This document shows positions 1-64,000 of a DNA stretch of 64,000 nucleotides, piece by piece. The stretch spans positions 3,906,001 to 3,970,000 of the forward strand of contig NZ_CP030840.1 in NCBI RefSeq assembly GCF_003330725.1, written 5' to 3'. The position numbers and the translations under genes are program-made. The first letter of the stretch is position 1; each line of letters starts with the position of its first letter. The notes below the pieces were generated by a model. That model made no database searches. It was not told the origin of the DNA and worked only from the letters and a program-made list of their open reading frames with translations. The DNA is from Acidisarcina polymorpha. GTDB taxonomy: Bacteria; Acidobacteriota; Terriglobia; Terriglobales; Acidobacteriaceae.

Positions 1-336
1 TTGGTTCGCGTGATCAGCGGAGCTGTTTTCGATGTGGCCGTGGACTTGCGCCGCCACTCGGCGACCTTCGGAAAGCACGTGTCGGTCGAGTTGAGCGCAG
101 AGAACGGCTTAGCCTTCTACATCCCCGCCGGCTTTGCGCACGGGTTTACGGCGCTTACCGATGATGCCTGCTTCGCTTACAAGGTCACCGACTTTTATGA
201 GCCTTCCGGCGACCGCACCTTGCTATGGAACGATCCCGAGTTGGGTATCGAGTGGCCGATCGACGCAGCCCAGGCAATCGTCTCTGCCAAGGACCAACTA
301 GGAAAATCGTGGAAGGACGCCGAGGTCTTTCCATGA
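1..336 (+). CDS. rfbC: dTDP-4-dehydrorhamnose 3,5-epimerase, 5' end outside the window
   Basis: This is the C-terminal 111 residues of an RmlC/RfbC cupin epimerase, which makes dTDP-4-keto-L-rhamnose for surface polysaccharide. The reading frame is open to base 1, and the first codon shown (TTG) is internal, so the gene starts upstream; the family is usually about 180 residues. Family hallmarks visible here are GAVFDVAVDLRR, YIPAGFAHGF and the tail WNDPELGIEWP. The stop codon overlaps the rfbD start (ATGA), so the two are translationally coupled, as expected for consecutive steps of dTDP-L-rhamnose synthesis. Confidence 0.93.
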   Translation: MVRVISGAVFDVAVDLRRHSATFGKHVSVELSAENGLAFYIPAGFAHGFTALTDDACFAYKVTDFYEPSGDRTLLWNDPELGIEWPIDAAQAIVSAKDQLGKSWKDAEVFP

Positions 337-1268
337 ACGGGGCCGGAAAGGAAAGGCGGGTCCTGCTGCTGGGCGCCAATGGTCAACTAGGTAGCGAATT
401 CCGGACGCTCCTCCAGGATAAGTGCGAACTCCACGCGTTGACGCGGGCTGAAGCTGACCTCTCGAAGCCGGAGCAGTTGCGGAAGATTGTAGCGGACTTA
501 GAGCCGAGCATCATCTTGAACGCGGCAGCCTACACTGCGGTCGACAAAGCGGAGTCCGAGCCTGAACTGGCGGAGCTGGTGAATACGAAGACGCCCGCCG
601 TACTGGCGGCTGAGGCGGCTCGCTATGGCGGTCTCCTGGTGCACTATTCGACTGATTATGTCTTCGACGGCAGCAAGGCCTCGCCGTGGATCGAGGAAGA
701 TGCGACCGGGCCGCTGAACGTTTATGGAAAGACGAAGCTGGCTGGGGAGCAGGTAATCGCCTCTCAGGGAGGAGCTTATTTAATCTTCCGGACCAGCTGG
801 GTCTTCGCGCCTCACGGCAAGAATTTTCTATTGACGATCCTCCGTCTGGCTCGAGAGCGCGACCGGCTTACGATTGTGGCCGATCAGAAAGGCGCACCGA
901 CTTCGGCGCTTGCCATTGCACGCGCAACAGCACAGGTTCTTGACAGGGTGAGCGGTCCAGAGGGCACAAACTCGCGTTCGCCCGATTGGTCGGGCATCTA
1001 CCATTTGACGTGTGCCGGTGAGACGACCTGGCATGGGTTCGCCGAGGCGATCGTCGAAGAGGCCGCTGACCTTCTCGACGGACGCCGCCCGGAGGTAGCG
1101 CCAATTCCCAGCTCTCAGTTCCCAACCCCGGCGCGCCGACCGGCGAATTCCGTCCTCGATAATGGAAAGCTGCGGCATCAATTCGGGGTCGCTCTTCCAC
1201 ACTGGCGCCAAGCACTCGTTGAAGCAATGGCGGGGCTGAGGTTTGGGCAGGAAGTAGCCAGGCCATGA
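333..1268 (+). CDS. rfbD: dTDP-4-dehydrorhamnose reductase
   Basis: RmlD/RfbD is the final NAD(P)H-dependent step to dTDP-L-rhamnose in the cytoplasm. The 311-residue product has an N-terminal Rossmann motif LLLGANGQLGSEF, an STDYVFDG stretch and the SDR catalytic YGKTK (YxxxK). The frame is open further upstream, but the start is placed at 333 because this ATG overlaps the rfbC stop as ATGA and the protein then begins just before the nucleotide-binding strand, as in other family members. The product would feed the rhamnosyltransferase-like enzymes encoded from 2651. Confidence 0.93.
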   Translation: MNGAGKERRVLLLGANGQLGSEFRTLLQDKCELHALTRAEADLSKPEQLRKIVADLEPSIILNAAAYTAVDKAESEPELAELVNTKTPAVLAAEAARYGGLLVHYSTDYVFDGSKASPWIEEDATGPLNVYGKTKLAGEQVIASQGGAYLIFRTSWVFAPHGKNFLLTILRLARERDRLTIVADQKGAPTSALAIARATAQVLDRVSGPEGTNSRSPDWSGIYHLTCAGETTWHGFAEAIVEEAADLLDGRRPEVAPIPSSQFPTPARRPANSVLDNGKLRHQFGVALPHWRQALVEAMAGLRFGQEVARP

Positions 1269-1348
1269 TCGCAGCATCGAATGGTTGCGGTCGCCTGCAG
1301 ACCAAGTGTCTCTTGCTGGACGCATCAACGGATGGAGGCCTCTTCTAA

Positions 1349-2650
1349 ATGTCGCGTATCACAGACTTTGTGAAGAGGTTGAGGGAACACCAGCTCTCGC
1401 GGAATGCTTCCTGGATTTTGATCGGCCAGGGGGCGAATTTCCTGCTGCAGGCCATCTACTTCGTCTTCCTGGCTCGGCTGCTCGGGGTGACCGAGTATGG
1501 CATATTCGCCGGGGCCTTCGCACTGGTCAGCCTGGTGACCCCTTACAGTTCGCTGGGTGCGGGCATGTTGTTCATGCGCTACGTCAGCGCCGATCATACC
1601 AAGGCTGGCGTTTACTGGGGCAACGCCTTGCTTCTGACGTCGACGGTCAGTGTCCTGATGACGGTAGCTTTCTTCTTCGTGGGACCCCCGATCGCCCATA
1701 TCAACAGCCGGCTGATCTTTGTGGTTCTGGCAATCGCCAACTGCCTCTTCAGCCAGATCTCGGAGTTGGGCAGCCGGGTCTTTCAGACGTTTGAAAAGAT
1801 GCGCTATTCGGCCATGTTGAGTTTTGTGGCCAATCTGTCCAGGGTAGTGCTGCTGCTGTTGATGCGGCTCACGATGAAGCGTGCGACCGCGGTGCAGTGG
1901 TCGATCGGCGTCATGTTAGCCACTGGGGTTGGCGCGGTGCTTGCCATCTATTGGGTGCACAAAGAAGTCGGAAAGTCGGTGGTCGATACCGATCTGTTGC
2001 TTCACCGGTCGTGGGAGGGAGTTGGCTTCTCCTTCGCTGGCACGACGCAGGCGGCCTATAACGACATCGACAAGACCATGCTCAGCCACTACGGTTTGAA
2101 CCGGGAGAATGGCTTCTATTCGCTGGCCTACAGGGTCGTCGACTTTGCCACGACGCCGATCGTTGCTATCGATGGCTCGGTGCTTCCGCGCTTTTTCAAG
2201 CTTAGCCACGGCCAGATGCCCAAGCTGATGCGCCTGGCCTTCCGAGCGGCGGCGCTCGCCGCCTTGATCGGCCTGGGAATTACCTTTTCCCTGCTGCTGG
2301 TCTCCCCGATCATTCCACGATTGGTCGGCCACGGCTTCGCGGGTGCGTTGGTTGCAATACGCTGGCTCGCCTGGTTGCCATTGCTGCGCGGCATACATCG
2401 CATGACCGGAGGCGCGCTTACCGGGTCGGGGCGGCAGAATATGCGCACCGTAGCTCAATTTGTCATCGCTGGATCAAACTTCCTCTTGAACCTCTGGTGG
2501 ATCCCCAAGTTTGGTTGGATCGGCGCTGCGTGGGCGAGCGTTGCCGCGGATGGAGGGTTGGCAGTCTTGAATACGTTGATGCTTCTTTGGGTTTGGTCGA
2601 GGATGTCCCGGGAGGGAGCAGGAACTATTATGGAAGAGGCGAAGGTCTAG
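1349..2650 (+). CDS. Oligosaccharide flippase (Wzx-like, MOP superfamily)
   Basis: A 433-residue polytopic membrane protein with about twelve hydrophobic segments, starting LRGHQLSRNASWIL-like with a cytoplasmic basic end (SRITDFVKRLREHQLSRN). The early motif LIGQGANFLLQAIYFVFLAR followed by GVTEYGIFAGAF is typical of Wzx/RfbX polysaccharide exporters, which flip undecaprenyl-linked repeat units across the inner membrane. A GGAGG sequence lies about 10 nt before the ATG. It sits between nucleotide-sugar genes and glycosyltransferases, and its stop (TAG) directly abuts the ATG of the next gene. The substrate cannot be read from the sequence; a rhamnose-containing unit is inferred from the neighbours. 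Confidence 0.87.
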   Translation: MSRITDFVKRLREHQLSRNASWILIGQGANFLLQAIYFVFLARLLGVTEYGIFAGAFALVSLVTPYSSLGAGMLFMRYVSADHTKAGVYWGNALLLTSTVSVLMTVAFFFVGPPIAHINSRLIFVVLAIANCLFSQISELGSRVFQTFEKMRYSAMLSFVANLSRVVLLLLMRLTMKRATAVQWSIGVMLATGVGAVLAIYWVHKEVGKSVVDTDLLLHRSWEGVGFSFAGTTQAAYNDIDKTMLSHYGLNRENGFYSLAYRVVDFATTPIVAIDGSVLPRFFKLSHGQMPKLMRLAFRAAALAALIGLGITFSLLLVSPIIPRLVGHGFAGALVAIRWLAWLPLLRGIHRMTGGALTGSGRQNMRTVAQFVIAGSNFLLNLWWIPKFGWIGAAWASVAADGGLAVLNTLMLLWVWSRMSREGAGTIMEEAKV

Positions 2651-3526
2651 ATGGCAAAGAACGGAGTCTGTGCGATCATCATTAGCTTCCGTCCCCCGGC
2701 GGTGGTTCCCGGTAACCTGGCCGCCGCCCGCCCTCAAGTGGAAGGTCTTGTGGTGGTCGACAATGGCTCGTCGGAGCAGTCGCTTGCCCCCATTCGGCGG
2801 CTTAGTGAGGAGCTGGACTTCCATCTGATCGAAAATGGCGCGAACCTCGGCATCGCGGCCGCTCTGAACGTGGGCGTGAAATGGGCGAAAGCCCAGGGAT
2901 TTAAGTGGGTCGCGCTCTTCGATCAGGACAGCACCATGACGGATGGTTTCATGACAGCCATGCTCCATGAGTACGATATTCATCCGGAGAAGGAGAAGGT
3001 CGCCGTCATCACTCCGAAGCACATGGAACTGGAGACGGGGAAGTGGCGGCCGCCCGCATTTGCCGTTGACGGAACTCCCTTGATCGCAATTACGTCTGGC
3101 AGCGTCATGCCTGTCCATATTTTCGACCACTGCGGCTACTTCGAAGAAGATCTCATCATCGATCGAGTGGATGACGAATATTGCCTGCGGGTGCGGTCTT
3201 ATGGCTACACCCTCGTCTTGTGCCGGCAGGCGTTTCTCCGGCATTCCGTCGGTACCCCGACGATGCACTCGCTGCTCGGAAAGAAAGTCCGCGCAACCAA
3301 CTATGGCGCCAAGCGCCGCTACTATCTGACGCGTAACCGGGTCGTCATGGCCAAGAGGTACTGGAGACAATATCCCCGGTGGGCCTTTTGGACGATGTTT
3401 GCCATTGGGCATGATCTGGTGGTGAACCTTTTATTCGAAGATCATCCATGGAGCAAAATGATCACTACATTTCGCGGGATTTTTGATGCTCTTCGGGGAA
3501 GAATGGGCAAAGTAGTTGAGCTCTAG
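2651..3526 (+). CDS. GT2 glycosyltransferase, rhamnosyltransferase-like (copy 1)
   Basis: This 291-residue cytoplasmic or peripheral enzyme belongs to glycosyltransferase family 2. It has the nucleotide-binding start AIIISFRPP, a VVDNGSS motif, the NLGIAAALNVG stretch and a FDQDS motif in the place of the DxD metal site. The FDQDST plus IDRVDDEYCLR combination is characteristic of the dTDP-rhamnosyltransferase (RfbF-type) subfamily, which fits the rfbC-rfbD genes upstream. The C-terminal end RMGKVVEL is shared with the next gene. It begins directly after the flippase stop codon. Donor specificity is inferred from family and context. Confidence 0.85.
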   Translation: MAKNGVCAIIISFRPPAVVPGNLAAARPQVEGLVVVDNGSSEQSLAPIRRLSEELDFHLIENGANLGIAAALNVGVKWAKAQGFKWVALFDQDSTMTDGFMTAMLHEYDIHPEKEKVAVITPKHMELETGKWRPPAFAVDGTPLIAITSGSVMPVHIFDHCGYFEEDLIIDRVDDEYCLRVRSYGYTLVLCRQAFLRHSVGTPTMHSLLGKKVRATNYGAKRRYYLTRNRVVMAKRYWRQYPRWAFWTMFAIGHDLVVNLLFEDHPWSKMITTFRGIFDALRGRMGKVVEL

Positions 3527-3547
3527 AGCCGCCCTGAGGGTATCTTG

Positions 3548-4426
3548 ATGATGCGAGCGGCCGTTTGCGGAGTAGTGATTACTTTCCATCCCAAGATAGA
3601 TGTGCTCGAGAACCTGGCCAAGGTTCGTCCGCAGTTGCAAGGAATGGTAATCGTCGATAACGGCTCCTCTCCCCAGGAATTAGCGCCTTTCTATGAAGCG
3701 AGCGCTCGCTTGGGATTCACGATCATCGAAAATGGCGAAAACCTTGGCATTGCGGCAGCGCTCAATACTGGCATCCGGTGGGCGCAGTCTCACGATTTTT
3801 CCTGGGTGGCGCTCTTCGATCAAGACAGCACCGTCGAAGCTGGGCTGATCGAAAAAATGCTTGCCTACTATGCGGAGCAGCCCGATCAGGCGAAGGTCGC
3901 AATCGTCGTTCCCCGCTACATTGATCGAAAGTCCGGCGCGGAGATGCCACTGCTGCATGACAAGGACGGCAAGATCATGGTGGTGCGTACATCGGGGAGT
4001 CTCATGCCTGTCTCGGTCTTCGATCACACCGGCTGGTTCCTTGAAGACTTTGTCATCGATCAAGTCGATTACGAATACTGCTTACGCCTGGGTACGCTCG
4101 GATACAAGATCATCGCTTGCCGCCAAGCAACCCTTATCCACTCTCTCGGGGAGCGGCAGCGCCACAGGGTGCTGGGTCTCTTCAATATCATCACGACCCA
4201 CCACAATGCGAAGCGACGCTACTACATCACCAGGAACCGGGTACGGATGATCCAGCTCTACTGGAAGCAGTATCCCGCATACTGCCTGGACTTACTTGCG
4301 CTTACTGCGAAAGACACCTTCAAAATCCTGCTGGTCGAAAAGCCGCGATTCACCAAAATGAAGAACTCGGTAGCCGGACTGCGAGATGCGCTACTGAACC
4401 GCATGGGTAAGACGGTCGAGTTGTAA
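3548..4426 (+). CDS. GT2 glycosyltransferase, rhamnosyltransferase-like (copy 2)
   Basis: A close paralogue of the preceding gene: the same ordered motifs are visible (VIVDNGSS, NLGIAAALNTG, WVALFDQDST, DFVIDQVDYEYCLR, AKRRYYITRNRV, and the terminal RMGKTVEL), so the pair arose by tandem duplication. It is predicted to add rhamnose, or another dTDP/UDP sugar, to the growing lipid-linked unit. The start is ambiguous between TTG 3545 and the ATG codons at 3548 and 3551; the GAGGG at about 3536-3540 favours the ATG codons. The gap after copy 1 is only about 20 nt, so both are probably co-transcribed. Confidence 0.85.
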   Translation: MMRAAVCGVVITFHPKIDVLENLAKVRPQLQGMVIVDNGSSPQELAPFYEASARLGFTIIENGENLGIAAALNTGIRWAQSHDFSWVALFDQDSTVEAGLIEKMLAYYAEQPDQAKVAIVVPRYIDRKSGAEMPLLHDKDGKIMVVRTSGSLMPVSVFDHTGWFLEDFVIDQVDYEYCLRLGTLGYKIIACRQATLIHSLGERQRHRVLGLFNIITTHHNAKRRYYITRNRVRMIQLYWKQYPAYCLDLLALTAKDTFKILLVEKPRFTKMKNSVAGLRDALLNRMGKTVEL

Positions 4427-4466
4427 GCCATTCATTGACACTTTGCACGATTCAGTATCGAGGAAT

Positions 4467-5654
4467 ATGCGGATCCTGATGATTAATACGTTGTACCCGC
4501 CATTTCAGGTTGGAGGAGCGGAGAAGTCAGTCTCACTCCTTGCGGAAGCCCTCGTCCGTTCTGGCGATGAGGTCTCCGTCATCACTCTGCATCCCGAAAA
4601 AACGACGGTGGTGGAGGAAAAAAACGGAGTGCGCCTCTACCGCGTGCCTCTGTATAACCGGTTCTGGCCATTCGCACGCAAGGAAAAACGGAATGTACTC
4701 CTGCGTCAGTTATGGCATACCAAGGACATGTGGAACCGGGAGGCTGCGAGGGAAGTAGGCCGAATCCTCGATGAAGTCAAGCCAGATGTAGTTCATGTCA
4801 ATAACCTCCTTGGCTTCTCGGTTGCGGTCATGAAAGAAATCAAGAAGAGAAAGATACGTCTCGTGCATACCTTGCGCGACTACTGGATGTTATGCCCGAA
4901 GTGTACGATCTTCCGCAATGGGACCACCTGTGAAAAGCGCTGTCTCGACTGCAAGGTGATGAGCATCAATCGGAAGCCCGCCTCGCAATGGGCGGACGCG
5001 GTTGTCTCGAACAGCGACTATGTGCTGAAACAGCATAAGAAGCACGGATACTTCAAAAACGTTCCCTCGTCCGTGGTCTATAACATCGCCGACACGAACA
5101 TGCAGATAACGCCTTTAGAGAGAGACCCAGAGGACAAGACACTCATCTTTGGATTTATCGGCAGGATCGAGGCGGAAAAGGGCATCGATGTTGTGCTCGA
5201 GGCGACGAGCAAGTTGTCGAATCCGAACTGGCGGCTTCGAATCGCGGGCAGCGGCTTGGATACTTATGTCGCCAATCTGAAGCGGAGGTTTACCGATCCG
5301 CGCATCGAATGGCTAGGATTCGTCACTGCCCCCGCGTTTTATTCCTCCATCGACGTAAGCCTCATTGCGTCGGTGTGGGCTGAGCCGCTCCCGCGAACGC
5401 TGATTGAGACGTTTGCGGCAGGCAAGAGCGCAATCTGCGCGCAATCGGGCGGCATTCCCGAGATTGCCTCGCTGGGCAAAGTGGTCGAAACCTATCCGCC
5501 GCGTGACTCTCAAGCTCTTGCTTCGCTCATGGATCGCGCCCTTGGTGACGTTGATCGCTGGCGAACGGGAGGAGTTCTCGATCCCAAGTCGCTTGAAATC
5601 TTCAGCGAGTCAGCGATCACGGGCGGTTATCATGCCGTATATAAAGGCAGATAG
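4467..5654 (+). CDS. GT4 glycosyltransferase
   Basis: A two-domain GT-B enzyme of about 395 residues that transfers a sugar from a nucleotide sugar in polysaccharide assembly. The N-terminal domain has the glycine-rich PPFQVGGAEKSV motif of GT4 proteins; the C-terminal domain shows IFGFIGRIEAEKGIDVVLEA and the donor-site region SLIASVWAEPLPRTLIETFAAGK with the E-x7-E spacing. A cysteine cluster (CPKC, then C-x3-C-x2-C, near residues 142-160) occurs in the acceptor domain. A GAGG sits just before the ATG at 4467; an in-frame TTG at 4443 is possible but lacks support. The sugar and acceptor are unknown. Confidence 0.85.
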   Translation: MRILMINTLYPPFQVGGAEKSVSLLAEALVRSGDEVSVITLHPEKTTVVEEKNGVRLYRVPLYNRFWPFARKEKRNVLLRQLWHTKDMWNREAAREVGRILDEVKPDVVHVNNLLGFSVAVMKEIKKRKIRLVHTLRDYWMLCPKCTIFRNGTTCEKRCLDCKVMSINRKPASQWADAVVSNSDYVLKQHKKHGYFKNVPSSVVYNIADTNMQITPLERDPEDKTLIFGFIGRIEAEKGIDVVLEATSKLSNPNWRLRIAGSGLDTYVANLKRRFTDPRIEWLGFVTAPAFYSSIDVSLIASVWAEPLPRTLIETFAAGKSAICAQSGGIPEIASLGKVVETYPPRDSQALASLMDRALGDVDRWRTGGVLDPKSLEIFSESAITGGYHAVYKGR

Positions 5655-5731
5655 AGCGCTGCGGAAATGCTCTCGATATTGCAATCAAGAAGGCAGTCTC
5701 GTAACGAAAACAAGAGTCACGGAGGATTTTT

Positions 5732-6706
5732 GTGGCGTATTTGGTGACAGGAGCGGCAGGCTTCATCGGATTTCATACCTCTCAGAAGTTGCTCGAACGG
5801 GGGGAACCGGTTATCGGAGTCGACGTCGTAAATGACTATTACGATCCCGCGCTGAAAGAAGCAAGGCTCGCCCTGCTCAAGAAATACCCGGCATTCACCT
5901 TTCATCGCGCCGACATCGCCGAGCGTGAAGACATGGAGAAGGTTGCCAGCCTGCATCCAGAGATCACGCGCATCATTCATCTTGCCGCGCAAGCGGGGGT
6001 TCGGTACTCTCTGATAAATCCTTACGCGTATACCCACTCCAACATCGACGGTCAATTGGTCATGCTGGAGCTGGCAAGAAATCTCAAGCAATGTGACCAC
6101 TTCGTTTACGCGAGCTCCTCCTCAGTTTACGGTTCAAATGAGAAGCTGCCGTTTTCAATCGAGGATCGCGTCGATCATCCAGTTTCGCTCTATGCGGCGA
6201 CCAAAAAGGCCGGCGAACTGATGGCGCACTGCTATAGCCACCTGTATCAAATTCCCAGTACCGGACTTCGCTTCTTCACCGTCTACGGGCCCTGGGGACG
6301 CCCAGACATGGCCGCTTTCCTCTTCGTCAAGGCCATTCTTGAAGGTAAGCCAATCAAGGTCTTCAACCACGGAGACATGCGCCGCGACTTCACTTTTGTC
6401 GATGACATCGTCGAAGGTATTCTTGCCGTTGCCAGCGGACAGCCTAGCGGAATGGCGGTACCCGCGAAGGTCTATAACATCGGGAACCATCGCTCGGAAC
6501 CTCTACCGCGATTTATCTCGGTCATCGAGGAATCTTTAGGGTTAAAAGCCAACATTATCTATGAGCCGATGCAGGCAGGTGACGTAAAAGAGACCTTCGC
6601 GGACATCGATCCGCTTGTCAAAGACTATGGCTTCTATCCGAAGACGAGCATCGATGAGGGTATCCCCAAATTTGTAACTTGGTACCGGGAGTTTTATAAG
6701 GTTTAG
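5732..6706 (+). CDS. NAD-dependent epimerase, UDP-glucuronate 4-epimerase-like
   Basis: An extended SDR enzyme (324 residues) that should interconvert a UDP-hexose or hexuronate epimer pair. It shows the NAD motif VTGAAGFIGFH, a following DVVNDYYDPALK segment typical of UDP-glucuronate 4-epimerases (CapI/WbnF group), the SSSSVYG serine region, YAATKK (catalytic YxxxK) and LRFFTVYGPWGRPDMA. The start is GTG at 5732, supported by GGAGG seven to eleven bases upstream. It is the last plus-strand gene of the polysaccharide block and would provide galacturonate or a similar sugar for the repeat unit. Exact substrate is inference. Confidence 0.86.
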   Translation: MAYLVTGAAGFIGFHTSQKLLERGEPVIGVDVVNDYYDPALKEARLALLKKYPAFTFHRADIAEREDMEKVASLHPEITRIIHLAAQAGVRYSLINPYAYTHSNIDGQLVMLELARNLKQCDHFVYASSSSVYGSNEKLPFSIEDRVDHPVSLYAATKKAGELMAHCYSHLYQIPSTGLRFFTVYGPWGRPDMAAFLFVKAILEGKPIKVFNHGDMRRDFTFVDDIVEGILAVASGQPSGMAVPAKVYNIGNHRSEPLPRFISVIEESLGLKANIIYEPMQAGDVKETFADIDPLVKDYGFYPKTSIDEGIPKFVTWYREFYKV

Positions 6707-6746
6707 GGCGCCTCTCTGAAAATCGCTCCAGTCAAGTAGTGATCTA

Positions 6747-7871
6747 CTAGCTGGCCAAGGCAAGATACTCGGCTTCAATCCGATTGATCATGCTTTCGGT
6801 TGAGTAATCTCGAGTGATCTCAGCCAGCAGACGGAGCTGTTCCATGCGGTAGCCCTCGTTGTTCATGATTGACAGAACAATGGAAGCAATCTCATTTGCG
6901 TCAGGCGTGGAGGCAATGTTCATCGGCAGGCGCGAGCGCAGGATTGCTTCGGAACCGTAGTTGCTCGTGGCCACGATCGGAAGCATATCGGCGCAAGCCT
7001 CGATGAGGGTATACGGAAGCGCTTCGTACACGCTCGTGTGCACTACGACATCCATTTCGGGCAACGATGAGCTTGCCGGGATCCCGCCCCGCCAGTCGAT
7101 CCGACCTGCAATTCCATAATGCCCGGCCAGCGTCTCCATCACCGTCTTCAAGGGACCGTCGCCGATGATGATGGCGTGGGCATCATGGCCGCGGCGCACG
7201 ATCTCTGCTAAGACTTCGATAAACAGGAGCGGGTTCTTCTGGTAGACGAGCCGGCCTACAAAGCCCAGACACAATCGTCCTCGTTGTAGCTTGCGGCGCT
7301 CAAATATTTCCTCAAAATTAACACGGCTGATATCCAGTCCATTGGGAATGCAGCGCAACGCTTTACGATTGATCCCAATCGCCTCGGCATAACCCATCTC
7401 TGCGGGGGAGACCGTGATGACGCGGTCGTAGTCCTTGCTGTAGGCCCGTTCTACGCTGCGGAGGAGAGCATTCAACATCCGCGGAGACGCGGGATCCACG
7501 CCCCGATAGGAATGCGGGGTGTAGAGGCTTCCAATTACCTGGGAATGCAGCAGTGCCCCGATCAACCCTGCCTTGGTTGAATGGGCATGCAAGATGGTCT
7601 TTCCCAGCGCTCGTTTCAGGATGCTGGCGATGGCCGAATAAGCCCGCAGGTCGGCTAGGTGGGGAGCTCGACGCATCGGGACATACGTAATGTCCTGGGG
7701 ATTGAACTGCGCAAGTTCTTCACAATATCGGGGCTCGATGCGCAAAGGCGAAAGCACCATGTGGACTTGCCATCCCCTCTGCCGCAGGCCCTTATAGAGA
7801 TCGATGACATGGCGCATCACACCGCCAGCGGCTTCCGCCAACAGAATGATCGCCGTATCTTGATCTGGCAT
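6747..7871 (-). CDS. GT4 glycosyltransferase (minus strand)
   Basis: A GT-B fold enzyme of about 374 residues. The N-terminal acceptor domain has the AEAAGGVMRHVIDLYKGL stretch, and the middle has LHAHSTKAGLIG and YTPHSYRG. The C-terminal donor domain has CLGFVGRLVYQKNPLLFIE, IIGDGPLK and TSVYEALPYTLIEACA. This pattern is common among lipid-linked capsule and O-antigen glycosyltransferases. The start is placed at 7871 because GAGGGAG precedes that ATG by about six bases; an in-frame ATG at 7892 lacks one. It converges on the epimerase gene with a 40-nt gap and no obvious terminator, and is the only member of this block on the minus strand. Confidence 0.84.
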   Translation of the reverse strand: MPDQDTAIILLAEAAGGVMRHVIDLYKGLRQRGWQVHMVLSPLRIEPRYCEELAQFNPQDITYVPMRRAPHLADLRAYSAIASILKRALGKTILHAHSTKAGLIGALLHSQVIGSLYTPHSYRGVDPASPRMLNALLRSVERAYSKDYDRVITVSPAEMGYAEAIGINRKALRCIPNGLDISRVNFEEIFERRKLQRGRLCLGFVGRLVYQKNPLLFIEVLAEIVRRGHDAHAIIIGDGPLKTVMETLAGHYGIAGRIDWRGGIPASSSLPEMDVVVHTSVYEALPYTLIEACADMLPIVATSNYGSEAILRSRLPMNIASTPDANEIASIVLSIMNNEGYRMEQLRLLAEITRDYSTESMINRIEAEYLALAS

Positions 7872-8439
7872 ACCGACTCCCTCGAGACACACCTCTCCAG
7901 GCTCTTTGATTATAGAGGGGGCATCGCGGACGACTCCCTTTTATCCCCCTCTCACCCTTGACCGGCGTTCTGTTCTGGGAAACCGTGCTCCATCTTCTCG
8001 TTCAAAGGCGGCCATAGATTGGACCAAATTTGTGGAAAGCTCGAAACGGGGAGGCGCACGAGAGACCTGTTCAGAGTGGGATCGTAGCGGATCACCACTC
8101 CCCATAAAGACTCGATTCCTCCGTGGAATCAGCCCTGATTGACGCACCGTGTTTGAACTTGAAGCACTTCTATAACCATCGTGACAGGTAGGTCATCATC
8201 TCCTCTAACAACATCAATGATGAAGCTCAGCACCAACAAGCTTAATTATTTGTGTACATATAAGGATCTACCGGGACATATCAGCCTACCTAAGTAAAAC
8301 TATGGACTTGTCATGCGGTGACTATGGTTCAAGCTTCGCTGGCATCATAAGGGATAAACTCAACTCAGGAGCTGTCTCATAACTGACTAACAGATTCATT
8401 GCACCAAATTCACGAAAAATGTCTTTCGAGGCTCCATCC
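7872..8439. other. Intergenic region between divergent GT4 and cellulase genes
   Basis: About 570 bases with no convincing gene. It must contain the promoters for the leftward glycosyltransferase gene and the rightward cellulase gene. The right half is visibly more AT-rich than the surroundings (for example around 8235-8300). I could not assign promoter hexamers or an operator with confidence. Confidence 0.5.
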
Positions 8440-10668
8440 ATGCCACTTGGTTCTCCAAATACCCGTCGATTTACGAAATGGTCGTACTTTCCTATTTCGC
8501 TTACCCTATCTTCTCTAGCTTGGTTCATACCCGCTGCTATTGGGCAACCGACCGGGTACTGGCATACGAACGGAGCGCAAACGCTCGACAGCAGCGGTAA
8601 GCAGGTGCGCATAAGCGGCATCAACTGGTACGGCTTCGAAACAACCGACGAAGTTGTACATGGGCTAAGCAATCAAGACTACAAGGTCATATTAAGCACA
8701 ATGTATAACATGGGCTATAACACTGTTCGATTGCCTTACTCCAATCAAATGGTAGAAAGTCCCGTGATCCCCTCGAGCATCGGCTACGCTAACTCAAGCG
8801 GACCCATCAATTCGGAGCTGAAGGGACAAAACTCCCTGCAGATCATGGACAAGGTGATCGCCGAAGCGGGCACTCTTGGATTGAAGGTCATCCTTGACAA
8901 CCATCGCTCCGAGGCTGGGAACAGTGCCGAGTTCAATGGTTTGTGGTACACCAGCGCCTACTCTGAGACAAGTTGGATAGCCGATTGGAAGATGCTCGTC
9001 GCCCGCTACAGCGGCTATGTCGACGCGAGCGGCAATCCGACGTTAATCGGCGGCGATCTTCGCAACGAACCTCATTTCTACAACGGCGCGGGGAACGGCG
9101 CTTGCTGGACAGGTGATTCCAAGGCGGGCGGATGTCCCACCGGCAATGCAGCGCAGAACTGGCCGGCGGCGGCGACCCGGGCCGCCAACGCAATCTTGGC
9201 GATTAACCCAAATCTTCTCATCTTCGTCGAAGGCGTGGACTGCTATTCGGGTGATTGCGCTTTCTGGGGTGAAAACCTGGAAGGAGTGAAGAGCTATCCT
9301 CTCCAATTGAATGTTCCGCATCGGATTATCTATTCGGCCCACGATTACGGTCCGGCCGAATACGATCAGATCTGGTTCAATTCCACCACATCGAATCAGA
9401 GCCTGGACGCCGTATGGACCAAATTCTGGGCCTATATCTGCGTCGATGGGATTGCTCCGGTCTGGGTCGGTGAATTTGGTACGACCAACGACGCGGCATC
9501 AGCAGAGAGCAGTGTTCCGGGAAGCGAGGGGCAGTGGTTTTCAAGCCTGGTGAGCTTTCTCGGGAATCAACCGCTTATCCACTGGAGCTATTGGGCACTC
9601 AACGGAGAAGATCATTACGGCCTGCTTGATGCTACTTACGATGCGATCCCGGCGAGTTCGCTCAAGCAGCAGCTTCTGTCTTCGATTCAATCGAAATTGT
9701 CGAGCGCTCCGCCGGGTTGTGGCGTCCTACCGGCAACTCCGCTTTCGCCTGTTGCGAAAGCGATCTCCTCGAGCAGCATCGGTCTCAGCTGGAGCGCTGT
9801 GGTTGTGCCGGCGAAGTGCTCGGTAACCTACTCCGTCTATCGCGGAGCTTCAGCTCAATTCGCTGTATCCTCAGCCACTCTGATTGCGAGCGGTGTCACC
9901 GCGCCGAACTACAGCGACGCTGCCCTACAGCCCAGCACGACTTACTATTATGCCGTTGAGGCGACAGATGCTGTGGGCGACTCGACGGCTTCTGCAAAGG
10001 CGAGTGCCTCAACCTTAGCCGCGTCTGTCTGCGGAGCGGTCCCCTCCAACCCGGGCGGTCTGGCTGCGCTGCCATTGTCTTCGACATCGATTGCTCTTAA
10101 TTGGAAGACGGTGCCGGCGCCGGCAAATTGTTCGGTGAGTTACTCGGTCTTTCGCAGTAGTGCGAACGACTTTGCGCCGTCCTCGAGAAACCAGATCGTC
10201 GCTGGACTTTCAGGGTCGAGCTTTGCCGATACTGCATTGGCCGCATCCACCAACTACTTCTACGTCGTGAAGGCGGTCGACGGAAAAGGAGCTTCCGGAG
10301 CATCTCCAGAAGCGAGTGCTACTACCGCTAAGCCGTCGATAGGTGCGGAGTGCAGGGTCGTTTACACCATTGTTAGTCAATGGACGAACGGCTTTCAGGC
10401 CGCGATCGCAGTGACCAATACCAGCTCGACGGCGCTTCATGGATGGAAGCTCGCCTTTGCTTTTCCCGGGAGCCAGCAAGTCACCACTCTCTGGAATGCC
10501 AGCTACCTGCAGGTGGGCCAGGCAATCACGTTGACGGATGAGGGGTATAACTGGTCGATTGCTGCGGGAGCAACTTACAACGCTTTGGGATTGGTCGCAA
10601 CTTATACTGGCATCAATTATTCTCCCGCTAACTTCTCACTCAATGGCAGTATCTGCACGGTACCCTGA
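8440..10668 (+). CDS. Secreted GH5 cellulase with two Fn3 domains and CBM2
   Basis: An exported endoglucanase-type enzyme of about 742 residues. After an N-terminal signal peptide (RRFTKWSYFP, then a hydrophobic core ending near PAAIGQ), a GH5 domain runs to about residue 425, with the proton donor in RNEPHF (E210) and the nucleophile in VWVGEFG (E345). Two fibronectin type III domains follow, each beginning after a Cys and carrying a second Cys in a near-identical PA-K/N-CSVxYSV strand, suggesting a disulfide in each. The last 100 residues are a CBM2 cellulose-binding module (WTNGFQAAIAVTN, LHGWKLAFAFPG). The ATG at 8440 has GAGG eight bases upstream; ATG 8419 is the alternative. Its place ahead of bcsQ suggests it edits or releases bacterial cellulose. 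Confidence 0.9.
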   Translation: MPLGSPNTRRFTKWSYFPISLTLSSLAWFIPAAIGQPTGYWHTNGAQTLDSSGKQVRISGINWYGFETTDEVVHGLSNQDYKVILSTMYNMGYNTVRLPYSNQMVESPVIPSSIGYANSSGPINSELKGQNSLQIMDKVIAEAGTLGLKVILDNHRSEAGNSAEFNGLWYTSAYSETSWIADWKMLVARYSGYVDASGNPTLIGGDLRNEPHFYNGAGNGACWTGDSKAGGCPTGNAAQNWPAAATRAANAILAINPNLLIFVEGVDCYSGDCAFWGENLEGVKSYPLQLNVPHRIIYSAHDYGPAEYDQIWFNSTTSNQSLDAVWTKFWAYICVDGIAPVWVGEFGTTNDAASAESSVPGSEGQWFSSLVSFLGNQPLIHWSYWALNGEDHYGLLDATYDAIPASSLKQQLLSSIQSKLSSAPPGCGVLPATPLSPVAKAISSSSIGLSWSAVVVPAKCSVTYSVYRGASAQFAVSSATLIASGVTAPNYSDAALQPSTTYYYAVEATDAVGDSTASAKASASTLAASVCGAVPSNPGGLAALPLSSTSIALNWKTVPAPANCSVSYSVFRSSANDFAPSSRNQIVAGLSGSSFADTALAASTNYFYVVKAVDGKGASGASPEASATTAKPSIGAECRVVYTIVSQWTNGFQAAIAVTNTSSTALHGWKLAFAFPGSQQVTTLWNASYLQVGQAITLTDEGYNWSIAAGATYNALGLVATYTGINYSPANFSLNGSICTVP

Positions 10669-10700
10669 CCGGCTCGTCGTCATTGCCGCTTTCTACTGGA

Positions 10701-10730
10701 GAGGCTACGTGACCAACGTTACGTAGCCTC
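10701..10730 (+). terminator. Rho-independent-type hairpin after the cellulase gene
   Basis: A perfect 10-bp inverted repeat (GAGGCTACGT / ACGTAGCCTC) with a 10-nt loop starts 33 bases after the cellulase stop codon and is followed by TTTAGCTT. It probably ends the cellulase transcript, so the bcs genes downstream would need their own promoter. Confidence 0.75.
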
Positions 10731-11103
10731 TTTAGCTTCGATGGCCGATGAAGGTATTGTTCGTGTGGCTTGCAAGAAGCTAGCGGCTTCTGGTTGGTTA
10801 AACAAATCTAACCATCGAGCACACAAAAGCCCAGAGATCAGCGCTTTCCTAGCGCTCTGCTTATGCTGCAGAAGCTTACTAACGATCGTGTTGCGGGTAC
10901 TACAGCGATGGTTAACAGTAATTCACGTGCTTCTCAAATCTCTGGCCACGAGATTGCAAAGCCCTGGACATGGGCCATTTAGATCCTGAGCCAAGCTCTT
11001 GATACTAGCTTGAGCTGAGCTCATTCGCTCGGACGCCGCGGTTGAGAGGTGTCTGTAATCCGAAGGTTTTATTTGATTCGCTAAGGTAGAGCGTCATACA
11101 ACT
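10731..11103. other. Intergenic region upstream of the bcs operon
   Basis: About 370 bases between the terminator hairpin and bcsQ. An 82-codon ORF here has no Shine-Dalgarno sequence or recognisable protein features and is not called. The region should hold the bcs promoter. A near-palindrome GAGCTGAGCTC lies at 11012-11022 and could be an operator, but nothing else supports this. I saw no c-di-GMP riboswitch consensus. Confidence 0.45.
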
Positions 11104-12159
11104 ATGCCCTTCAAGAAGCGACCGTCTCCTACCGCCGACGTCCGGGAGAAAGACGTTGAGTCATTGTTTTCACGCGCGGGATTGATCGGCGCAAAATATC
11201 GGGTCTTCCCTCGGCGAGAAGCTGTGCTTGTATCCGTGCCGCCATGGGTGGGGCCGACTCTGCCGCGGCAAGCTTCGGCAGCCGTTTTCACGAAGCAGTC
11301 AGTACCGGTACCGGACGGGACGTCGCCGTCAGGAGCGCCCCAGCCGGCCACTTCCCCAGCGTTCAGATGGAGTTCGCTACGACGCATCTTTGACGGCAGA
11401 TTACCGGAAAGTGATGGACATCGTATTGCGGGTTCAGGGCTCAAGTTGGCGATCCTTTCTCTTGCTGGAGGGGCTGGGAAGACTACACTGGCCGTAACGC
11501 TGGCGCGAACCCTAAGCGGACTTCAGCACCGGGTGCTCTTGGCCGAAGGCGGCCTATTTCCGGCAATCCCAATCCACTTTGGCTCATCTGGTGAGCGGTT
11601 CGGTCTCCTGCGTTTCTTTTATCCCCCATGCGGCATGAGCGGGTTCCCGGTAGGTCTGTTTCAACTGCCACTTGCCGAAGCAGACAAGACCGAATGGAGC
11701 CGCCTTCTGGAACAAGTCGAGGCGAGCGAGAGCGTTTTGTTGATGGATGTTCCCACCCTTCAGTGCGCCGGGCTGACGGAGCTTGTTACGTGCGCGACTC
11801 ATATTCTGGTCCCGATCACCCCCGACGTGGGTTCGATTGCGAGCTTGGATTTGCTCAGGAATATGCTTATCGACCGGCCCAGCGCAGATGTTCAGGTCTA
11901 CTTCTTGATCAACCGTTTCGACCCCACCCGGCCTCTGCATCATGAAATCAGGCACGGCTTGACGAAAAAGCTTGGAGATCGTCTGCTGCCCTTCGTTGTG
12001 CAGGAAGATCCCGAAATCGCCGAAGCTGCCGCCAACGGCATGACAATTGTTGATTATCGCTCCGGCTCTCCGGCAGTTCGGGATATGAACGCGCTCGCCG
12101 AATGGGCCGAGCAATTGCCACAGCCGATCGCACCGGCCGAAATGGTAGGCGCCGGATGA
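11104..12159 (+). CDS. bcsQ: Cellulose biosynthesis ParA-type ATPase BcsQ-like
   Basis: A 351-residue protein whose C-terminal two thirds is a MinD/ParA-like P-loop ATPase (SLAGGAGKTTLAVTLA, K126), matching BcsQ/YhjQ, which helps to localise or assemble cellulose synthase at the inner membrane. The first Lys of the deviant Walker A (KGGxGKT) is replaced by Ala, as occurs in BcsQ proteins. About 110 extra N-terminal residues include a short REKDVESLFSRAG segment that resembles the small cytoplasmic BcsP/BcsR-type regulators, followed by a proline-rich linker; that resemblance is from memory and weak. The stop overlaps the bcsAB start (ATGA), so translation is coupled. Confidence 0.82.
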   Translation: MPFKKRPSPTADVREKDVESLFSRAGLIGAKYRVFPRREAVLVSVPPWVGPTLPRQASAAVFTKQSVPVPDGTSPSGAPQPATSPAFRWSSLRRIFDGRLPESDGHRIAGSGLKLAILSLAGGAGKTTLAVTLARTLSGLQHRVLLAEGGLFPAIPIHFGSSGERFGLLRFFYPPCGMSGFPVGLFQLPLAEADKTEWSRLLEQVEASESVLLMDVPTLQCAGLTELVTCATHILVPITPDVGSIASLDLLRNMLIDRPSADVQVYFLINRFDPTRPLHHEIRHGLTKKLGDRLLPFVVQEDPEIAEAAANGMTIVDYRSGSPAVRDMNALAEWAEQLPQPIAPAEMVGAG

Positions 12160-15100
12160 TAGTGCGGGAACTTTCTTCTCCACGACCCAAGGAGTCCTCC
12201 CGGTCGCTTCTCGCTCGACTCGGGCAGACCGGCGGCCTGCTGGTGATTCTGCTGACGATTTTGCTGGCGGCGTCGCTCCCCATGTCCTGGCAGCAGCAGG
12301 CGGCATTTGCCGCAGTCTTGGTCGGCGCTGGGATGTTGCTCAGCCGGTTCTCCCGCGGCAGGCATGCGGTTTATCTTCTTGTCCTGCTTTCCGCCTCTGC
12401 GACGGCCCGATATGCCTGGTGGCGGATCGGCGCGCTGATCCATTACTTCGCCAGCCCGTGGACGCATATCGATCCCTGGAATGCGGCTGCCATGCTGCTG
12501 CTGATCGGCGCGGAGATGTACTCATTCGCGATCCTCTATCTGGGCTTTGTGCAGACGATTGCGCCTTTGCGACGTCCGCCAGTGCTGCTCCCCGAGGATC
12601 TTGCCGAGTGGCCGACAGTTGACATCATGGTGCCTACCTACAACGAACCACTTGATGTGGTCCGCTATACCGTACTCGCTGCCCAGGAGATTGATTGGCC
12701 ACGGGAGAAGATCGAGGTCTACCTGCTCGATGATGGCAACCGGGAAGAATTTCGCGCCTTTGCCGAGGCAGCAGGGGTTCGCTACATCGCCCGCGTCGAA
12801 CATAACCATGCGAAAGCAGGCAACATCAATCACGCACTGGCAAAAAGCTCTGGCGAGCTTATCGCTATCTTCGATTCCGATCACATTCCCACTCGTTCTT
12901 TTCTGCAAGTGACGGCTGGCTGGTTTCTGCGGGATCGGAAGCTTGGAATGCTGCAGACGCCGCACCATTTTTATTCTCCGGACCCGTTCGAGCGAAACCT
13001 CGGCCACTTTCGGCAGATTCCCAATGAAGGAGAGCTCTTTTACGGCATCATCCAGGACACGAACGATCTTTGGAATGCGACTTTTTTCTGCGGTTCCTGC
13101 GCGGTGCTTCGTCGTGCCGCGCTTGACGAAGTCCATGGAATCGCCCACGAAACGGTGACTGAAGACGCTCATACCTCTTTCCGCATGCATAAAGCGGGCT
13201 GGAATACCGCTTATATCAACCTCGTCCAGTCAGCCGGTCTGGCAACGGAGAGTATCGGCGACCACATCAAGCAGCGGGTCCGCTGGGCGCGCGGGATGGC
13301 GCAGATTTTGCGCATCGACAATCCGCTTTTCGCCAGAGGACTTAAGCTTCCTCAGCGCCTGTGCTATTTCAACGCAATGGCGCACTTCTTCTACGCGCTG
13401 CCGAGGCTTATCTTCCTCACCTCCCCGATCTGTTATCTGGTTTTTGGAAAGCTAAATATACCAGGCTATTGGCTCACGATTTTGGTCTTTGCCCTGCCCC
13501 ACCTGGCGATGGCGACGATCACGAACTCCCGCATCCAGGGGGAAAAGCGGCATTCCTTCTGGAATGAAATTTACGAGACGGTGCTCTCCCCCTATATTTT
13601 GCTGCCAACAATGCTTGCGTTAATCTCGCCTAAACTGGGCAAGTTCAACGTCACTGCTAAAGGGCAGAGCAAGCAAGACGATTCCTTCGACCACACGATG
13701 GCCGCCCCGTTCCTGGTCCTTCTCAGCCTGAACGTGCTCGCGGTAGCGATGGCGGTGCCACGGCTTCTCTACTGGGATCCAGGGCATCGGGGAACGATCG
13801 CGATGAATCTCTTCTGGACATGCTTCAACATTGCGGTGCTTGGCGTGACGCTGTCGGTCTGTTGGGAAAGCAAGCAACGGCGTACGGCGGTCCGGATCAC
13901 CACCCCGGTGCCAGTGCACCTCGAGTGCGCCGGGCGATCCTGCCTGGCTGTAACCGAGGACATATCGGTTGGAGGGGCTGCCGTGCTCGCCAAGGGAGAG
14001 TGGTCGGTTGGCGACGAGGTACGAATCTCCTTTCCAGAAGAAGACGATCAGTCGCCGCTCACTGCCCATGTGGTGCTGGTCTCTGCCACCGGGATCAGTC
14101 TCGAGTTTGATTCGAAGACGATCGAAGACCAGCGGCTCATTACTCGGGTCATCTACTCGCGCGCCGATCGGTGGCTGAATTGGAGCGACGTGCGTGCTCG
14201 GGACAATCCAGTGCGCAGCCTTTACCAGGTCGCATTGTCGTCGCTGGGCGGATTTGGCAAGATGCTTCGCCTCAGTTCTGGCGGAGGTGACAAGAACGAG
14301 CTCCGCGAACCTGCTTTTAGCCGCAACATCGCCATGCTCGTTCTACTGATTTCCATGCTTTTATTAGCCTATTGGAAAGTGAACGCGGAGCCCCTCCCGT
14401 CCGCCAACAGCCAGCATGCTCGAACGACGTTTTCGCATCCCAGCGAAGTTGCGAACTTTCAGTTCTCCCTGGGCTCGTTGGCGGGCAGGGATGGCATCCT
14501 TCTCAATCACAATCATCCCAGCCAGACGATTGCCGTAGATCTACCTGCGACGGCATTGGTTGAGAGCGGCGAACTTCGTTTAAAGTATGGTCTCCCGGAG
14601 GGAAGCAAGGGTGGCCTGACAACATTCGACATTCTCTTAAATGAGCTGCCTCTGGCATCGATTACCCCGACGATGCAGGATGTAGCCAATCGCGGGGGAG
14701 AAGTCGAAATCCCGCTCCCCGCCGACCAACTTATTCGCGAAAACAGGATTACCATCCGGCTCGCCTCCGGCGGAGATGGGGCTTGCGGCGAAGTGGCTGC
14801 GGCGGGAGGCGCTCCGATCCGCATCGACCCGGAGACCCGAATCTCTCTTGAGGCTCGTCGTCTGGCGACGGCTGACGACCTCAGTCTCCTTCCGGAGCCG
14901 TTCCTGGAAAAGTCAGTCAGTGTGCCGCTGTCGCTACCCTTTGTCTTCGCCGAGGCGCCTGAGCTGGTGACGCTAGAAGCGGCTGGTGTGCTCGCCTCCT
15001 GGGCGGGATCCGAGGTGTATAACAGTGCTTCGAAGTTCCCGGCCCAGATGGCGTCAATTCCCGCCGGCAATGCGGTGGTCCTGCTCGTCGGAGACCAGCG

Positions 15101-16553
15101 CATCGTTGGCCTCTCCACCCCGCCTGCGAGCCGGGCGAGCGTCTCGGTGGTGTCCAATCCGGTTGATCCCCTGGCCAAGCTCCTGGTTCTACACGCCGAT
15201 TCGCCGGCAAGCCTGCTTGAACTGGTGCAGGCCCTCGTGCTCGGTCAAATTGCGCTTAGCGGTCAAAGCGCCTCCGTTGGAGGCGTGGTTCTTCCCGGTC
15301 GCAGGGCGCCGAACGACGCCCCCCGGTGGATCCATGCCGATAGAGTGATGTTGAGTCAACTCGCGGGGACCGAGCACATTCAGGTAGAAGGCTCGAATCC
15401 TCTGAACTTCTACCTGCACTTTGCCCCGGACTTCAACTTCGGAAACCGAAAGGACATGTACCTCCACCTTACTTATTCAACCGGCAGTCAGCGGTTGGAT
15501 CGTCTCGGACCGCGCTCCAACATTGAGGTTCGCCTGAATGGCAATCCTGCCGACAGTGTCCCGCTGACTGAAGGAGCGGCCGGTGCCGTCAATATACCGT
15601 TGGGCGACCTACCTGCCGCGGTCTTTGCCAATACCATGCAAATCCAGTTCTACGCCGTACCACGTTCGAACAACGCCTGTGGCGACATCCATTTCTCCGC
15701 CACGGTCGCAGATAACTCGTTTCTTGACATGGGCGGCGCTGCCCATCTCGCCTTTCTGCCCGACCTGCTGCTGTTCGCGAATGCAGGGTTCCCATTTACC
15801 CGGTTCGCCGACCTTAGTGAAACGGCGGTCCTCCTTCCTGCGTCCCCGAGCGTGTCTGAAATTACTCTGTATCTGGACTTGATGGGTCACTTCGGTGCGC
15901 AGACAGGCCTTTCCGCCCTCCGGGTGCAGGTTGGCTCGATCGGCAATGAGATTGAGAGCTCGAACAAGGACTTGCTTGTACTCGGCACTTTTGAGGATCT
16001 TGCCGCGATGCATCAGTCTCTGTTGCACCCTCCCCTCCGCCTGTACGGAGGATCCTGGTCGCTCTCCATTCGGGCCCGAATCGCGCAAAAAGTCGAATCA
16101 TGGCTGCATCCAGGAGCGGCGAGTCTCTTCAATCTCGAGGACAACGCCCATCCAGACGGTGTGATCGAAGGCATCCGCTCGCCTTACAGCGGAGAACGAA
16201 GCATAGTTTTCATCCTAGGGAAAGACGATGCCGCACTGGATCCCATGACTTCTGAGCTGATGGCGCAGCTTCCGCATGACAGCATTCACGGCAATGTAAG
16301 CATTTGGGAGGGCGCCAGCTTCGGGAGTTATCTCCTGGTAGCACCCGGCTATGCAGTTGGCGACTCCTCTCCGCTTGAACGGCTGCGGCTTCTTCTTCCC
16401 CAGTATCCGTTGACGGTCGCGCTTGCTTTGCTGTTGTTGTGTTCGCTCTTCGCCATCTGGATCCAGATCTGGATCGGGCATCGCGTCTGGTCGCGGCTTG
16501 TTTTTCAAGCCGACGAGAGTGGGCTTGGGGACTCGCGAGCTAGAGCCGACTAG
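12156..16553 (+). CDS. bcsAB: Cellulose synthase, fused catalytic BcsA and BcsB subunits
   Basis: A single 1465-residue polypeptide combines the two inner-membrane cellulose synthase subunits. The BcsA half has N-terminal membrane helices, then the GT2 core with DDG (about 192), FDSDH (D240/D242), TED (335-337) and QRVRW (about 373), more helices, and a PilZ domain with the c-di-GMP motif RTAVR (576-580) plus DISVGG. The BcsB half is periplasmic, with carbohydrate-binding-like domains, and ends in a membrane anchor (LTVALALLLLCSLFAIW) before a short basic tail. Such fusions are known in acetic acid bacteria. The start at 12156 overlaps the bcsQ stop; an in-frame ATG at 12102 lies inside bcsQ. 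Activity should depend on c-di-GMP. Confidence 0.93.
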   Translation: MIVRELSSPRPKESSRSLLARLGQTGGLLVILLTILLAASLPMSWQQQAAFAAVLVGAGMLLSRFSRGRHAVYLLVLLSASATARYAWWRIGALIHYFASPWTHIDPWNAAAMLLLIGAEMYSFAILYLGFVQTIAPLRRPPVLLPEDLAEWPTVDIMVPTYNEPLDVVRYTVLAAQEIDWPREKIEVYLLDDGNREEFRAFAEAAGVRYIARVEHNHAKAGNINHALAKSSGELIAIFDSDHIPTRSFLQVTAGWFLRDRKLGMLQTPHHFYSPDPFERNLGHFRQIPNEGELFYGIIQDTNDLWNATFFCGSCAVLRRAALDEVHGIAHETVTEDAHTSFRMHKAGWNTAYINLVQSAGLATESIGDHIKQRVRWARGMAQILRIDNPLFARGLKLPQRLCYFNAMAHFFYALPRLIFLTSPICYLVFGKLNIPGYWLTILVFALPHLAMATITNSRIQGEKRHSFWNEIYETVLSPYILLPTMLALISPKLGKFNVTAKGQSKQDDSFDHTMAAPFLVLLSLNVLAVAMAVPRLLYWDPGHRGTIAMNLFWTCFNIAVLGVTLSVCWESKQRRTAVRITTPVPVHLECAGRSCLAVTEDISVGGAAVLAKGEWSVGDEVRISFPEEDDQSPLTAHVVLVSATGISLEFDSKTIEDQRLITRVIYSRADRWLNWSDVRARDNPVRSLYQVALSSLGGFGKMLRLSSGGGDKNELREPAFSRNIAMLVLLISMLLLAYWKVNAEPLPSANSQHARTTFSHPSEVANFQFSLGSLAGRDGILLNHNHPSQTIAVDLPATALVESGELRLKYGLPEGSKGGLTTFDILLNELPLASITPTMQDVANRGGEVEIPLPADQLIRENRITIRLASGGDGACGEVAAAGGAPIRIDPETRISLEARRLATADDLSLLPEPFLEKSVSVPLSLPFVFAEAPELVTLEAAGVLASWAGSEVYNSASKFPAQMASIPAGNAVVLLVGDQRIVGLSTPPASRASVSVVSNPVDPLAKLLVLHADSPASLLELVQALVLGQIALSGQSASVGGVVLPGRRAPNDAPRWIHADRVMLSQLAGTEHIQVEGSNPLNFYLHFAPDFNFGNRKDMYLHLTYSTGSQRLDRLGPRSNIEVRLNGNPADSVPLTEGAAGAVNIPLGDLPAAVFANTMQIQFYAVPRSNNACGDIHFSATVADNSFLDMGGAAHLAFLPDLLLFANAGFPFTRFADLSETAVLLPASPSVSEITLYLDLMGHFGAQTGLSALRVQVGSIGNEIESSNKDLLVLGTFEDLAAMHQSLLHPPLRLYGGSWSLSIRARIAQKVESWLHPGAASLFNLEDNAHPDGVIEGIRSPYSGERSIVFILGKDDAALDPMTSELMAQLPHDSIHGNVSIWEGASFGSYLLVAPGYAVGDSSPLERLRLLLPQYPLTVALALLLLCSLFAIWIQIWIGHRVWSRLVFQADESGLGDSRARAD

Positions 16554-16663
16554 GAAGAGTCTGGCCGCACACAGTGCACTTGAATGGTCAAGCGATGGTA
16601 TCAGGGCGGCACATGACCCGATCAGCAAGACAGACACAGCCGTTCGGAAAGCAGGGATCTACA

Positions 16664-19600
16664 GTGACGAAAAAAATAAACTGGACGTCCGTCTTGGCGG
16701 CCCTCGGCTGTGGGCTTGCTTCGCCCGCTTGCTTGATTGAGTACGGTCTGGCGCAGACTACGATCCTGAAGGTGGACCCTTCAGTGAACACGCCCCAGCA
16801 AATCAGGACACGTCAGGAAATTGCCAAAGAGCCAACCGGGGCCCAGGAGCTGGTGGCTCGCGCGCGGGGTCTCGATGCCCAAGGCAGGCATGAACTCGCC
16901 GCCGCTAACTGGCGGCAGTTGCTGTTGATCGAACCTCGGCACGCGGAGGCACTGTCCGCTCTCGCGGCTTATTACAATTCGATCGGTGACAGCGTTCATG
17001 CCCGTACTTTGGAGCGAGAACTCGGTTCGACGGGAATCGGCGCTTCGGCCGGCACCATTAAAGACGCCGCGAGCGCCACTGACCCTCGCCTGCAACAAGC
17101 GTCTAGGCTAGCCGTCAGCCATCATTATGCGGAGTCGATCGCCCTCTACCGGCTCATCTTCGGCGTCGTTCCTCCAGCGGGCTCCTGGTCGATCGCCTAC
17201 TATGAGACAGAAGCGGCACTGCCCGAGGAACTTGCTTCGGCAATCGCCGGCTTGCGCTCCTTAACCGTCAAGTATCCCCAGGATCCAGCGTATAAGTTGT
17301 CCCTCGGAAAATTGCTTACCTACCGGCCAGCCACACGCCTCGAGGGCGCTCGCATGCTGGCTGATCTGCACGGCTCAGCTAGCCAAAATGAGCAGGCCCG
17401 CAGTGCTTGGCGTCAGGCAATTCTTTGGGACCTTTCGGGGCCGGCTGCTGGTGAGACAGCTCAGCAATACCTCGCCCGCTTTGCTGACGCAGAGCTCGCT
17501 AGCAGCCTTCAATCGGCCGCAATCCATGTTCCCAAACCGGATCAAGAGGTCCATTCGCCGTTAGAAGGCGAGGCCTACAAGGCGCTTACGGCCGGGGATC
17601 TTTCCACGGCAAAGGGAAAGTTCTCCGCCTTGCTGGCCTCGCGCGGCCTGGCCGCGAAGGCTAGAGTGGGACTCGGCTATGTCGCCATGCAGGAGCAGGA
17701 CTTTAGCACAGCAGTTGAGGACTTTAATCAAGCCCGGGCATTGGGCCTGAGAACGTCCGCACTCGAAAAAGCGCTCAAGAGCTCCCGCTTTTATGCTGCG
17801 ATGGCAGAAGGCAACAAGGCGTCGACCGGGAAGGATTTCGAGGCGGCGGCAGCCGCTTTTGTCCGGGCCCGGCAGATCGATCCACAACGGCTCGATGCGG
17901 TGGAGGCCCTGGCTCGCTGCCTGGCCGCGGCGGGGAAGCCGAGCCAAGCAGAAGTGCTCTTCGCTGAGCTGAACAAGCGCAACCCCGAAGATCTGGATGC
18001 ATGGGTAGGCTGGTTCGATACGTTGCTGGCGGCCGGAGACGCGCAACGAGTCCTCAAGGAACAAGCCAAGTTTCAGCCGCCTCTTCGCCAAAACCTTGAA
18101 CAGCGAGTCGACTACCTCGCCATTCTCTTCTCTGTTCACCGATCCCTCGGGGAAGAAGGGAATGCGCAGCGATCGGTGGATAGGATTCAAGATATCGCCA
18201 ACCGTACGAACGCTTTGCCCGCCGCCCCGCAATCGATCGCCGCGCAGTTGCGGGCTGCTGACCTCCTCATGCAGCAAGGCTACGCCGGACTCGCGGCCCA
18301 ACTATGCCGCAAAGCTCTCGAGCTCGATCGGGGAAACCCACCCGCCTGGGAGACGTTGTTCCGCGCTGCACACGCCTCGGGCGACGATGTGACAGCCGTC
18401 AGCATTGCGGAGCGGATGCCGGCCGCGGTTTATCAAGTGGCCATGAACGATCCTGAGTTCCTGATGACGATGGCGGAGATTGAGCAGGATCGTAAGCAAT
18501 TTGACCAGGCTGCGAAACTACTGGAGCAGGTGCGCTCAAATGCTGGAGAGGTCTTCACCGCAACTCCGCGCTTTCAACTGCGTTTGGCCTCCCTCGAACT
18601 CGCTCGCGGTAATTATGCTGGCGCGTATAACAGCTATCGCGAAGTGGCTTCGGAATACCCCGGCCAACTCGAGGCCTGGTCAGGCATGATGGAGTCGCTC
18701 CACCAGGGAAAGCGCGACCGGGAGGCTTTAGCGTGGATCGCAAAAATTCCTGGAGATGTGAGAGCCTCGCTGGGCATTGACGCCCCCTTTCTGCAGGTGC
18801 TTGCGTCGATCTACAGCGAAGCCGGCTATCCTCGCCAGGCGATCGAATCGTTACGGGCGGCCTCTTCTCTTTACCAGCACGGGGGGCAAATGGTTCCCGC
18901 CGGAGTCGATATTCAAATGGCGTGGCTATTGCTCAACCAGGGCGATAAGCGCGGGTTAGCTACGATCCTCAACCGTCTCGCCAACTCTGCCTCTCTCGAA
19001 GAGGGCCAGAAGCTCGATGTAGAGAATATATGGGTAACCTGGAGTGTGCGCCGGGCGGAGGCTGACTACGCAGCGAACGATGGACATAAGGGGCTCGCAG
19101 TTCTTCAGGATGCCCGTGATGCCTATCCCGAGAACATTACTCTGCGTAGAGAAGTCAGTTCGATGTACGTGCGTACGGGTAATCCCGGATTGGCGGTAAA
19201 GATCTATCAGGGCATGCAGTGGGATGGCGCGCAAGTTGAAGATTACGCGAGCGCCATCGATGCCGCGCTTGCGGCCCACCAGCTTCTCGTGGCCGACCAT
19301 TGGCTTCAGGATGGGATCGATCACTTCCCTGGCAACGATCAGTTACTGGAGATTGGCGCGCGGCTGGAGGAACACCGGGGCGATATCAAGAAAGCCAAGC
19401 AGTATCTACGAACGGTCATCGATAACAGCCACTCAGCCGGCGACCCCAGCAGCGGCTCCATTTCTCTTTCCCCATTTCGATTTCCGGCTTCCGATTCTGA
19501 TGATGGTCTTGCCCCTTCTCGAGGTACGGGGAGAGCGCTAACGGCAATTCTTGGCGCTTCCGCGGCGACTCCGGTTGGATCGGACGGGACGATGGCGCTG

Positions 19601-20014
19601 TCGAATTCTGTTGGTAGCAGACTCCGTCAAATGCCCACATTAGCGGACCCTTTGTTAACCTCTCAGCGGCCGGTACCAAAGCTTCCGGCAACCACCCCGC
19701 GCAACCTGAAGGATGATGATCACGCGTCATCCAAGAGCCTCGGCGCCGCAGTCCAAGCGACCGTTGACTTACCCGCATGGCCGTTGCGAATGACCTTCGC
19801 GCGCTCCGGACCGGAGACGCGGCGGCCATCCTTGCAGGACCCGGGCTACGCGGCTGGGCAACTTGCAGAGGCTACTTTTTCGCTTCTGGCCATGCGCTCG
19901 GCCGACGAGCGTGAGCCTGCCATTCGCCGTCTCAGGGATGTTGTTCTGGCCGAATGTCCGTGCCGCAATCGATGCGGAGCCGCGACAAAAGACTTCAGAC
20001 CCGGCCTCCGGTGA
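16664..20014 (+). CDS. bcsC: BcsC-like cellulose export protein, TPR part (frame-interrupted)
   Basis: This frame encodes the periplasmic superhelical part of BcsC, the protein that guides cellulose through the periplasm and outer membrane. The GTG at 16664 follows AGCAGGGA by about eight bases and gives a good signal peptide (VTKKINW, hydrophobic core, cleavage near GLAQ); the frame is open upstream to 16574 but lacks these features. Many TPR units follow (for example ELAAANWRQLLLIEPRHAEALSALA), then a Ser/Pro/Ala-rich linker around residues 920-1060. The frame ends at a stop in this linker, while the expected C-terminal barrel continues in the +1 frame (next entry). Either a sequencing error or a real disruption near 19900-20010. 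Confidence 0.82.
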   Translation: MTKKINWTSVLAALGCGLASPACLIEYGLAQTTILKVDPSVNTPQQIRTRQEIAKEPTGAQELVARARGLDAQGRHELAAANWRQLLLIEPRHAEALSALAAYYNSIGDSVHARTLERELGSTGIGASAGTIKDAASATDPRLQQASRLAVSHHYAESIALYRLIFGVVPPAGSWSIAYYETEAALPEELASAIAGLRSLTVKYPQDPAYKLSLGKLLTYRPATRLEGARMLADLHGSASQNEQARSAWRQAILWDLSGPAAGETAQQYLARFADAELASSLQSAAIHVPKPDQEVHSPLEGEAYKALTAGDLSTAKGKFSALLASRGLAAKARVGLGYVAMQEQDFSTAVEDFNQARALGLRTSALEKALKSSRFYAAMAEGNKASTGKDFEAAAAAFVRARQIDPQRLDAVEALARCLAAAGKPSQAEVLFAELNKRNPEDLDAWVGWFDTLLAAGDAQRVLKEQAKFQPPLRQNLEQRVDYLAILFSVHRSLGEEGNAQRSVDRIQDIANRTNALPAAPQSIAAQLRAADLLMQQGYAGLAAQLCRKALELDRGNPPAWETLFRAAHASGDDVTAVSIAERMPAAVYQVAMNDPEFLMTMAEIEQDRKQFDQAAKLLEQVRSNAGEVFTATPRFQLRLASLELARGNYAGAYNSYREVASEYPGQLEAWSGMMESLHQGKRDREALAWIAKIPGDVRASLGIDAPFLQVLASIYSEAGYPRQAIESLRAASSLYQHGGQMVPAGVDIQMAWLLLNQGDKRGLATILNRLANSASLEEGQKLDVENIWVTWSVRRAEADYAANDGHKGLAVLQDARDAYPENITLRREVSSMYVRTGNPGLAVKIYQGMQWDGAQVEDYASAIDAALAAHQLLVADHWLQDGIDHFPGNDQLLEIGARLEEHRGDIKKAKQYLRTVIDNSHSAGDPSSGSISLSPFRFPASDSDDGLAPSRGTGRALTAILGASAATPVGSDGTMALSNSVGSRLRQMPTLADPLLTSQRPVPKLPATTPRNLKDDDHASSKSLGAAVQATVDLPAWPLRMTFARSGPETRRPSLQDPGYAAGQLAEATFSLLAMRSADEREPAIRRLRDVVLAECPCRNRCGAATKDFRPGLR

Positions 20015-21245
20015 TCCGATTCGTTCCTTCGGAATGGATGTGCCGTTGAGTGAAGGATTAAATGCAGACGGCGTCGCGGCCGTACAGCGAGCTTCCGATC
20101 AACTCGCTACTCTCGAGAGCCGTTACAGCCCTTATACCGGAGGGAGCGGGTATCTCGATAGCCATACCGGAACGCGAGGCTTCGATCGACTTCAGCGCTT
20201 CGAGGCTGACCTTGAGAGCAGTTCCGTCTTCGGCGATTCGGTTCGCTTCACGGTGGCCACTCACCCGGTGTTGCTTGAATCTGGCATCCCGGATGCCAGC
20301 TCGAATTATCATTTCGGCTCGACTTCGCGCAGTGCCGGCACTCCTGCTCGGCTCACTACCGCGACGACCGGCAACCCTCTGCCGACGGTCGATCAATTCG
20401 CCGCCGGCTATGGCGGAGAGTTGCAGATCGCCTCCAGGCTTGTTCAAGGCAGCGTCGGCTACTCGCCTTACAATTTTCCGGTTGCCCACGCCTTGGGCAG
20501 CCTCGCGGCGCAACTGGGAAGCCTGCCCGTCTCCTTGCGTGCCTACCGTGAGCCGGTTATGGACACGCTGCTCTCGTATGCAGGGATCAAGGACCTAAAT
20601 TCCGGCGTGATCTGGGGTGGTGTCGTGGCCACCGGGGGATCGCTCAGGCTTGCCAGTGGAACGGGATTGTCCGGGTTCTATGCCTCGATCGATGGCCAGG
20701 AGTTGACCGGGCGGAATGTGAGCAGCAATACCAAGATCGACGGCGGCGCCGGTGCTTACTTTCAGGTCTTCAGAGACCAGAACGGGGCGCTGAAAGTCGG
20801 CGTCAATCTCACCGCAATGCACTACGACCACAACGAGCGATATTTCACCTTTGGCCAGGGCGGCTACTTCAGTCCGGCTTCTTTTCTGCTGATGAATGCA
20901 CCCATCACCTGGGAAGGCGCCACTAGCAATAACGTTTCGTACCTGCTCAATGGAAGCCTTGGTATCCAGAGCTTCCAGGACAGTGCGGCACAGGCCGGAT
21001 CTCTCATCGCCGGCACGGGCGTGCAATCGGTCACCGGCGCCAGCTATGACTTCCATGCTCGAGTCGCATACCACCTCAATCAACACTGGATTGTGGAAGG
21101 TTTTGTCGATGCGAATAATGCGCGCGACTATAACAACGCTGCTGGAGGATTTGGGGTCCGCTATGTGATGCGTCCGCTGCCGCTGAATGGTGGTCCGACA
21201 GGCTTGGCCGACGAACGAGTCGTTCGCACGTTAGAAATTCCTTAA
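19938..21245 (+). CDS. bcsC: BcsC C-terminal outer-membrane beta-barrel, in shifted frame
   Basis: This frame carries the conserved BcsC C-terminal domain, an outer-membrane beta-barrel with alternating aromatic strands (YSPYTGGSGYLDSHTGTRG, VRFTVATHPVLLESG, SYAGIKDLNSGVIWGGVVATG, FTFGQGGYFSPASFLLMNAPI, GGFGVRYVMRPLP). It has no Sec signal of its own; a stretch near the first ATG (19938) is mildly hydrophobic but is the translated other frame of the upstream linker. It therefore reads as the 3' part of the same gene, displaced by one base. As drawn, the TPR protein would lack its pore and the barrel would not be exported, so the full gene is 16664-21245 with one frameshift. Confidence 0.8.
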   Translation: MLFWPNVRAAIDAEPRQKTSDPASGDPIRSFGMDVPLSEGLNADGVAAVQRASDQLATLESRYSPYTGGSGYLDSHTGTRGFDRLQRFEADLESSSVFGDSVRFTVATHPVLLESGIPDASSNYHFGSTSRSAGTPARLTTATTGNPLPTVDQFAAGYGGELQIASRLVQGSVGYSPYNFPVAHALGSLAAQLGSLPVSLRAYREPVMDTLLSYAGIKDLNSGVIWGGVVATGGSLRLASGTGLSGFYASIDGQELTGRNVSSNTKIDGGAGAYFQVFRDQNGALKVGVNLTAMHYDHNERYFTFGQGGYFSPASFLLMNAPITWEGATSNNVSYLLNGSLGIQSFQDSAAQAGSLIAGTGVQSVTGASYDFHARVAYHLNQHWIVEGFVDANNARDYNNAAGGFGVRYVMRPLPLNGGPTGLADERVVRTLEIP

Positions 21246-21340
21246 GGAGAAATACCCTAAGAAGAAATCCCCATAGAGGGTGCCCGGAGGGCAGGCAATA
21301 AGTCGCCCGGCAAGCAACCAAGCCATTTCGTCTTGCTCCT

Positions 21341-22192
21341 TTATTCGATCTGTGGCTGCTTCACCCATGAGAAATGGCGTCCGAGAATGGCTTTGATGAT
21401 CCAGCGATCGGTCGCTGCGGTTGGGCCAATACCCGCTCCGATATTAATTTCCCATTTCGGGGAGACATTCAAATCGGTGACAACAAAGATCTGCTGCTGC
21501 TGGTTGTGAAGCGAGTAGAAGTTTCCCAGACGTCCATAATCCGCGTAGTACTCAATGCCACCGCTGACCAACTTGGTGAAGTCGTATCCGACCTTCACGG
21601 CGGGAGAAAAACCGACGCCTTGCGCAACGTCCGGCCCATGCCAGGTTCGCTCCAGCGCAGGATTCACAGCGAAATACCACCGGCCTAAGGATTTATCGAT
21701 AATCGGACGTATTTCCCACGTCCAAGTGTCCGGCGAGTAAATTGCCCGCTGGTAGCCGACTTCGGTCGACAGACTGACGCCTATCGGCCAATGCCAGGAA
21801 TCCGGCACTCGGACTCGAGGACGAATATGGTCCCCAACCCATTGCCAGCCGTGCCCATCCTGCAGGCTAGTAAAGACATAGAAGCCAACCTCGGACCAGT
21901 CATTGATGCCCTGAGTGATTTCCAAGGTCTCGTGTTCCTGGTGATTCGTGGGGTAGACGCCGTCGACGGTCGGAAAGGGCGCGTTCGCGGGTAGCATCTG
22001 TCCCACGGCGGTGAAGTTGGAATGCAACTCTACCATTGTGCTTTTCGGTTCAACGGTAGCGGCGCCATAGACCTGAATCTCGTAGTTCCCCTGAGCGTGT
22101 GCGGAAGCAGCACAAAATAGTCCCAGCAATAAGCTGACTGGCCACCATTTGGCCGGGAAACGGCGACACCACTCGCGAAGCTCTTTATGCAT
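21341..22192 (-). CDS. Outer-membrane beta-barrel protein of unknown function
   Basis: A 283-residue secreted protein with a clear signal peptide (VSLLLGLFCAASAHA, cleavage before QGNYEIQVYG). The mature part alternates polar and aromatic residues in amphipathic strands (VGFYVFTSLQDG, IGVSLSTEVGYQ, GGIEYYADYGRLGNFYS) and ends with a strand carrying a terminal FSWVKQPQIE, consistent with an outer-membrane barrel. Its start codon lies inside the end of the multicopper oxidase gene (8-nt overlap), so the two form an operon; a role in metal or substrate handling with that oxidase is inferred only from this linkage. It converges on bcsC with a 95-nt gap holding a weak 5-bp hairpin (TGCCC/GGGCA). 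Confidence 0.7.
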   Translation of the reverse strand: MHKELREWCRRFPAKWWPVSLLLGLFCAASAHAQGNYEIQVYGAATVEPKSTMVELHSNFTAVGQMLPANAPFPTVDGVYPTNHQEHETLEITQGINDWSEVGFYVFTSLQDGHGWQWVGDHIRPRVRVPDSWHWPIGVSLSTEVGYQRAIYSPDTWTWEIRPIIDKSLGRWYFAVNPALERTWHGPDVAQGVGFSPAVKVGYDFTKLVSGGIEYYADYGRLGNFYSLHNQQQQIFVVTDLNVSPKWEINIGAGIGPTAATDRWIIKAILGRHFSWVKQPQIE

Positions 22193-23549
22193 AACGAAAT
22201 AGCATCATGAAGCCAAGGTCCATGTGATTTTGTTGATGGCAGTGAAAGAGCGTCATGCCGGGATTGTTCGCAGTGAACTCAACATCCACCCGGCTTTGAG
22301 CATCCACTAAGATCACATCTTTGATGATGCCTCTTACCTTTGCGTCGCTGCCCGGGCCATTGCCAGGCAGGCTCCGAACCTCGAAGCTGTGGCGGTGTAA
22401 GTGGACGGGGTGGTCATCGTTGCTCCGATTGATGAACTGGAGCCGGTAGCGCTGTCCTTGATGGAGTGTCAAGGTATCTGTGTTCGGGAAGGGCTTTCCG
22501 TTGATCATCCAATGGTCGGGGGCGCCATGGCCTGCAAATTTAGACTCGAAGATGAGCGGGACTTCGATTAGCTGTTCCCCGGTTGCCGATGATGAGACCG
22601 GTGCCGAAAACTGTCCATAGTTCCAATCGAGCGAATGCGGTTGCTGCCAGATTGGTTTGCCGCTGCTTCCCGAATATTCCACCACAATCCCCATACCCGC
22701 CGACTGAATGTGCTTTCTTACCTCGCCGAGCACCCATATGCCTGGGTTCTTCATTTCGACAAGGGCACAGACCCGTTCGGCGGGAGCTAAACGCAACATC
22801 GAAACGGTCTGGGTTTTTGGCACTGGATTGCCATCGAGTGCAATCACCTGAAATTCGTGCCCGGGAAGCGCGAGCCAATGCGCATCGGTAGGGCTGGAGT
22901 TCAGGATATGCAGGAGGACGCGCTCGCCCTGCTTCGCCCGAAGCGGCTCGCTGAAGCCGAGCATTTTTCCGTTAATGGTCGAAAAGTTATACGCCGGGTT
23001 CATCGACCCGTCGCCGCTACTCAACATCTGGCCGTCCCAGTCATGGAGCGCGAGAAAGAACTCCCGGTCATAGCGGGCGGGATTCTCACGCGGCTCGATC
23101 AACAAGAATCCATGCTGTCCAGTATATTGGCCCTTCTTGAGGTCATTTCCGGCAAAGACGTGGGTGTGATACCAGCGGAAACCAGCCGGACGCGGAGTGA
23201 AGGTGTAGCGCGCGTTTGCACCCGCCGGAATGGGATTGGTGCCTTCTTCCATCGCACCGTCGACATCCGGCGGCAGAAAGAGCCCATGCCAGTGAACTAC
23301 TTCTTCCGATCCAGTTTGATTGGTTACCTCAATGGTGACTGGCTGCCCTTCCTTGAAGCGCAACAGGGGTCCCGGAACTTGTTGATTGTAGGCGGTGGTC
23401 TTGACGGAGTGTTTAGCGGAGATTTGCAGAGAATATGGAGCAATATCCAGGGTGTAGTCTGCCGCACTGAGAGGGTGAGCGCAAAGCGGCAGCCCGGATG
23501 CAGCGGCGGCCACGCCGCTCAGTTTCAGAAAATCCCGCCGGGAGAACAC
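22185..23549 (-). CDS. TAT-exported multicopper oxidase
   Basis: A 454-residue three-cupredoxin oxidase that uses a type 1 copper and a trinuclear cluster to oxidise a metal or phenol with O2 in the periplasm. The N-terminus MFSRRDFLKLSGVAAAA is a textbook twin-arginine signal. All four copper-binding motifs are present: VHWHGLF, WYHTHVF, DHPVHLHRH and HCHQQNHMDLGFM near residues 436-448; the type 1 axial position after HxxxG appears to be Phe447 rather than Met. The trinuclear ligands look complete, so the enzyme should be active. There is no Met-rich CueO-like insert. It leads the operon with the barrel protein; a copper, manganese or laccase-like role cannot be decided. Confidence 0.9.
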   Translation of the reverse strand: MFSRRDFLKLSGVAAAASGLPLCAHPLSAADYTLDIAPYSLQISAKHSVKTTAYNQQVPGPLLRFKEGQPVTIEVTNQTGSEEVVHWHGLFLPPDVDGAMEEGTNPIPAGANARYTFTPRPAGFRWYHTHVFAGNDLKKGQYTGQHGFLLIEPRENPARYDREFFLALHDWDGQMLSSGDGSMNPAYNFSTINGKMLGFSEPLRAKQGERVLLHILNSSPTDAHWLALPGHEFQVIALDGNPVPKTQTVSMLRLAPAERVCALVEMKNPGIWVLGEVRKHIQSAGMGIVVEYSGSSGKPIWQQPHSLDWNYGQFSAPVSSSATGEQLIEVPLIFESKFAGHGAPDHWMINGKPFPNTDTLTLHQGQRYRLQFINRSNDDHPVHLHRHSFEVRSLPGNGPGSDAKVRGIIKDVILVDAQSRVDVEFTANNPGMTLFHCHQQNHMDLGFMMLFRYA

Positions 23550-23857
23550 TCGTCGATGGTACCAGCCGCTAATGACCGAGTTGTCATCCGAAAGGCGGTC
23601 TTGTTATTCCACCAACGTGCCTCGCAGGCTCGACCCGCGGCATTGTTGCGAGGGAACGAGATTGTCGAGCCTCGATCTTGTCGCGAGCAGCGAAATGGAG
23701 CGTGCTGGAATGGCACACCTCCATTGTTCATTAGCACAAGCGGGTAGCCGCTGGCCGCTCCAAAGCCGCAGCCAGGATGGTACCCTCATAGCAGCCGCCG
23801 TCCACCGAAATGACCAGAATCTCTCCAGCTCCGTTCATCAAAGCCGGTCTCGATCCG
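23550..23857. other. Divergent promoter region between oxidase and hemE
   Basis: About 300 bases separating the leftward multicopper oxidase gene from hemE. No gene is supported here on either strand. Inverted 7-mers AGGCTCG and CGAGCCT occur about 40 bases apart near 23630-23685, but no promoter pair is clear. Confidence 0.4.
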
Positions 23858-24946
23858 ATGCAGGACCTATCCCCATTGACCTCGGGAGCGCGCTTTGTCC
23901 GCGCCTGCCTGCGACGCCCGGTCGACCGGCCGCCGGTCTGGTTTCTGCGCCAGGCGGGCCGCTATATGCCGGAATATCAGGCAGTACGCCAACACCATAC
24001 CCTGCTTGAGATTTGCAAGCAGCCGAAACTCGCAGCCGAGGTGACCATCACCGCTGCCGAGAAGCTCGATGTGGACGCAGCCATTATCTTCGCCGACCTG
24101 CTGCTGCCTTTCGAATGCATGGGGCTTCCCTTCGAATTTCAGGCTGGAGAAGGCCCGGTTGTGCATCATCCTGTCAGGACAGTGGCCGATATTCAGCGTC
24201 TTCGTACCGACCGCGCCGCGGAACTCAGCTATGTCGCTGAGGCCATCGAACGGGTTGTCGCCCACTTCAAGGATCGGCTTGGAATCATTGGATTTTGCGG
24301 CGCGCCCTTCACTCTTGCCAGTTACATGATCGAGGGCGGCGGCTCACGGAACTATATCCATACCAAGACCCTGATGTACCGCCAACCAGCGGCGTGGCGG
24401 ATGCTGCTCGACAAACTGATTTCGGTGCTGCGCGAATATGCTGCCCAGCAGGTCGCCGCCGGCGCGGACGTCATTCAGATCTTCGACAGCTGGGCCGGCG
24501 CGCTCAGTGTTGCCGATTATCGCGACTTCGTTCTTCCCGCAACCAAGATCCTCGTGCGGGAGGTCCAGGCGCTTGGCGTCCCGGTGATCTATTTCGGAGT
24601 CGATACCGCGAGCCTGCTTCCCGCCATGCGCGAGACCGGAGTAGACGTGCTTGGTCTGGATTGGCGTATTCCGCTCGATGAGGGGTGGCGGACGCTGGAT
24701 TATGCATGCGCGGTCCAGGGCAATCTTGACCCGATCACTCTCTTCGCCGAGCCGGAGCTTCTTCGGAAGCGCGTTCATGAGATCCTCACCCAAGCTGGGG
24801 GGCGGCCCGGCCACATCTTCAATCTGGGTCACGGCATTGTTCCCGGAACTCCGGTCGAAAATGTGCAGGCGGTGGTGAGATACGTCCGCGAATACGGACG
24901 TCAGGCGGCTTTCTCTCCCCAGATCCTGGGAGGAGCCCGTGGCTGA
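23858..24946 (+). CDS. hemE: Uroporphyrinogen decarboxylase
   Basis: HemE removes four acetate carboxyl groups from uroporphyrinogen III to give coproporphyrinogen III in the cytoplasm. The 362-residue product has the N-terminal signature RPPVWFLRQAGRYMPEY, the IIFADLLLPFE region, GFCGAPFTLASYMIEGGGSRNY and the C-terminal FNLGHGIVPGTPVENVQAVV, all conserved in the family. An ATG at 23810 would add 16 residues of unlikely sequence, so the start at 23858 is preferred. It overlaps hemH by 8 nt and leads the hemE-hemH-hemY operon. Confidence 0.95.
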   Translation: MQDLSPLTSGARFVRACLRRPVDRPPVWFLRQAGRYMPEYQAVRQHHTLLEICKQPKLAAEVTITAAEKLDVDAAIIFADLLLPFECMGLPFEFQAGEGPVVHHPVRTVADIQRLRTDRAAELSYVAEAIERVVAHFKDRLGIIGFCGAPFTLASYMIEGGGSRNYIHTKTLMYRQPAAWRMLLDKLISVLREYAAQQVAAGADVIQIFDSWAGALSVADYRDFVLPATKILVREVQALGVPVIYFGVDTASLLPAMRETGVDVLGLDWRIPLDEGWRTLDYACAVQGNLDPITLFAEPELLRKRVHEILTQAGGRPGHIFNLGHGIVPGTPVENVQAVVRYVREYGRQAAFSPQILGGARG

Positions 24947-25991
24947 AGGCGCCGCTCGAACCGCCACTGGGAAAACGGCAATTCTACTTCTCGCCCACGG
25001 CACTCCCGAAACCCTAGATGACATACCCGCTTACCTTCGGAATGTCGTCAGTGGCCGACCCATGCCGGATCATGTCGTTGCGGAGATTCGCCATCGCTAT
25101 TCGCTGATTGGCAAAAGTCCGTTGACGGAACTGACCATGCTGCAGGGGCAGCTCCTATCGGAAAAGCTGGGTCTGCCGGTGTATGTCGGCATGCGCAACT
25201 GGAAGCCCTACATCGCCGATGTGGTTCGCCAGATGCGAACCGATGGGGTCACCGCGGCAGCTGTCATCTGCCTTGCTCCACAGAATTCCAGAACCAGCGT
25301 TGGACTTTACCGGCGGGCCGTCTTCGCAGAGGCTGGCGGAGCGCTGGATCTGGATTTCGTGGAAGGCTGGGCAGACCATCCACAGCTGGTGAAGGCATTC
25401 GCTGAGAGGCTGGTACCGCTTCGTCAACAGCTTGCCCAAGAGACAGGCGCCACGGTTCCGGTCCTGTTTACCGCTCACAGCGTGCCCTGCCGGACCATTC
25501 AAACGCCTCAGGCTCCCACATCGCCAACCGCTCCTGCGGAAAGAGATAAGATTCTTTGGCCCCCCAACAATGCCGGGTTACCCGATCCCTATCCGGTCGA
25601 CGCCAAGACTACTGCCCGCCTTGTCGCCGAGCAGGCGGGCATGGACGAGTCACAGTGGTTTTTTGCCTTCCAGAGCCAGGGCCAATCCGGAGGTCCGTGG
25701 ATCGGCCCCACCGTCGAGGACACTCTGACGTCGCTGAGCTCTCAGGGCTGCAAGGCGATCATCCTTCAGACCATCGGTTTCCTGTGCGACCATGTTGAAA
25801 TCCTCTACGATATCGACATTTCCTTTCGGCAGTTCGCTGCCGGTCTAGGCATGAGGCTCGAGCGCACCGAATCGTTAAATGGGTCGCCGATCCTAACCGA
25901 GGCCCTTGCCGACCTGAGTGCACAATCGCTGGGCCGGCTGGCACTGCGTCTTGCGGATCCGCAGGCTCAACCCGTCCCAGCGGGAAGCTGA
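24939..25991 (+). CDS. hemH: Ferrochelatase
   Basis: HemH inserts Fe(II) into a porphyrin to make haem (protoporphyrin IX) or, in the coproporphyrin-dependent route, coprohaem. The 350-residue sequence starts with LLLAHGTPETLDDIPAYLRNV and contains GRPMP, RYSLIGKSPLTELT, the catalytic His in LFTAHSVP (H180) and PTVEDTL with the conserved Glu. The start is GTG at 24939 with GGAGG six bases upstream, inside the end of hemE. The hemY start overlaps its stop (TGATG). No N-terminal transmembrane or [2Fe-2S] Cys cluster is seen. Confidence 0.95.
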   Translation: MAEGAARTATGKTAILLLAHGTPETLDDIPAYLRNVVSGRPMPDHVVAEIRHRYSLIGKSPLTELTMLQGQLLSEKLGLPVYVGMRNWKPYIADVVRQMRTDGVTAAAVICLAPQNSRTSVGLYRRAVFAEAGGALDLDFVEGWADHPQLVKAFAERLVPLRQQLAQETGATVPVLFTAHSVPCRTIQTPQAPTSPTAPAERDKILWPPNNAGLPDPYPVDAKTTARLVAEQAGMDESQWFFAFQSQGQSGGPWIGPTVEDTLTSLSSQGCKAIILQTIGFLCDHVEILYDIDISFRQFAAGLGMRLERTESLNGSPILTEALADLSAQSLGRLALRLADPQAQPVPAGS

Positions 25992-27415
25992 TGCGCGCCG
26001 CTTCTCGTTCGCGGATAGCGATTATCGGAGGCGGCATTGCCGGAGTCTCTACCGCCTATGAACTCTCGCGGAACGGTCACGCTGACTTCGTTCTGTATGA
26101 AGCCTCGGCACGGCTGGGGGGGATCGTTGAGACGGTTCACCAAGACGGCTTTGTCATTGAGTGCGGCCCCGACTCATGGGTGACTGAAAAGCCATGGGCC
26201 CGCGACCTCGCTCTGGAACTTGGCCTCGAAGCAGAGATCCTCGCCTCGAACGATGCCATTCGACGCACTTATCTGCTCTTAAACGGCGAATTGACTCCGA
26301 TGCCAGACAGCATGCGGATGATGGTTCCCACCGACCTTGAAGATATTGAGCGTTCGCCCCTTTTTAGCGAGGCAGCCAAGCAGGCTTATCGCCTAGAGGC
26401 CTTGCGGGCCGCGGAGTTCAAGGCGTCTGCAGCCGCGCGCCCTTCACTGGAAGATGAGTCCGTGGCCTGTTTTGTCGAGCGGCACTTTGGCAGTGAGGTC
26501 ACCGAAAAGGTTGCTGGCCCACTTCTCAGTGGAGTTTTCGGCGGCGACATTCGTCAGCTCAGCGCTTCGGCAGTGATGGCGCCCTTCGTCAAGATGGAGC
26601 AGGAATACGGCAGCCTGGTGGTTGCGCTACAAAAGCAACGTTCTCAGAAACGACAAAGTTCGGCGGTCTTCACGACTCTGAAGAGCGGCCTGCAAACGCT
26701 GGTCGAACGAATGACGGCCGTCATTCCACCCTCTAATCTCCGCTTGAGTGAGCCGGTTTCGGAGATGAACTGGAGCCGAGGGGAGTGGGAAGTTGCTACT
26801 CGTTCTGGCTTGGCCTGCTTCGATAGGGTGGTTTTAGCAACTCCGGTCCACATCAGCCGCAGATTAGTCGCGCGCTGGAATTCCGAACTAGGCTCCCTCT
26901 TGGACATCGAAGCAACTTCCGCGGTTGTGGTCGCGTTTGCTTTTAGCCCGGAGTTGGCTAGCTCGGTGCAAACTCCTAAGGGCTTCGGTTTTCTCGTTCC
27001 TCAATCCCAAAATGAATTGATCGGCCAAGAGCCCGAGCTGCTTGCCGCCACCTTTGTCGACCAGAAATTTTCACACCGAGTTCCCGAAGGCGGCATGCTC
27101 ATTCGCGCCTTCTATGGAGGCGAGTCTGCCCCCAAGCTCCTGGACGAGGACGATAGTTCCATTCTGAAGCTGAGTCATCGCCGCCTTTCGCACATCCTGG
27201 GCGAACTACCCGAACCCAGCATCGCTCTGGTTCGTCGATGGCCTCGTTCTCTGCCGCAGTACACGATCGGCCATCGCCGCAGAGTCGGCCGGATCGAAGA
27301 AATCAGCCGTGAAATTCCCGGCTTTTACCTGGTCGGCAACGCCTTTCATGGAGTCGGTCTACCTGACCTGGTTCGTCAAGGCCGCGCTCTGGCAAATAGC
27401 TTACTCGCCTCCTGA
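25991..27415 (+). CDS. hemY: HemY-type porphyrinogen oxidase (FAD-dependent)
   Basis: A 474-residue flavoenzyme of the HemY/PPOX family that oxidises protoporphyrinogen IX, or coproporphyrinogen III in the alternative pathway, with O2. It has the N-terminal FAD motif IAIIGGGIAGVSTAYELS, the EASARLGGIVETV second fingerprint, ECGPDSW, and the C-terminal GNAFHGVGLPDLVRQGRALA that closes the FAD site. It shares its fold with the carotenoid desaturases encoded downstream, but the GPDSW and GVGLPD motifs separate it clearly. It is coupled to hemH by a one-base overlap and is the last gene of the haem operon. Confidence 0.93.
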   Translation: MRAASRSRIAIIGGGIAGVSTAYELSRNGHADFVLYEASARLGGIVETVHQDGFVIECGPDSWVTEKPWARDLALELGLEAEILASNDAIRRTYLLLNGELTPMPDSMRMMVPTDLEDIERSPLFSEAAKQAYRLEALRAAEFKASAAARPSLEDESVACFVERHFGSEVTEKVAGPLLSGVFGGDIRQLSASAVMAPFVKMEQEYGSLVVALQKQRSQKRQSSAVFTTLKSGLQTLVERMTAVIPPSNLRLSEPVSEMNWSRGEWEVATRSGLACFDRVVLATPVHISRRLVARWNSELGSLLDIEATSAVVVAFAFSPELASSVQTPKGFGFLVPQSQNELIGQEPELLAATFVDQKFSHRVPEGGMLIRAFYGGESAPKLLDEDDSSILKLSHRRLSHILGELPEPSIALVRRWPRSLPQYTIGHRRRVGRIEEISREIPGFYLVGNAFHGVGLPDLVRQGRALANSLLAS

Positions 27416-27517
27416 TCTGTTTGCCTCCGACGTCTTGCCTCAAACCTCAACTTTCGCGACATTTCAATCGTCTCCGGTTTAGGCACTATGAGCTTTGCGT
27501 CTGCCTGGAGGTTCACG

Positions 27518-27619
27518 ATGACCGAAGTCCGTAAGCGCCTGCTTATCGCATGTTCTTGCCTTCTGCTTGGATCGGTGGAAGTCCTAGTTGAGCTCTTCGG
27601 CGCCGTCGCCTCTCGCTGA
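27518..27619 (+). CDS. Possible small ORF, 33 codons, between hemY and crt genes
   Basis: A perfect Shine-Dalgarno GGAGG sits six bases before this ATG, and the 33-residue product has a basic start (MTEVRKRLL) followed by a hydrophobic stretch with two Cys (IACSCLLLGSV) and a second hydrophobic run, like a tiny membrane peptide or truncated signal sequence. An in-frame ATG at 27488 would extend it by ten residues. No family is recognised. It could be a leader peptide of the carotenoid operon or a chance ORF; the ribosome-binding site is the only real support. Confidence 0.35.
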   Translation: MTEVRKRLLIACSCLLLGSVEVLVELFGAVASR

Positions 27620-27675
27620 CGCACTCCGCCTCTCAGCGATTCAGACTGGCACTTTCGTGCGAGCAACATTTGCCA

Positions 27676-27763
27676 GTTGAAAGTCAAGTTCTCGTTTCAA
27701 CTCCTTTCAAAAGAGTATGGTGAGTGTGACTTGCTTATGAAAGATTTGAACCATGGTGTTCAA
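27676..27763. promoter_or_regulatory. Cluster of TTGAA/TTCAA inverted repeats upstream of the carotenoid genes
   Basis: Two inverted repeats with the same half-site occur ahead of the first carotenoid gene: GTTGAAA (27676-27682) with TTTCAAC (27695-27701), and TTGAAC (27746-27751) with GTTCAA (27758-27763). A further TTCAA is at 27820-27824. The arrangement suggests a repressor or activator site controlling the crt operon. The rest of the 27416-27823 gap holds only the small ORF at 27518; a leftward 103-codon ORF there is not convincing. Confidence 0.4.
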
Positions 27764-27823
27764 TCGCAATTCCGGCAATCACGGTCTTGGTACTTCCGCA
27801 GAGCCGATTAATTGTCAAATTCA

Positions 27824-29374
27824 ATGATGAGAAAAACTCAGAAGATAGTGATCGTCGGAGCCGGTCCAGGTGGCCTAGCTGCTGCGATTCTGCTCGCCAA
27901 GTCTGGCGTAGAAGTCATGGTTGTCGAGAAGCGCGCCACCGTCGGCGGCCGCACCTCGACGATCGAGCGCGAAGGATTCAAGTTCGACACGGGTCCGACA
28001 TTCTTCTTGTATCCGCGGGTGCTGCGCGAGATCTTCGCTGCCGCCGGGCGCAACCTCGATGCTGAGGTCCCAATGGAGCGGCTGGATCCCCAATACCGCC
28101 TGGTTTTCGGTTCGGGCGGTGAACTGCTCGCGACCCCCGACCTCCAACGGATGGAGCAAGCCATCGCAGCACTATGTCCTCGCGATGCCGCCGGTTTCCA
28201 TCGGTTCTTCATGGATAACCGGAACAAGCTCGACCGCTTTCTGCCATTTCTCGAGAATCCCTTCGATAGCTGGCGCGATCTGGCGAAGCTCCAGATGTTG
28301 AAGATGCTGCCGACGCTGCGGCCCTGGAGTTCGCTCGATACTGATTTGCGCCGGTACTTCTCCGACGAGCGAATCCGGCTGGGCTTCAGTTTTCAATCGA
28401 AGTATCTCGGCATGTCACCCTTCACCTGTCCGAGCCTTTTCAGCATCCTGTCGTTCCTCGAATACGAGCACGGAGTTTTTCATCCCATCGGCGGCTGCGG
28501 AGCGGTCACTCTGGCAATGGCTCGTGTAGCCCAGGACCTGGGCGTTAAGATCCTGCTCGAAGAACCTGTCGAAAGCATGATCTTCGACGGACGCAAAGCT
28601 ACGGGCGTCAAGACCGCATCGCGAACTCTGAAGGCCGATGCGGTTGTCGTGAACGCTGATTTTGCTGAAGCCATGCGTCGTATGGTGCCCAACCAACTGC
28701 GCCGCAAGTGGACCAACGAACGCATTGCCTCCAAGCGGTTTTCCTGCTCGACATTCATGATGTATCTCGGCATAGAAGGCATCTACAAAGACGTTGCTCA
28801 CCACACTATTTACCTATCCAAGAATTACGAGCAGAACCTTCGCGATATTGAGAAAGATCACGTTCTTTCGAACGACCCTTCTTTCTACGTTCAGAACGCA
28901 TGCGTTACCGACCCGAGCCTTGCTCCGCGCGGTTCAAGCGCCCTCTACATACTTGCGCCGGTGAGCCATCAAACTCCAAATATTGACTGGCCCGAGCAAC
29001 AACTGGCGTTTCGTAAGACGGTTCTCGCTCAACTATCGAAGGTCGGCATCGAAGGAGTGGAAGAGCGCATTCGGTTCGAGAAGATCATTACTCCAAAGGA
29101 CTGGCAGCTCGATTACGGATTGCATCAGGGCGCGACGTTCAGCATGGCGCATAATTTAAGGCAGATGCTTCATCTCCGTCCGCATAACCGGTTTGAAGAT
29201 CTAGATCGCGTTTACCTGGTCGGGGGAGGGACGCATCCGGGAAGCGGATTGCCCGTCATCTTCGAATCCGCGCGCATCACGTCGCGGCTTTTGCTTGAAG
29301 ACTTGAACGTGCAGCCACGTTGGGCGGAGCAAGCGACATTGCAGCCGGCGCCGATGTACGAGGCAGCTTCTTGA
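27824..29374 (+). CDS. Carotenoid desaturase, CrtN/CrtI family
   Basis: A 516-residue FAD-dependent polyene desaturase. The FAD motif IVIVGAGPGGLAAAILLAKSG is near the start, followed by GGRTSTIEREGFKFDTGPTFF; the C-terminal bacterial-type desaturase signature RVYLVGGGTHPGSGLPVIFESARITSRLLL is intact. In a cluster with an aldehyde dehydrogenase, a second desaturase-like enzyme, an acyltransferase and a glycosyltransferase, the best model is a CrtN-like enzyme desaturating a C30 precursor, although a C40 phytoene substrate cannot be excluded. The start is ATG at 27824 or 27827; TTG at 27812 is also in frame and none has a clear ribosome-binding site. The stop overlaps the next start as TGATG. 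Confidence 0.88.
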   Translation: MMRKTQKIVIVGAGPGGLAAAILLAKSGVEVMVVEKRATVGGRTSTIEREGFKFDTGPTFFLYPRVLREIFAAAGRNLDAEVPMERLDPQYRLVFGSGGELLATPDLQRMEQAIAALCPRDAAGFHRFFMDNRNKLDRFLPFLENPFDSWRDLAKLQMLKMLPTLRPWSSLDTDLRRYFSDERIRLGFSFQSKYLGMSPFTCPSLFSILSFLEYEHGVFHPIGGCGAVTLAMARVAQDLGVKILLEEPVESMIFDGRKATGVKTASRTLKADAVVVNADFAEAMRRMVPNQLRRKWTNERIASKRFSCSTFMMYLGIEGIYKDVAHHTIYLSKNYEQNLRDIEKDHVLSNDPSFYVQNACVTDPSLAPRGSSALYILAPVSHQTPNIDWPEQQLAFRKTVLAQLSKVGIEGVEERIRFEKIITPKDWQLDYGLHQGATFSMAHNLRQMLHLRPHNRFEDLDRVYLVGGGTHPGSGLPVIFESARITSRLLLEDLNVQPRWAEQATLQPAPMYEAAS

Positions 29375-30897
29375 TGAGGGCGCGCGTGGGCGCAGGCTTC
29401 GCAGAGAAGGGAAACGGTATGGATGCCGCTGCAACCGAACACATGGCGACCCTTATCGGTAAGGCCCGAGACGCGCAGCAGGCGTGGGCGGGCGTCCCAT
29501 TGCAAGATCGGTTGAGAATTCTCCGCGGATTTCGCCACGCGCTTGCCGAATCAGCCGACGACATAGCTGCAACCATCCCCAATCATCTGCCGGGTAGTCT
29601 GCAACGCACGCATGCCGATACGCTCGTCTCCGAGGTCCTGCCGCTGGCCGAGGCCTGCCGCTTTCTCGAACGCGAAGCAACCTCCATCCTTGCGCCATAT
29701 AGCCCCGGCTCTGACAACCGGCCTTTCTGGCTGCGTGGCGTTTCCACAGAGATTCGGCGCGAACCTATAGGGATAGTGTTGATTATCGGCCCGGGGAATT
29801 ATCCGCTGTTCCTGCCCGGGGTTCAGGCGCTTCAAGGGTTGGCCGCTGGCAACGCGGTTCTTTGGAAACCCGCACATGGAGGAGGAACAGCGGCGAAAGC
29901 TTGCCGGCTGCTGCTGATTGCTTCAGGCATCGACCCATCGCTATTGCAAGTCCTAGAGGAGGCGCCCACTGCCGCCACCGCAGCTATTCGGTCGGGGGTC
30001 GACAAAGTTTTCCTCACCGGATCAGCCGCCACCGGCACCACGGTTCTTCACGAGTTGGCGGAAACTCTGACCCCTTCCGTGATGGAGCTTTCCGGTTGCG
30101 ACGCGGTTTTTGTTCTCGACGGGGCAGACCTGGGCCGGACCGCCGAAGCTCTCGCCTTTGGCATGCGTCTTAACGGATCGGCAACCTGCATGGCGCCGCG
30201 GCGAGTATTTGCAACTACTGCTGTGGCAGAAAGACTGGGCGGTCTTCTCGAGGACGCTTTGAGTGCCCTCGATCCGGTGCATGTTCCCGAGAAAACCAGT
30301 GATCTGCTTCAGGAGCTCATGTTCGATGCTGAGAACAAGGGCGCCCACTTCAGGCTCAACGGGTTCAACCGTGCGATCCGCGCACAAGCCGGAGGAACAC
30401 TGCTCCATCCCACCCTCGTCACTCAAGCGACAGCAGATATGGACTTATGCCGCACAGATCTATTCGCACCGGTTCTCTCGATTATCGAGGTCTCGAATGA
30501 GGATGAGGCGATCGAAGCGGATAGCCGATGTCCGTACGCGTTAACTGCCGCGGTGTTTGGACGACCCCATGAGGCGCAGCGATTGGCGTCGCGGATCCCG
30601 GCCGGATCAGTACTGATCAACGACATCATCGTATCGACCGCCGATCCCCGTGCCCCTTTCGGCGGCCGCAAACGGAGCGGCTTCGGAGCAACCCGAGGTC
30701 GCGAAGGGTTACTTGAAATGACCACGTTCAAGACGATCCAAACTCAGATTGCAAAGGACCGGCGCGCCTACGCACCGCCCACACCGCACCATTCCCAATT
30801 TATCGCCGGCTACATACGGGCGGCCCACGGCGGAAGCTGGCGCTCACGGATGCAGGGCGCGCGCGAATTCCTACGCGCCATGATGAAACTGAAGTGA
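29374..30897 (+). CDS. Aldehyde dehydrogenase, carotenoid-aldehyde oxidising type
   Basis: A 507-residue NAD(P)-dependent aldehyde dehydrogenase. It contains the cofactor-fold motif VFLTGSAATGTTVL, the general-base Glu in VMELSGCDAVFVLD and the nucleophilic Cys in NGSATCMAPRR; the C-terminal APFGGRKRSGFGATRGREGLL is conserved. Its position between two carotenoid desaturase-family genes matches AldH/CrtNc, which oxidises diaponeurosporenal to the acid in C30 pathways, and supports that role by context. The start at 29374 is coupled to the upstream stop (TGATG); an internal ATG at 29419 with AAGGGA upstream is an alternative. The C-terminal 45 residues extend beyond the catalytic domain with basic and aromatic residues that may bind membrane. 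Confidence 0.86.
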   Translation: MRARVGAGFAEKGNGMDAAATEHMATLIGKARDAQQAWAGVPLQDRLRILRGFRHALAESADDIAATIPNHLPGSLQRTHADTLVSEVLPLAEACRFLEREATSILAPYSPGSDNRPFWLRGVSTEIRREPIGIVLIIGPGNYPLFLPGVQALQGLAAGNAVLWKPAHGGGTAAKACRLLLIASGIDPSLLQVLEEAPTAATAAIRSGVDKVFLTGSAATGTTVLHELAETLTPSVMELSGCDAVFVLDGADLGRTAEALAFGMRLNGSATCMAPRRVFATTAVAERLGGLLEDALSALDPVHVPEKTSDLLQELMFDAENKGAHFRLNGFNRAIRAQAGGTLLHPTLVTQATADMDLCRTDLFAPVLSIIEVSNEDEAIEADSRCPYALTAAVFGRPHEAQRLASRIPAGSVLINDIIVSTADPRAPFGGRKRSGFGATRGREGLLEMTTFKTIQTQIAKDRRAYAPPTPHHSQFIAGYIRAAHGGSWRSRMQGAREFLRAMMKLK

Positions 30898-31004
30898 CGA
30901 TGGATGTTGTGGTAGCCGGAATGCAGCTGAAGAGAGTTAAGAAGCACGACGCCCTTTTGGTTAAACAAGCGAGATAGGGTGGCTCGCAATTCAGGAGAAG
31001 TGCA

Positions 31005-32555
31005 ATGCGTGTAGCAGTTATCGGTTCCGGTTTAGGAGGGCTGGCCGCGGCCTGTACCCTCGCCGCCCGCGGCTACGATGTCGAAGTATTTGAGAAGAAT
31101 GCCTGGCTCGGCGGCAAGGCTGCGCAGTTGCAGGAGCAGGGTTTCCGCTTTGATATGGGACCGACTATCCTCATACGCCCTTCGGTGCTCCAACGAATTT
31201 TTGGGGAAGCCGGCCGCAAACTCTCCGACTATCTTGATATGGTGCGCCTCGACCCGCAATGGCGCTGTTTTTTTGAAGACGGTTCTGTCCTGGATCTTAA
31301 GCACGAAACCGGCGAGATGGCCGAGCTCCTGAATCAGCGCGAGCCTGGTCTTGGGCAGCGCTATGTCGAGTTTATGGAGATGTCGGAGAAGCTGCATACT
31401 ATCTCAGACAAGTTCTTCTTCTGGAAGTCAGTGGGTTCGATGTGGGACACCTTCGATATCAACGGCGCGTTTGATATCAAGGTGCTCAAAGACGTTATGC
31501 GGATGCGCCTTGGCCAGACAGTCGGCGGAACTATTCGCAGCTTCATCAAAGACCCAAACGTGGCGCAGATGCTTGATCACTACGTTCAATACGTAGGTTC
31601 CTCGCCGGAAGCGTCGCCGGCCATCCTCTGCGCGATCGGCCACATGCAGTCGGAGGAGGGTATCTGGTATCCCATGGGCGGCACACGCGCCGTTCCCGAG
31701 GCGCTGGTCAAACTCGGCAAGGAACTGGGTGTTCGCTATCGCACTGCGGTCGAGGTCGAGCGCTTGCTCGTCGAAGACGGAAAGATTACCGGTCTGATTG
31801 CGAATAGCTTTGGCGGCAGCGAGCAGTACAAGTTCGACGCCGTCATCTCGAACGAAGATGCCGTGCGGACCTATCGCGAGTTAATTGGCGGAGAGACTGC
31901 AAAAACGTTCGATAGGCGGCGCGAATATGAACCCGCTTGCTCTGGTGTCGTCCTTTACTTAGGACTCAGCAAAAGCTATGACCATCTTGCCCATCATGAC
32001 TTTGTATTCTCACGCGATCCGCTGGAGGAGTTTCACCACATTTACGATCTCGGCGAACCAGCGCCGGATCCGACCTGTTATCTCGCCTCGACGACACGCA
32101 CCGAGCCGGCGACCGCTCCTCCCGGCGGCGATGCGCTTTACGTCCTCGTGCACACGCCCTTTCTGCGCCCTAAACATGACTGGTCAAAGATGTTTCCGGC
32201 CTATCGCCAAGTCATCCTCGACAAGCTCAAGCGGACTGCGGGCCTGACCGATATAGAAGACCGCATTGTTTTCGAAAGGGCACTCACGCCAGTCGACATT
32301 CACAACCGCTACAAGGTGCTGAACGGCGCAATCTACGGCCTCTCGAGTCATGGCCGTCTCAATGGAGCGTTCAAGCCTGCCAATGCCAGCCGCGAAGTGG
32401 ACGGATTGTTTCTCGCTGGTGGCGCGGCCCACCCCGGTCCCGGCATGCCGATGGTCATGATGTCGGGATGGATTGCTGCCGATGCGCTCGACCAGCGGTA
32501 CACCGGAGGATCGCCACGCAGGCAAATCGAAGAGACGCTTTCCGCCGCATCATGA
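31005..32555 (+). CDS. Second CrtI-family enzyme, CrtP/CrtNb-like terminal oxidase
   Basis: A 516-residue FAD protein related to the first desaturase: MRVAVIGSGLGGLAAACTLAARG, GGKAAQLQEQGFRFDMGPTI, and the C-terminal LFLAGGAAHPGPGMPMVMMSGWIAAD. The last block differs from a classical desaturase (GPGMPMV for GSGLPVI) in the way seen for CrtP/CrtNb oxidases, which introduce a terminal aldehyde into diaponeurosporene or diapolycopene. Together with the aldehyde dehydrogenase upstream this predicts conversion of a methyl end to a carboxylate. AGGAGA lies seven bases before the ATG. The stop overlaps the acyltransferase start as ATGA. The 107-nt gap upstream has no strong signal. Confidence 0.86.
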   Translation: MRVAVIGSGLGGLAAACTLAARGYDVEVFEKNAWLGGKAAQLQEQGFRFDMGPTILIRPSVLQRIFGEAGRKLSDYLDMVRLDPQWRCFFEDGSVLDLKHETGEMAELLNQREPGLGQRYVEFMEMSEKLHTISDKFFFWKSVGSMWDTFDINGAFDIKVLKDVMRMRLGQTVGGTIRSFIKDPNVAQMLDHYVQYVGSSPEASPAILCAIGHMQSEEGIWYPMGGTRAVPEALVKLGKELGVRYRTAVEVERLLVEDGKITGLIANSFGGSEQYKFDAVISNEDAVRTYRELIGGETAKTFDRRREYEPACSGVVLYLGLSKSYDHLAHHDFVFSRDPLEEFHHIYDLGEPAPDPTCYLASTTRTEPATAPPGGDALYVLVHTPFLRPKHDWSKMFPAYRQVILDKLKRTAGLTDIEDRIVFERALTPVDIHNRYKVLNGAIYGLSSHGRLNGAFKPANASREVDGLFLAGGAAHPGPGMPMVMMSGWIAADALDQRYTGGSPRRQIEETLSAAS

Positions 32556-33355
32556 ACATGGAGCGGAGACCGGGTGATTCAGTCACCAAGCCTTCAAGGC
32601 GCCTGCTGGCTGCCTTTGCCCTCTATCTTCGCTGGTACATCGGTCGCCACTTCCATGCTTTGCGCATCGCCCATAGCGAGAGGTTTCCGCGGTCGGTGCA
32701 GGGCCCGACAATCATCTATCTCAACCATCCATCCTGGTGGGATCCGCTGACGTGCATCATGGTTTCCCGCTACTTTTTGCCGCTTGCGAGCCACTACGCG
32801 CCTATGGATGAGTCGGCTCTGGCGCGTTATGGATTCTTTGGCAGACTCGGGCTCTTCCCGGTTGAACTCAACTCGCCACGCGGGGCCAGGCAGTTTCTTC
32901 GTTCCAGCGCAAAAATCTTGTCGACACCGAACTCGGTTTTGTGGCTTACACCGCAAGGCCACTTTACCGATCCGCGGCCTCGGCCACTTGTTTTGAAAAC
33001 GGGATTGGCCTCGCTGCTTTCGCGCTTCCCCTCAGCAACACTGATACCGCTGGCGATCGAGTACACCTATTGGGATGAGCGTCTTCCGGAGATACTGCTG
33101 AACATCGGTCTTCCTCTTCGTGCCAGCGACAGCCTTTCGAAGACGTCCGAGTGCAACGCGGTACTAGCCGCCTCGTTGAGTGCGGCTCAGGATGAACTTG
33201 CACGTCTCGCGATCACTCGCGACGCCGGTCACTTCGAAGCGCTGCTTGAGGGAGGCGCGGGCGTCGGGGCCTTCTACGACCTCTGGCAGCGCTTCCGTGC
33301 CGGCTCCCGCGGAGAGCGCTACCAGGCCGAACATGGGAGTATTCATCGCTCATGA
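32552..33355 (+). CDS. PlsC-like acyltransferase in the carotenoid cluster
   Basis: A 267-residue membrane-associated acyltransferase of the lysophospholipid acyltransferase (LPLAT) family. The catalytic HxxxxD is intact (NHPSWWD, H59 and D64). The substrate-binding block that is usually FPEGTRS is instead TPQGHFTDPR, so it is not a standard PlsC. In this cluster it probably acylates the sugar of a carotenoid glycoside, the step done by CrtO in staphyloxanthin synthesis; orthology to that enzyme is not claimed. The start overlaps the upstream stop (ATGA), and its own stop overlaps the next start (ATGA), giving tight translational coupling. Confidence 0.83.
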   Translation: MNMERRPGDSVTKPSRRLLAAFALYLRWYIGRHFHALRIAHSERFPRSVQGPTIIYLNHPSWWDPLTCIMVSRYFLPLASHYAPMDESALARYGFFGRLGLFPVELNSPRGARQFLRSSAKILSTPNSVLWLTPQGHFTDPRPRPLVLKTGLASLLSRFPSATLIPLAIEYTYWDERLPEILLNIGLPLRASDSLSKTSECNAVLAASLSAAQDELARLAITRDAGHFEALLEGGAGVGAFYDLWQRFRAGSRGERYQAEHGSIHRS

Positions 33356-34491
33356 TTCTTATTCGTCTAATTGAACTCGTCCTATTTTGTTCCGTCGTTC
33401 CAGCAGCATTGTTTTTGTGGAACGTCGCTCTCTATCACGAACCGCGGAAGAGCGGAATAGCTGAACTCAAGCCGTTATCTGTCCTGATTCCGGCGCGCAA
33501 TGAAGAGCGTTCCATCTGTGCATCCGTTGAAAGCGTGCTGCTCTCCCGGGATATTGAATTCGAGATTATTGTTCTCGATGATTCCTCGACAGACCGTACG
33601 GAAGAGATGGTCGCTCAGATCGCTGCAAGCGACCCGCGGGTCCGCGTTGAGCCCGCGCCTCCGCTCCCAGCGGGATGGAACGGCAAGCAACACGCCTGCT
33701 ATGTTCTGGCCTCACTCGCCCGTTATGACACCTTCTGTTTTCTCGATGCAGATGTCCGCCTTCAGCCGGGAGCGCTCTCGAGGATGTCTGCATTTCTCGA
33801 GACTTCCGGCTCCGACCTTGTCAGTGGATTTCCATTTCAAGAAACCAAGACCTTCCTCGAGTGGTTACTGCTTCCGCTGATCCACTTCGTTCTGCTTGCC
33901 TATCTCCCGATTGCCGGCATGCGCAAATTTCGGGCCCCGGGCTTTGCTGCCGGCTGCGGCCAGTTCCTGATGGTGCGCCGTGCACCTTACTTTCAAAGCG
34001 GAGGCCACGCCGCCATTCGCACCACCATGCATGACGGGCTTCTGCTACCGCAGCTGTTACGAAAGCATGGTTTTCGCACCGATATCGCGGACCTAACGAA
34101 TCTTGCGACCTGCCGGATGTATCAATGTTCCTCGGAAGTATGGAGCGGACTCGCGAAGAATGCTACCGAAGGACTTGCTGCCCCCTCCCGCATCTTGTTC
34201 TTCAGTGGACTTCTGTTTTTCGGCCAGATAGCCCCGCTGCTACTGGCGGTTGCCATCCTGATTACACCGCTCTCTGTTATTGGCGTAATCAGGCCCTGGA
34301 TCTTTGCTGCCGTGCTCGCTTCGTTGTTACCCCGGCTCGTCGCAGTTATGCGTTTTCGTCAACGCTTGATGAGCGCAGTCTTGCATCCGATCGGTATTGC
34401 GGTACTGTTGGCTCTTCAGTGGTATGCGTTTTTTAGGAAATTGGCCGGCCAGCAAGCGACGTGGAAGGACCGCGTCTACAACGCAGGCTAG
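33352..34491 (+). CDS. GT2 glycosyltransferase, CrtQ-like
   Basis: A 379-residue membrane-anchored family 2 glycosyltransferase. An N-terminal helix (LIELVLFCSVVPAALFLW) precedes the catalytic domain with SVLIPARNEERSI, IIVLDDSSTDRT, LPAGWNGKQHAC and the metal-binding DAD (D132, D134); three C-terminal helices follow. The PLPAGWNGKxHAC block and this membrane layout match the CrtQ group, which esterifies diaponeurosporenoic acid with glucose. It overlaps the acyltransferase stop by four bases. It is therefore predicted to glycosylate the carotenoid acid made by the enzymes upstream. The actual sugar is unknown. Confidence 0.85.
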   Translation: MILIRLIELVLFCSVVPAALFLWNVALYHEPRKSGIAELKPLSVLIPARNEERSICASVESVLLSRDIEFEIIVLDDSSTDRTEEMVAQIAASDPRVRVEPAPPLPAGWNGKQHACYVLASLARYDTFCFLDADVRLQPGALSRMSAFLETSGSDLVSGFPFQETKTFLEWLLLPLIHFVLLAYLPIAGMRKFRAPGFAAGCGQFLMVRRAPYFQSGGHAAIRTTMHDGLLLPQLLRKHGFRTDIADLTNLATCRMYQCSSEVWSGLAKNATEGLAAPSRILFFSGLLFFGQIAPLLLAVAILITPLSVIGVIRPWIFAAVLASLLPRLVAVMRFRQRLMSAVLHPIGIAVLLALQWYAFFRKLAGQQATWKDRVYNAG

Positions 34492-34552
34492 CTACGAATG
34501 CTCCTGTGAAGACTGTTCGGCCCGAATGTGAGCTTATAAAATTCGATTCGGA

Positions 34553-35221
34553 ATGAAGATCAATTACCTCCAAGTCGCGCTCCTGGTTGGGGCCTTAACT
34601 CTGCCTCGGATCTTTGCCGATGCAGCAAAGGACCCGGCACGTTCGACCGGTCAGCAAACTCTTTCACCTACGTTCAATCAGCGGCTCGCATCCGCCCGGC
34701 TCGCCTACTTTCAAGATCTCGAGGGCGATCATGCCGCGCACTTGCAAGCGAGGCAACAATTTGCCGCGCTCGCCAGTGAACGGCCCAATGATGCCGTAGT
34801 CGAGGCCTATATCGGCAGCCTCGATCTGCTTGACGCGGCCCGCACCTGGGCTTTCTGGAATAAGCATGTGCTGTCTCAGCAAGGATTGCATGAACTTGAC
34901 CAGGCGGTCGATCAAGACTCCACCAATCTGGAGGTCCGGTTTATCCGCGCTGCTACGACCTGGCATCTTCCCTTCTTCTTTCACCGCCGGGAGCAAGCTG
35001 AAAGCGACTTTGCCTTTATCGCTCCGCGCGCTGCCCAGGCAGTCGCCAACGGAAGCTTGCCCCCGCAACTCGGTGCGGCCGCGCTCGATTATTACGGCCA
35101 GGTACTCAGCGATAAGAGTGACGCTGCCGCCGCCCGTAACGCCTTTGAAGCGGCGGTCCGTCTTGACGGGTCAAGTCCCGGGGGCAAAGACGCGTCACGA
35201 CGATTGAAGCAGACCGACTGA
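34553..35221 (+). CDS. Small secreted TPR-like protein after the carotenoid genes
   Basis: A 222-residue protein with a signal peptide (MKINYLQVALLVGALTLPRIFA) and helical, TPR-like repeats (HAAHLQARQQFAALASERPNDAVVEAYIGSL, GLHELDQAVDQDSTNLEVRFIRAATTW, AAARNAFEAAVRLDGSSPG). Such repeats usually bind other proteins. I do not recognise a named family. It follows the glycosyltransferase by 61 nt in the same direction and may be the last gene of the carotenoid transcript. It converges on the OPT transporter gene with only five bases between stop codons. Confidence 0.65.
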   Translation: MKINYLQVALLVGALTLPRIFADAAKDPARSTGQQTLSPTFNQRLASARLAYFQDLEGDHAAHLQARQQFAALASERPNDAVVEAYIGSLDLLDAARTWAFWNKHVLSQQGLHELDQAVDQDSTNLEVRFIRAATTWHLPFFFHRREQAESDFAFIAPRAAQAVANGSLPPQLGAAALDYYGQVLSDKSDAAAARNAFEAAVRLDGSSPGGKDASRRLKQTD

Positions 35222-35226
35222 TGGAA

Positions 35227-37413
35227 TCAGGATTCGCTGTCGTTCAACGGCTTTTTCGCGAAGTAGTACAGCGAAAAAGCCAGCATCACGAACATGATCA
35301 CAGACACCCAATCATGAAAGAGGAAGGTTTTCGGGAACTTCAATATGTCCGTATGTCCGGTGGCAGCTTCATAGAGTTTCAAGGCGACACCTAAGAGGCC
35401 GACGATTCCGCCAGCGGCAATAAGGCCGCTCGCGTAGAGTGAACCCGGGCTGATTTCACTCTCGGTACTTCCGCCTCCAGCCTTAGCGACGGCGCGATCG
35501 ACCATCCAGCGGACGATCCCACCGACGAAGATTGCCAATGTGGTGGCGATGGAGAGATAAGCGCCTACCGCAAACGATAGTGAACGAATGCCCAGCAGTT
35601 CGACTACGATCACCAGAAAGACCCCAAGGAGGACCAGCCCCCAAGGTAGTTTTCGAGTGAGAATGCCGTTGATCACTGTAGCCATCAACCGCGCCTGCGG
35701 GGCCGCGGCCTTTTCACTGCCGATGCCTTGCACCCACTGCACTTCAATTCTGCCGGTTGCCGGATTGTAGAGGTACTTACCGTCGGCTAACTCTGGAGAG
35801 CCTAACGCGTTCAGTAAGACATAGTTGCTGCCTTGCAGTGCGGCCGAGGAACTGCTTCCGGCAATGCGAAAAGACCTGCGGGTGAAGGTCCCCTGGTCCC
35901 GCACTCCCGAATGGCTCGCGTTGAGGTTCCATGCTTGTGAGGTCGCATGAAACTCCTCCAGTCCTTTATTCATCGCGTTCAGTGTAAGGCCGATGACAAC
36001 GGTGGAGACGACCACGCCGATCATCAGGGCGACTTGTTGCTTCCAGGGAGTTGCGCCAATAAGAAACCCCGTCTTCAAGTCTTGCGAGGTGTCGCCAGAG
36101 TTCGATGCGGCGATGCATACCACCCCGCCTATGGTGATCGCGAGTGCGCCAAATGCGGGGGCCGTCCAACCTTTTACCAGGAAGATCGCCGAGGTGGCCA
36201 TCAGCGTGGCGATCGTCATACCCGAAACCGGACTTGCGGAGCTGCCGATCAGCCCTACGATCCGCGACGAGACGGTAACAAATAGAAATCCAAAGATCAC
36301 TACCAGCAAGGAGGCGGCAAGATTCGCGAGCAAACCAACCTGTGCTCCCGGTACCGGCTTGAAGGTAAGGAAGAGAAACATGATCAATACCAGGAGCGCG
36401 GAACCGCCAACCACAACGCTCATCGGCAAATCATCTTCGGTACGCAAGGCGGCCGTCTTGCCAGCCTTGCTCCTCATGGTCTTCAATCCTGAGCGCAGCG
36501 CATTGAAGATGGTCGGCAGCGTCTTCAGCAGAGTGATCAAGCCTGCCGCAGCTACGGCGCCGGCACCCATCGGCCTGATATAAGTCGACCAGAGTTCACT
36601 AGGGGACATCGCTGCAATCGGCTTCGTCGCCGGGTAGAGGGGCAGTGTATAGTGCGACCCGAAGAAGTAAATCGCGGGCATCAGCACCAGCCAAGAAAAG
36701 ACGCCGCCTGCGAAGATCACGCCCGCCACTCGCGGTCCGATGATGTAGCCGACGCCCAGGTATTCAGGAGTGGCATCGGCGCGGATGGCAGCACCCTTCA
36801 TAACGTGCTGCGGCCCAAAGTCCGGCTGCCAGTCCGGAGTGCCGGGCCACGCCCCGAGCAGATTTTCGTTCTGAAAAAGCGTGTAGATGCCGCCGAGTCC
36901 CAGCCCGAGGAAGACGCGGCCGGCAAAAGAGCCGCCACGCTCGCCCGCAAGCAACACATCGGCGCACGCTGTGCCTTCCGGGTAAGTAAGGTGTCCATGC
37001 TCCTCGACGATCAACTGTCGCCGCAGCGGGATCATGAATAGCACACCCAGCCAGCCGCCGATCAGAGCCAGCAAGAAGATGCGCGAATATTCCAGATCGA
37101 AGCCCAGAAAGACCAGCGCCGGCAGGGTAAAGATCACGCCGGAGGCGATCGATTGGCCGGCATTGCCGGTGGTCTGGACGATATTGTTTTCCAGGATCGA
37201 AGCCCGGCCCAGGGCTCGCAGCACGCTGATCGAGAGCACGGATATGGGGATGGAAGCAGCCACCGTCAACCCGGCCCGCAAGCCGACATACACGGTCACA
37301 GCGCCAAAGAGGATACCGAAGAGCGAGCCCAGCAGGATCGCGCGAAAGGTAAATTCCGGCCGCGTTTCGCTGGCCGGAATAAAGGGTTCGAAGGCTGCGG
37401 GGCGTTCGGGCAT
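35227..37413 (-). CDS. OPT-family oligopeptide transporter
   Basis: A 728-residue inner-membrane transporter with about fifteen hydrophobic segments. The N-terminal region RAILLGSLFGILFGAVTVYVGLRAGLTVAASIPISVLS and ILENNIVQTTGNAGQSIASGVIFTLPAL is the signature of the prokaryotic OPT family, which takes up small peptides or metal-chelate compounds by proton symport. A soluble loop lies around residues 480-570. GGAGG sits seven bases before the ATG. The substrate cannot be inferred; the nearest genes on either side are on the other strand and unrelated, so it is probably transcribed alone. Confidence 0.88.
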   Translation of the reverse strand: MPERPAAFEPFIPASETRPEFTFRAILLGSLFGILFGAVTVYVGLRAGLTVAASIPISVLSISVLRALGRASILENNIVQTTGNAGQSIASGVIFTLPALVFLGFDLEYSRIFLLALIGGWLGVLFMIPLRRQLIVEEHGHLTYPEGTACADVLLAGERGGSFAGRVFLGLGLGGIYTLFQNENLLGAWPGTPDWQPDFGPQHVMKGAAIRADATPEYLGVGYIIGPRVAGVIFAGGVFSWLVLMPAIYFFGSHYTLPLYPATKPIAAMSPSELWSTYIRPMGAGAVAAAGLITLLKTLPTIFNALRSGLKTMRSKAGKTAALRTEDDLPMSVVVGGSALLVLIMFLFLTFKPVPGAQVGLLANLAASLLVVIFGFLFVTVSSRIVGLIGSSASPVSGMTIATLMATSAIFLVKGWTAPAFGALAITIGGVVCIAASNSGDTSQDLKTGFLIGATPWKQQVALMIGVVVSTVVIGLTLNAMNKGLEEFHATSQAWNLNASHSGVRDQGTFTRRSFRIAGSSSSAALQGSNYVLLNALGSPELADGKYLYNPATGRIEVQWVQGIGSEKAAAPQARLMATVINGILTRKLPWGLVLLGVFLVIVVELLGIRSLSFAVGAYLSIATTLAIFVGGIVRWMVDRAVAKAGGGSTESEISPGSLYASGLIAAGGIVGLLGVALKLYEAATGHTDILKFPKTFLFHDWVSVIMFVMLAFSLYYFAKKPLNDSES

Positions 37414-37510
37414 TCAGGAACCTCCATGGTAGAGAAGCTTCATATTAGAGGAAGTCGTCAGCGATGTGGAGGGCTCTTGCTCGAAGAAGTGCCATGTCCG
37501 TCGCTCATCC

Positions 37511-37540
37511 TTGCTTGGCGGGGTACACTAGCACGATAAT
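37511..37540 (+). promoter_or_regulatory. Predicted promoter of the toxin-antitoxin operon
   Basis: TTGCTT at 37511-37516 and GATAAT at 37535-37540, 18 bases apart, resemble a sigma-70-type promoter 35 bases before the antitoxin gene. The -10 hexamer lies between the two TAGCACG copies of the operator region, which suits autorepression. Confidence 0.5.
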
Positions 37541-37566
37541 ACGTGTAGCACGTGGCGCACGTGCTA
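37529..37566. promoter_or_regulatory. Operator palindrome for the antitoxin
   Basis: A perfect 9-bp inverted repeat, TAGCACGTG-GCG-CACGTGCTA, spans 37546-37566, ending eight bases before the antitoxin ATG. A third half-site TAGCACG occurs in direct orientation at 37529-37535. Inverted plus direct half-sites overlapping the predicted -10 are the usual layout for autoregulation by ribbon-helix-helix antitoxins. Confidence 0.7.
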
Positions 37567-37574
37567 GGTAAACA

Positions 37575-37829
37575 ATGGCAATCCTCGGTGCAGATAGCAG
37601 GCAAAACCTGACGATCAAGCTCGCAAAGGGCACCATCCAGAAGGTGAAGGTCCTGGCTGCTCGCCGTTCTACGTCTATCAGCAAGCTGGTGGCAGAGCAG
37701 ATCGAATCCCTGGTCGGCGAGGATGACGCCTATGAACAGGCTACGCGGGAAGCGCTGGCTTCGATGAAAAAGGGGTTCCACCTGGGCGGCAAGCACAAGA
37801 TGAATCGGAATTCATTGCATGAGCGCTAA
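37575..37829 (+). CDS. Ribbon-helix-helix antitoxin (DUF6364/CopG-like)
   Basis: An 84-residue protein with a short beta strand (NLTIKLAKGTIQKVKVLAARR) followed by STSISKLVAEQIESLV, the pattern of a ribbon-helix-helix DNA-binding dimer. The acidic and then basic C-terminal tail should wrap and neutralise the toxin encoded next. The gene overlaps the toxin gene by 11 nt, and the upstream palindrome is a likely binding site for the dimer. Assignment rests on size, pattern, linkage to a PIN-domain gene and the operator. Confidence 0.78.
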   Translation: MAILGADSRQNLTIKLAKGTIQKVKVLAARRSTSISKLVAEQIESLVGEDDAYEQATREALASMKKGFHLGGKHKMNRNSLHER

Positions 37830-38244
37830 GACCTTTGTCGACACCAACCTTTTGGTGTATGCGTACGATGTAGACGCAGGAAGCAAGCAGGAAAGGGCCA
37901 TCGATGTCCTGACAGAACTCTGGCGAAGCCGGGAGGGACGCCTCAGCACCCAAGTCCTGCAAGAGTTCTATGTATCGGTGACCAGGAAGCTGACTTCTCG
38001 GCTGTCGCGAACTGCTGCTCGACGGGCTGTGGAACTCTACTCGAGCTGGAGCGTCGATATAACTCCTACCGACATAGTGGCAGCTTTCCGCATAGAAGAT
38101 GAGGCGAAGATCAGTTTCTGGGACGCGCTCATTCTCTCGTCCGCACAAAAGATCGGGGCCAGCCGCATTCTGTCAGAAGATCTGAACACAGGACAGAAGG
38201 TAGCAGGCATAGTGATTGAGAATCCCTTCTCCCAGATGGGATAA
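37819..38244 (+). CDS. PIN-domain ribonuclease toxin (VapC family)
   Basis: A 141-residue PIN-domain protein expected to cleave RNA with Mg(II)/Mn(II). The acidic active-site residues are all present: D8 (FVDTN), E49 (QVLQEF), D102 (SFWDALI) and D121 (LSEDLN), so it should be active unless neutralised. It overlaps the antitoxin gene by 11 nt, the usual arrangement of VapBC-type type II modules. Its cellular RNA target is unknown. Nothing nearby suggests a plasmid or phage origin. Confidence 0.88.
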   Translation: MSAKTFVDTNLLVYAYDVDAGSKQERAIDVLTELWRSREGRLSTQVLQEFYVSVTRKLTSRLSRTAARRAVELYSSWSVDITPTDIVAAFRIEDEAKISFWDALILSSAQKIGASRILSEDLNTGQKVAGIVIENPFSQMG

Positions 38245-38286
38245 CGCTCCACCAATCTAGCGCCGTGTGCAAGAATTACCCCATCC

Positions 38287-39411
38287 ATGAAATCGATTTT
38301 CACCCTATTTTTTGTCCTAGCGGCCGCCCACCTCGCACTGGCTCAAAAGCGCCTGGTGCTCCTTGACCAGGACGGTTCGGGGCCTGGCGGCTCGAACCAG
38401 ATGTCCATAATGGTCTTCCTGCAATCGCCCAAAGTCGAAGTGCTCGGCATCACCATGGTCACTGGCAACGCTTGGCGCGATGAGGAGGTGCAGCATACGC
38501 TGCGCATGTTGGAACTGGTTGGCCGCACCGATGTCCCCGTTGTTCCCGGGGCTGTCTTCCCCCTGGTTCGGACCGAGCAGGAGACGCGTCTTGCCTCCGC
38601 CCTCTACGGCAAGGTGGTCTGGCTGGGCGCCTGGGGACAGGGCCCTACAACGTTGCTTGAGACTTCAAGTGGCGCCGTTCCTACTACGGTCGACCACCCT
38701 ACGATTCCGAAATCAAACCCCAATGATCCTTATTTTGTCCCGGTCATGCCGGAAGGCGTACCCCACAGCAAGCCGCTTGACGAAGACGCCGTTCACTTCC
38801 TGATTCGCCAGGTCCATGCGCACCCCCACCAGGTGACCATCTATGCTGCCGGCCCGCTTACGAACATAGCTCTGGCCCTCTCGATCGACCCGCACTTTGC
38901 GGAACTCACTGAAGGCATCGTTCTCATGGGCGGCAGCCTCAATCCGCAGTCTCAAGACCCAGAATTTGCCACCAGCCCACGGCATGAGTTTAACTTCTGG
39001 TTCGATCCCGAGGCGGCCCATATTACGCTCCGCGCCGCATGGCCGCGCATCGATGTCACCACCGTCGATATCTCGATCAAGGCAATGTTCACCCAAGCCA
39101 TGCTTGACGCCATTGCCAAGTCACCCACCCCCACAGCTCAATACATCGCGAAATACTCGCAGGACCGTTACTATCTTTGGGACGAACTCGCCGCCTGCGC
39201 GTGGCTCGATCCATCGATCGTCACCAAAGAAAACCTCGTCTACATGGACGTCGACTTGAGCCACGGACCCGACTATGGAGACACTTTGACCTGGACCGAG
39301 GCGCTGAAGCCGCAGACGGGCGTACGCCTGGTTCACGCTCAAGTCGACCTGGACTTGCCGAAGTTTACCAAGATGTTCGTGGAATTGATGTCGACGCCTG
39401 CACCGAAGTAA
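38287..39411 (+). CDS. Secreted nucleoside hydrolase-family protein
   Basis: A 374-residue exported member of the inosine-uridine nucleoside N-ribohydrolase family, which splits nucleosides into base and ribose with a bound Ca(II). The signal peptide is MKSIFTLFFVLAAAHLALA. Family features include VLGITMVTGNAW, the IYAAGPLTNIALALSIDP block and a histidine/acid-rich FNFWFDPEAAHI region. The usual DTDPGxDD calcium motif at the N-terminus is changed to DQDGSGPGGSNQ: the first two Asp are kept but the paired Asp at the end is missing, so activity or metal binding may differ. No transporter for the products is adjacent. Confidence 0.82.
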   Translation: MKSIFTLFFVLAAAHLALAQKRLVLLDQDGSGPGGSNQMSIMVFLQSPKVEVLGITMVTGNAWRDEEVQHTLRMLELVGRTDVPVVPGAVFPLVRTEQETRLASALYGKVVWLGAWGQGPTTLLETSSGAVPTTVDHPTIPKSNPNDPYFVPVMPEGVPHSKPLDEDAVHFLIRQVHAHPHQVTIYAAGPLTNIALALSIDPHFAELTEGIVLMGGSLNPQSQDPEFATSPRHEFNFWFDPEAAHITLRAAWPRIDVTTVDISIKAMFTQAMLDAIAKSPTPTAQYIAKYSQDRYYLWDELAACAWLDPSIVTKENLVYMDVDLSHGPDYGDTLTWTEALKPQTGVRLVHAQVDLDLPKFTKMFVELMSTPAPK

Positions 39412-39412
39412 G

Positions 39413-39461
39413 CTCTCCGATGAAGTCGGGGAAGCTGGACTTCGGCTCTGCACTCGGAGAG
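39413..39461. terminator. Nested hairpin between convergent genes
   Basis: The 52-base gap between the convergent nucleoside hydrolase and DUF1080 genes is almost filled by a nested inverted repeat: CTCTCCGA (39413-39420) with TCGGAGAG (39454-39461), and inside it GAAGTC (39422-39427) with GACTTC (39438-39443). There is no U tract, but the position fits a bidirectional transcript end or a 3'-protective structure. Confidence 0.5.
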
Positions 39462-39463
39462 AC

Positions 39464-40285
39464 CTAGTTCAGTTCTCTGACCCAGATATTCCGGAAGCTG
39501 ATCGGTTCGCTTTTGTCTCCGTGAGCTTGTAGCTTGATCGGCGCGGTGTCGTACTTCTTGTAGAAGGGCTTGCCGATAAAAAGTGTCTCCCCTTTAAGCT
39601 CGAAGTGATTCTGCACCAGCACACCGTTGAAGAAGACGGTGACGTAGGCTGGAGTCTTTAAAGAGCCGTCGTCGTTGAATGTCGGCGCAGTCCACACCAC
39701 GTTGTAGGTCTGCCACTCCCCGGGCTTGCGATTTGGGTTCGCGAGCGGAATGCCTTGCTTATAGATGCTGCCGGCCTGACCGTTCACATAGGTCTTGTTG
39801 TTGTACGAATCGAGGATCTGCAGTTCGTATCCCGCATCTCCCGGCCCGGTAGAGGCGAGAAAAACGCCGCTATTGCCACGTGCCTGATCGCTGCCGGTGA
39901 TATTCTCTGGAATTCGCCATTCGATATGGAGCTGGTAATTCTTGAACGTCCGCTTGGTTTCGATGTTGCCGGAACCCGGCGCCTTGCTCACCGTCAGGAT
40001 TCCGTCGGAGACAGTCCATTTCGCCGGCGATTTGTCCCGGTTCGAGACCCACTCATCAAGATTCTTGCCGTCGAAAAGGATGATTGCGTCCGATGGAGGC
40101 GCCGAATCGGTAACGCCCGGCGTAACCACTGGGGGGACTGGTTCATAGACTTCCGTATCTTGGTGCTTCATCGCAGGGGTTGTTGCGGTTCCAGGTTGTT
40201 GCGCGTTCGGTTGCTGCGCAACCAGGGGAGCGACGATGGCCATCAGTGTTGCGAACGCGAGAGACTTCGAAAAGTGGATGCTCAT
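39464..40285 (-). CDS. Secreted DUF1080 (3-keto-disaccharide hydrolase-like) protein
   Basis: A 273-residue exported protein. The signal peptide (SKSLAFATLMAIVAPLVAQ) is followed by a proline-rich linker to about residue 60 and then a concanavalin-like DUF1080 domain: ILFDGKNLDEWVS, WTVSDGILTVSKAPGSGNIETK, FKNYQLHIEWRIP, RGNSGVFLAS, YELQILDSYNN and a terminal FRNIWVREL. Some members hydrolyse 3-keto-glycosides; others only bind glycans. The start was moved to the ATG at 40285 because the upstream 34 codons are not signal-like. It is transcribed toward the nucleoside hydrolase gene, with the hairpin between them. Confidence 0.85.
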   Translation of the reverse strand: MSIHFSKSLAFATLMAIVAPLVAQQPNAQQPGTATTPAMKHQDTEVYEPVPPVVTPGVTDSAPPSDAIILFDGKNLDEWVSNRDKSPAKWTVSDGILTVSKAPGSGNIETKRTFKNYQLHIEWRIPENITGSDQARGNSGVFLASTGPGDAGYELQILDSYNNKTYVNGQAGSIYKQGIPLANPNRKPGEWQTYNVVWTAPTFNDDGSLKTPAYVTVFFNGVLVQNHFELKGETLFIGKPFYKKYDTAPIKLQAHGDKSEPISFRNIWVRELN

Positions 40286-40396
40286 GATTTGCAATGAGAA
40301 TACACCCAACCGGCCGCATTCCGGCAAGGGTACAGTTAGCGATGCAAAGTCTCCCCACGGCTTGCACGGCCATGAACCGCGATTCACAGCATGATT

Positions 40397-40434
40397 CCCT
40401 TTGAAGATGAAGTCGAATCTCCATCTTCAAAGGG
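40397..40434 (-). terminator. Perfect 13-bp hairpin after the ABC exporter gene
   Basis: CCCTTTGAAGATG (40397-40409) and CATCTTCAAAGGG (40422-40434) form a perfect 13-bp stem with a 12-nt loop, eight bases past the ABC exporter stop. It probably ends that leftward transcript. The T-rich run (TTTCTT) lies on the plus-strand side only, so on the minus strand it is a strong stem without a clear U tail. Confidence 0.65.
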
Positions 40435-40441
40435 TTTCTTC

Positions 40442-42259
40442 CTAGGCATTCAACGAAACTGAGTCGCGCTCGTCATCAACAATGAACCCCATAGCCTGTC
40501 TTTCGAAGAGGCGTTTGTAAGCGCCTCCCGGTCTCAGCACGAGCTCGTCGTGGGCTCCCTCCTCAATGATTTTGCCGCGATCGAATACCAGTATGCGATC
40601 CATCATCCGCACCGTTGATAACCGGTGAGCGATGACAATGGCCGTTCGGCCGACGATCAGCCGCTCCATGGCGTCTTGAATCAGCGCTTCTGATTCTGAG
40701 TCGAGACTTGAGGTGGCCTCGTCGAGCACCAGGACGGGGGTGTTTGCCAGAAAGGCCCGCGCCAGGGCCACACGCTGACGCTCACCTCCGGAAAGCTTGA
40801 CGCCCCGCTCCCCTACGAGGGTTCCGTAGCCCTTCGGCTGGCGGAGGATAAAGTCATGAGCATTCGCAAGCCGGGCTGCCTGTTCGATCTCATGCAAGGC
40901 AGCGTCCGGATCCCCGTAGGCGATGTTTTCCGCGAGAGAACGATGGAACAGAATGGGCTCTTGAGGAACGAGCGCCAACTGGGCCCGGAGGGAGTCCTGA
41001 GCTACTCGGGAAATATCCTGACCGTCGACCAAAATCGGACCGCCGGAGACGTCGTAGAGACGATGCAAGAGCTTCACGAAAGTTGTCTTGCCGGAGCCGG
41101 AGTGTCCTACAAGCCCAACCCGTTCGCCCGCCTCTATAGAGAGAGAAAGGTCTCGGAAGAGCGGTGTGGCATGAGCTTCATATTGAAAGGTGACGCGCTC
41201 GAAGGCGATCTCCCCCTTCTTCACGGCAATCGCCGGGGCGCCGGCGCGATCGACGATCCCTAGCGATTGCGAGTGAAATTGCACCATCTCTTCCATCTCA
41301 TTGACGCTGCGTTGGAGATTAGCGACGTGCTGCCCGATGTCCCGCAGGTATCCGTGCACAATGAAGTAGCTTGTGAGCACAAAGGTCACATCGCCCGGAG
41401 TGGCTCGACCACGCCACCACAGCCATAGGGCATAGGAGGTAACGAGCGTTCGGAAGACGAGTAATACGGTCGTTTGCAGGCTGCCGCTGCGAGTGCCATA
41501 GACCCATGTGCGAGAGGTGCGGCTTGCCCACTTATTCAAGAATTGCAACAGGCGCTGATCTTCCCGTTTCTCCGCGCCGAATGCCTTGACTACGGCGTTG
41601 CAGGTGATGGCATCCGCCATAGCGCCGCCGACATGCGTATCTTGCGCATTGGATAGACGTGCTGCGGGAGCCACATAGCCGAGCGATAACGCGACCGAGA
41701 CGCCGACGTAGAGTGTTGCTCCTAGAGCGACGATCAGACCCATGATCGGCCAGTGAAGTCCCAGCAACAAGGAGGATCCGGCAAGCACCAGCAAGGCAGG
41801 CAGGAGCGCCAGCAACAGAGTATCGTCCATCAAGTCGACCGCCCACATGCCACGGGTAATGCGGCGCACAATGGAGCCGGCAAAATTATTCGCATGCCAA
41901 TCAGTGGAAAAACGCTGGACCCGCCAGAAGGCATCACTGGAAATGCGGGACATGAGCCGGACGGTCAACCGGACGATGCCGAGCATAGCTCCATGCCGTG
42001 CCGCCATCAGGACTGCGCCCAAGAGGGCCATCATTGCAATCGCCTGCGTTGCAATGGGGAGCGCCTGCTCGCGTACTCCGCCGGATGCTGCAATGGCATC
42101 AACCAATCTCCCCGAAAAGACGGGCAAGAACAAATCGGCGACCGTCGCCACGGTCATACTAAGAGCGACTCCGGAGACGACCATCGCCTCCCGCCGCCAG
42201 TGGCGGAACAGGAAAGCCAGGACCTCACGAAACGCATTCTTTCTCGATGTTTTTCTCAT
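40442..42259 (-). CDS. ABC exporter, fused permease and ATPase
   Basis: A 605-residue half-transporter of the exporter (ABCB/MsbA-like) type that should work as a homodimer in the inner membrane. Six hydrophobic segments cover residues 20-320; the nucleotide-binding domain has Walker A GHSGSGKTT, signature LSGGERQRVA, Walker B VLVLDEATSSLD and the switch His in IAHRLST. There is no N-terminal C39 peptidase. It lies 155 nt downstream of a 25-codon ORF that has its own promoter and ribosome-binding site. The cargo could be a lipid, drug or peptide. No MFP or outer-membrane partner is adjacent. Confidence 0.9.
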   Translation of the reverse strand: MRKTSRKNAFREVLAFLFRHWRREAMVVSGVALSMTVATVADLFLPVFSGRLVDAIAASGGVREQALPIATQAIAMMALLGAVLMAARHGAMLGIVRLTVRLMSRISSDAFWRVQRFSTDWHANNFAGSIVRRITRGMWAVDLMDDTLLLALLPALLVLAGSSLLLGLHWPIMGLIVALGATLYVGVSVALSLGYVAPAARLSNAQDTHVGGAMADAITCNAVVKAFGAEKREDQRLLQFLNKWASRTSRTWVYGTRSGSLQTTVLLVFRTLVTSYALWLWWRGRATPGDVTFVLTSYFIVHGYLRDIGQHVANLQRSVNEMEEMVQFHSQSLGIVDRAGAPAIAVKKGEIAFERVTFQYEAHATPLFRDLSLSIEAGERVGLVGHSGSGKTTFVKLLHRLYDVSGGPILVDGQDISRVAQDSLRAQLALVPQEPILFHRSLAENIAYGDPDAALHEIEQAARLANAHDFILRQPKGYGTLVGERGVKLSGGERQRVALARAFLANTPVLVLDEATSSLDSESEALIQDAMERLIVGRTAIVIAHRLSTVRMMDRILVFDRGKIIEEGAHDELVLRPGGAYKRLFERQAMGFIVDDERDSVSLNA

Positions 42260-42414
42260 GAATTACTCACGCTCAATTCAGGTGAAAGGCCAAGGAGATC
42301 GCTTGGCGATCAAGGCCGTTTGCCGCGCATTCGCGATATCTTGCCAGACAGGTACACTGCCGCAGGAGATCCAGAGGGTGGGTCCCGAGACCTGCAACCC
42401 CGGAGCGAAGTGAG

Positions 42415-42492
42415 CTAGCTGAGCTTGGCGCCTGGCAGGAAGTCGGACCGATGGGTTCGTGGATCGCGAGAGCTAATCGGGTGATTCTTCAT
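42415..42492 (-). CDS. 25-codon ORF in the leader of the ABC exporter gene
   Basis: A short ORF with strong expression signals: AAGGA lies about seven bases before the ATG and a TTGAAA/TACACT promoter lies a further 30-60 bases upstream. The peptide begins MKNHPISSRDPRTHR and ends SDFLPGAKLS; it is basic and hydrophilic, with no Cys, no signal peptide and no membrane segment. It could be an exported or processed peptide, a regulatory leader peptide for the exporter, or a chance ORF in a long 5' leader. No modification enzyme is adjacent. I do not recognise a family. Confidence 0.45.
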   Translation of the reverse strand: MKNHPISSRDPRTHRSDFLPGAKLS

Positions 42493-42524
42493 CGGAGCTT
42501 CCTTTCGGCAAAGTGAGTGAGAAA

Positions 42525-42552
42525 AGTGTATCAAACTTTCCGAATTTTTCAA
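42525..42552 (-). promoter_or_regulatory. Promoter for the 25-codon ORF and ABC exporter
   Basis: On the minus strand TTGAAA (42547-42552) and TACACT (42525-42530) are separated by 16 bases and preceded by TGA just before the -10, a good sigma-70-type match. The start site would be near 42518, giving a leader of about 260 nt before the exporter gene. Confidence 0.6.
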
Positions 42553-42614
42553 CGTGCAAGAGAGCGAGGGGCCCAGCGGTACGGCGCGCGTCGATTTGAT
42601 CAGCCTTCTTTTTA

Positions 42615-43553
42615 TCACTCAGAGGAGTGAGTACCACCCAGGCTGGACACCTTTTGAAATTCGGTGGCTGCTAGGGTCGCGAGGCCCTCTTTGCGATAGA
42701 CCTGTCCAAGTTGAAAGTGCAATCCGGCGGAATCAGGATCGAGAGCAACCGCTTGTTCAAATTCCGTTTGTGCGCGAGCCAAGTCGTCTTTCGCACGATA
42801 GAGACGCCCGAGCGCTGCGTGGATCTTGCTGTTTTTAGGGGACAGCGATTCGGCTTCCTGGAGGAGGGGGAGCGCTTCATCAGGCTTGTTGTCATCCAGC
42901 AAAAGAACTCCAAGGTTGAGCAGCGGCTGTTCGCTGTGGTCCGGTTTATCCTTCTGCCACGCGATGGCTTGCCGATAAGCCGCCATGGCCTCCTTCGGCT
43001 GATTCAAACCTTCATAGGCGAGCCCGAGATTGTCTTCTGCTTTCACCGATTGCGGCATCAGGACCAGCGCCTTGTTAAAGCTTGTAATTGCTTCTGCGAA
43101 ACGGTTCTCGGTGTACTGAATGCGTCCGAGACTGTACCAGGATTCGCCGTCGTTGGGGTTCAACTCGAGAGACTTGACCATCCAGGTGTGAGCATCGGTA
43201 TAGGCGTGGAGTAGGACGTAGTCCAGAGCGACCCAGCGGAGATCGAGGGCTGACGGATTCTGCAGCCGCGCCGCATTCGTGTATTCGGCCAAAGACTCTT
43301 TCGGACGATCTTCACGGAATAGGGTGAACGCCAACAGATAGTGCGCTTGCGCGGATGTCGCATGGTTCCCCAGATAGGTGCGGACCAGGCGCTCGGCCTC
43401 GGGCCATTGTTTCCGCTCGATGGCGTCGTTTGCCTGCAGCAGCGTCGCATCATCCGCTTTCCATTGCACCTGTGCGCGTCCTGGCGCCACCCCCGTCAGG
43501 GTGAGCACAGCGAAGGTCATCACGCACAGCAGGCTAAGGCGAAATACCCACAT
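42615..43553 (-). CDS. Secreted TPR-repeat protein
   Basis: A 312-residue exported protein. After a signal peptide (WVFRLSLLCVMTFAVLTLTG, cleavage near GRAQ) it consists almost wholly of tetratricopeptide repeats, for example AQAHYLLAFTLFREDRPKESLAEYTNAARLQ, GESWYSLGRIQYTENRFAEAITSFNKALVLMP and SKIHAALGRLYRAKDDLARAQTEFEQAVALDP. These form a scaffold for protein binding. It is divergent from the GH51 gene with 146 bases between the starts, and a second secreted TPR protein closes the same locus at 54968. A periplasmic accessory role in the glycan-use locus is inferred from this. Confidence 0.8.
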   Translation of the reverse strand: MWVFRLSLLCVMTFAVLTLTGVAPGRAQVQWKADDATLLQANDAIERKQWPEAERLVRTYLGNHATSAQAHYLLAFTLFREDRPKESLAEYTNAARLQNPSALDLRWVALDYVLLHAYTDAHTWMVKSLELNPNDGESWYSLGRIQYTENRFAEAITSFNKALVLMPQSVKAEDNLGLAYEGLNQPKEAMAAYRQAIAWQKDKPDHSEQPLLNLGVLLLDDNKPDEALPLLQEAESLSPKNSKIHAALGRLYRAKDDLARAQTEFEQAVALDPDSAGLHFQLGQVYRKEGLATLAATEFQKVSSLGGTHSSE

Positions 43554-43649
43554 GGATCCCTATTCTAGATTCCAGGAGAGACGAAAGCGTCAGGGAAGTT
43601 TTAGTCCGCGTAGTTCGATTGGAACGGCAATGGGGTGGGAGGACTCTTC

Positions 43650-43655
43650 TATAAT
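43650..43655 (+). promoter_or_regulatory. -10 hexamer upstream of the GH51 gene
   Basis: An exact TATAAT at 43650-43655 has no recognisable -35 at 16-18 bases, as in activator-dependent promoters. It would place transcription start near 43662, four bases past an in-frame ATG at 43658, which supports the downstream GTG at 43700 as the true start. Control by the response regulator encoded in the same locus is possible. Confidence 0.4.
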
Positions 43656-43699
43656 CCATGGGCTATTGCCAGATTCGGAATCCCAAGCCGGAGTTATAT

Positions 43700-45760
43700 G
43701 TGAAGCTGCTTCTTCGATTCAAGCGCGCGGGCCTCTTCGCCACCGCCGTTTCATGGCTCTCTTTGCCTATGGCATCCGGTCAAGTCATCGATGAAGATCA
43801 TGGCCCAACCGATCGGCCGATCCACATTCGCGTCCACGCCGACCAGGTGCATCGAGATGTCATCCCGAATACAATTTTCGGCAGCTTCCTCGAACCAATT
43901 GGCCGATCCACTTATGGGGGACTGTGGGCTGAATTACTAGAAAATCCCAGCTTCGAAGAAGGCCTGTGGAGTGCTGGCGCTATCGTCAAAATGGTTCAAG
44001 AGCGTCCAGAGTTGGAGCGCGCCTCGCAGCTTGATCTCCCTCTTCCCTGGGAGCCGTTGGATGCCCGGCAAGGAAATCGATATGAACCGGAACGTGGCGA
44101 TGCGGCAAATTCTTCACAGTCCCTGCTCGTGATGGGCCTGCCTCAGGCTGAGGTGGGCATTCGTCAACGAATTTATCTGCCAGTGCACAGAACGCTTGCG
44201 TATCGAGGCAGTCTTTTCATCAAGCACCAATCGGGTGCGGCGCAGGTGTACATCTCGATCCGCAGACGGAACGATCCCCAGCAGGTTTTGGCGGACGCCA
44301 CGATCGAAGCAAACAAGGAAGTTTGGACAAAGTATTCTTTCGAATTGACGATTAAGCTAGGTCAAGTCGATGCGCTTCAGCCGGCCGACTTCGTCGTTGC
44401 GGTGCGGGATGATTCGCGCGCTTTCATCGACCAGCTCTCGCTGATGCCAGCCGATAATGTCGACGGCATGGACGCGGAGGTGCTGAAGTTGGCTAAGGAC
44501 CTCCACACGCCGCTTGTGCGCTATGGAGGCAATTTCACTTCCTCTTACCACTGGAAGAACGGTATCGGGCCAGCCGATCAACGTAGCAGCCAATCGAACC
44601 TTGCGTGGAATATTCCGGAATACAACACCTTTGGAACTGAAGAGTTCCTGCGATTTTGCGAGTTGATCGGAGCTCAACCACAGGTGGCGCTCAATCTTGG
44701 TTCCGGTATGCCTCAAGAAGCGGGCGATTGGGTGAAGTACGTCAATGCCCGCTGGGGGAACAAGCAGGGTGGGCTGCTATGGGAACTCGGGAATGAATTA
44801 TGGGGTAGCTGGAACATGGGCTATCCCACCCGGGATCAGATCGGAACGCGTACTGAGGCTTTCAGCGCAGCCATCCGCAAGGTGGATCCGACGGCGCGCC
44901 TGATTGCTACCGGCGCCGATGAGGATTTCTACCACGATTGGAATGCGGTCCAACTGGGAACACCTCCGGCTACATTTCAGTACCTCTCGACCCACTTTGT
45001 CGTCACCGACGACCAGGTGCAGATGAGCAACCCGTCGAATGATTTCGTTGCGCTTTCGGCGTTTGCGCTGCCAATCGGTTTGGAGCGCCGAATGAAAGAG
45101 ATGACAGAGCAAATTCAGCAATCGAATCACAAGGATGCCCAAATCGCATTTACTGAGTGGCTCTTCGTCGCCGCCGATCATCCCGCACCTGGATTTCGTA
45201 ACATGGGCGGAGCGATCGATACTGCGGGCTTTCTCAATATGCTGATGAGGAACGCCGACATCGTTCCGATCTCGGATATGACCGGTATTCTCGAATTCGG
45301 AGGCATATGGAAGAAGCGCGAGCAGGTGTATGGAGCCCCGGGATACTGGGTGCTTCGTTCCTACGCGGAAGAAAAGCCGAGCCGTCTGGTACCGACCGAC
45401 AGCGATGCTCCACAATACACGGTCGATCACGGTGTGACTCGGCTGCCCCATATCGAACATGTCCCATGGCTTGAAGTCGTGGCGGCCGAAGGGCAAACAC
45501 CGGACGAATTGATTCTGTTCTGTGTGAATCGAAATCTGACTCGCGACTACCGTGCGACGATCCAAGTTGATGGTTTCACACCTCGTCCTTTGGCAGAAAT
45601 AAAGACGATCGCGGCGCCGAGCATCTATACCGAGAATGACGAAATGGAGCCAGAAGCGGTGAAAGCGGTCGCCGATCAAATCAGCGTGGGATCCAGTTTT
45701 GAGCATGTGTTTCCGCGGGCAGGAGTGGTGGTGATTCGGCTTGTTCGCAGAAATCGGTAG
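43700..45760 (+). CDS. Secreted GH51 alpha-L-arabinofuranosidase
   Basis: A 686-residue exported glycosidase releasing arabinofuranosyl side chains from arabinan, arabinoxylan or arabinogalactan. The GTG at 43700 has GGAG six bases upstream and gives a compact signal peptide (KLLLRFKRAGLFATAVSWLSLPMASGQ). The N-terminal part includes NTIFGSFLEPIGRSTYGGLWAELLENPSFEEG, followed by a carbohydrate-binding jelly-roll segment. The TIM barrel has the acid/base Glu in WELGNELWG (E366) and the nucleophile in IAFTEWLF (E486); a C-terminal beta domain closes the protein. It heads a run of genes for binding protein, kinase, regulator, TonB receptor and GH43, so arabinan is the likely target of the locus. 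Confidence 0.9.
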   Translation: MKLLLRFKRAGLFATAVSWLSLPMASGQVIDEDHGPTDRPIHIRVHADQVHRDVIPNTIFGSFLEPIGRSTYGGLWAELLENPSFEEGLWSAGAIVKMVQERPELERASQLDLPLPWEPLDARQGNRYEPERGDAANSSQSLLVMGLPQAEVGIRQRIYLPVHRTLAYRGSLFIKHQSGAAQVYISIRRRNDPQQVLADATIEANKEVWTKYSFELTIKLGQVDALQPADFVVAVRDDSRAFIDQLSLMPADNVDGMDAEVLKLAKDLHTPLVRYGGNFTSSYHWKNGIGPADQRSSQSNLAWNIPEYNTFGTEEFLRFCELIGAQPQVALNLGSGMPQEAGDWVKYVNARWGNKQGGLLWELGNELWGSWNMGYPTRDQIGTRTEAFSAAIRKVDPTARLIATGADEDFYHDWNAVQLGTPPATFQYLSTHFVVTDDQVQMSNPSNDFVALSAFALPIGLERRMKEMTEQIQQSNHKDAQIAFTEWLFVAADHPAPGFRNMGGAIDTAGFLNMLMRNADIVPISDMTGILEFGGIWKKREQVYGAPGYWVLRSYAEEKPSRLVPTDSDAPQYTVDHGVTRLPHIEHVPWLEVVAAEGQTPDELILFCVNRNLTRDYRATIQVDGFTPRPLAEIKTIAAPSIYTENDEMEPEAVKAVADQISVGSSFEHVFPRAGVVVIRLVRRNR

Positions 45761-45873
45761 GCGAGCTTAACGAGCAGGGTCGTAGCAGATGCGGCAGGTT
45801 GACGCGTGGCCGCTCTGCGGGAATCACTGTCGAAGAAATTGTTGGCCGTGAAAGACTTCTTGCTGGAGCATCT

Positions 45874-46869
45874 GTGGACAAGATCGATGTTGCTGGCAAA
45901 TCTCGACATCAAAAAGCGTCGAGGACGCTTTGGGCCGCAATCCTTACCGTCTTTGCTGGCATGAGTTGCCACTCAGCCAGCAAGCCCGTCATTGCCGTCA
46001 TCCCTCGAACGACCGCCCTTATGCTTTGGGAGTCGGAACATGCTGGTGCCGTCGCCGCGGCCAGAAAGACCGGCTACGCGATCTACTGGAATGCACCAAC
46101 CAGTGAAGATGATGTCGAAAAACAAATCGCAATCATCAAACACGCCATTCACAATGGAGCACAGGGGCTGATCCTGGCCCCCGATCAGGCTCTCGCGCTC
46201 ATGGTTCCGATCCGCGACATCGTCGCGCAAGGGATACCTACCGTTGTCATCAGTTCTCCGCTTGCCATTCCACCTGGCGGAAAGCTCTCCTATATTTTGA
46301 ATGACGAAGACGAGACCGGTCGGATTGCCGCGGCACGCGTCGGCATGATTCTCAAGAGTGAAGGCACCGTAGCGGTTACCGGGATTGACCCCGATGTCAC
46401 CGGTATTGTTCTTCGGGCGAATGCCTTTGAAAGAGACCTGCGAGTTGGCTTTCCACGCATCAAAGTAGTTGACGAGCGCGCGGGCGGGTTTAACATTGCC
46501 CAGGCACAAGAGATCGCTGAAGATGTCCTCGCGAAGAATCCTCATTTAAGTGCAATCCTGGCCCTGAATTCGTCGGCAACACGCGGGGCCTTTCTGGCAT
46601 TGCAGAACGAGCGTCTTTTTGGAAAGGTTAAGCTGGTGGCCTGCGAACAAGAGTTGGTACCCCCGCTAACAACCGGGCAGATCGACTCGATCATCGTTGA
46701 AAACACATACCAGATGGGATATCGCGCGGTGCAGCAGATAGCCGCACAACGCCGCGGAGAAGCGGTTCCAGCCGAAGTCAAATTGCCCCCAAAACTGGTT
46801 ACGCGTGAAAATCTGAACACCGCAGAAGTTCAGCAGATGCTCACAATGGATTGGAGCGGATCGCGATGA
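45874..46869 (+). CDS. Periplasmic sugar-binding protein (LacI/RbsB-like fold)
   Basis: A 331-residue protein of the type 1 periplasmic binding fold, as in ribose-binding proteins: PVIAVIPRTTALMLWESEHAGAVAAARKTG, DDVEKQIAIIKHAIHNGAQGLILAPDQALAL, YILNDEDETGRIAAARVG and LSAILALNSSATRGAFLAL. A basic N-terminus and hydrophobic segment ending in AGMSC may be a signal or lipid anchor, but the lipobox is not standard. The GTG at 45874 has TGGAG upstream; TTG 45799 is in frame. No ABC permease or ATPase is adjacent. Instead its stop overlaps the start of a sensor kinase (ATGA), so it more likely presents a sugar to that kinase than to a transporter. Confidence 0.85.
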   Translation: MDKIDVAGKSRHQKASRTLWAAILTVFAGMSCHSASKPVIAVIPRTTALMLWESEHAGAVAAARKTGYAIYWNAPTSEDDVEKQIAIIKHAIHNGAQGLILAPDQALALMVPIRDIVAQGIPTVVISSPLAIPPGGKLSYILNDEDETGRIAAARVGMILKSEGTVAVTGIDPDVTGIVLRANAFERDLRVGFPRIKVVDERAGGFNIAQAQEIAEDVLAKNPHLSAILALNSSATRGAFLALQNERLFGKVKLVACEQELVPPLTTGQIDSIIVENTYQMGYRAVQQIAAQRRGEAVPAEVKLPPKLVTRENLNTAEVQQMLTMDWSGSR

Positions 46870-49076
46870 CGGTCTCGGGCGCGCTTCGAAAGCGTACTCT
46901 CCTGATCACTCTCGCACTCGCGGCGGTCATCGTCCCCGCAATCCTATCGGCGGTATATTTGCGCGGCCGAGCCGTCCGAGGGCTGCCGTACCGGGATGCG
47001 TTCGCCTCAGCCGATGCCAATGAATGGAGTGCGTTTGGGGGCACCTGGCAAATCTCCGAAGGGGCTATGCGTAATGACTCCGATGAGCGTGGCGCCAAAC
47101 TGATGACCGGATCTCCCTACTGGAAAGACTATTCTTTTACCTCGGACCTCGAGTTGTTGGGGAAACAAGGAGATGCGGGACTCATCCTTCGCTCGAGTGA
47201 CGAAGAGCCCGGCGTGGATTCCTATCGGGGATACTATGTTGGACTTCGCAGCAACGATGGCAGCCTGGTCATTGGTCGCGCTGACTACGGATGGATCGAA
47301 CTCGCCACACGATCCATGCCCGGCGGTGTGCACGCGTTTCAGTGGTATCACTTGAAAGCCGTAGTGAACGGATGCCGAATTACCGGGTATGCCAACGAAG
47401 TACCGCTTGGTCCAATCCAGACCCTCTCATTCAATGATCCCAACTGCATTATGAAAGGCCGGGTCGGTCTTCGTTCTCATTCATCGGGTGGTGTGTGGAA
47501 GGGCCTTGTGGTGCAGGCTCTGACTGGATCGGATCCGCAGGTATCTTCACCAGCCAGCTCCGCAGTACCAGTGTTACTCCCCTATGCAATCGACGATCCA
47601 GTCACCATGAGCCAACGGGAGTCCGGGTTTGATCCGCATGATCGAGATATGATTAGCTCGAATGTGCCGGGTATCAGCGAGCGATCTCTCCCTGTGGAAA
47701 CCATAGGAGGCCTCCGTTCAGTAAGGACAGAAAACAGGACCGCTATGGTCAGGGGCACGGTCATCTTGAATTCGCCGCGAATCTACGTACAAGATGCCAC
47801 CGGCGGCGTAGCCGTTATGCCTGCTGCCGAGACAAGATTGAAGGTCGGCGATGAGGTTGAGGTGACCGGCCAAGTTGAGGTGCACGATTTCAGCTGTATC
47901 ATTCGGCATGCGCGATTGCGACTCTTGTGGGCGCATGCGCCCGCCGCGCCATTAGCCGTCACTCCGACTCAGGCGGCTACCGGGGCATTCGATTCCAGGT
48001 TTATTGAGGTCGACGGCAGTCTTGCTGGGCAGACCGCCGGACAAGACAAAACGACCTCACTCGCGATCTCGTCCAGCGGTCAGTCATTCAATGCGATCGT
48101 CAATTTAACTCGCGGCAACACGATTCTCAGAAACATGACAAAAGGAAGCCTGATCAGGCTTCGTGGTGTGTGCGTTGTGGACCCACAGTTTACTCACAAC
48201 CTCACACCTTTCGTGCTGCTCGTTGCATCGAGCGATGATGTGGAGGTGTTGGCGGGTCCGCCGTGGTGGAGCGTGCGCAATCTCGCCATTTCGGGCCTGA
48301 TTGCCATCACTTTGAGCTTGCTAGCATACTTGCTCTATCTGCATGCGCGGCACTGGCGCCTGCGCGCCATCGTGGATGAGCGAGAGCGCATTGCTCATGA
48401 GATGCACGACACGTTGGCCCAAAGCTTCGTGGGGATCGGATTTCAGCTGCAGGCGATCAGCAACAACGTCCCATTAACTCTGCCAAATATTAACCAGCAA
48501 TTGGATCTCGCTTGCGAACTGGTGCGTCATAGCCACGAAGAAGCGACCCGCAGTCTGTCCACCCTGCGGCGTGAGTTCTTAGAGTTGGAGACGTTGCACT
48601 CGGCCCTTCATAACTTTGCCAGTAGGATGGTCGAACACGGCACAATCAGCGTGCAGTTGCGTGTCACAGGCGAAGATACAGCTACGCCATATGCGGTAAA
48701 AGACGCTCTTTTCCGCATCGGACAAGAGGCTATTTCAAACTCCTTGCGCCATGGCAATCCAAGTCTGTTACAAATATCTTTCGATTACGCTGCGACCACC
48801 ATCACCATGGTCATCGAGGACAATGGAATCGGCTTCGACCAGACGGGTGACTTGCGTGGATTCGGGCTCACGGGGATTCGGAAGCGGGCGCAGGGGATTT
48901 CAGGTGTTTTTCATCTTTTTACTGGAGCGGGACAGGGAACTCGGATAGAGATTGTGGCGCCGCTTCCTCCCAGGCTTACCTGGCTGAAGGCTAATCGACT
49001 TTTTCTCCGTGACTCCCGGAAGGGCCTATCGAATGGAAAAGCACCCAAGCAGAATTCGTATTCTTATCGTCGATGA
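46866..49076 (+). CDS. Sensor histidine kinase with putative glycan-binding ectodomain
   Basis: A 736-residue inner-membrane kinase of the NarX/LuxR-partner type. After a first membrane helix (LLITLALAAVIVPAILSAVYL) an extracytoplasmic part contains a LamG/DUF1080-like beta-sandwich (about residues 35-225: FGGTWQISEGAMRND, GDAGLILRSSDEEPG, YRGYYVGLRSNDGSLVIG) and an OB-fold-like section (about 290-460). A second helix (ISGLIAITLSLLAYLLYL) leads to a HisKA_3 dimerisation domain with RIAHEMHDTLAQ (phospho-acceptor H514) and a HATPase domain with NSLRHG and DNGIGFD. The ATG overlaps the binding-protein stop. It should phosphorylate the regulator encoded next. Sugar sensing is inferred. Confidence 0.9.
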   Translation: MTVSGALRKRTLLITLALAAVIVPAILSAVYLRGRAVRGLPYRDAFASADANEWSAFGGTWQISEGAMRNDSDERGAKLMTGSPYWKDYSFTSDLELLGKQGDAGLILRSSDEEPGVDSYRGYYVGLRSNDGSLVIGRADYGWIELATRSMPGGVHAFQWYHLKAVVNGCRITGYANEVPLGPIQTLSFNDPNCIMKGRVGLRSHSSGGVWKGLVVQALTGSDPQVSSPASSAVPVLLPYAIDDPVTMSQRESGFDPHDRDMISSNVPGISERSLPVETIGGLRSVRTENRTAMVRGTVILNSPRIYVQDATGGVAVMPAAETRLKVGDEVEVTGQVEVHDFSCIIRHARLRLLWAHAPAAPLAVTPTQAATGAFDSRFIEVDGSLAGQTAGQDKTTSLAISSSGQSFNAIVNLTRGNTILRNMTKGSLIRLRGVCVVDPQFTHNLTPFVLLVASSDDVEVLAGPPWWSVRNLAISGLIAITLSLLAYLLYLHARHWRLRAIVDERERIAHEMHDTLAQSFVGIGFQLQAISNNVPLTLPNINQQLDLACELVRHSHEEATRSLSTLRREFLELETLHSALHNFASRMVEHGTISVQLRVTGEDTATPYAVKDALFRIGQEAISNSLRHGNPSLLQISFDYAATTITMVIEDNGIGFDQTGDLRGFGLTGIRKRAQGISGVFHLFTGAGQGTRIEIVAPLPPRLTWLKANRLFLRDSRKGLSNGKAPKQNSYSYRR

Positions 49077-49671
49077 CCACCCGGTAGTTCGCACCGGCCT
49101 CACCAGTATGCTGACGACGCAGGAAAGCTTCGATGTGGTTGGCGCAGCATCGACTGGTGAAGAGGCCCTTCAATTGACGCAGCAATTCAATCCTGACGTC
49201 CTGCTTCTCGATCTGCGTATGCCAGGAATGAATGGATTTGACATTCTTCGAGAGTTACAACGGATAGTCTCTCCGCCTCGAGTCCTCGTGCTCACGAGCT
49301 TCGAAACGGATGAAGATGTCTATCGTGCAGTGCAGGCGGGGGCGCATGGTTACTTGCTTAAAAGCACGATGCAAAACGAGATGATCGTGGCGATACGCGC
49401 AGTTGCAGAAGGTAAGAGGCATATTCCCCCGAGGATTGCATCACGCCTCGCGCAGCGCATGTCGCGCCCTGCTCTCACCGCTAGAGAACTCGAAATACTG
49501 CAAATGCTGGCGAAAGGCCTGACGAATAAGCAGATCGGAACGGTCTTCCAGATTAGCGGAAACACTGCTCGCAACCACGTGAACAGCATCATCGAGAAGC
49601 TTGAAGTCGCAGATAGGACCGAGGCGGTATCGATCGCGATACAGCAAGGCCTCATCGACGTCTCCGACTAA
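49033..49671 (+). CDS. LuxR/NarL-family response regulator
   Basis: A 212-residue two-domain regulator. The receiver domain has ILIVDDHPVVRTGL, the phospho-accepting Asp in VLLLDLRMPG (D60), LTSFE and the Lys of LLKS; the C-terminal domain is a LuxR-type helix-turn-helix (LTARELEILQMLAKGLTNKQIGTVFQISGNTARNHVNSII). It is the cognate partner of the kinase, whose gene it overlaps by 44 bases; GGAAGG lies nine bases before the ATG at 49033. The flanking GH51, TonB receptor and GH43 genes are the obvious targets, though no operator could be assigned. Confidence 0.93.
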   Translation: MEKHPSRIRILIVDDHPVVRTGLTSMLTTQESFDVVGAASTGEEALQLTQQFNPDVLLLDLRMPGMNGFDILRELQRIVSPPRVLVLTSFETDEDVYRAVQAGAHGYLLKSTMQNEMIVAIRAVAEGKRHIPPRIASRLAQRMSRPALTARELEILQMLAKGLTNKQIGTVFQISGNTARNHVNSIIEKLEVADRTEAVSIAIQQGLIDVSD

Positions 49672-49999
49672 GCGCGCAAGATCTACGATCCATCCATCAC
49701 CGGTCGCTGCCCTAGTTCATATACACCATGCCGCAATAGTGCATCGGACACCTTCCCAACTCTTTGCCAGAAGGACTAGGCTCTCGACTGGCAGAGTCGG
49801 TGCTGGTGCTCATGAGGCTGGAAGCGATTACATAAAAGGCCATTCAGTGAGGTCAAAAGGAACCATTCCGACTGACTACGGGGTTGCTCAAGAGCGCATC
49901 CAAATTCTTCCGTAGGGCGGCAAAGAGAAGACGAGCGATACCAAAGAAGAGAAAGCACTACCAGATAAGAAAAAGCAACACTTTAGCCGGGAGGCAGTA
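49672..49999. other. Intergenic region upstream of the TonB receptor gene
   Basis: About 330 bases without a supported gene between the response regulator and the receptor. A good Shine-Dalgarno (GGGAGG) lies seven bases before the receptor ATG. The last 100 bases are purine-rich. A promoter is expected here, but no convincing hexamer pair or operator was found. Confidence 0.45.
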
Positions 50000-52900
50000 A
50001 TGACATTCAAAGGTCTGAATAGTACGGCGCAAGTTCTAAAAAGAATCTTGAAGGTACCAGGCGTTGAGTACCTGGCAAGTAGAGCCTGGATTCGTCCATC
50101 GTTGTTGCTGGCATCATCCTGTGCCGGCCTGGCTGTGATCACCTCCGTATTGTTCCTCTCCCCACTATTAAAAGCACAGAGCGTTCGAGGCTCACTTGCC
50201 GGAAATGTGTTGGATCCGAGCGGGGCGGTGATTGTTGGAGCGAAGATTACCGTTGTGAATAGCGGGACCGGTGCGTCCCTTGAAACAACCTCGACCTCTG
50301 CGGGATCCTACAGGTTCCCTGAGCTTCCGCTTGGGACCTACGACGTCACCGCCACGGCGAATGGCTTTGGCACACAGGTGCAGCACGGAGTGTTAGTAAC
50401 GATTGGCAGCGTCTCGGCTTTGAACTTGACCTTAGCGCCGGGCGGCGAATCGACGACCGTGAACGTGGATGCGTCTGCTCCCGCTATAGAAACCCAATCC
50501 TCGGATGTTGGCGGAACCGTTGATTCCAGGCAGATCGTTGAGTTGCCACTTGCCCTGGGTGGTGTGGGCGCCCTACGTTCGCCGGAAGCGTTTGAATTCC
50601 TGCTCCCGGGAACGACTGGTCCCGGAACCGCCAACAGCAACAACGGTATCTTTCTTTCGAAGATATCCGGCGGACAGGAATATGGTAACGAGGTGTTGCT
50701 GGACGGGGCGAGTCAAACCCGCAGTGAGAACGGCTCCTCGTTTGATGAGGAAGCACCCTCTGTTGAGGCCTTGCAGGAGTTTAAAATTACGACTGCTATC
50801 CCTGAGGCGGAATATGGCCGCACAACCGGCGGTATCGAGAGCTTCGTAACTAAATCGGGGACGAAGGAGTTCCACGGCACTGCCTTCGATATCTTCCGCA
50901 ACGAAGCCATGGATGCCAACACCTGGTTCAACAACGGCAATCGCGCTCTCACTTGTGTGGGAGCCGCAGCCACTCCGGCGTGCGCCGCTAATTTCCGGAC
51001 TCCGAGCGATAAACAAAATGATTATGGTGGCAGCTTCGGCGGTCCGGTGAAAATTCCTAAGGTCTTCAATGGCGGAGACAAATACTTTTTCTTCTTCGCA
51101 TGGGAGCAGTTCCAGCAGAAACTCGGAGCCACTCAAATCAGTACGGTACCCACCTTGGCAGAACGGGGTGGAGACTTTACCGACAGATACAATCCCGCAG
51201 CCCCGGCACCTACGCCATCCGGAACAAACCCCTGTGACGGCACCCCCGTATACACGGGTGAAGTCTTCGACCCGTCCACGACTAGAACCGTCAATGGAAC
51301 TCCGTGCCGCTCTCCATTCCCAGGTAATATCGTGCCGGTCAACCGCTTTAGCGCAGTTGCCGGAGGCCTGCTCAATTACATTCCTGCGCCAACTACGACA
51401 GCCCTCTTCAATAACTTCTTCTTTCCGAGTACGATTCCGCTGACCAATACCACCTACACTGTGCGGGTCGACGCAAACGTCTCGGAAGCTAGCAAGATCT
51501 TCGTCTCCTATAGCACCCGCGACAACAACCGGACCTCTGGTGGCAATCCGTTGCTCCCATATCCGGAAGATCCGAACACGTGGAAACAGGACTTCGAGAC
51601 TCACCTAGGCCGCGCGGGATGGGACTATGCCATCAAGCCTGCAGTGCTCAATCACCTCAATTTCGGGTTCAATCGCACAAATAGCAAGAACTTCGCTTAT
51701 CCGATTTTCAATAATATCGACTACGCTCAACGGCTGGGTATCGCAAATGCGCCACCGTCGCTCAACTTCCCGCAGGTCACCTTCGACGGCAGGGACGACC
51801 TTGTCAACCTGGGTAACCCCGGGCAAAACGACGATAACGTCGACAACGGCTGGCGGGTCAATGACAGCGTCAGCATCGAAAAGGGACGTAACAGTTACAA
51901 GATAGGATTTGATTATCGGCTACAACAGTATTCGCCGATTAACAACCCAAGTCCTGCGGTGAACTTCGCTCGTCCTCAAACGTCGTCCGATCTTGGGAAC
52001 TCAGAGAACGACGGCAACAGTTTCGCGAGTTTGCTGCTCGGCCAGACATCGGGCGGCAACTTTGCAGCAGGGTTGTATGCTGAGAAGCCCCGCTGGACGT
52101 CCTACTACTATGCGCTTTTCGCTCAGGACGATCTGAAAGTCAACAACAACCTTACGCTGAATCTCGGCGTTCGATGGGATGTGGATGTTCCGCGTACCGA
52201 GGCGCACAACGCGACATCGAACTTTAGTCCTACGGCTATCGATACCGAATACGGAGTTCCCGGAGCGATGGTCTTCGGGACAACATGCCACTGTAATACT
52301 CGTTGGGCAAACACCTACTACAAGGATATCGCGCCGCGCATCGGCTTTGCCTACACTCCGGCAAATAGCAATGGGAAGACAGTGTTTCGTGGCGGCGGAG
52401 CGATCTTTTATGGCCCGTTACAGTTCTCCGACTTTGGCGGGAGCATGAACCAGGGCTACAAAATAGCACCAAGCTTCACTAGTGCGGACGAATTCTCCCC
52501 GGCCTTCCAACTCGATAGCGGCTACCCTGCCTATCCTCAACCGCCGTCTCTCGATCCGGGATTATTCAACGGACAAGCGGTGACAGGCTCCTTCATCGCG
52601 CCGAGCGATGGCAAGCCGGCTGCCGTCTATGAGTGGAGCCTTCAGATGCAACAGCAGCTGGCCGAGGACCTTATCCTGAGTATCGGCTATCTCGGCAACA
52701 AGGCCCAAAACCTTCGCTCTAACGTGCAGAACATTAATAACATCCCGATCGCTGATTTTGCACTGAGCAGCCAGCTTAACCAGAGTGTAACTGCAAACAC
52801 TGCGGGAGTTACTCCTCCTTTCCCGGGCTTCACCACTATTTGGGGAGCGAATGCTCCTGTACAGCGAGCGCTTCGGCCATTCCCTCAATATGACTACATC

Positions 52901-53725
52901 GACACCGGATGCTGCCTTCAAAATGTAGGCATGTCCACTTACAATGCCTTACTCGTCTCGCTAACGAGGCGATACCGCAACGGGTTAACGCTCCAATTCT
53001 CGTATACATTCGCCAAGAACCTGACCGATGCCGACAGCGCGCTGCCGAACAACGGCATATCAGTGTCCCAGGTTCAGAACCCGTTCGACCTCCGTCAAGA
53101 CAAAGCGATCAGTGCTCAAGATATCCGCAACACTGTAGTGTTAGCGCCTCTATATCGGTTGCCGTTTGGGGCCGGGCAGCCTTTTCTTAACCACGGATTC
53201 CTAAGCGTCGTTGCTGGCGGATGGGAGATTGGATCGGTCCAGCGTTATGAGTCAGGCCAGCCGGTGTCGTTCTGCTGCGCAACTGGGATACCAGGTTTCG
53301 AAAACTCGATCTACTATAGCCGCGTGTTCGGACAGCCCTTGAAGAGCGCAAATTACCAGAGCGGGCATTTGAATCCGCTGATCCCAGGACAGAACAACTA
53401 CTTTAACAAGAGCGCCTTCTTTGATCCGAACGCGGCTGCGTCAGCGCCCAATAGCACTGCTCCGTGGAGCTTCGGTGATGTCCCGCGCGTTACAGATGAG
53501 GTGCGTACTCAGGCGTATCTGAATGAAGATATCAGTCTGCTCAAAACCACGCCGATTAAGGAAGGAGTAAGTTTTGTGCTGAAGGCGGAGTTCCTGAATG
53601 CGCTCAACCGGCACCAGTTCGCGCTTCCCGGAGACCTGAATCCGACGGACGGCAACTTTGGCATTCCCACAACGACGATCTCGACCCCGAGGAACCTCCA
53701 GATCACGGGGCGCATTACATTCTGA
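50000..53725 (+). CDS. TonB-dependent receptor-like outer-membrane protein with CarboxypepD_reg domain
   Basis: A 1241-residue Oar-like outer-membrane protein, typical of acidobacteria, that should import or bind oligosaccharides. A long N-terminal region is followed by a signal helix (SLLLASSCAGLAVITSVLFL) ending near LKAQSVRGSL. Residues about 60-150 are a carboxypeptidase-regulatory-like beta-sandwich (NVLDPSGAVIVGAKITVVN, GSYRFPELPLGTYDVTA), then a plug-like region (VDSRQIVELPL, VLLDGASQTR, PEAEYGRTTGG) and a large beta-barrel with many aromatic strands ending LQITGRITF with the terminal Phe. It lies between the two-component system and the GH43 gene. No classical TonB box is obvious. Confidence 0.9.
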   Translation: MTFKGLNSTAQVLKRILKVPGVEYLASRAWIRPSLLLASSCAGLAVITSVLFLSPLLKAQSVRGSLAGNVLDPSGAVIVGAKITVVNSGTGASLETTSTSAGSYRFPELPLGTYDVTATANGFGTQVQHGVLVTIGSVSALNLTLAPGGESTTVNVDASAPAIETQSSDVGGTVDSRQIVELPLALGGVGALRSPEAFEFLLPGTTGPGTANSNNGIFLSKISGGQEYGNEVLLDGASQTRSENGSSFDEEAPSVEALQEFKITTAIPEAEYGRTTGGIESFVTKSGTKEFHGTAFDIFRNEAMDANTWFNNGNRALTCVGAAATPACAANFRTPSDKQNDYGGSFGGPVKIPKVFNGGDKYFFFFAWEQFQQKLGATQISTVPTLAERGGDFTDRYNPAAPAPTPSGTNPCDGTPVYTGEVFDPSTTRTVNGTPCRSPFPGNIVPVNRFSAVAGGLLNYIPAPTTTALFNNFFFPSTIPLTNTTYTVRVDANVSEASKIFVSYSTRDNNRTSGGNPLLPYPEDPNTWKQDFETHLGRAGWDYAIKPAVLNHLNFGFNRTNSKNFAYPIFNNIDYAQRLGIANAPPSLNFPQVTFDGRDDLVNLGNPGQNDDNVDNGWRVNDSVSIEKGRNSYKIGFDYRLQQYSPINNPSPAVNFARPQTSSDLGNSENDGNSFASLLLGQTSGGNFAAGLYAEKPRWTSYYYALFAQDDLKVNNNLTLNLGVRWDVDVPRTEAHNATSNFSPTAIDTEYGVPGAMVFGTTCHCNTRWANTYYKDIAPRIGFAYTPANSNGKTVFRGGGAIFYGPLQFSDFGGSMNQGYKIAPSFTSADEFSPAFQLDSGYPAYPQPPSLDPGLFNGQAVTGSFIAPSDGKPAAVYEWSLQMQQQLAEDLILSIGYLGNKAQNLRSNVQNINNIPIADFALSSQLNQSVTANTAGVTPPFPGFTTIWGANAPVQRALRPFPQYDYIDTGCCLQNVGMSTYNALLVSLTRRYRNGLTLQFSYTFAKNLTDADSALPNNGISVSQVQNPFDLRQDKAISAQDIRNTVVLAPLYRLPFGAGQPFLNHGFLSVVAGGWEIGSVQRYESGQPVSFCCATGIPGFENSIYYSRVFGQPLKSANYQSGHLNPLIPGQNNYFNKSAFFDPNAAASAPNSTAPWSFGDVPRVTDEVRTQAYLNEDISLLKTTPIKEGVSFVLKAEFLNALNRHQFALPGDLNPTDGNFGIPTTTISTPRNLQITGRITF

Positions 53726-53741
53726 GGCGTTTGGCATGCTT

Positions 53742-53765
53742 AGGGCGGGGCGGCAGGACCGCCCT
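53742..53765 (+). terminator. GC-rich hairpin between receptor and GH43 genes
   Basis: AGGGCGG (53742-53748) and CCGCCCT (53759-53765) form a 7-bp GC-rich stem with a 10-nt loop, 16 bases after the receptor stop. There is no T tract, so it may be a partial terminator or an mRNA-stabilising structure setting different levels of receptor and glycosidase. Confidence 0.4.
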
Positions 53766-53829
53766 GCTCTCTCATTCAAATACTGAAAGAAGCCGATCTA
53801 GCCAATTCCATGTCAATGAAGGCTTAGGA

Positions 53830-54897
53830 ATGAGACAAGCGATTTTCCCATTTTCGCGTTGTAGTGCGATATTGACGGTTCTTCTTCTCACTTCGATTTG
53901 CGGTGGCCAGAGCAACGCAAAAACATTTACAAACCCTCTCCTGCCGAGTGGAGCGGACCCTTGGGTCCTGCAATGGCACGATACCTACTACTACATGAAT
54001 ACTACCGGCCAAAATCTGACCATCTGGAAGACCGCCGATATCACCGATCTAGCGCATGCGGAGAAGAAGGTAGTTTGGACGCCACCGCTAACCGGCCCCT
54101 ATTCGCATGAGATCTGGGCCCCGGAACTGCACCGCATACAGAATCGTTGGTACATCTATTTCGCCGCAGATGCAGGAACAAATGCTTCGCACCGAGTGTG
54201 GGTTCTAGAGAACAAATCTGAAGATCCGATGGCAGGCACGTGGCAGATGAAGGGAAAGCTTTCCAGCCCAGCAGACCACTGGGCGATCGATCCATCCGTC
54301 TTTGAAGTAGATGGAGCGGACTATGTCGTCTGGTCAGGGTGGGACACCGAGTCGAATGGTGTACAGAGGATCTTCATCGCCAGGCTGCTTAACCCATGGA
54401 CGCTGGGCAGTAAGCCGACAATTATTTCTACCCCCGAATTTCCCTGGGAGAAAGTCGGCGACATCCTTAAGTCAGCACAAGTTGAATCTCTTCCCCATGT
54501 GGACGTGAATGAAGGCCCGGAGATCCTGCAGCACGACCGTAAAATCATCTTGATTTACTCTGCAAGTGGCTGCTGGACAGACTACTATGAGCTGGGAATG
54601 ATCACCGCTACGGCAGGCAGTGATCTACTCGATCCATCCTCCTGGAAGAAGTCTTCGAACCCGGTCTTCTGGCAGTCTCCCGAAGCATCGGTATACGGTC
54701 CAGGTCATAATACGTTCTTTAAGTCGCCAGACGGGAAAGAGGATTGGATCTTGTATCATGCCAACTCCGAACCAGGCCAGGGTTGCGGCCGGTCGAGGTC
54801 TCCTCGTGCTCAACGATTCACCTGGAATCCCGATGGAACGCCCGACTTTGGACGCCCCATTGCGACTAGCCAACCGTTACCGAAACCATCCATGTAA
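53830..54897 (+). CDS. Secreted GH43 glycosidase (arabinanase/arabinosidase type)
   Basis: A 355-residue exported five-bladed beta-propeller hydrolase. The signal peptide is MRQAIFPFSRCSAILTVLLL, with cleavage near QSNA. The three GH43 acidic residues are visible: base D43 in PSGADPW, pKa modulator D154 in WAIDPSVF and catalytic acid E228 in VNEGPEIL; HEIWAPELHRI is also conserved. Many members act on alpha-arabinans, which fits the GH51 enzyme at the other end of the locus. AAGG lies eight bases before the ATG at 53830; the frame is open to 53731 without signal-like sequence. Exact linkage specificity is unknown. Confidence 0.88.
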   Translation: MRQAIFPFSRCSAILTVLLLTSICGGQSNAKTFTNPLLPSGADPWVLQWHDTYYYMNTTGQNLTIWKTADITDLAHAEKKVVWTPPLTGPYSHEIWAPELHRIQNRWYIYFAADAGTNASHRVWVLENKSEDPMAGTWQMKGKLSSPADHWAIDPSVFEVDGADYVVWSGWDTESNGVQRIFIARLLNPWTLGSKPTIISTPEFPWEKVGDILKSAQVESLPHVDVNEGPEILQHDRKIILIYSASGCWTDYYELGMITATAGSDLLDPSSWKKSSNPVFWQSPEASVYGPGHNTFFKSPDGKEDWILYHANSEPGQGCGRSRSPRAQRFTWNPDGTPDFGRPIATSQPLPKPSM

Positions 54898-54967
54898 AAC
54901 CCGTAGTCTTTCTTAAAACGCGTCATGGCTGCAAAAGAGCGCTGATTTGCAAGCTTGCGTCGTCTTT

Positions 54968-55903
54968 CTACTGCGGAGCGAGTCGGCGGAGATCATCTTT
55001 GCGAGCGTTTTCTTGTGCCGCCATCTTGCTTGCAGTCGCAAGCTCCGCCTCCGCCTCTGCCTTCCGACCGAGTTTGGCTAAAGTTAGCCCGTCGTAGTAA
55101 TGAGCAGTCTGAAACTGAGGCGCCAAGTGAACCGCGCGATCCAGAAAATCAGCGGCTTGTTGGTATTGCTTGCGACGAAATGCAATGACGCCCATACCGG
55201 TCAGCGCCCCACCATGTTGTGGATCGCGTTTAAGACAAAGCTGGTAGTTTGTCTCGGCTTTATCGAGGTCGTTCGCGCGTAACGAGATCTCGCCTATTTC
55301 ATAGTAGGACTCGGTTTGAGTTGGTTGAAGATCGATGGCTAGCTGAAATTCTTTGAGTGCAGCATCGTCTTTCAAGTTGATGAGCAATATTCGTCCAAGC
55401 CCATAATGAGCACTTGCGTCTCCCGGGCGTTTTTCTAGATAGGATCGCATCGCCGCTTCCGCATCAGGGTAAAGCCCAAGATCCATTTTGACCCGCGCAA
55501 TGGCATAGAGGGTCATCGGATCTTGGGGCTTGAGTAGAAATGACTTATGGAGCGCCTCATCCGCATCCTTATTTAAATGCATCTGGTTCTCCAGAATACC
55601 GATGTCAAAAAGCAGCGAAGGCTCATTTGGGATCATCCGGTTCGCTCGAAGCAAATAGGACAGAGCATCTTCCATGCGGTTCTGGCTACGCAGATCGAGG
55701 GCAGCTTTGGATGCTGCGTCGATCTCGCCCGCTACCGCGGCTTGGTTGGCGGGGTTTGTTTCCAGGAGTGATTCGCAGATGCGCATCGCATCATCGTACT
55801 TGTGTGCGATGGTATCGGCCTGTGCATCTTCGATGGCGCTTGATTGACCGAGCGACAGCACGGGGGCAAAGAGCGAGAGAATCGCCATCCTTCTAAAGGC
55901 CAC
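54968..55903 (-). CDS. Secreted TPR-repeat protein (second copy in the locus)
   Basis: A 311-residue protein with a short signal sequence (MAILSLFAPVLSLGQS) and at least six tetratricopeptide units, such as LFDIGILENQMHLNKDADEALHKSFLLKP, AIARVKMDLGLYPDAEAAMRSYLEKRP, GEISLRANDLDKAETNYQLCLKRDP and MGVIAFRRKQYQQAADFLDRAV. The start is GTG 55903 or ATG 55888. It converges on the GH43 gene across a 70-base gap. It is not a close copy of the TPR protein at 42615 but has the same layout, and the two bracket the arabinan-use genes. It probably acts as a binding scaffold in the periplasm or outer membrane. Confidence 0.78.
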   Translation of the reverse strand: MAFRRMAILSLFAPVLSLGQSSAIEDAQADTIAHKYDDAMRICESLLETNPANQAAVAGEIDAASKAALDLRSQNRMEDALSYLLRANRMIPNEPSLLFDIGILENQMHLNKDADEALHKSFLLKPQDPMTLYAIARVKMDLGLYPDAEAAMRSYLEKRPGDASAHYGLGRILLINLKDDAALKEFQLAIDLQPTQTESYYEIGEISLRANDLDKAETNYQLCLKRDPQHGGALTGMGVIAFRRKQYQQAADFLDRAVHLAPQFQTAHYYDGLTLAKLGRKAEAEAELATASKMAAQENARKDDLRRLAPQ

Positions 55904-56084
55904 GAAAGACTTATCCCCGATAGGAGTGCGGTCTCAATGAATGTAATCCCGCCTAAGTCTTATAGTAGCTCCATAGAGCCTTCTTGTGCAGGCGCGGATG
56001 TAAGTTCGCGAGCTGCGGCAGTCCGATGAGCTTAGATAGTCCCTTGATCCACGGATGGGTACAACTCATTCGAACCGCTCGGAT

Positions 56085-57455
56085 TTACAGAGGATATGAA
56101 ATCTTCCGCGACCGTGGTTGCCGCAGTCTCTGCAGGTCATCATGCATGCATACGTAGACAAGCACAAGGATTGTCCATTCTATGGTGTGCGGAAACATGA
56201 ACTTGTCCCCGGCAAGCAGGCCATACAACAGACTCAGAAAAACCATGCAGAGAGACCATTGGATAAAGCCGGAGTGGTCCTTGCGGAAGCAGGCCATCCC
56301 CATTTTGCAAAGGTGTGCCAAGGCAAGAAACAGGAGGCCGAGACCGAGCGCGCCCATCTCCAACCACATTTGAAGGACGCCGTTCTCGGCATTTCCCAGA
56401 CCTGTGCTTCCGATGGCCAGGGCGGTAGCCAACGCTTCGGGGTTTGCCTTCGTCCAGAATGCATAATATCCATAGCCAAGATATGGATGCTTAAAAATAG
56501 GTCTCAGAACGGCCTTCCAGATATCCGTCCTACCGCTGAAGGTAGGGTCCTTACCAAGCATGAGCGCTATGTTAGACGCTTCATAAAGACCAACCAGGGA
56601 TACGATTAAAGAAACGCTGATTACCAGCGTAGCGAGCACAAACCGGTCCTTTTGTCTCATACGAGCCAGCAGCCGCACAAACGGCACAAAAAACAAGGCG
56701 AGCATCAGAAGTATCCAGCCCGTCCTAGCGGTCGTCATCACAATTAGGGAGATAGTCGCTACTACGTAGAGGGCACGTAGGATCTGCGGAAGTCCTCTGG
56801 AAGCCTTCACATGAAAGGCGGGAATCAAGAGCAATAGCATGATCATCGCGCAATGGTTCTTGTGCCCAAAGAGACCTTCCCATGCATTCGGCATGTTCTC
56901 TTTGTGGTCTAGACCTGCGGCGGGATAGACCGCCACTAAGAGAAAGCTCAGGACGAGAGCGATCACTCCGAGCCCTATGAATAGCTCAAGCAATTGTGCC
57001 CGCGAATACCGCTTCGCCAGATAGATGCCAAAGGCCGTATTGACGAGGGCCATAATGCTAAACGCGAAAGACCGTGACGGAACCGCTGACCACACGGTAG
57101 ACAGGAGCGCTACCACGGGAATCGCTGTGAGGAGCCAGTTTTGGAGGAAAGATTTACAGATGATTTTGTACCACGGCAGACAAAGTGCGCACATGATCGC
57201 GTAAAAAACCACTATTTCGACGATGTGGCGCGCGCCATTCAATGCTGAGGCAGATAGCATGCTCCCGTAGACACCACCATTCGGCACGTTTGTGTCAACG
57301 CCTTCGAAAGAAAAGGTGCCCCGAACCACTAAAAATAAGAGCGGGATGAGAGCTGCCCATGTGTCAGGGATTAGCCAAACGGAGCCTGTTGCGGCAGACC
57401 GCACCTTGTGTTCCGCCGTCACCGGATGAGGCCGGATAGTTATAGTAGTGCTCAT
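56085..57455 (-). CDS. ExoQ/O-antigen ligase-like polysaccharide polymerase
   Basis: A 456-residue inner-membrane protein with about eleven hydrophobic segments and one larger external loop. The GLFGHKNHCAMIMLL block, the TARTGWILLMLALFF helix and the loop SGRTDIWKAVLRPIFKHPYLGYGYYAFW are the hallmarks of the ExoQ/WaaL (Wzy-C) family, which polymerises or ligates undecaprenyl-linked glycan units in the periplasm. It may complete the surface polysaccharide made by region 1, which lacks a polymerase within the window. GAGG lies ten bases before the ATG. Base composition looks lower in GC than in neighbouring genes, a possible sign of transfer. Confidence 0.86.
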   Translation of the reverse strand: MSTTITIRPHPVTAEHKVRSAATGSVWLIPDTWAALIPLLFLVVRGTFSFEGVDTNVPNGGVYGSMLSASALNGARHIVEIVVFYAIMCALCLPWYKIICKSFLQNWLLTAIPVVALLSTVWSAVPSRSFAFSIMALVNTAFGIYLAKRYSRAQLLELFIGLGVIALVLSFLLVAVYPAAGLDHKENMPNAWEGLFGHKNHCAMIMLLLLIPAFHVKASRGLPQILRALYVVATISLIVMTTARTGWILLMLALFFVPFVRLLARMRQKDRFVLATLVISVSLIVSLVGLYEASNIALMLGKDPTFSGRTDIWKAVLRPIFKHPYLGYGYYAFWTKANPEALATALAIGSTGLGNAENGVLQMWLEMGALGLGLLFLALAHLCKMGMACFRKDHSGFIQWSLCMVFLSLLYGLLAGDKFMFPHTIEWTILVLVYVCMHDDLQRLRQPRSRKISYPL

Positions 57456-58476
57456 TAACAGAATCCTCTATGACTATGTAACGAGATGAGGCAAAGCAAC
57501 GTATCTACATCGAAGCGCCGCGAGTTATCAGATACTTAGGAGGGAAGGTTCTAAGGCAAAGAGAGCACCCAGTATCTGAACCCAGTATGATTATTCCGAC
57601 TCTAATGTGTCTGGCGTCATCGAACGCCTTAGTTCACTACTTGTGAATGTTCGGTGACAGGATATGAGAGTTCGTTATCGAAGTCGCCGTCGGCGAATGA
57701 CGTACTGGCTGCGTCTGTCGTCAACCGGCTAATCTGCGTGTAAAGATCGCATGGCTCTGTATAGCTCGAGATCACTCCCTGTGCTGCCTCTTTGCGTAGT
57801 ACCTTCAGGACGACATATTCCTCGCGCCTGCGAAGAGTGCCAAACCGTAAACTGCTGATGGGTCATAAGTTATGTCAGAGGGTGGTTCGCGTCAAGAAGA
57901 AAGGGCAGATAATCTCTTGGGCGCCGGTATCTATATGACAACAATAAGAACCCTTAGGGAAGAAAGTATATATACATAGAGAAGGTTGATTTGGGTCAGT
58001 GGGGCCCTCGGCTTAGCACGGCCTGCCGGGAGACGCCAGGGCCTGGCGGTGGCAGACAAGAGCACCAACGAGCCAATTAGATTGCATGCGGAGATCATTG
58101 TTTTGTGCACCAGGTCGCTTTCAGAACCTGCGCAGCTTCATATATTTGTTCCGCTCTTCATGGCACGCGGCAAACGAACACCTTCAGCAAGAAGAACAAC
58201 CCGCGATTGCTCTCCGCTCATGACAGTAGCCCGTGACCCTAATCCTACTTCGTATAGAACGGACCGGTTGCCGAAAGGTCGTCTTCAAACACCAAGTCAG
58301 GTACTTACCCGGGCCGCGACAGAATGATATAGTCGGGCAATCTTCCGGGATATGAGATTCTTCGATGTCGAGATGCTGTTATCAGCATTCGAGTCACACT
58401 ACCCATCACATTCCATGTGAGGGCGGAGAGACTTCCCAGAGGAATAATGTCAAATTTATCAAGGTGATACGTCGCC
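57456..58476. other. Long intergenic region with no convincing gene
   Basis: About 1 kb without a supported gene. A 113-codon plus-strand ORF (57986-58327) has an Arg/Ser/Thr-rich product with no motif and is not called. Visible structure is slight: the 9-mer ACCCAGTAT is repeated with a 13-base period at 57567-57588, and CGAGATGCTG (58369-58378) pairs with CAGCATTCG (58383-58391) with one bulge. A TATA-rich stretch (GTATATATACATA) occurs near 57966. The region is more AT-rich than the surrounding genes and may be a remnant or hold an unrecognised RNA. Confidence 0.4.
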
Positions 58477-58620
58477 ATGGTTGTTCTTTTTTTGTTCGTG
58501 TTCTGCCTGTTCGTAGCTCTTTTCCGCGATACCTTGCTCAGAATGAGCAAGTCCTCCAGGTCGGCGGCGCTATTGCTCGCCTTCGTTGTGTCGCTGTTTG
58601 GTGGCTCCCATCAGGCATGA
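58477..58620 (+). CDS. Small two-helix membrane ORF, 47 codons
   Basis: The 47-residue product starts MVVLFLFVFCLFVALFRDTL, has a short basic middle (RMSKSSRSA) and a second hydrophobic run (ALLLAFVVSLF) before SHQA, so it reads as a helix-loop-helix inner-membrane peptide. It ends 13 bases before the DUF1175 gene in the same direction, suggesting co-transcription. AAGG lies about 12 bases before the ATG, slightly far. A run of seven T in codons 4-6 makes a chance hydrophobic translation possible. Confidence 0.42.
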   Translation: MVVLFLFVFCLFVALFRDTLLRMSKSSRSAALLLAFVVSLFGGSHQA

Positions 58621-58633
58621 TTGAGATCAGTGC

Positions 58634-59683
58634 ATGAATACCGACCTCGATGCCTCTCAGTGGAAATGGCCCTTCACCTGTGCGTGTGTTGTCGTTTTGC
58701 TTCACGCTTGGGTTATTCCGGTTGGTTGCGGGTTTCAGCATAAACGTCTGATGATCGGAGAAAGTAGCGTGACCCTTCCAGCCGACGGAAGACAGCGCCG
58801 AGCGATACATTTGCGTCTGAGAGGTGGAGAACACCTGCCGCCGGAGGAAGTATTAATCAGCGGGATCAACGCGCAGGTCTTTCCCGATGAAGCGGGAGCG
58901 GTTGTGCAAGTGGCGAGCCCCGTGTGTCCCGGCCGGCGCACACTTGTTCTGAATTACGGGCAGGCGAGGTCCACGGTTACGCTGAACTTCTTGCCCGACG
59001 CGACCGACCTTTACGGCGATGGAACGCCGGAGTTTTTACGTTTGCACTCGCCCGCCGACCGCACTGCTTTTCGCGCGTGGTTCGCCGCGCTGGCCGACTC
59101 CGCCGCCGCACTGCCGCCCGTCCGTCTTCCCAGGGAGATCGACGATTGCGCCGCTCTCCTGCGCTGGTGCTATCGCGGCGCCCTGCACGCCCATGATGAG
59201 GCGTGGCTAGGCCAGCAACCATTCGAAACGCTGCCTCCGCTTGGCTCGGTGGCGCAATACGTCTACCCGCTCACTCCGGTTGGTGCGGGACTCTTCCGCA
59301 TTCGACCGGGACCGTATGGCGCCGCTGATGCCACGAATGGCAGCTTTGCCCAGTTTGCCGATGCCGAGACGCTGATGCGCCGCAACACCCACCTGGTGAC
59401 GCGCGATGTGCGCGTCGCGCGCGAGGGCGATCTGCTGTTCTATCGGCAGCTTGAGCAAAACTCCCCCTATCATTCGATGATTTTGACTGGAAATTCGGCC
59501 GGAGTAGCGGATAATTGGGCCGTGTATCACACTGGTCCCATCGGCAACGCTCCTGGAGAAATACGTCGCGTCTCGGTCGAGGATCTGCTTCGGCACCCGG
59601 ATCGCCGCTGGCGCCCGCTTCCGGAGAATTCCAACTTTCTTGGCGTCTACCGGTGGAACATTCTGCGCGCGGACGGCCCGTGA
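58634..59683 (+). CDS. DUF1175 (YfaT-like) exported protein
   Basis: A 349-residue protein of the DUF1175 family, named after E. coli YfaT, which is encoded beside an alpha-2-macroglobulin in that organism too. An N-terminal hydrophobic segment ([16 protein letters not shown]) may be a signal or lipid anchor. The middle has an Ig-like section; the conserved C-terminal half begins [22 protein letters not shown] and contains [12 protein letters not shown] and YHSMILTG. The Cys in DDCAALLRW and the His in YHSMI resemble the catalytic pair of NlpC/P60-type hydrolases, which is my inference. Its stop overlaps the macroglobulin start (GTGA). Confidence 0.83.
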
Positions 59684-62600
59684 CCGCGCAAACCGTTCTG
59701 TCCGGCTCAACCCGCCAATTCGAAGCTGCTTCGGGCCGTCGTCCTCGAAGAACCCTGTTTGTATCCCTGGGGCTGTTTCTGCTATGCGCGCTTCAGCTCG
59801 CGCGCGGCGAGAGCAAGCCGGTTTCATTCAACCTGAGCACCGGCAAGAGCTTCGCTCCCAACGAGCCGATCAAGATTCATTTATATAGCCGGAATGTGGA
59901 CGCGCTCGAATTTCGCGTGTACCGAGTCGACGATCCAGTGAAGTTCATCGAGAACCTGCGCGAGCTGCACTCCTTTGGCAACGAAGTTCCCTTCGGCCCG
60001 GCGGAGCGGATCGACGAACGCACCTGGCTGGAACGCTTCCACGACTGGAAGGAAGAGATTTGGTCCAATCTCCGCGACTTCTTCCGCCACCAGTTTTCAA
60101 GGGAAGCGCGAAGCGCCCTGCGTTCCAAACAATACGCCTACACGCGGAAAAGCCGCATCGTCAGCGAGGCGGAGTTTGCGCAGATTCCGATACTAAACTC
60201 CAAACAACTGGTCGCGCGCTGGCGGCAACAGGTGCCGGCGACTTACATTTCCGACAACAACGATGTGCCGGTCAAGAACCTCGGCGCGGGGCTGTATTTG
60301 GTTGAGGCGACTGACGGCCGCTACAAGGCCTATACGCTGCTGATGGTCAGCCAGATGGCGCTGGTTACGCGGACTGCCGCCGGTGGTGTGCTCGGATTCG
60401 TCGTAGACCGGCTTACTGGAGCGCCGATCTCGGGCGTGAAGGTCGACGTCGGCTTCGGCCAGAAACTGGCGGTCAGCGCATCTACGGGCGCGGATGGGGT
60501 TGCCGATCTAGCTCTCGCGGGCAGCAAGACCGAGCAGGACAACTTCTGGGTGGTTGCAGGGAAGGGCGCGGAGTTCGCCGTGTCCACTCCCGGGAGCTAC
60601 GCGCTAAGTTCGTCGGGCGGGGGGAAATGGGCTGCGTACATATTCACCGACCGGCCGGTTTATAGGCCGACGCATACCGTGCATTGGAAGGCCATTCTGC
60701 GGTTGCGCGAAGGCAACGCGCTCGCCGTCCCGCCTCCGCAGAGCGTCCATGTCACGATTGTCGACCAGCAGGACAAAGCGCTCTTTGATTGCAGTATTCC
60801 GTTGAATCCCGCCGGATTTGTGGCGGGCGATTTCGATTTGCCCAAGGATGCTTCCTTGGGCTATTACAGCATCCGTGTGGGCGATGGCGAGAACGTCGTC
60901 TCGGGCGACTTCCATGTAGAGGAATATCGAAAGCCAGAATATCGAGTGCAGGTCTCCTCAGCGCAAAAGCGTGTACTTCAGGGGCAGGCTATGCAGGTCA
61001 CGATCGACTCGCGTTATTTCTTCGGCGAGCCGGTGGCCAACGGCAAGGTGAAATATCGGGTTTATCACGACCGCCACTACTGGTTCGGCGAGGGCAATGA
61101 CGAAGAAAGCTCGACGCAGAGCGATGATAGCGAAAGCGACTCGGGCGGCTATGCAGGCGACGAGGAGGCAGAGAAGACCGGTCAGCTTAACGCCGACGGC
61201 AAGCTCGTCATTTCGGTGCCCACCCAGGTCGTTAGCCAAGGCGATGGAGATTTCGATTACACCGTTGAGGCGGGAGTCACGGACGCCGCGAACCGCGAGA
61301 TTACCGGACGCGGGCGCTTTCTCGCTACGTACAGCACCTTCCGCGTAAACATCGAGCCGATCAGCTATGCGGTGCGCGCCGGAGAAGCGGCAAAGTTTCG
61401 CGTGACCGCCGTCGATTACGACGACAAACCTGTCCAGACGAAAGTGAACGTGAAGCTGGTCTATCGTCACTATCACGACGGAAAGACGGACACAATCGCG
61501 GGTGGGGCGGTCGATGTCTCGACCGACTCAACCGGGATGGGGACCGGCGCGATAACGGTGCAGGAGAAACGATACAGCAGCGCGGAGTTGCATGCGGACG
61601 CCACCGCCATCCAGCCGGGGACACGGGACCCGATCGGCCAAGCCTATCTATGGATCATGGGCGCCGCCCAGATCGACTACGGATTCGGATCGAACCAGCC
61701 GACGCAGATCGTCGCCGACAAAAAGAGCTATGCTCCCGGCGACATAGCGCACCTGAGCATCATCTCCGAGACGCCCGGCTTTGACGCGTTGGTCGTGGTG
61801 CAGGGATACACCGTGCAGAAGCGGGAAGTAATGCATTCGGATGGAAGGACGATTGCATTCGATCTGCCCATTACCTCAGATTCGCAGCCAAACATCAATG
61901 TGGACGCGATCTTTTTGAAAGACAACACTCTCTATCAGGCGAGTAAGAACATCAAGGTTCCGCCCACGCAGCAGCAGTTGCACGTGGAGATCACGCCAAC
62001 TCATGATGTCTTCCAGCCGGACCAGACCGCCGAATACGATGTGGTCACCCGCGATTTTGCGGGTAGGCCGGTTATCGCCGACCTCAGCTTTGGGGTGGTG
62101 GATGAAGCGATCTATTCGCTCTATCCCGACACCAGCGGCGACATGGTGAGCCGGCTGTATCCCCAGCGCTACGGATACAGCCAGGTCGACTCATCTCTGA
62201 CCTACTACTTCTATGGAGCAGCGGGCACGAAGTCTCCCCTGCTCGCCATGCGCAATCTCCGCTATCGCCCCCAGTTGGCTCAGGTGAAGCCTGGCAATGA
62301 GGCGAAGCCGCGTGTGCGCAAGGCCTTTCCGGACACCGCCTATTGGAATCCTTCGGTCCGCACCGACGCCAGCGGCCATGCGCACGTGACTTTGAAATTT
62401 CCCGACTCGCTCACCACCTGGCGGGCCACGGTGCACGCCATCACGGCAAACTCGCAGGCAGGTTCCGCTATCAGCCGCGTGTTGGTGCGCAAGAATATCC
62501 TGGTGCGCATGGGCACGCCGCGCTTTCTACGCAACGGCGACGAGATCATGCTGCCGGTGATCGCCCACAATTATCTCGACACGGCAAAGCAGGCGAAACT

Positions 62601-64000
62601 ATCGCTCAGTGTCGACGGGCTAGATGTCGTGAATGGCGCCGAGCAGAGCGTAAACATTCCCAGCAAGGGCGAGGCTACGGCGATCTGGCGGCTGCGCGCG
62701 ACGAAGATGGGAACCGCGAAGCTGGTGGCGAGCGCGATCACGGACGCCGAATCCGACGCTCTGGCAATAAATTTTCCGGTGGAGCCAAATGGCGTCGCCA
62801 AGGACATCCCTCTGAGCGGTATTCTTTCGGACGGCCCGCGAGTGGAGAAGAGTATTGTGTTTCCCGTAAACACGGAATCTGCCGCGCACTCGCTGCGGAT
62901 CAACGTCAGTCCATCGATCTCGGGCTCGCTTTTCTCCGCGCTCGACTATCTCACCTCGTTCCCCTACGGCTGCACCGAGCAAACGATGTCGAGCTACCTG
63001 CCCAACGTCATCGTCGCGGAGACTTTGAGCCGCTTGAATGTTCCGGCAAGAATCGACCTGGCCGAGCTGCAGGCGAAGATGCAGGCCGGACTCGACCGTC
63101 TCGCAGACTACCAGCATGATGACGGCGGGTGGGGATGGTGGAAAGAGGACGTCAGCCAGGTCTACATGACCGCCTACGTGGTGAGCGGCATCGGCCAGGG
63201 CGCAAAGTTCGTTCCCTTGCGCGGCAACCAGCGGGCGATGCTAGAAAATGGCCAGCGGTATCTTCGGACCCAACTGGACCAGCATCCGAGGATGCGGCCG
63301 GAGTTGCGCTCGGCCGTTGTCTATGCACTCGCTGAATCCGGCGAGAAGAATATCCAGGTGCCGCTCGATCAACAGTGGTCGCGGCGAAACGACCTGCAGC
63401 CCGAGGCGCTGGCGATGACCGGCTTGGCGATGCTCGAGGCTGGAGACCATCGCGCCGTGCAGATCGCGACGCTGCTCGAATCCAGCACGAAAAAACAAGG
63501 CATCGTCGCTTATTGGAAAGGCTCCTATGCGCCGCTCTTGGATGCGGACTACGAGAACGATGCCGAGGCGACGGCGTTCGCGATCCGTCTGCTTGCCCGG
63601 GTCGATGCGAACAGTCCGCTGCTACCGGCCGCCGCGCAATGGCTGATGCTCAACCGCGATGGGGGCGTCTGGTGGGACTCGACTGAGCAGACCGCTATGG
63701 TGCTTTTCGGGCTGGTCGATTATCTGGCGGTTTCGCACGAGCTCGACTCCGACTTTACGGCGGAGGTCACCGTCAATGGCCGCTCCGCAGGTCAACGTCA
63801 CTTCACTCCCGCCGATGCGACCAGCGGCGCCTCGCTGAGCATCGATCTCGACGCCTCTTCGCTGCAGCCTGGCGCCAACAGCATTCGAATCGAACGTTCG
63901 AGCGGAACAGGACCTGTCTACTGGTCGATCGGCGGCACCTACTATACGACCGACAAGAGCCAGTATCAGGCGGGGACGATTTCGTTGAACCTGACTCGCG
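59680..64000 (+). CDS. Alpha-2-macroglobulin family protein with thioester motif, 3' end outside the window
   Basis: At least 1440 residues of a bacterial alpha-2-macroglobulin, a periplasmic protease trap. It starts at GTG 59680 overlapping the DUF1175 stop. A signal helix ([19 protein letters not shown]) lacks a proper lipobox. MG domains follow, with [19 protein letters not shown] near residue 325 (the MG2-type signature) and an Asp/Ser/Gly-rich acidic insert near 475-505. The complement-like core contains [29 protein letters not shown] and then [11 protein letters not shown], an intact CxEQ thioester (C1098, E1100, Q1101), followed by the alpha-helical thioester domain ([11 protein letters not shown]). 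The reading frame is still open at base 64000. Confidence 0.93.

Follow-up and report, generated by a model that had tools for sequence, protein, structure and literature searches.

Acidobacteria, which have many TonB-type receptors, are abundant degraders of polysaccharides in soil. In Clostridium beijerinckii, XylFII-LytS combines a ribose-type binding protein with a kinase that has a LytS-type ectodomain, and the regulator is of the AraC type. AraPST of Geobacillus stearothermophilus is a three-component arabinose sensor encoded in an arabinan locus. In the hybrid two-component systems of Bacteroidetes, a membrane glycan sensor is encoded beside a TonB receptor/GH locus, and the kinase, receiver and AraC output form one polypeptide. 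CuaDSR of Ruminiclostridium cellulolyticum is reported to comprise a lipoprotein binding protein (SBP), a kinase and a regulator encoded in one operon, and to control sugar uptake genes (PMC10384115). Among the matches listed in the open-licence PMC literature (titles and beginnings of abstracts), none deals with the regulation of acidobacterial TonB-type receptors or with such sensor systems in Acidobacteria. Here we describe a trio of genes for a binding protein, a histidine kinase and a response regulator in the window, that is, the whole 64-kb stretch of DNA that was analysed. The trio module, with a common candidate DNA target site, recurs across dozens of related species.

Genes of the locus

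The features of the locus are as follows.

43658-45760, + strand: GH51-like alpha-L-arabinofuranosidase (Pfam Alpha-L-AF_C and ASD1_dom; CBM_4_9 just below the cut-off)
45874-46869, + strand: binding-protein gene (start GTG at 45874, GGAG at 45865-45868, stop TGA at 46867-46869)
46866-46869, + strand: ATGA stop/start overlap of the binding-protein and kinase genes (read from the sequence)
46866-49076, + strand: histidine kinase (ATG at 46866, stop at 49074-49076; Pfam domains)
About 46899-46955 and 48282-48338, + strand: two membrane helices of the kinase (hydropathy)
46977-47531, + strand: DUF1080-type sandwich of the ectodomain (PF06439, 3keto-disac_hyd, residues 48-211; weak match to 4b1l)
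47718-48275 (approximate bounds), + strand: OB-like pair of the ectodomain (weak match to YgiW)
48378-48572, + strand: HisKA_3 dimerisation/phosphoacceptor domain (Pfam E=1e-11; residues 505-569)
48699-48968, + strand: HATPase_c (Pfam E=6.7e-08; residues 612-701)
49033-49671 (alternative start GTG at 49009), + strand: NarL/LuxR-type response regulator (Response_reg E=6.6e-31, GerE E=4.5e-17)
49712-49729, no strand assigned: candidate operator CTAGTTCATATACACCAT (score 19.6, cross-validated 16.4)
50000-53725, + strand: TonB-type outer-membrane receptor (OMP_b-brl_4, PF25183, E=3.3e-182; CarboxypepD_reg, PF13620)
53830-54897, + strand: GH43 (PF04616, E=2.5e-64; the open reading frame opens at 53731)

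The first-pass annotation held that the binding-protein stop codon overlaps the kinase start and that the kinase gene overlaps the regulator gene. Both overlaps are present: the first pair shares 4 nt (ATGA, 46866-46869), and the regulator gene starts, at 49033 or 49009, inside the 3' end of the kinase gene, which stops at 49074-49076. The regulator has the Response_reg plus GerE domains (Pfam) that define NarL/LuxR response regulators, and the coupling of an SBP gene to kinase and regulator genes is that of SBP-gated two-component (three-component) systems.

The binding protein is of the ribose-binding type (Peripla_BP_4, Pfam E=1.2e-36). Its N-terminus has a hydrophobic leader, and an alignment of 44 sequences shows Cys32 to be at least 90% conserved, but the lipobox in the window, GMSC, is non-canonical; the protein is a candidate lipoprotein and candidate signal sensor. 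Among its PDB relatives, transport binding proteins rank first (4wut, 4rxt and 5dkv), followed by 5xsj/5xss/5xsd and 6sw4. The chains 5xsd, 5xsj and 5xss, which we take to be XylFII structures, are matched by the binding-protein profile at E values of 3.1e-38 to 5.4e-38, behind three transport proteins. The matches also include 2x7x, titled 'SENSOR PROTEIN' and presumably the binding domain of a hybrid sensor.

The kinase ectodomain had been read as a DUF1080 sandwich plus an OB-like fold, and this description stands: PF06439 matches the sandwich, and the OB-like part, which has no Pfam match, is assigned by a weak match to YgiW. Compared with the PDB, a profile of 40 ectodomains, across which two Cys are invariant, gave YgiW (1nnx, E=0.0014) and a levanase domain (4b1l, E=0.00054), both of them weak matches. 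AlphaFold modelling of the ectodomain from two sequences, those of the window and of L016, its closest relative, reached a pLDDT of 29.8, too low for interpretation. For the sandwich, binding is preferred over catalysis as a probable role: the DUF1080 enzyme encoded in the window matches it in BLASTP at E=0.011 over 30 residues only.

Conservation of the trio

The expected adjacency of the three families is borne out among relatives. With kinases selected for similarity to the full-length kinase of the window, an SBP gene lies beside the kinase gene in 78 of the 86 kinase loci examined, and 73 of these 78 have a regulator at most 4.5 kb away. When only the OB part served as query, 51 of 150 genomes gave a total of 105 places; 51 of these places are outside the trio loci, 50 of them outside the examined set. 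Copies of the trio can be missed because only the best candidates per genome were scored (three, or two or eight in other searches), and the fourth trio of one genome (G026) was recovered by the SBP search only, as L173. Since the loci are related, their counts are not counts of independent events. The exact 4-nt overlap of SBP and kinase genes, counted by a script that picked the in-frame start nearest to -4, recurs in 61 of the 72 loci with a fused kinase (L123, whose kinase reads in two frames, being scored as fused), and is thus more than chance.

The sandwich and the SBP occur together in 78 of the 86 loci and are both missing from six; one locus has the sandwich without an SBP, and one is at a contig edge. 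In six loci the sandwich is a separate gene beside the SBP gene, and the SBP-less kinases carry a second OB-like pair (read by eye). These patterns bear on a different arrangement, in which the lectin-like sandwich would let the kinase itself sense glycan, and the binding protein would do no more than buffer sugar in the periplasm or, as a co-receptor, increase sensitivity. The weak resemblance of the sandwich to the levanase domain (4b1l, E=0.00054) would suit such direct sensing, as would the exceptional L176 kinase, which retains the sandwich in a locus without the SBP, and the CuaDSR two-component pair is reported to perceive cellobiose still without its SBP (PMC10384115). However, the near-strict co-occurrence of SBP and sandwich, together with the exact gene overlap, argues for a stoichiometric SBP-kinase pair, and we regard direct sensing as a possible but rather doubtful explanation.

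Flanking genes and receptor linkage

The flanking genes had been named as GH51, a TonB receptor and GH43, and Pfam identifies all three. The GH51-like gene ends 113 bp before the binding-protein gene, and its best PDB matches are the arabinofuranosidases 4atw and 3ug3. The GH43 gene likely starts at about 53830, ahead of a signal peptide (judged by eye), and the best PDB matches of its product are 9nxg and then 3akf, an alpha-L-arabinofuranosidase. Because of this second GH43 match, the arabinofuranosidase matches of GH51 and the frequency of GH127 in the loci of relatives, arabinan is a plausible substrate of the locus.

A TonB-type receptor is present in 71 of 75 trio loci, compared with 3 of 20 random stretches. 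At least one of the seven GH groups scanned occurs in 51 of the 75 loci and in none of the 20 random stretches, a comparison that is biased because its queries came from trio loci. In the source genome, 65 TonB-type receptors were scored among 103 candidates; the receptors of L048 and L049 are not among the 65, although both match PF25183.

Candidate operator

Upstream of the receptors we found a newly described palindrome, ATAGTnCATATGnACTAT (TAGTnCA-N2-TGnACTA). NarL sites have two 7-bp half-sites, 2 apart; the palindrome has this layout and is enriched before receptors, and it is a candidate operator as predicted from sequence. In cross-validation it precedes 53 of 79 receptors, compared with 1 of 395 shuffles (of single bases) and, among the neighbouring genes in these loci, 43 of 499. 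This validation is not fully blind, because the data themselves had supplied the consensus with which the matrix began. In the window, the site has an imperfect second half and lies 270 bp before the receptor ATG, and the next-best score within the 64 kb is 9.7, against 19.6 at 49712-49729. Sites with one mismatch lie beside each of the three trios of the source genome; there are 29 such places in 7.6 Mb against 57 for the reversed control, so that the palindrome is not enriched genome-wide.

In L016 the site occupies the same gap (12889-12906, score 19.4), about 400 bp before the receptor; as the scan extended over 400 bp, the site fell on its limit, and L016 is counted as 'no site' in the tally of regulators and sites. 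Another sequence, TTCATATACA, which footprinting of the window against L016 had suggested as a core conserved in the gap from regulator to receptor, was rejected: it scores -6.6 in L016 and is misleading, because the real L016 site is the one just given. No site reaches score 12 in 13 of 78 trio loci, and seven of these 13 have an intact LuxR domain (L089, L098, L100, L102, L105, L107 and L174).

The placement of the sites also bears on whether the trio responds to another signal, such as a sugar of the cell envelope or one used in signalling, beside glycosidase genes that are incidental neighbours. The enzymes beside the trio do differ between loci, and all seven GH groups scanned are missing from 24 of the 75 trio loci. 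However, the receptor accompanies the trio in 71 of 75 loci, the sites are placed at receptor genes, and they precede GH127 genes too, all of which makes such another signal improbable.

In seven loci, the regulator consists of a decayed LuxR domain and a LacI domain. LacI-type sites (TGGAAGCGCTTCCA-like for L075 and L079) precede the receptor in six of these seven, of which only L074, L075, L079 and L092 are independent tests, because the consensus was picked from L081 and L087; L091 has no LacI-type site before a receptor. For six of the LacI-regulator loci the set includes a receptor, and, scored with the matrix trained on all sites, none of these six has a palindrome site of score 12 before that receptor; L074, L087 and L091 have a match of at least 12 elsewhere in the stretch, not before the receptor where scanned. 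Receiver-LacI regulators do not appear among the matches listed in the open-licence PMC literature (titles and beginnings of abstracts). The matched change of output domain and operator, from LuxR to LacI, is a natural experiment on the rewiring of signalling proteins.

Search for a permease

The absence of an ABC transporter partner, claimed in the first-pass annotation, was put to a test set beforehand. The search, which covered permease family PF02653, gave no match in the source genome (96.4% complete) and was positive in 12 of 14 control genomes; a distant ABC permease as partner is thus rejected for PF02653, the cognate permease expected of CUT2 ABC binding proteins. We found 45 SBP places in 120 genomes, of which 40 adjoin such a kinase (38 by coordinates and two by ORFs) and five lie beside ABC ATPase or permease genes. 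Although five SBP relatives within the order sit in ABC operons and the best PDB matches of the binding protein are transport binding proteins, the lack of a PF02653 match and the tight, conserved coupling to the kinase largely refute the idea that the binding protein serves a distantly encoded ABC importer and precedes the kinase incidentally; this is most improbable, and could be revived by a permease that belongs to another family or is encoded in the part that the assembly lacks.

Proposed mechanism

The computation shows the genes, their overlaps and conservation, the co-occurrence, the absence of a PF02653 match and the palindrome, and the locus probably encodes, as had been proposed, a three-component sugar sensor that controls a locus for polysaccharide utilisation, a reading supported by the TonB-receptor linkage and the common candidate operator. 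The lipoprotein would bind a sugar freed from the polysaccharide, at best guess of the arabinofuranose type, and would dock on the kinase ectodomain, presumably through the DUF1080-type sandwich, because SBP and sandwich co-occur. Docking would alter kinase activity, and the kinase, judging from its domains, would hand phosphate to the LuxR-type regulator. The regulator would bind the predicted operator, TAGTnCA-N2-TGnACTA, beside the operon of the TonB-type receptor, and once bound would probably raise the uptake and glycosidase genes.

We also think it fairly likely that these loci represent an unnamed acidobacterial family of regulators with swappable parts, which are gated by binding proteins and act on polysaccharide loci. 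The sandwich may be a separate protein (the four-gene form), and a second OB pair may take the joint place of SBP and sandwich. In one clade, a LacI-type helix-turn-helix appears to have replaced the LuxR output, with operators changing alongside, giving receiver-LacI response regulators. With a recurrent candidate system and a predicted operator, the regulon becomes readable from genomes and testable with one purified regulator.

Comparison with known systems

As in XylFII-LytS, a ribose-type binding protein is paired with a kinase. Unlike that system, the present one has a DUF1080-type sandwich and an OB pair, HisKA_3, a LuxR regulator and a TonB-type receptor as candidate target, and its 3keto-disac_hyd ectodomain and GerE regulator (Pfam) place it outside the XylFII-LytS family proper. 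AraPST differs in its kinase and regulator families and in its ABC target. With the hybrid systems of Bacteroidetes the present system shares a membrane sensor adjoining a TonB receptor/GH locus, and the first-pass description of a counterpart to those sensors holds as an analogy; it does not extend to the architecture, in which kinase and LuxR-type regulator are separate proteins encoded by separate genes, and not a single polypeptide. CuaDSR likewise has genes for a lipoprotein SBP, a kinase and a regulator together (PMC10384115), whereas the domain of CuaR is of the AraC type, an ABC importer is the target and the host is Gram-positive. By analogy, the best reading is that the present system would work like XylFII-LytS or CuaDSR, built of other parts.

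Genes and domains of the trio locus

The trio in the window consists of the following genes.

45874-46869: binding protein (Peripla_BP_4), with a GTG start, GGAG ahead of it and a terminal ATGA
46866-49076: histidine kinase, with its start ATG inside that terminal ATGA
49033 or 49009 to 49671: LuxR-type regulator, overlapping the kinase gene

The ATGA overlap and the kinase/regulator overlap bear out the gene order and overlaps described in the first-pass annotation, and the three flanking genes that it named (a GH51-like enzyme, a TonB-type receptor and GH43) are all present. The top two PDB matches are the arabinofuranosidases 4atw and 3ug3 for the GH51, and 9nxg (GH43) and 3akf (alpha-L-arabinofuranosidase) for the GH43. 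The kinase has two membrane helices, giving an ectodomain of about 440 residues. The proposed composition of this ectodomain, a DUF1080-type sandwich plus an OB-like part, agrees with a PF06439 match for the sandwich. In the PDB, a profile of 40 ectodomain sequences gave weak matches only, to 1nnx (YgiW, E=0.0014) and to 4b1l (levanase domain, E=0.00054).

Two further genes lie near the trio locus.

38287-39411 (+): upstream of the locus, a nucleoside hydrolase (IU_nuc_hydro)
39464-40387 (-): stand-alone DUF1080 enzyme (3-keto-disaccharide hydrolase family), which BLASTP matches to the kinase sandwich only marginally

Conservation of the trio

Of 298 genomes from the order, 62 have relatives of the kinase (E <=1e-60; best three candidates scored per genome), at a minimum of 84 places. 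Eighty of these places were examined (the window and 79 others, leaving out G178, G221, G163:C2 and G199:C134), to which L050, L016 (the closest relative's locus) and nine more loci were added, seven of the nine from the binding-protein search. Such a kinase is present in 86 of the 91 examined stretches. It is accompanied by a binding protein and carries a fused sandwich in 72 of the 86, has a binding protein and a separate sandwich gene in six, and has neither in six; in L117 the sandwich is encoded separately at the edge of a contig, and L176 has a sandwich without binding protein. We call the 78 loci with a binding protein trio loci, although only 73 have a regulator nearby (same strand in 63, opposite strand in 10); none lies within 4.5 kb in L061 and L085 (both short contigs), L088, L099 and L110. 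The adjacency that the first-pass annotation had suggested looking for is therefore conserved, with the binding protein beside the kinase in 78/86 loci and the regulator within 4.5 kb in 73/78, in a sample that is not neutral, being selected by likeness to the window's whole kinase and made up of related loci. The overlap between binding-protein stop and kinase start is exactly -4 in 61 of the 72 fused loci. Trio loci were seen in the L016 MAG and in 58 of the numbered genomes, which carry 16 genus labels. When 396 genomes were drawn from the phylum, 14 had a kinase match (E <=1e-40), and in the single one outside the family (G600) the kinase part alone aligned.

Possible origin of the binding protein

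The permease family that goes with binding proteins of this type, PF02653, has no match in the Acidisarcina polymorpha genome (7.6 Mb, 96.4% complete), and the same search was positive in 12 of 14 control genomes; as far as this permease family in the available sequence goes, the earlier reading of a binding protein without an ABC transporter partner holds. The genome contains 24 Peripla_BP_4 matches, three of them the binding proteins of its three trios. A further strong match outside the trios lies at G000:C1:5541863-5542591, in this same genome without a PF02653 match. Searching 120 genomes with the binding protein (E <=1e-30) gave 45 places in 34 genomes, 38 of which are, by coordinates, trio loci already known. 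Of the remaining seven, L173 and L174 also have the kinase; the five without it adjoin Pfam-confirmed ABC ATPases (L169, L170, L175) or PF02653 permeases (L171, L172). In the PDB, the binding-protein profile matched three transport proteins best, followed by the XylFII chains (5xsj, 5xss and 5xsd) and 6sw4. The trio binding protein may have moved from transport to signalling.

Variants of the sensor

With the OB part alone (251 residues) as query, 51 of 150 genomes gave matches, at 105 places, of which 54 are trio loci and 51 are others, all of the latter at E 8.8e-23 or weaker; the OB part is thus a broader module, of which the trio is one use. One of the 51 (in G028) is the kinase locus L124. 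The other fifty lie mostly within long open frames (e.g. G133:C8:43647-44285 and G003:C31:146569-147171).

The kinases lacking a binding protein (L050, L121, L122, L124 and L125) have, by eye, a second OB-like pair in the sandwich position, and form one clade within the trio kinases (support 1.0; branches above, 0.433-0.869). The binding protein goes together with the sandwich, the exception being L176, in whose kinase (8082-9731) the sandwich is fused straight to the kinase part, with no OB pair and no binding protein nearby. A separate sandwich protein with an N-terminal hydrophobic stretch is found in L117-L120, L126, L127 and L174, adjoining the binding protein where the contig reaches; these loci would be a four-gene form of the sensor. 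The L174 sandwich lies between binding protein and kinase on the opposite strand. In the kinase-domain tree, rooted on one distant sequence (L177), the split forms (L117-L120; L126-L127; L174) branch low, and L174 groups with the fused L098.

Neighboring receptors and the candidate operator

Of the trio loci, 75 span 15 kb or more, and 71 of these contain a TonB-type receptor (>=100 bits; absent from L052, L088, L091 and L110), as do 5/5 loci without binding protein and 3/20 random stretches (L208-L227). Neighboring enzymes include GH127, GH43, GH51, GH3, GH35/42, MGH1-like and weakly rhamnosidase-like proteins, GH127 being the commonest (33/75); these counts are biased through the choice of queries.

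A k-mer count in the upstreams of 79 receptors, each at most three genes from binding protein or kinase, found TAGT[ACT]CA. TAGTACA occurs in 20/79 of these upstreams against 11/499 of other genes, and the dyad GTACA-N2-TGTAC in 10/79 against 0/499. A palindromic matrix, tested in cross-validation by locus, gave scores >=12 for 53/79 receptor upstreams, against 43/499 for the remaining genes in these loci and 1/395 for shuffles. Over whole stretches, predicted sites >=14 have a density of 0.071/kb in trio loci (62/78 loci), 0.03/kb in the five loci without binding protein and 0.0075/kb in random stretches (3/20), and none is found in the five ABC-type binding-protein loci. The sites in the window and its closest relative are:

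Window, 49712-49729: candidate operator, score 19.6, the sole window hit above 10; second half imperfect
L016, 12889: candidate operator, score 19.4, in the gap equivalent to the window's

In the Acidisarcina genome, the palindrome with at most one mismatch occurs at 29 places, fewer than its reversed control (57); all three trios nevertheless have one such place beside them (912671, 3955713 and 5027153). Of 65 scored receptors, the window's is the only one whose barrel match is preceded by a site at a distance of 2 kb or less.

Thirteen of the 78 trio loci have no site >=12 over the whole stretch: four with a LacI-type regulator (L075, L079, L081, L092), L088, which lacks a regulator, L110, whose domain is decayed, and seven in which the LuxR domain is intact (L089, L098, L100, L102, L105, L107, L174). 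The receptor upstreams of L102 and L105, whose kinases belong to a subclade without the common operator, have the variant palindromes TAGTGC-N4-GCACTA and AGTGCT-N2-AGCACT, perhaps reflecting a shifted regulator specificity.

A change of regulator

In seven loci the regulator has a LacI helix-turn-helix after a decayed LuxR one (7/7 with Response_reg and PF00356, 56-62 bits, cut-off 27).

L074: 11121-12005
L075: 8150-9067
L079: 8215-9396
L081: 10886-11914
L087: 11006-11920
L091: 10907-11743
L092: 8221-9147

The kinases of these loci group in a single clade (support 0.711), and a LacI-type regulator as query returned the same seven only (298 genomes, E <=1e-70, best eight candidates scored per genome); the change was probably a single event. 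The palindrome (>=12) precedes the receptor in 50/64 loci with an intact LuxR domain against 0/6 with a decayed one (Fisher p=3e-4, assuming independent loci, which these are not). It is also present before the receptor of L061, which has no regulator in view at its contig end. A different site, TGGAAGCGCTTCCA (<=2 mismatches), precedes the receptor in L074, L075, L079, L081, L087 and L092, and is not found there in L091. With at most one mismatch it occurs six times in 140 kb of LacI-type loci, never in 1.44 Mb of other loci and once in 0.4 Mb of random stretches; with at most two, the counts are 16, 10 and 7. Candidate operator and regulator change in step, and of the computational results this is the one that speaks most strongly for action of the regulator at the binding-protein/receptor region.

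Comparison with known systems

In the likely chain, a sugar would be bound by the binding protein, which would signal through sandwich and kinase to the regulator, and this would act on the operator and so on the receptor. XylFII-LytS is a known system with this working mode. CuaDSR is another, as described in PMC10384115; since a response without its binding protein is also reported there, the trio binding protein may, by analogy, be a sensitiser and not an absolute switch. Many kinases activated by binding proteins are said in PMC11113362 to be encoded adjacent to them. The comparison covered open-licence PMC papers among the matches listed. In a Granulicella strain at high sugar, TonB-dependent receptors and two-component systems are among the upregulated proteins, and the excerpt in question (PMC7074687) has no word on a binding-protein/kinase/regulator system; a term search of PMC10766802 gave no mention of Acidobacteria. 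The trio differs from both CuaDSR and XylFII-LytS in the make-up of its ectodomain, in the subfamily of its kinase and the family of its regulator, and in its candidate target.
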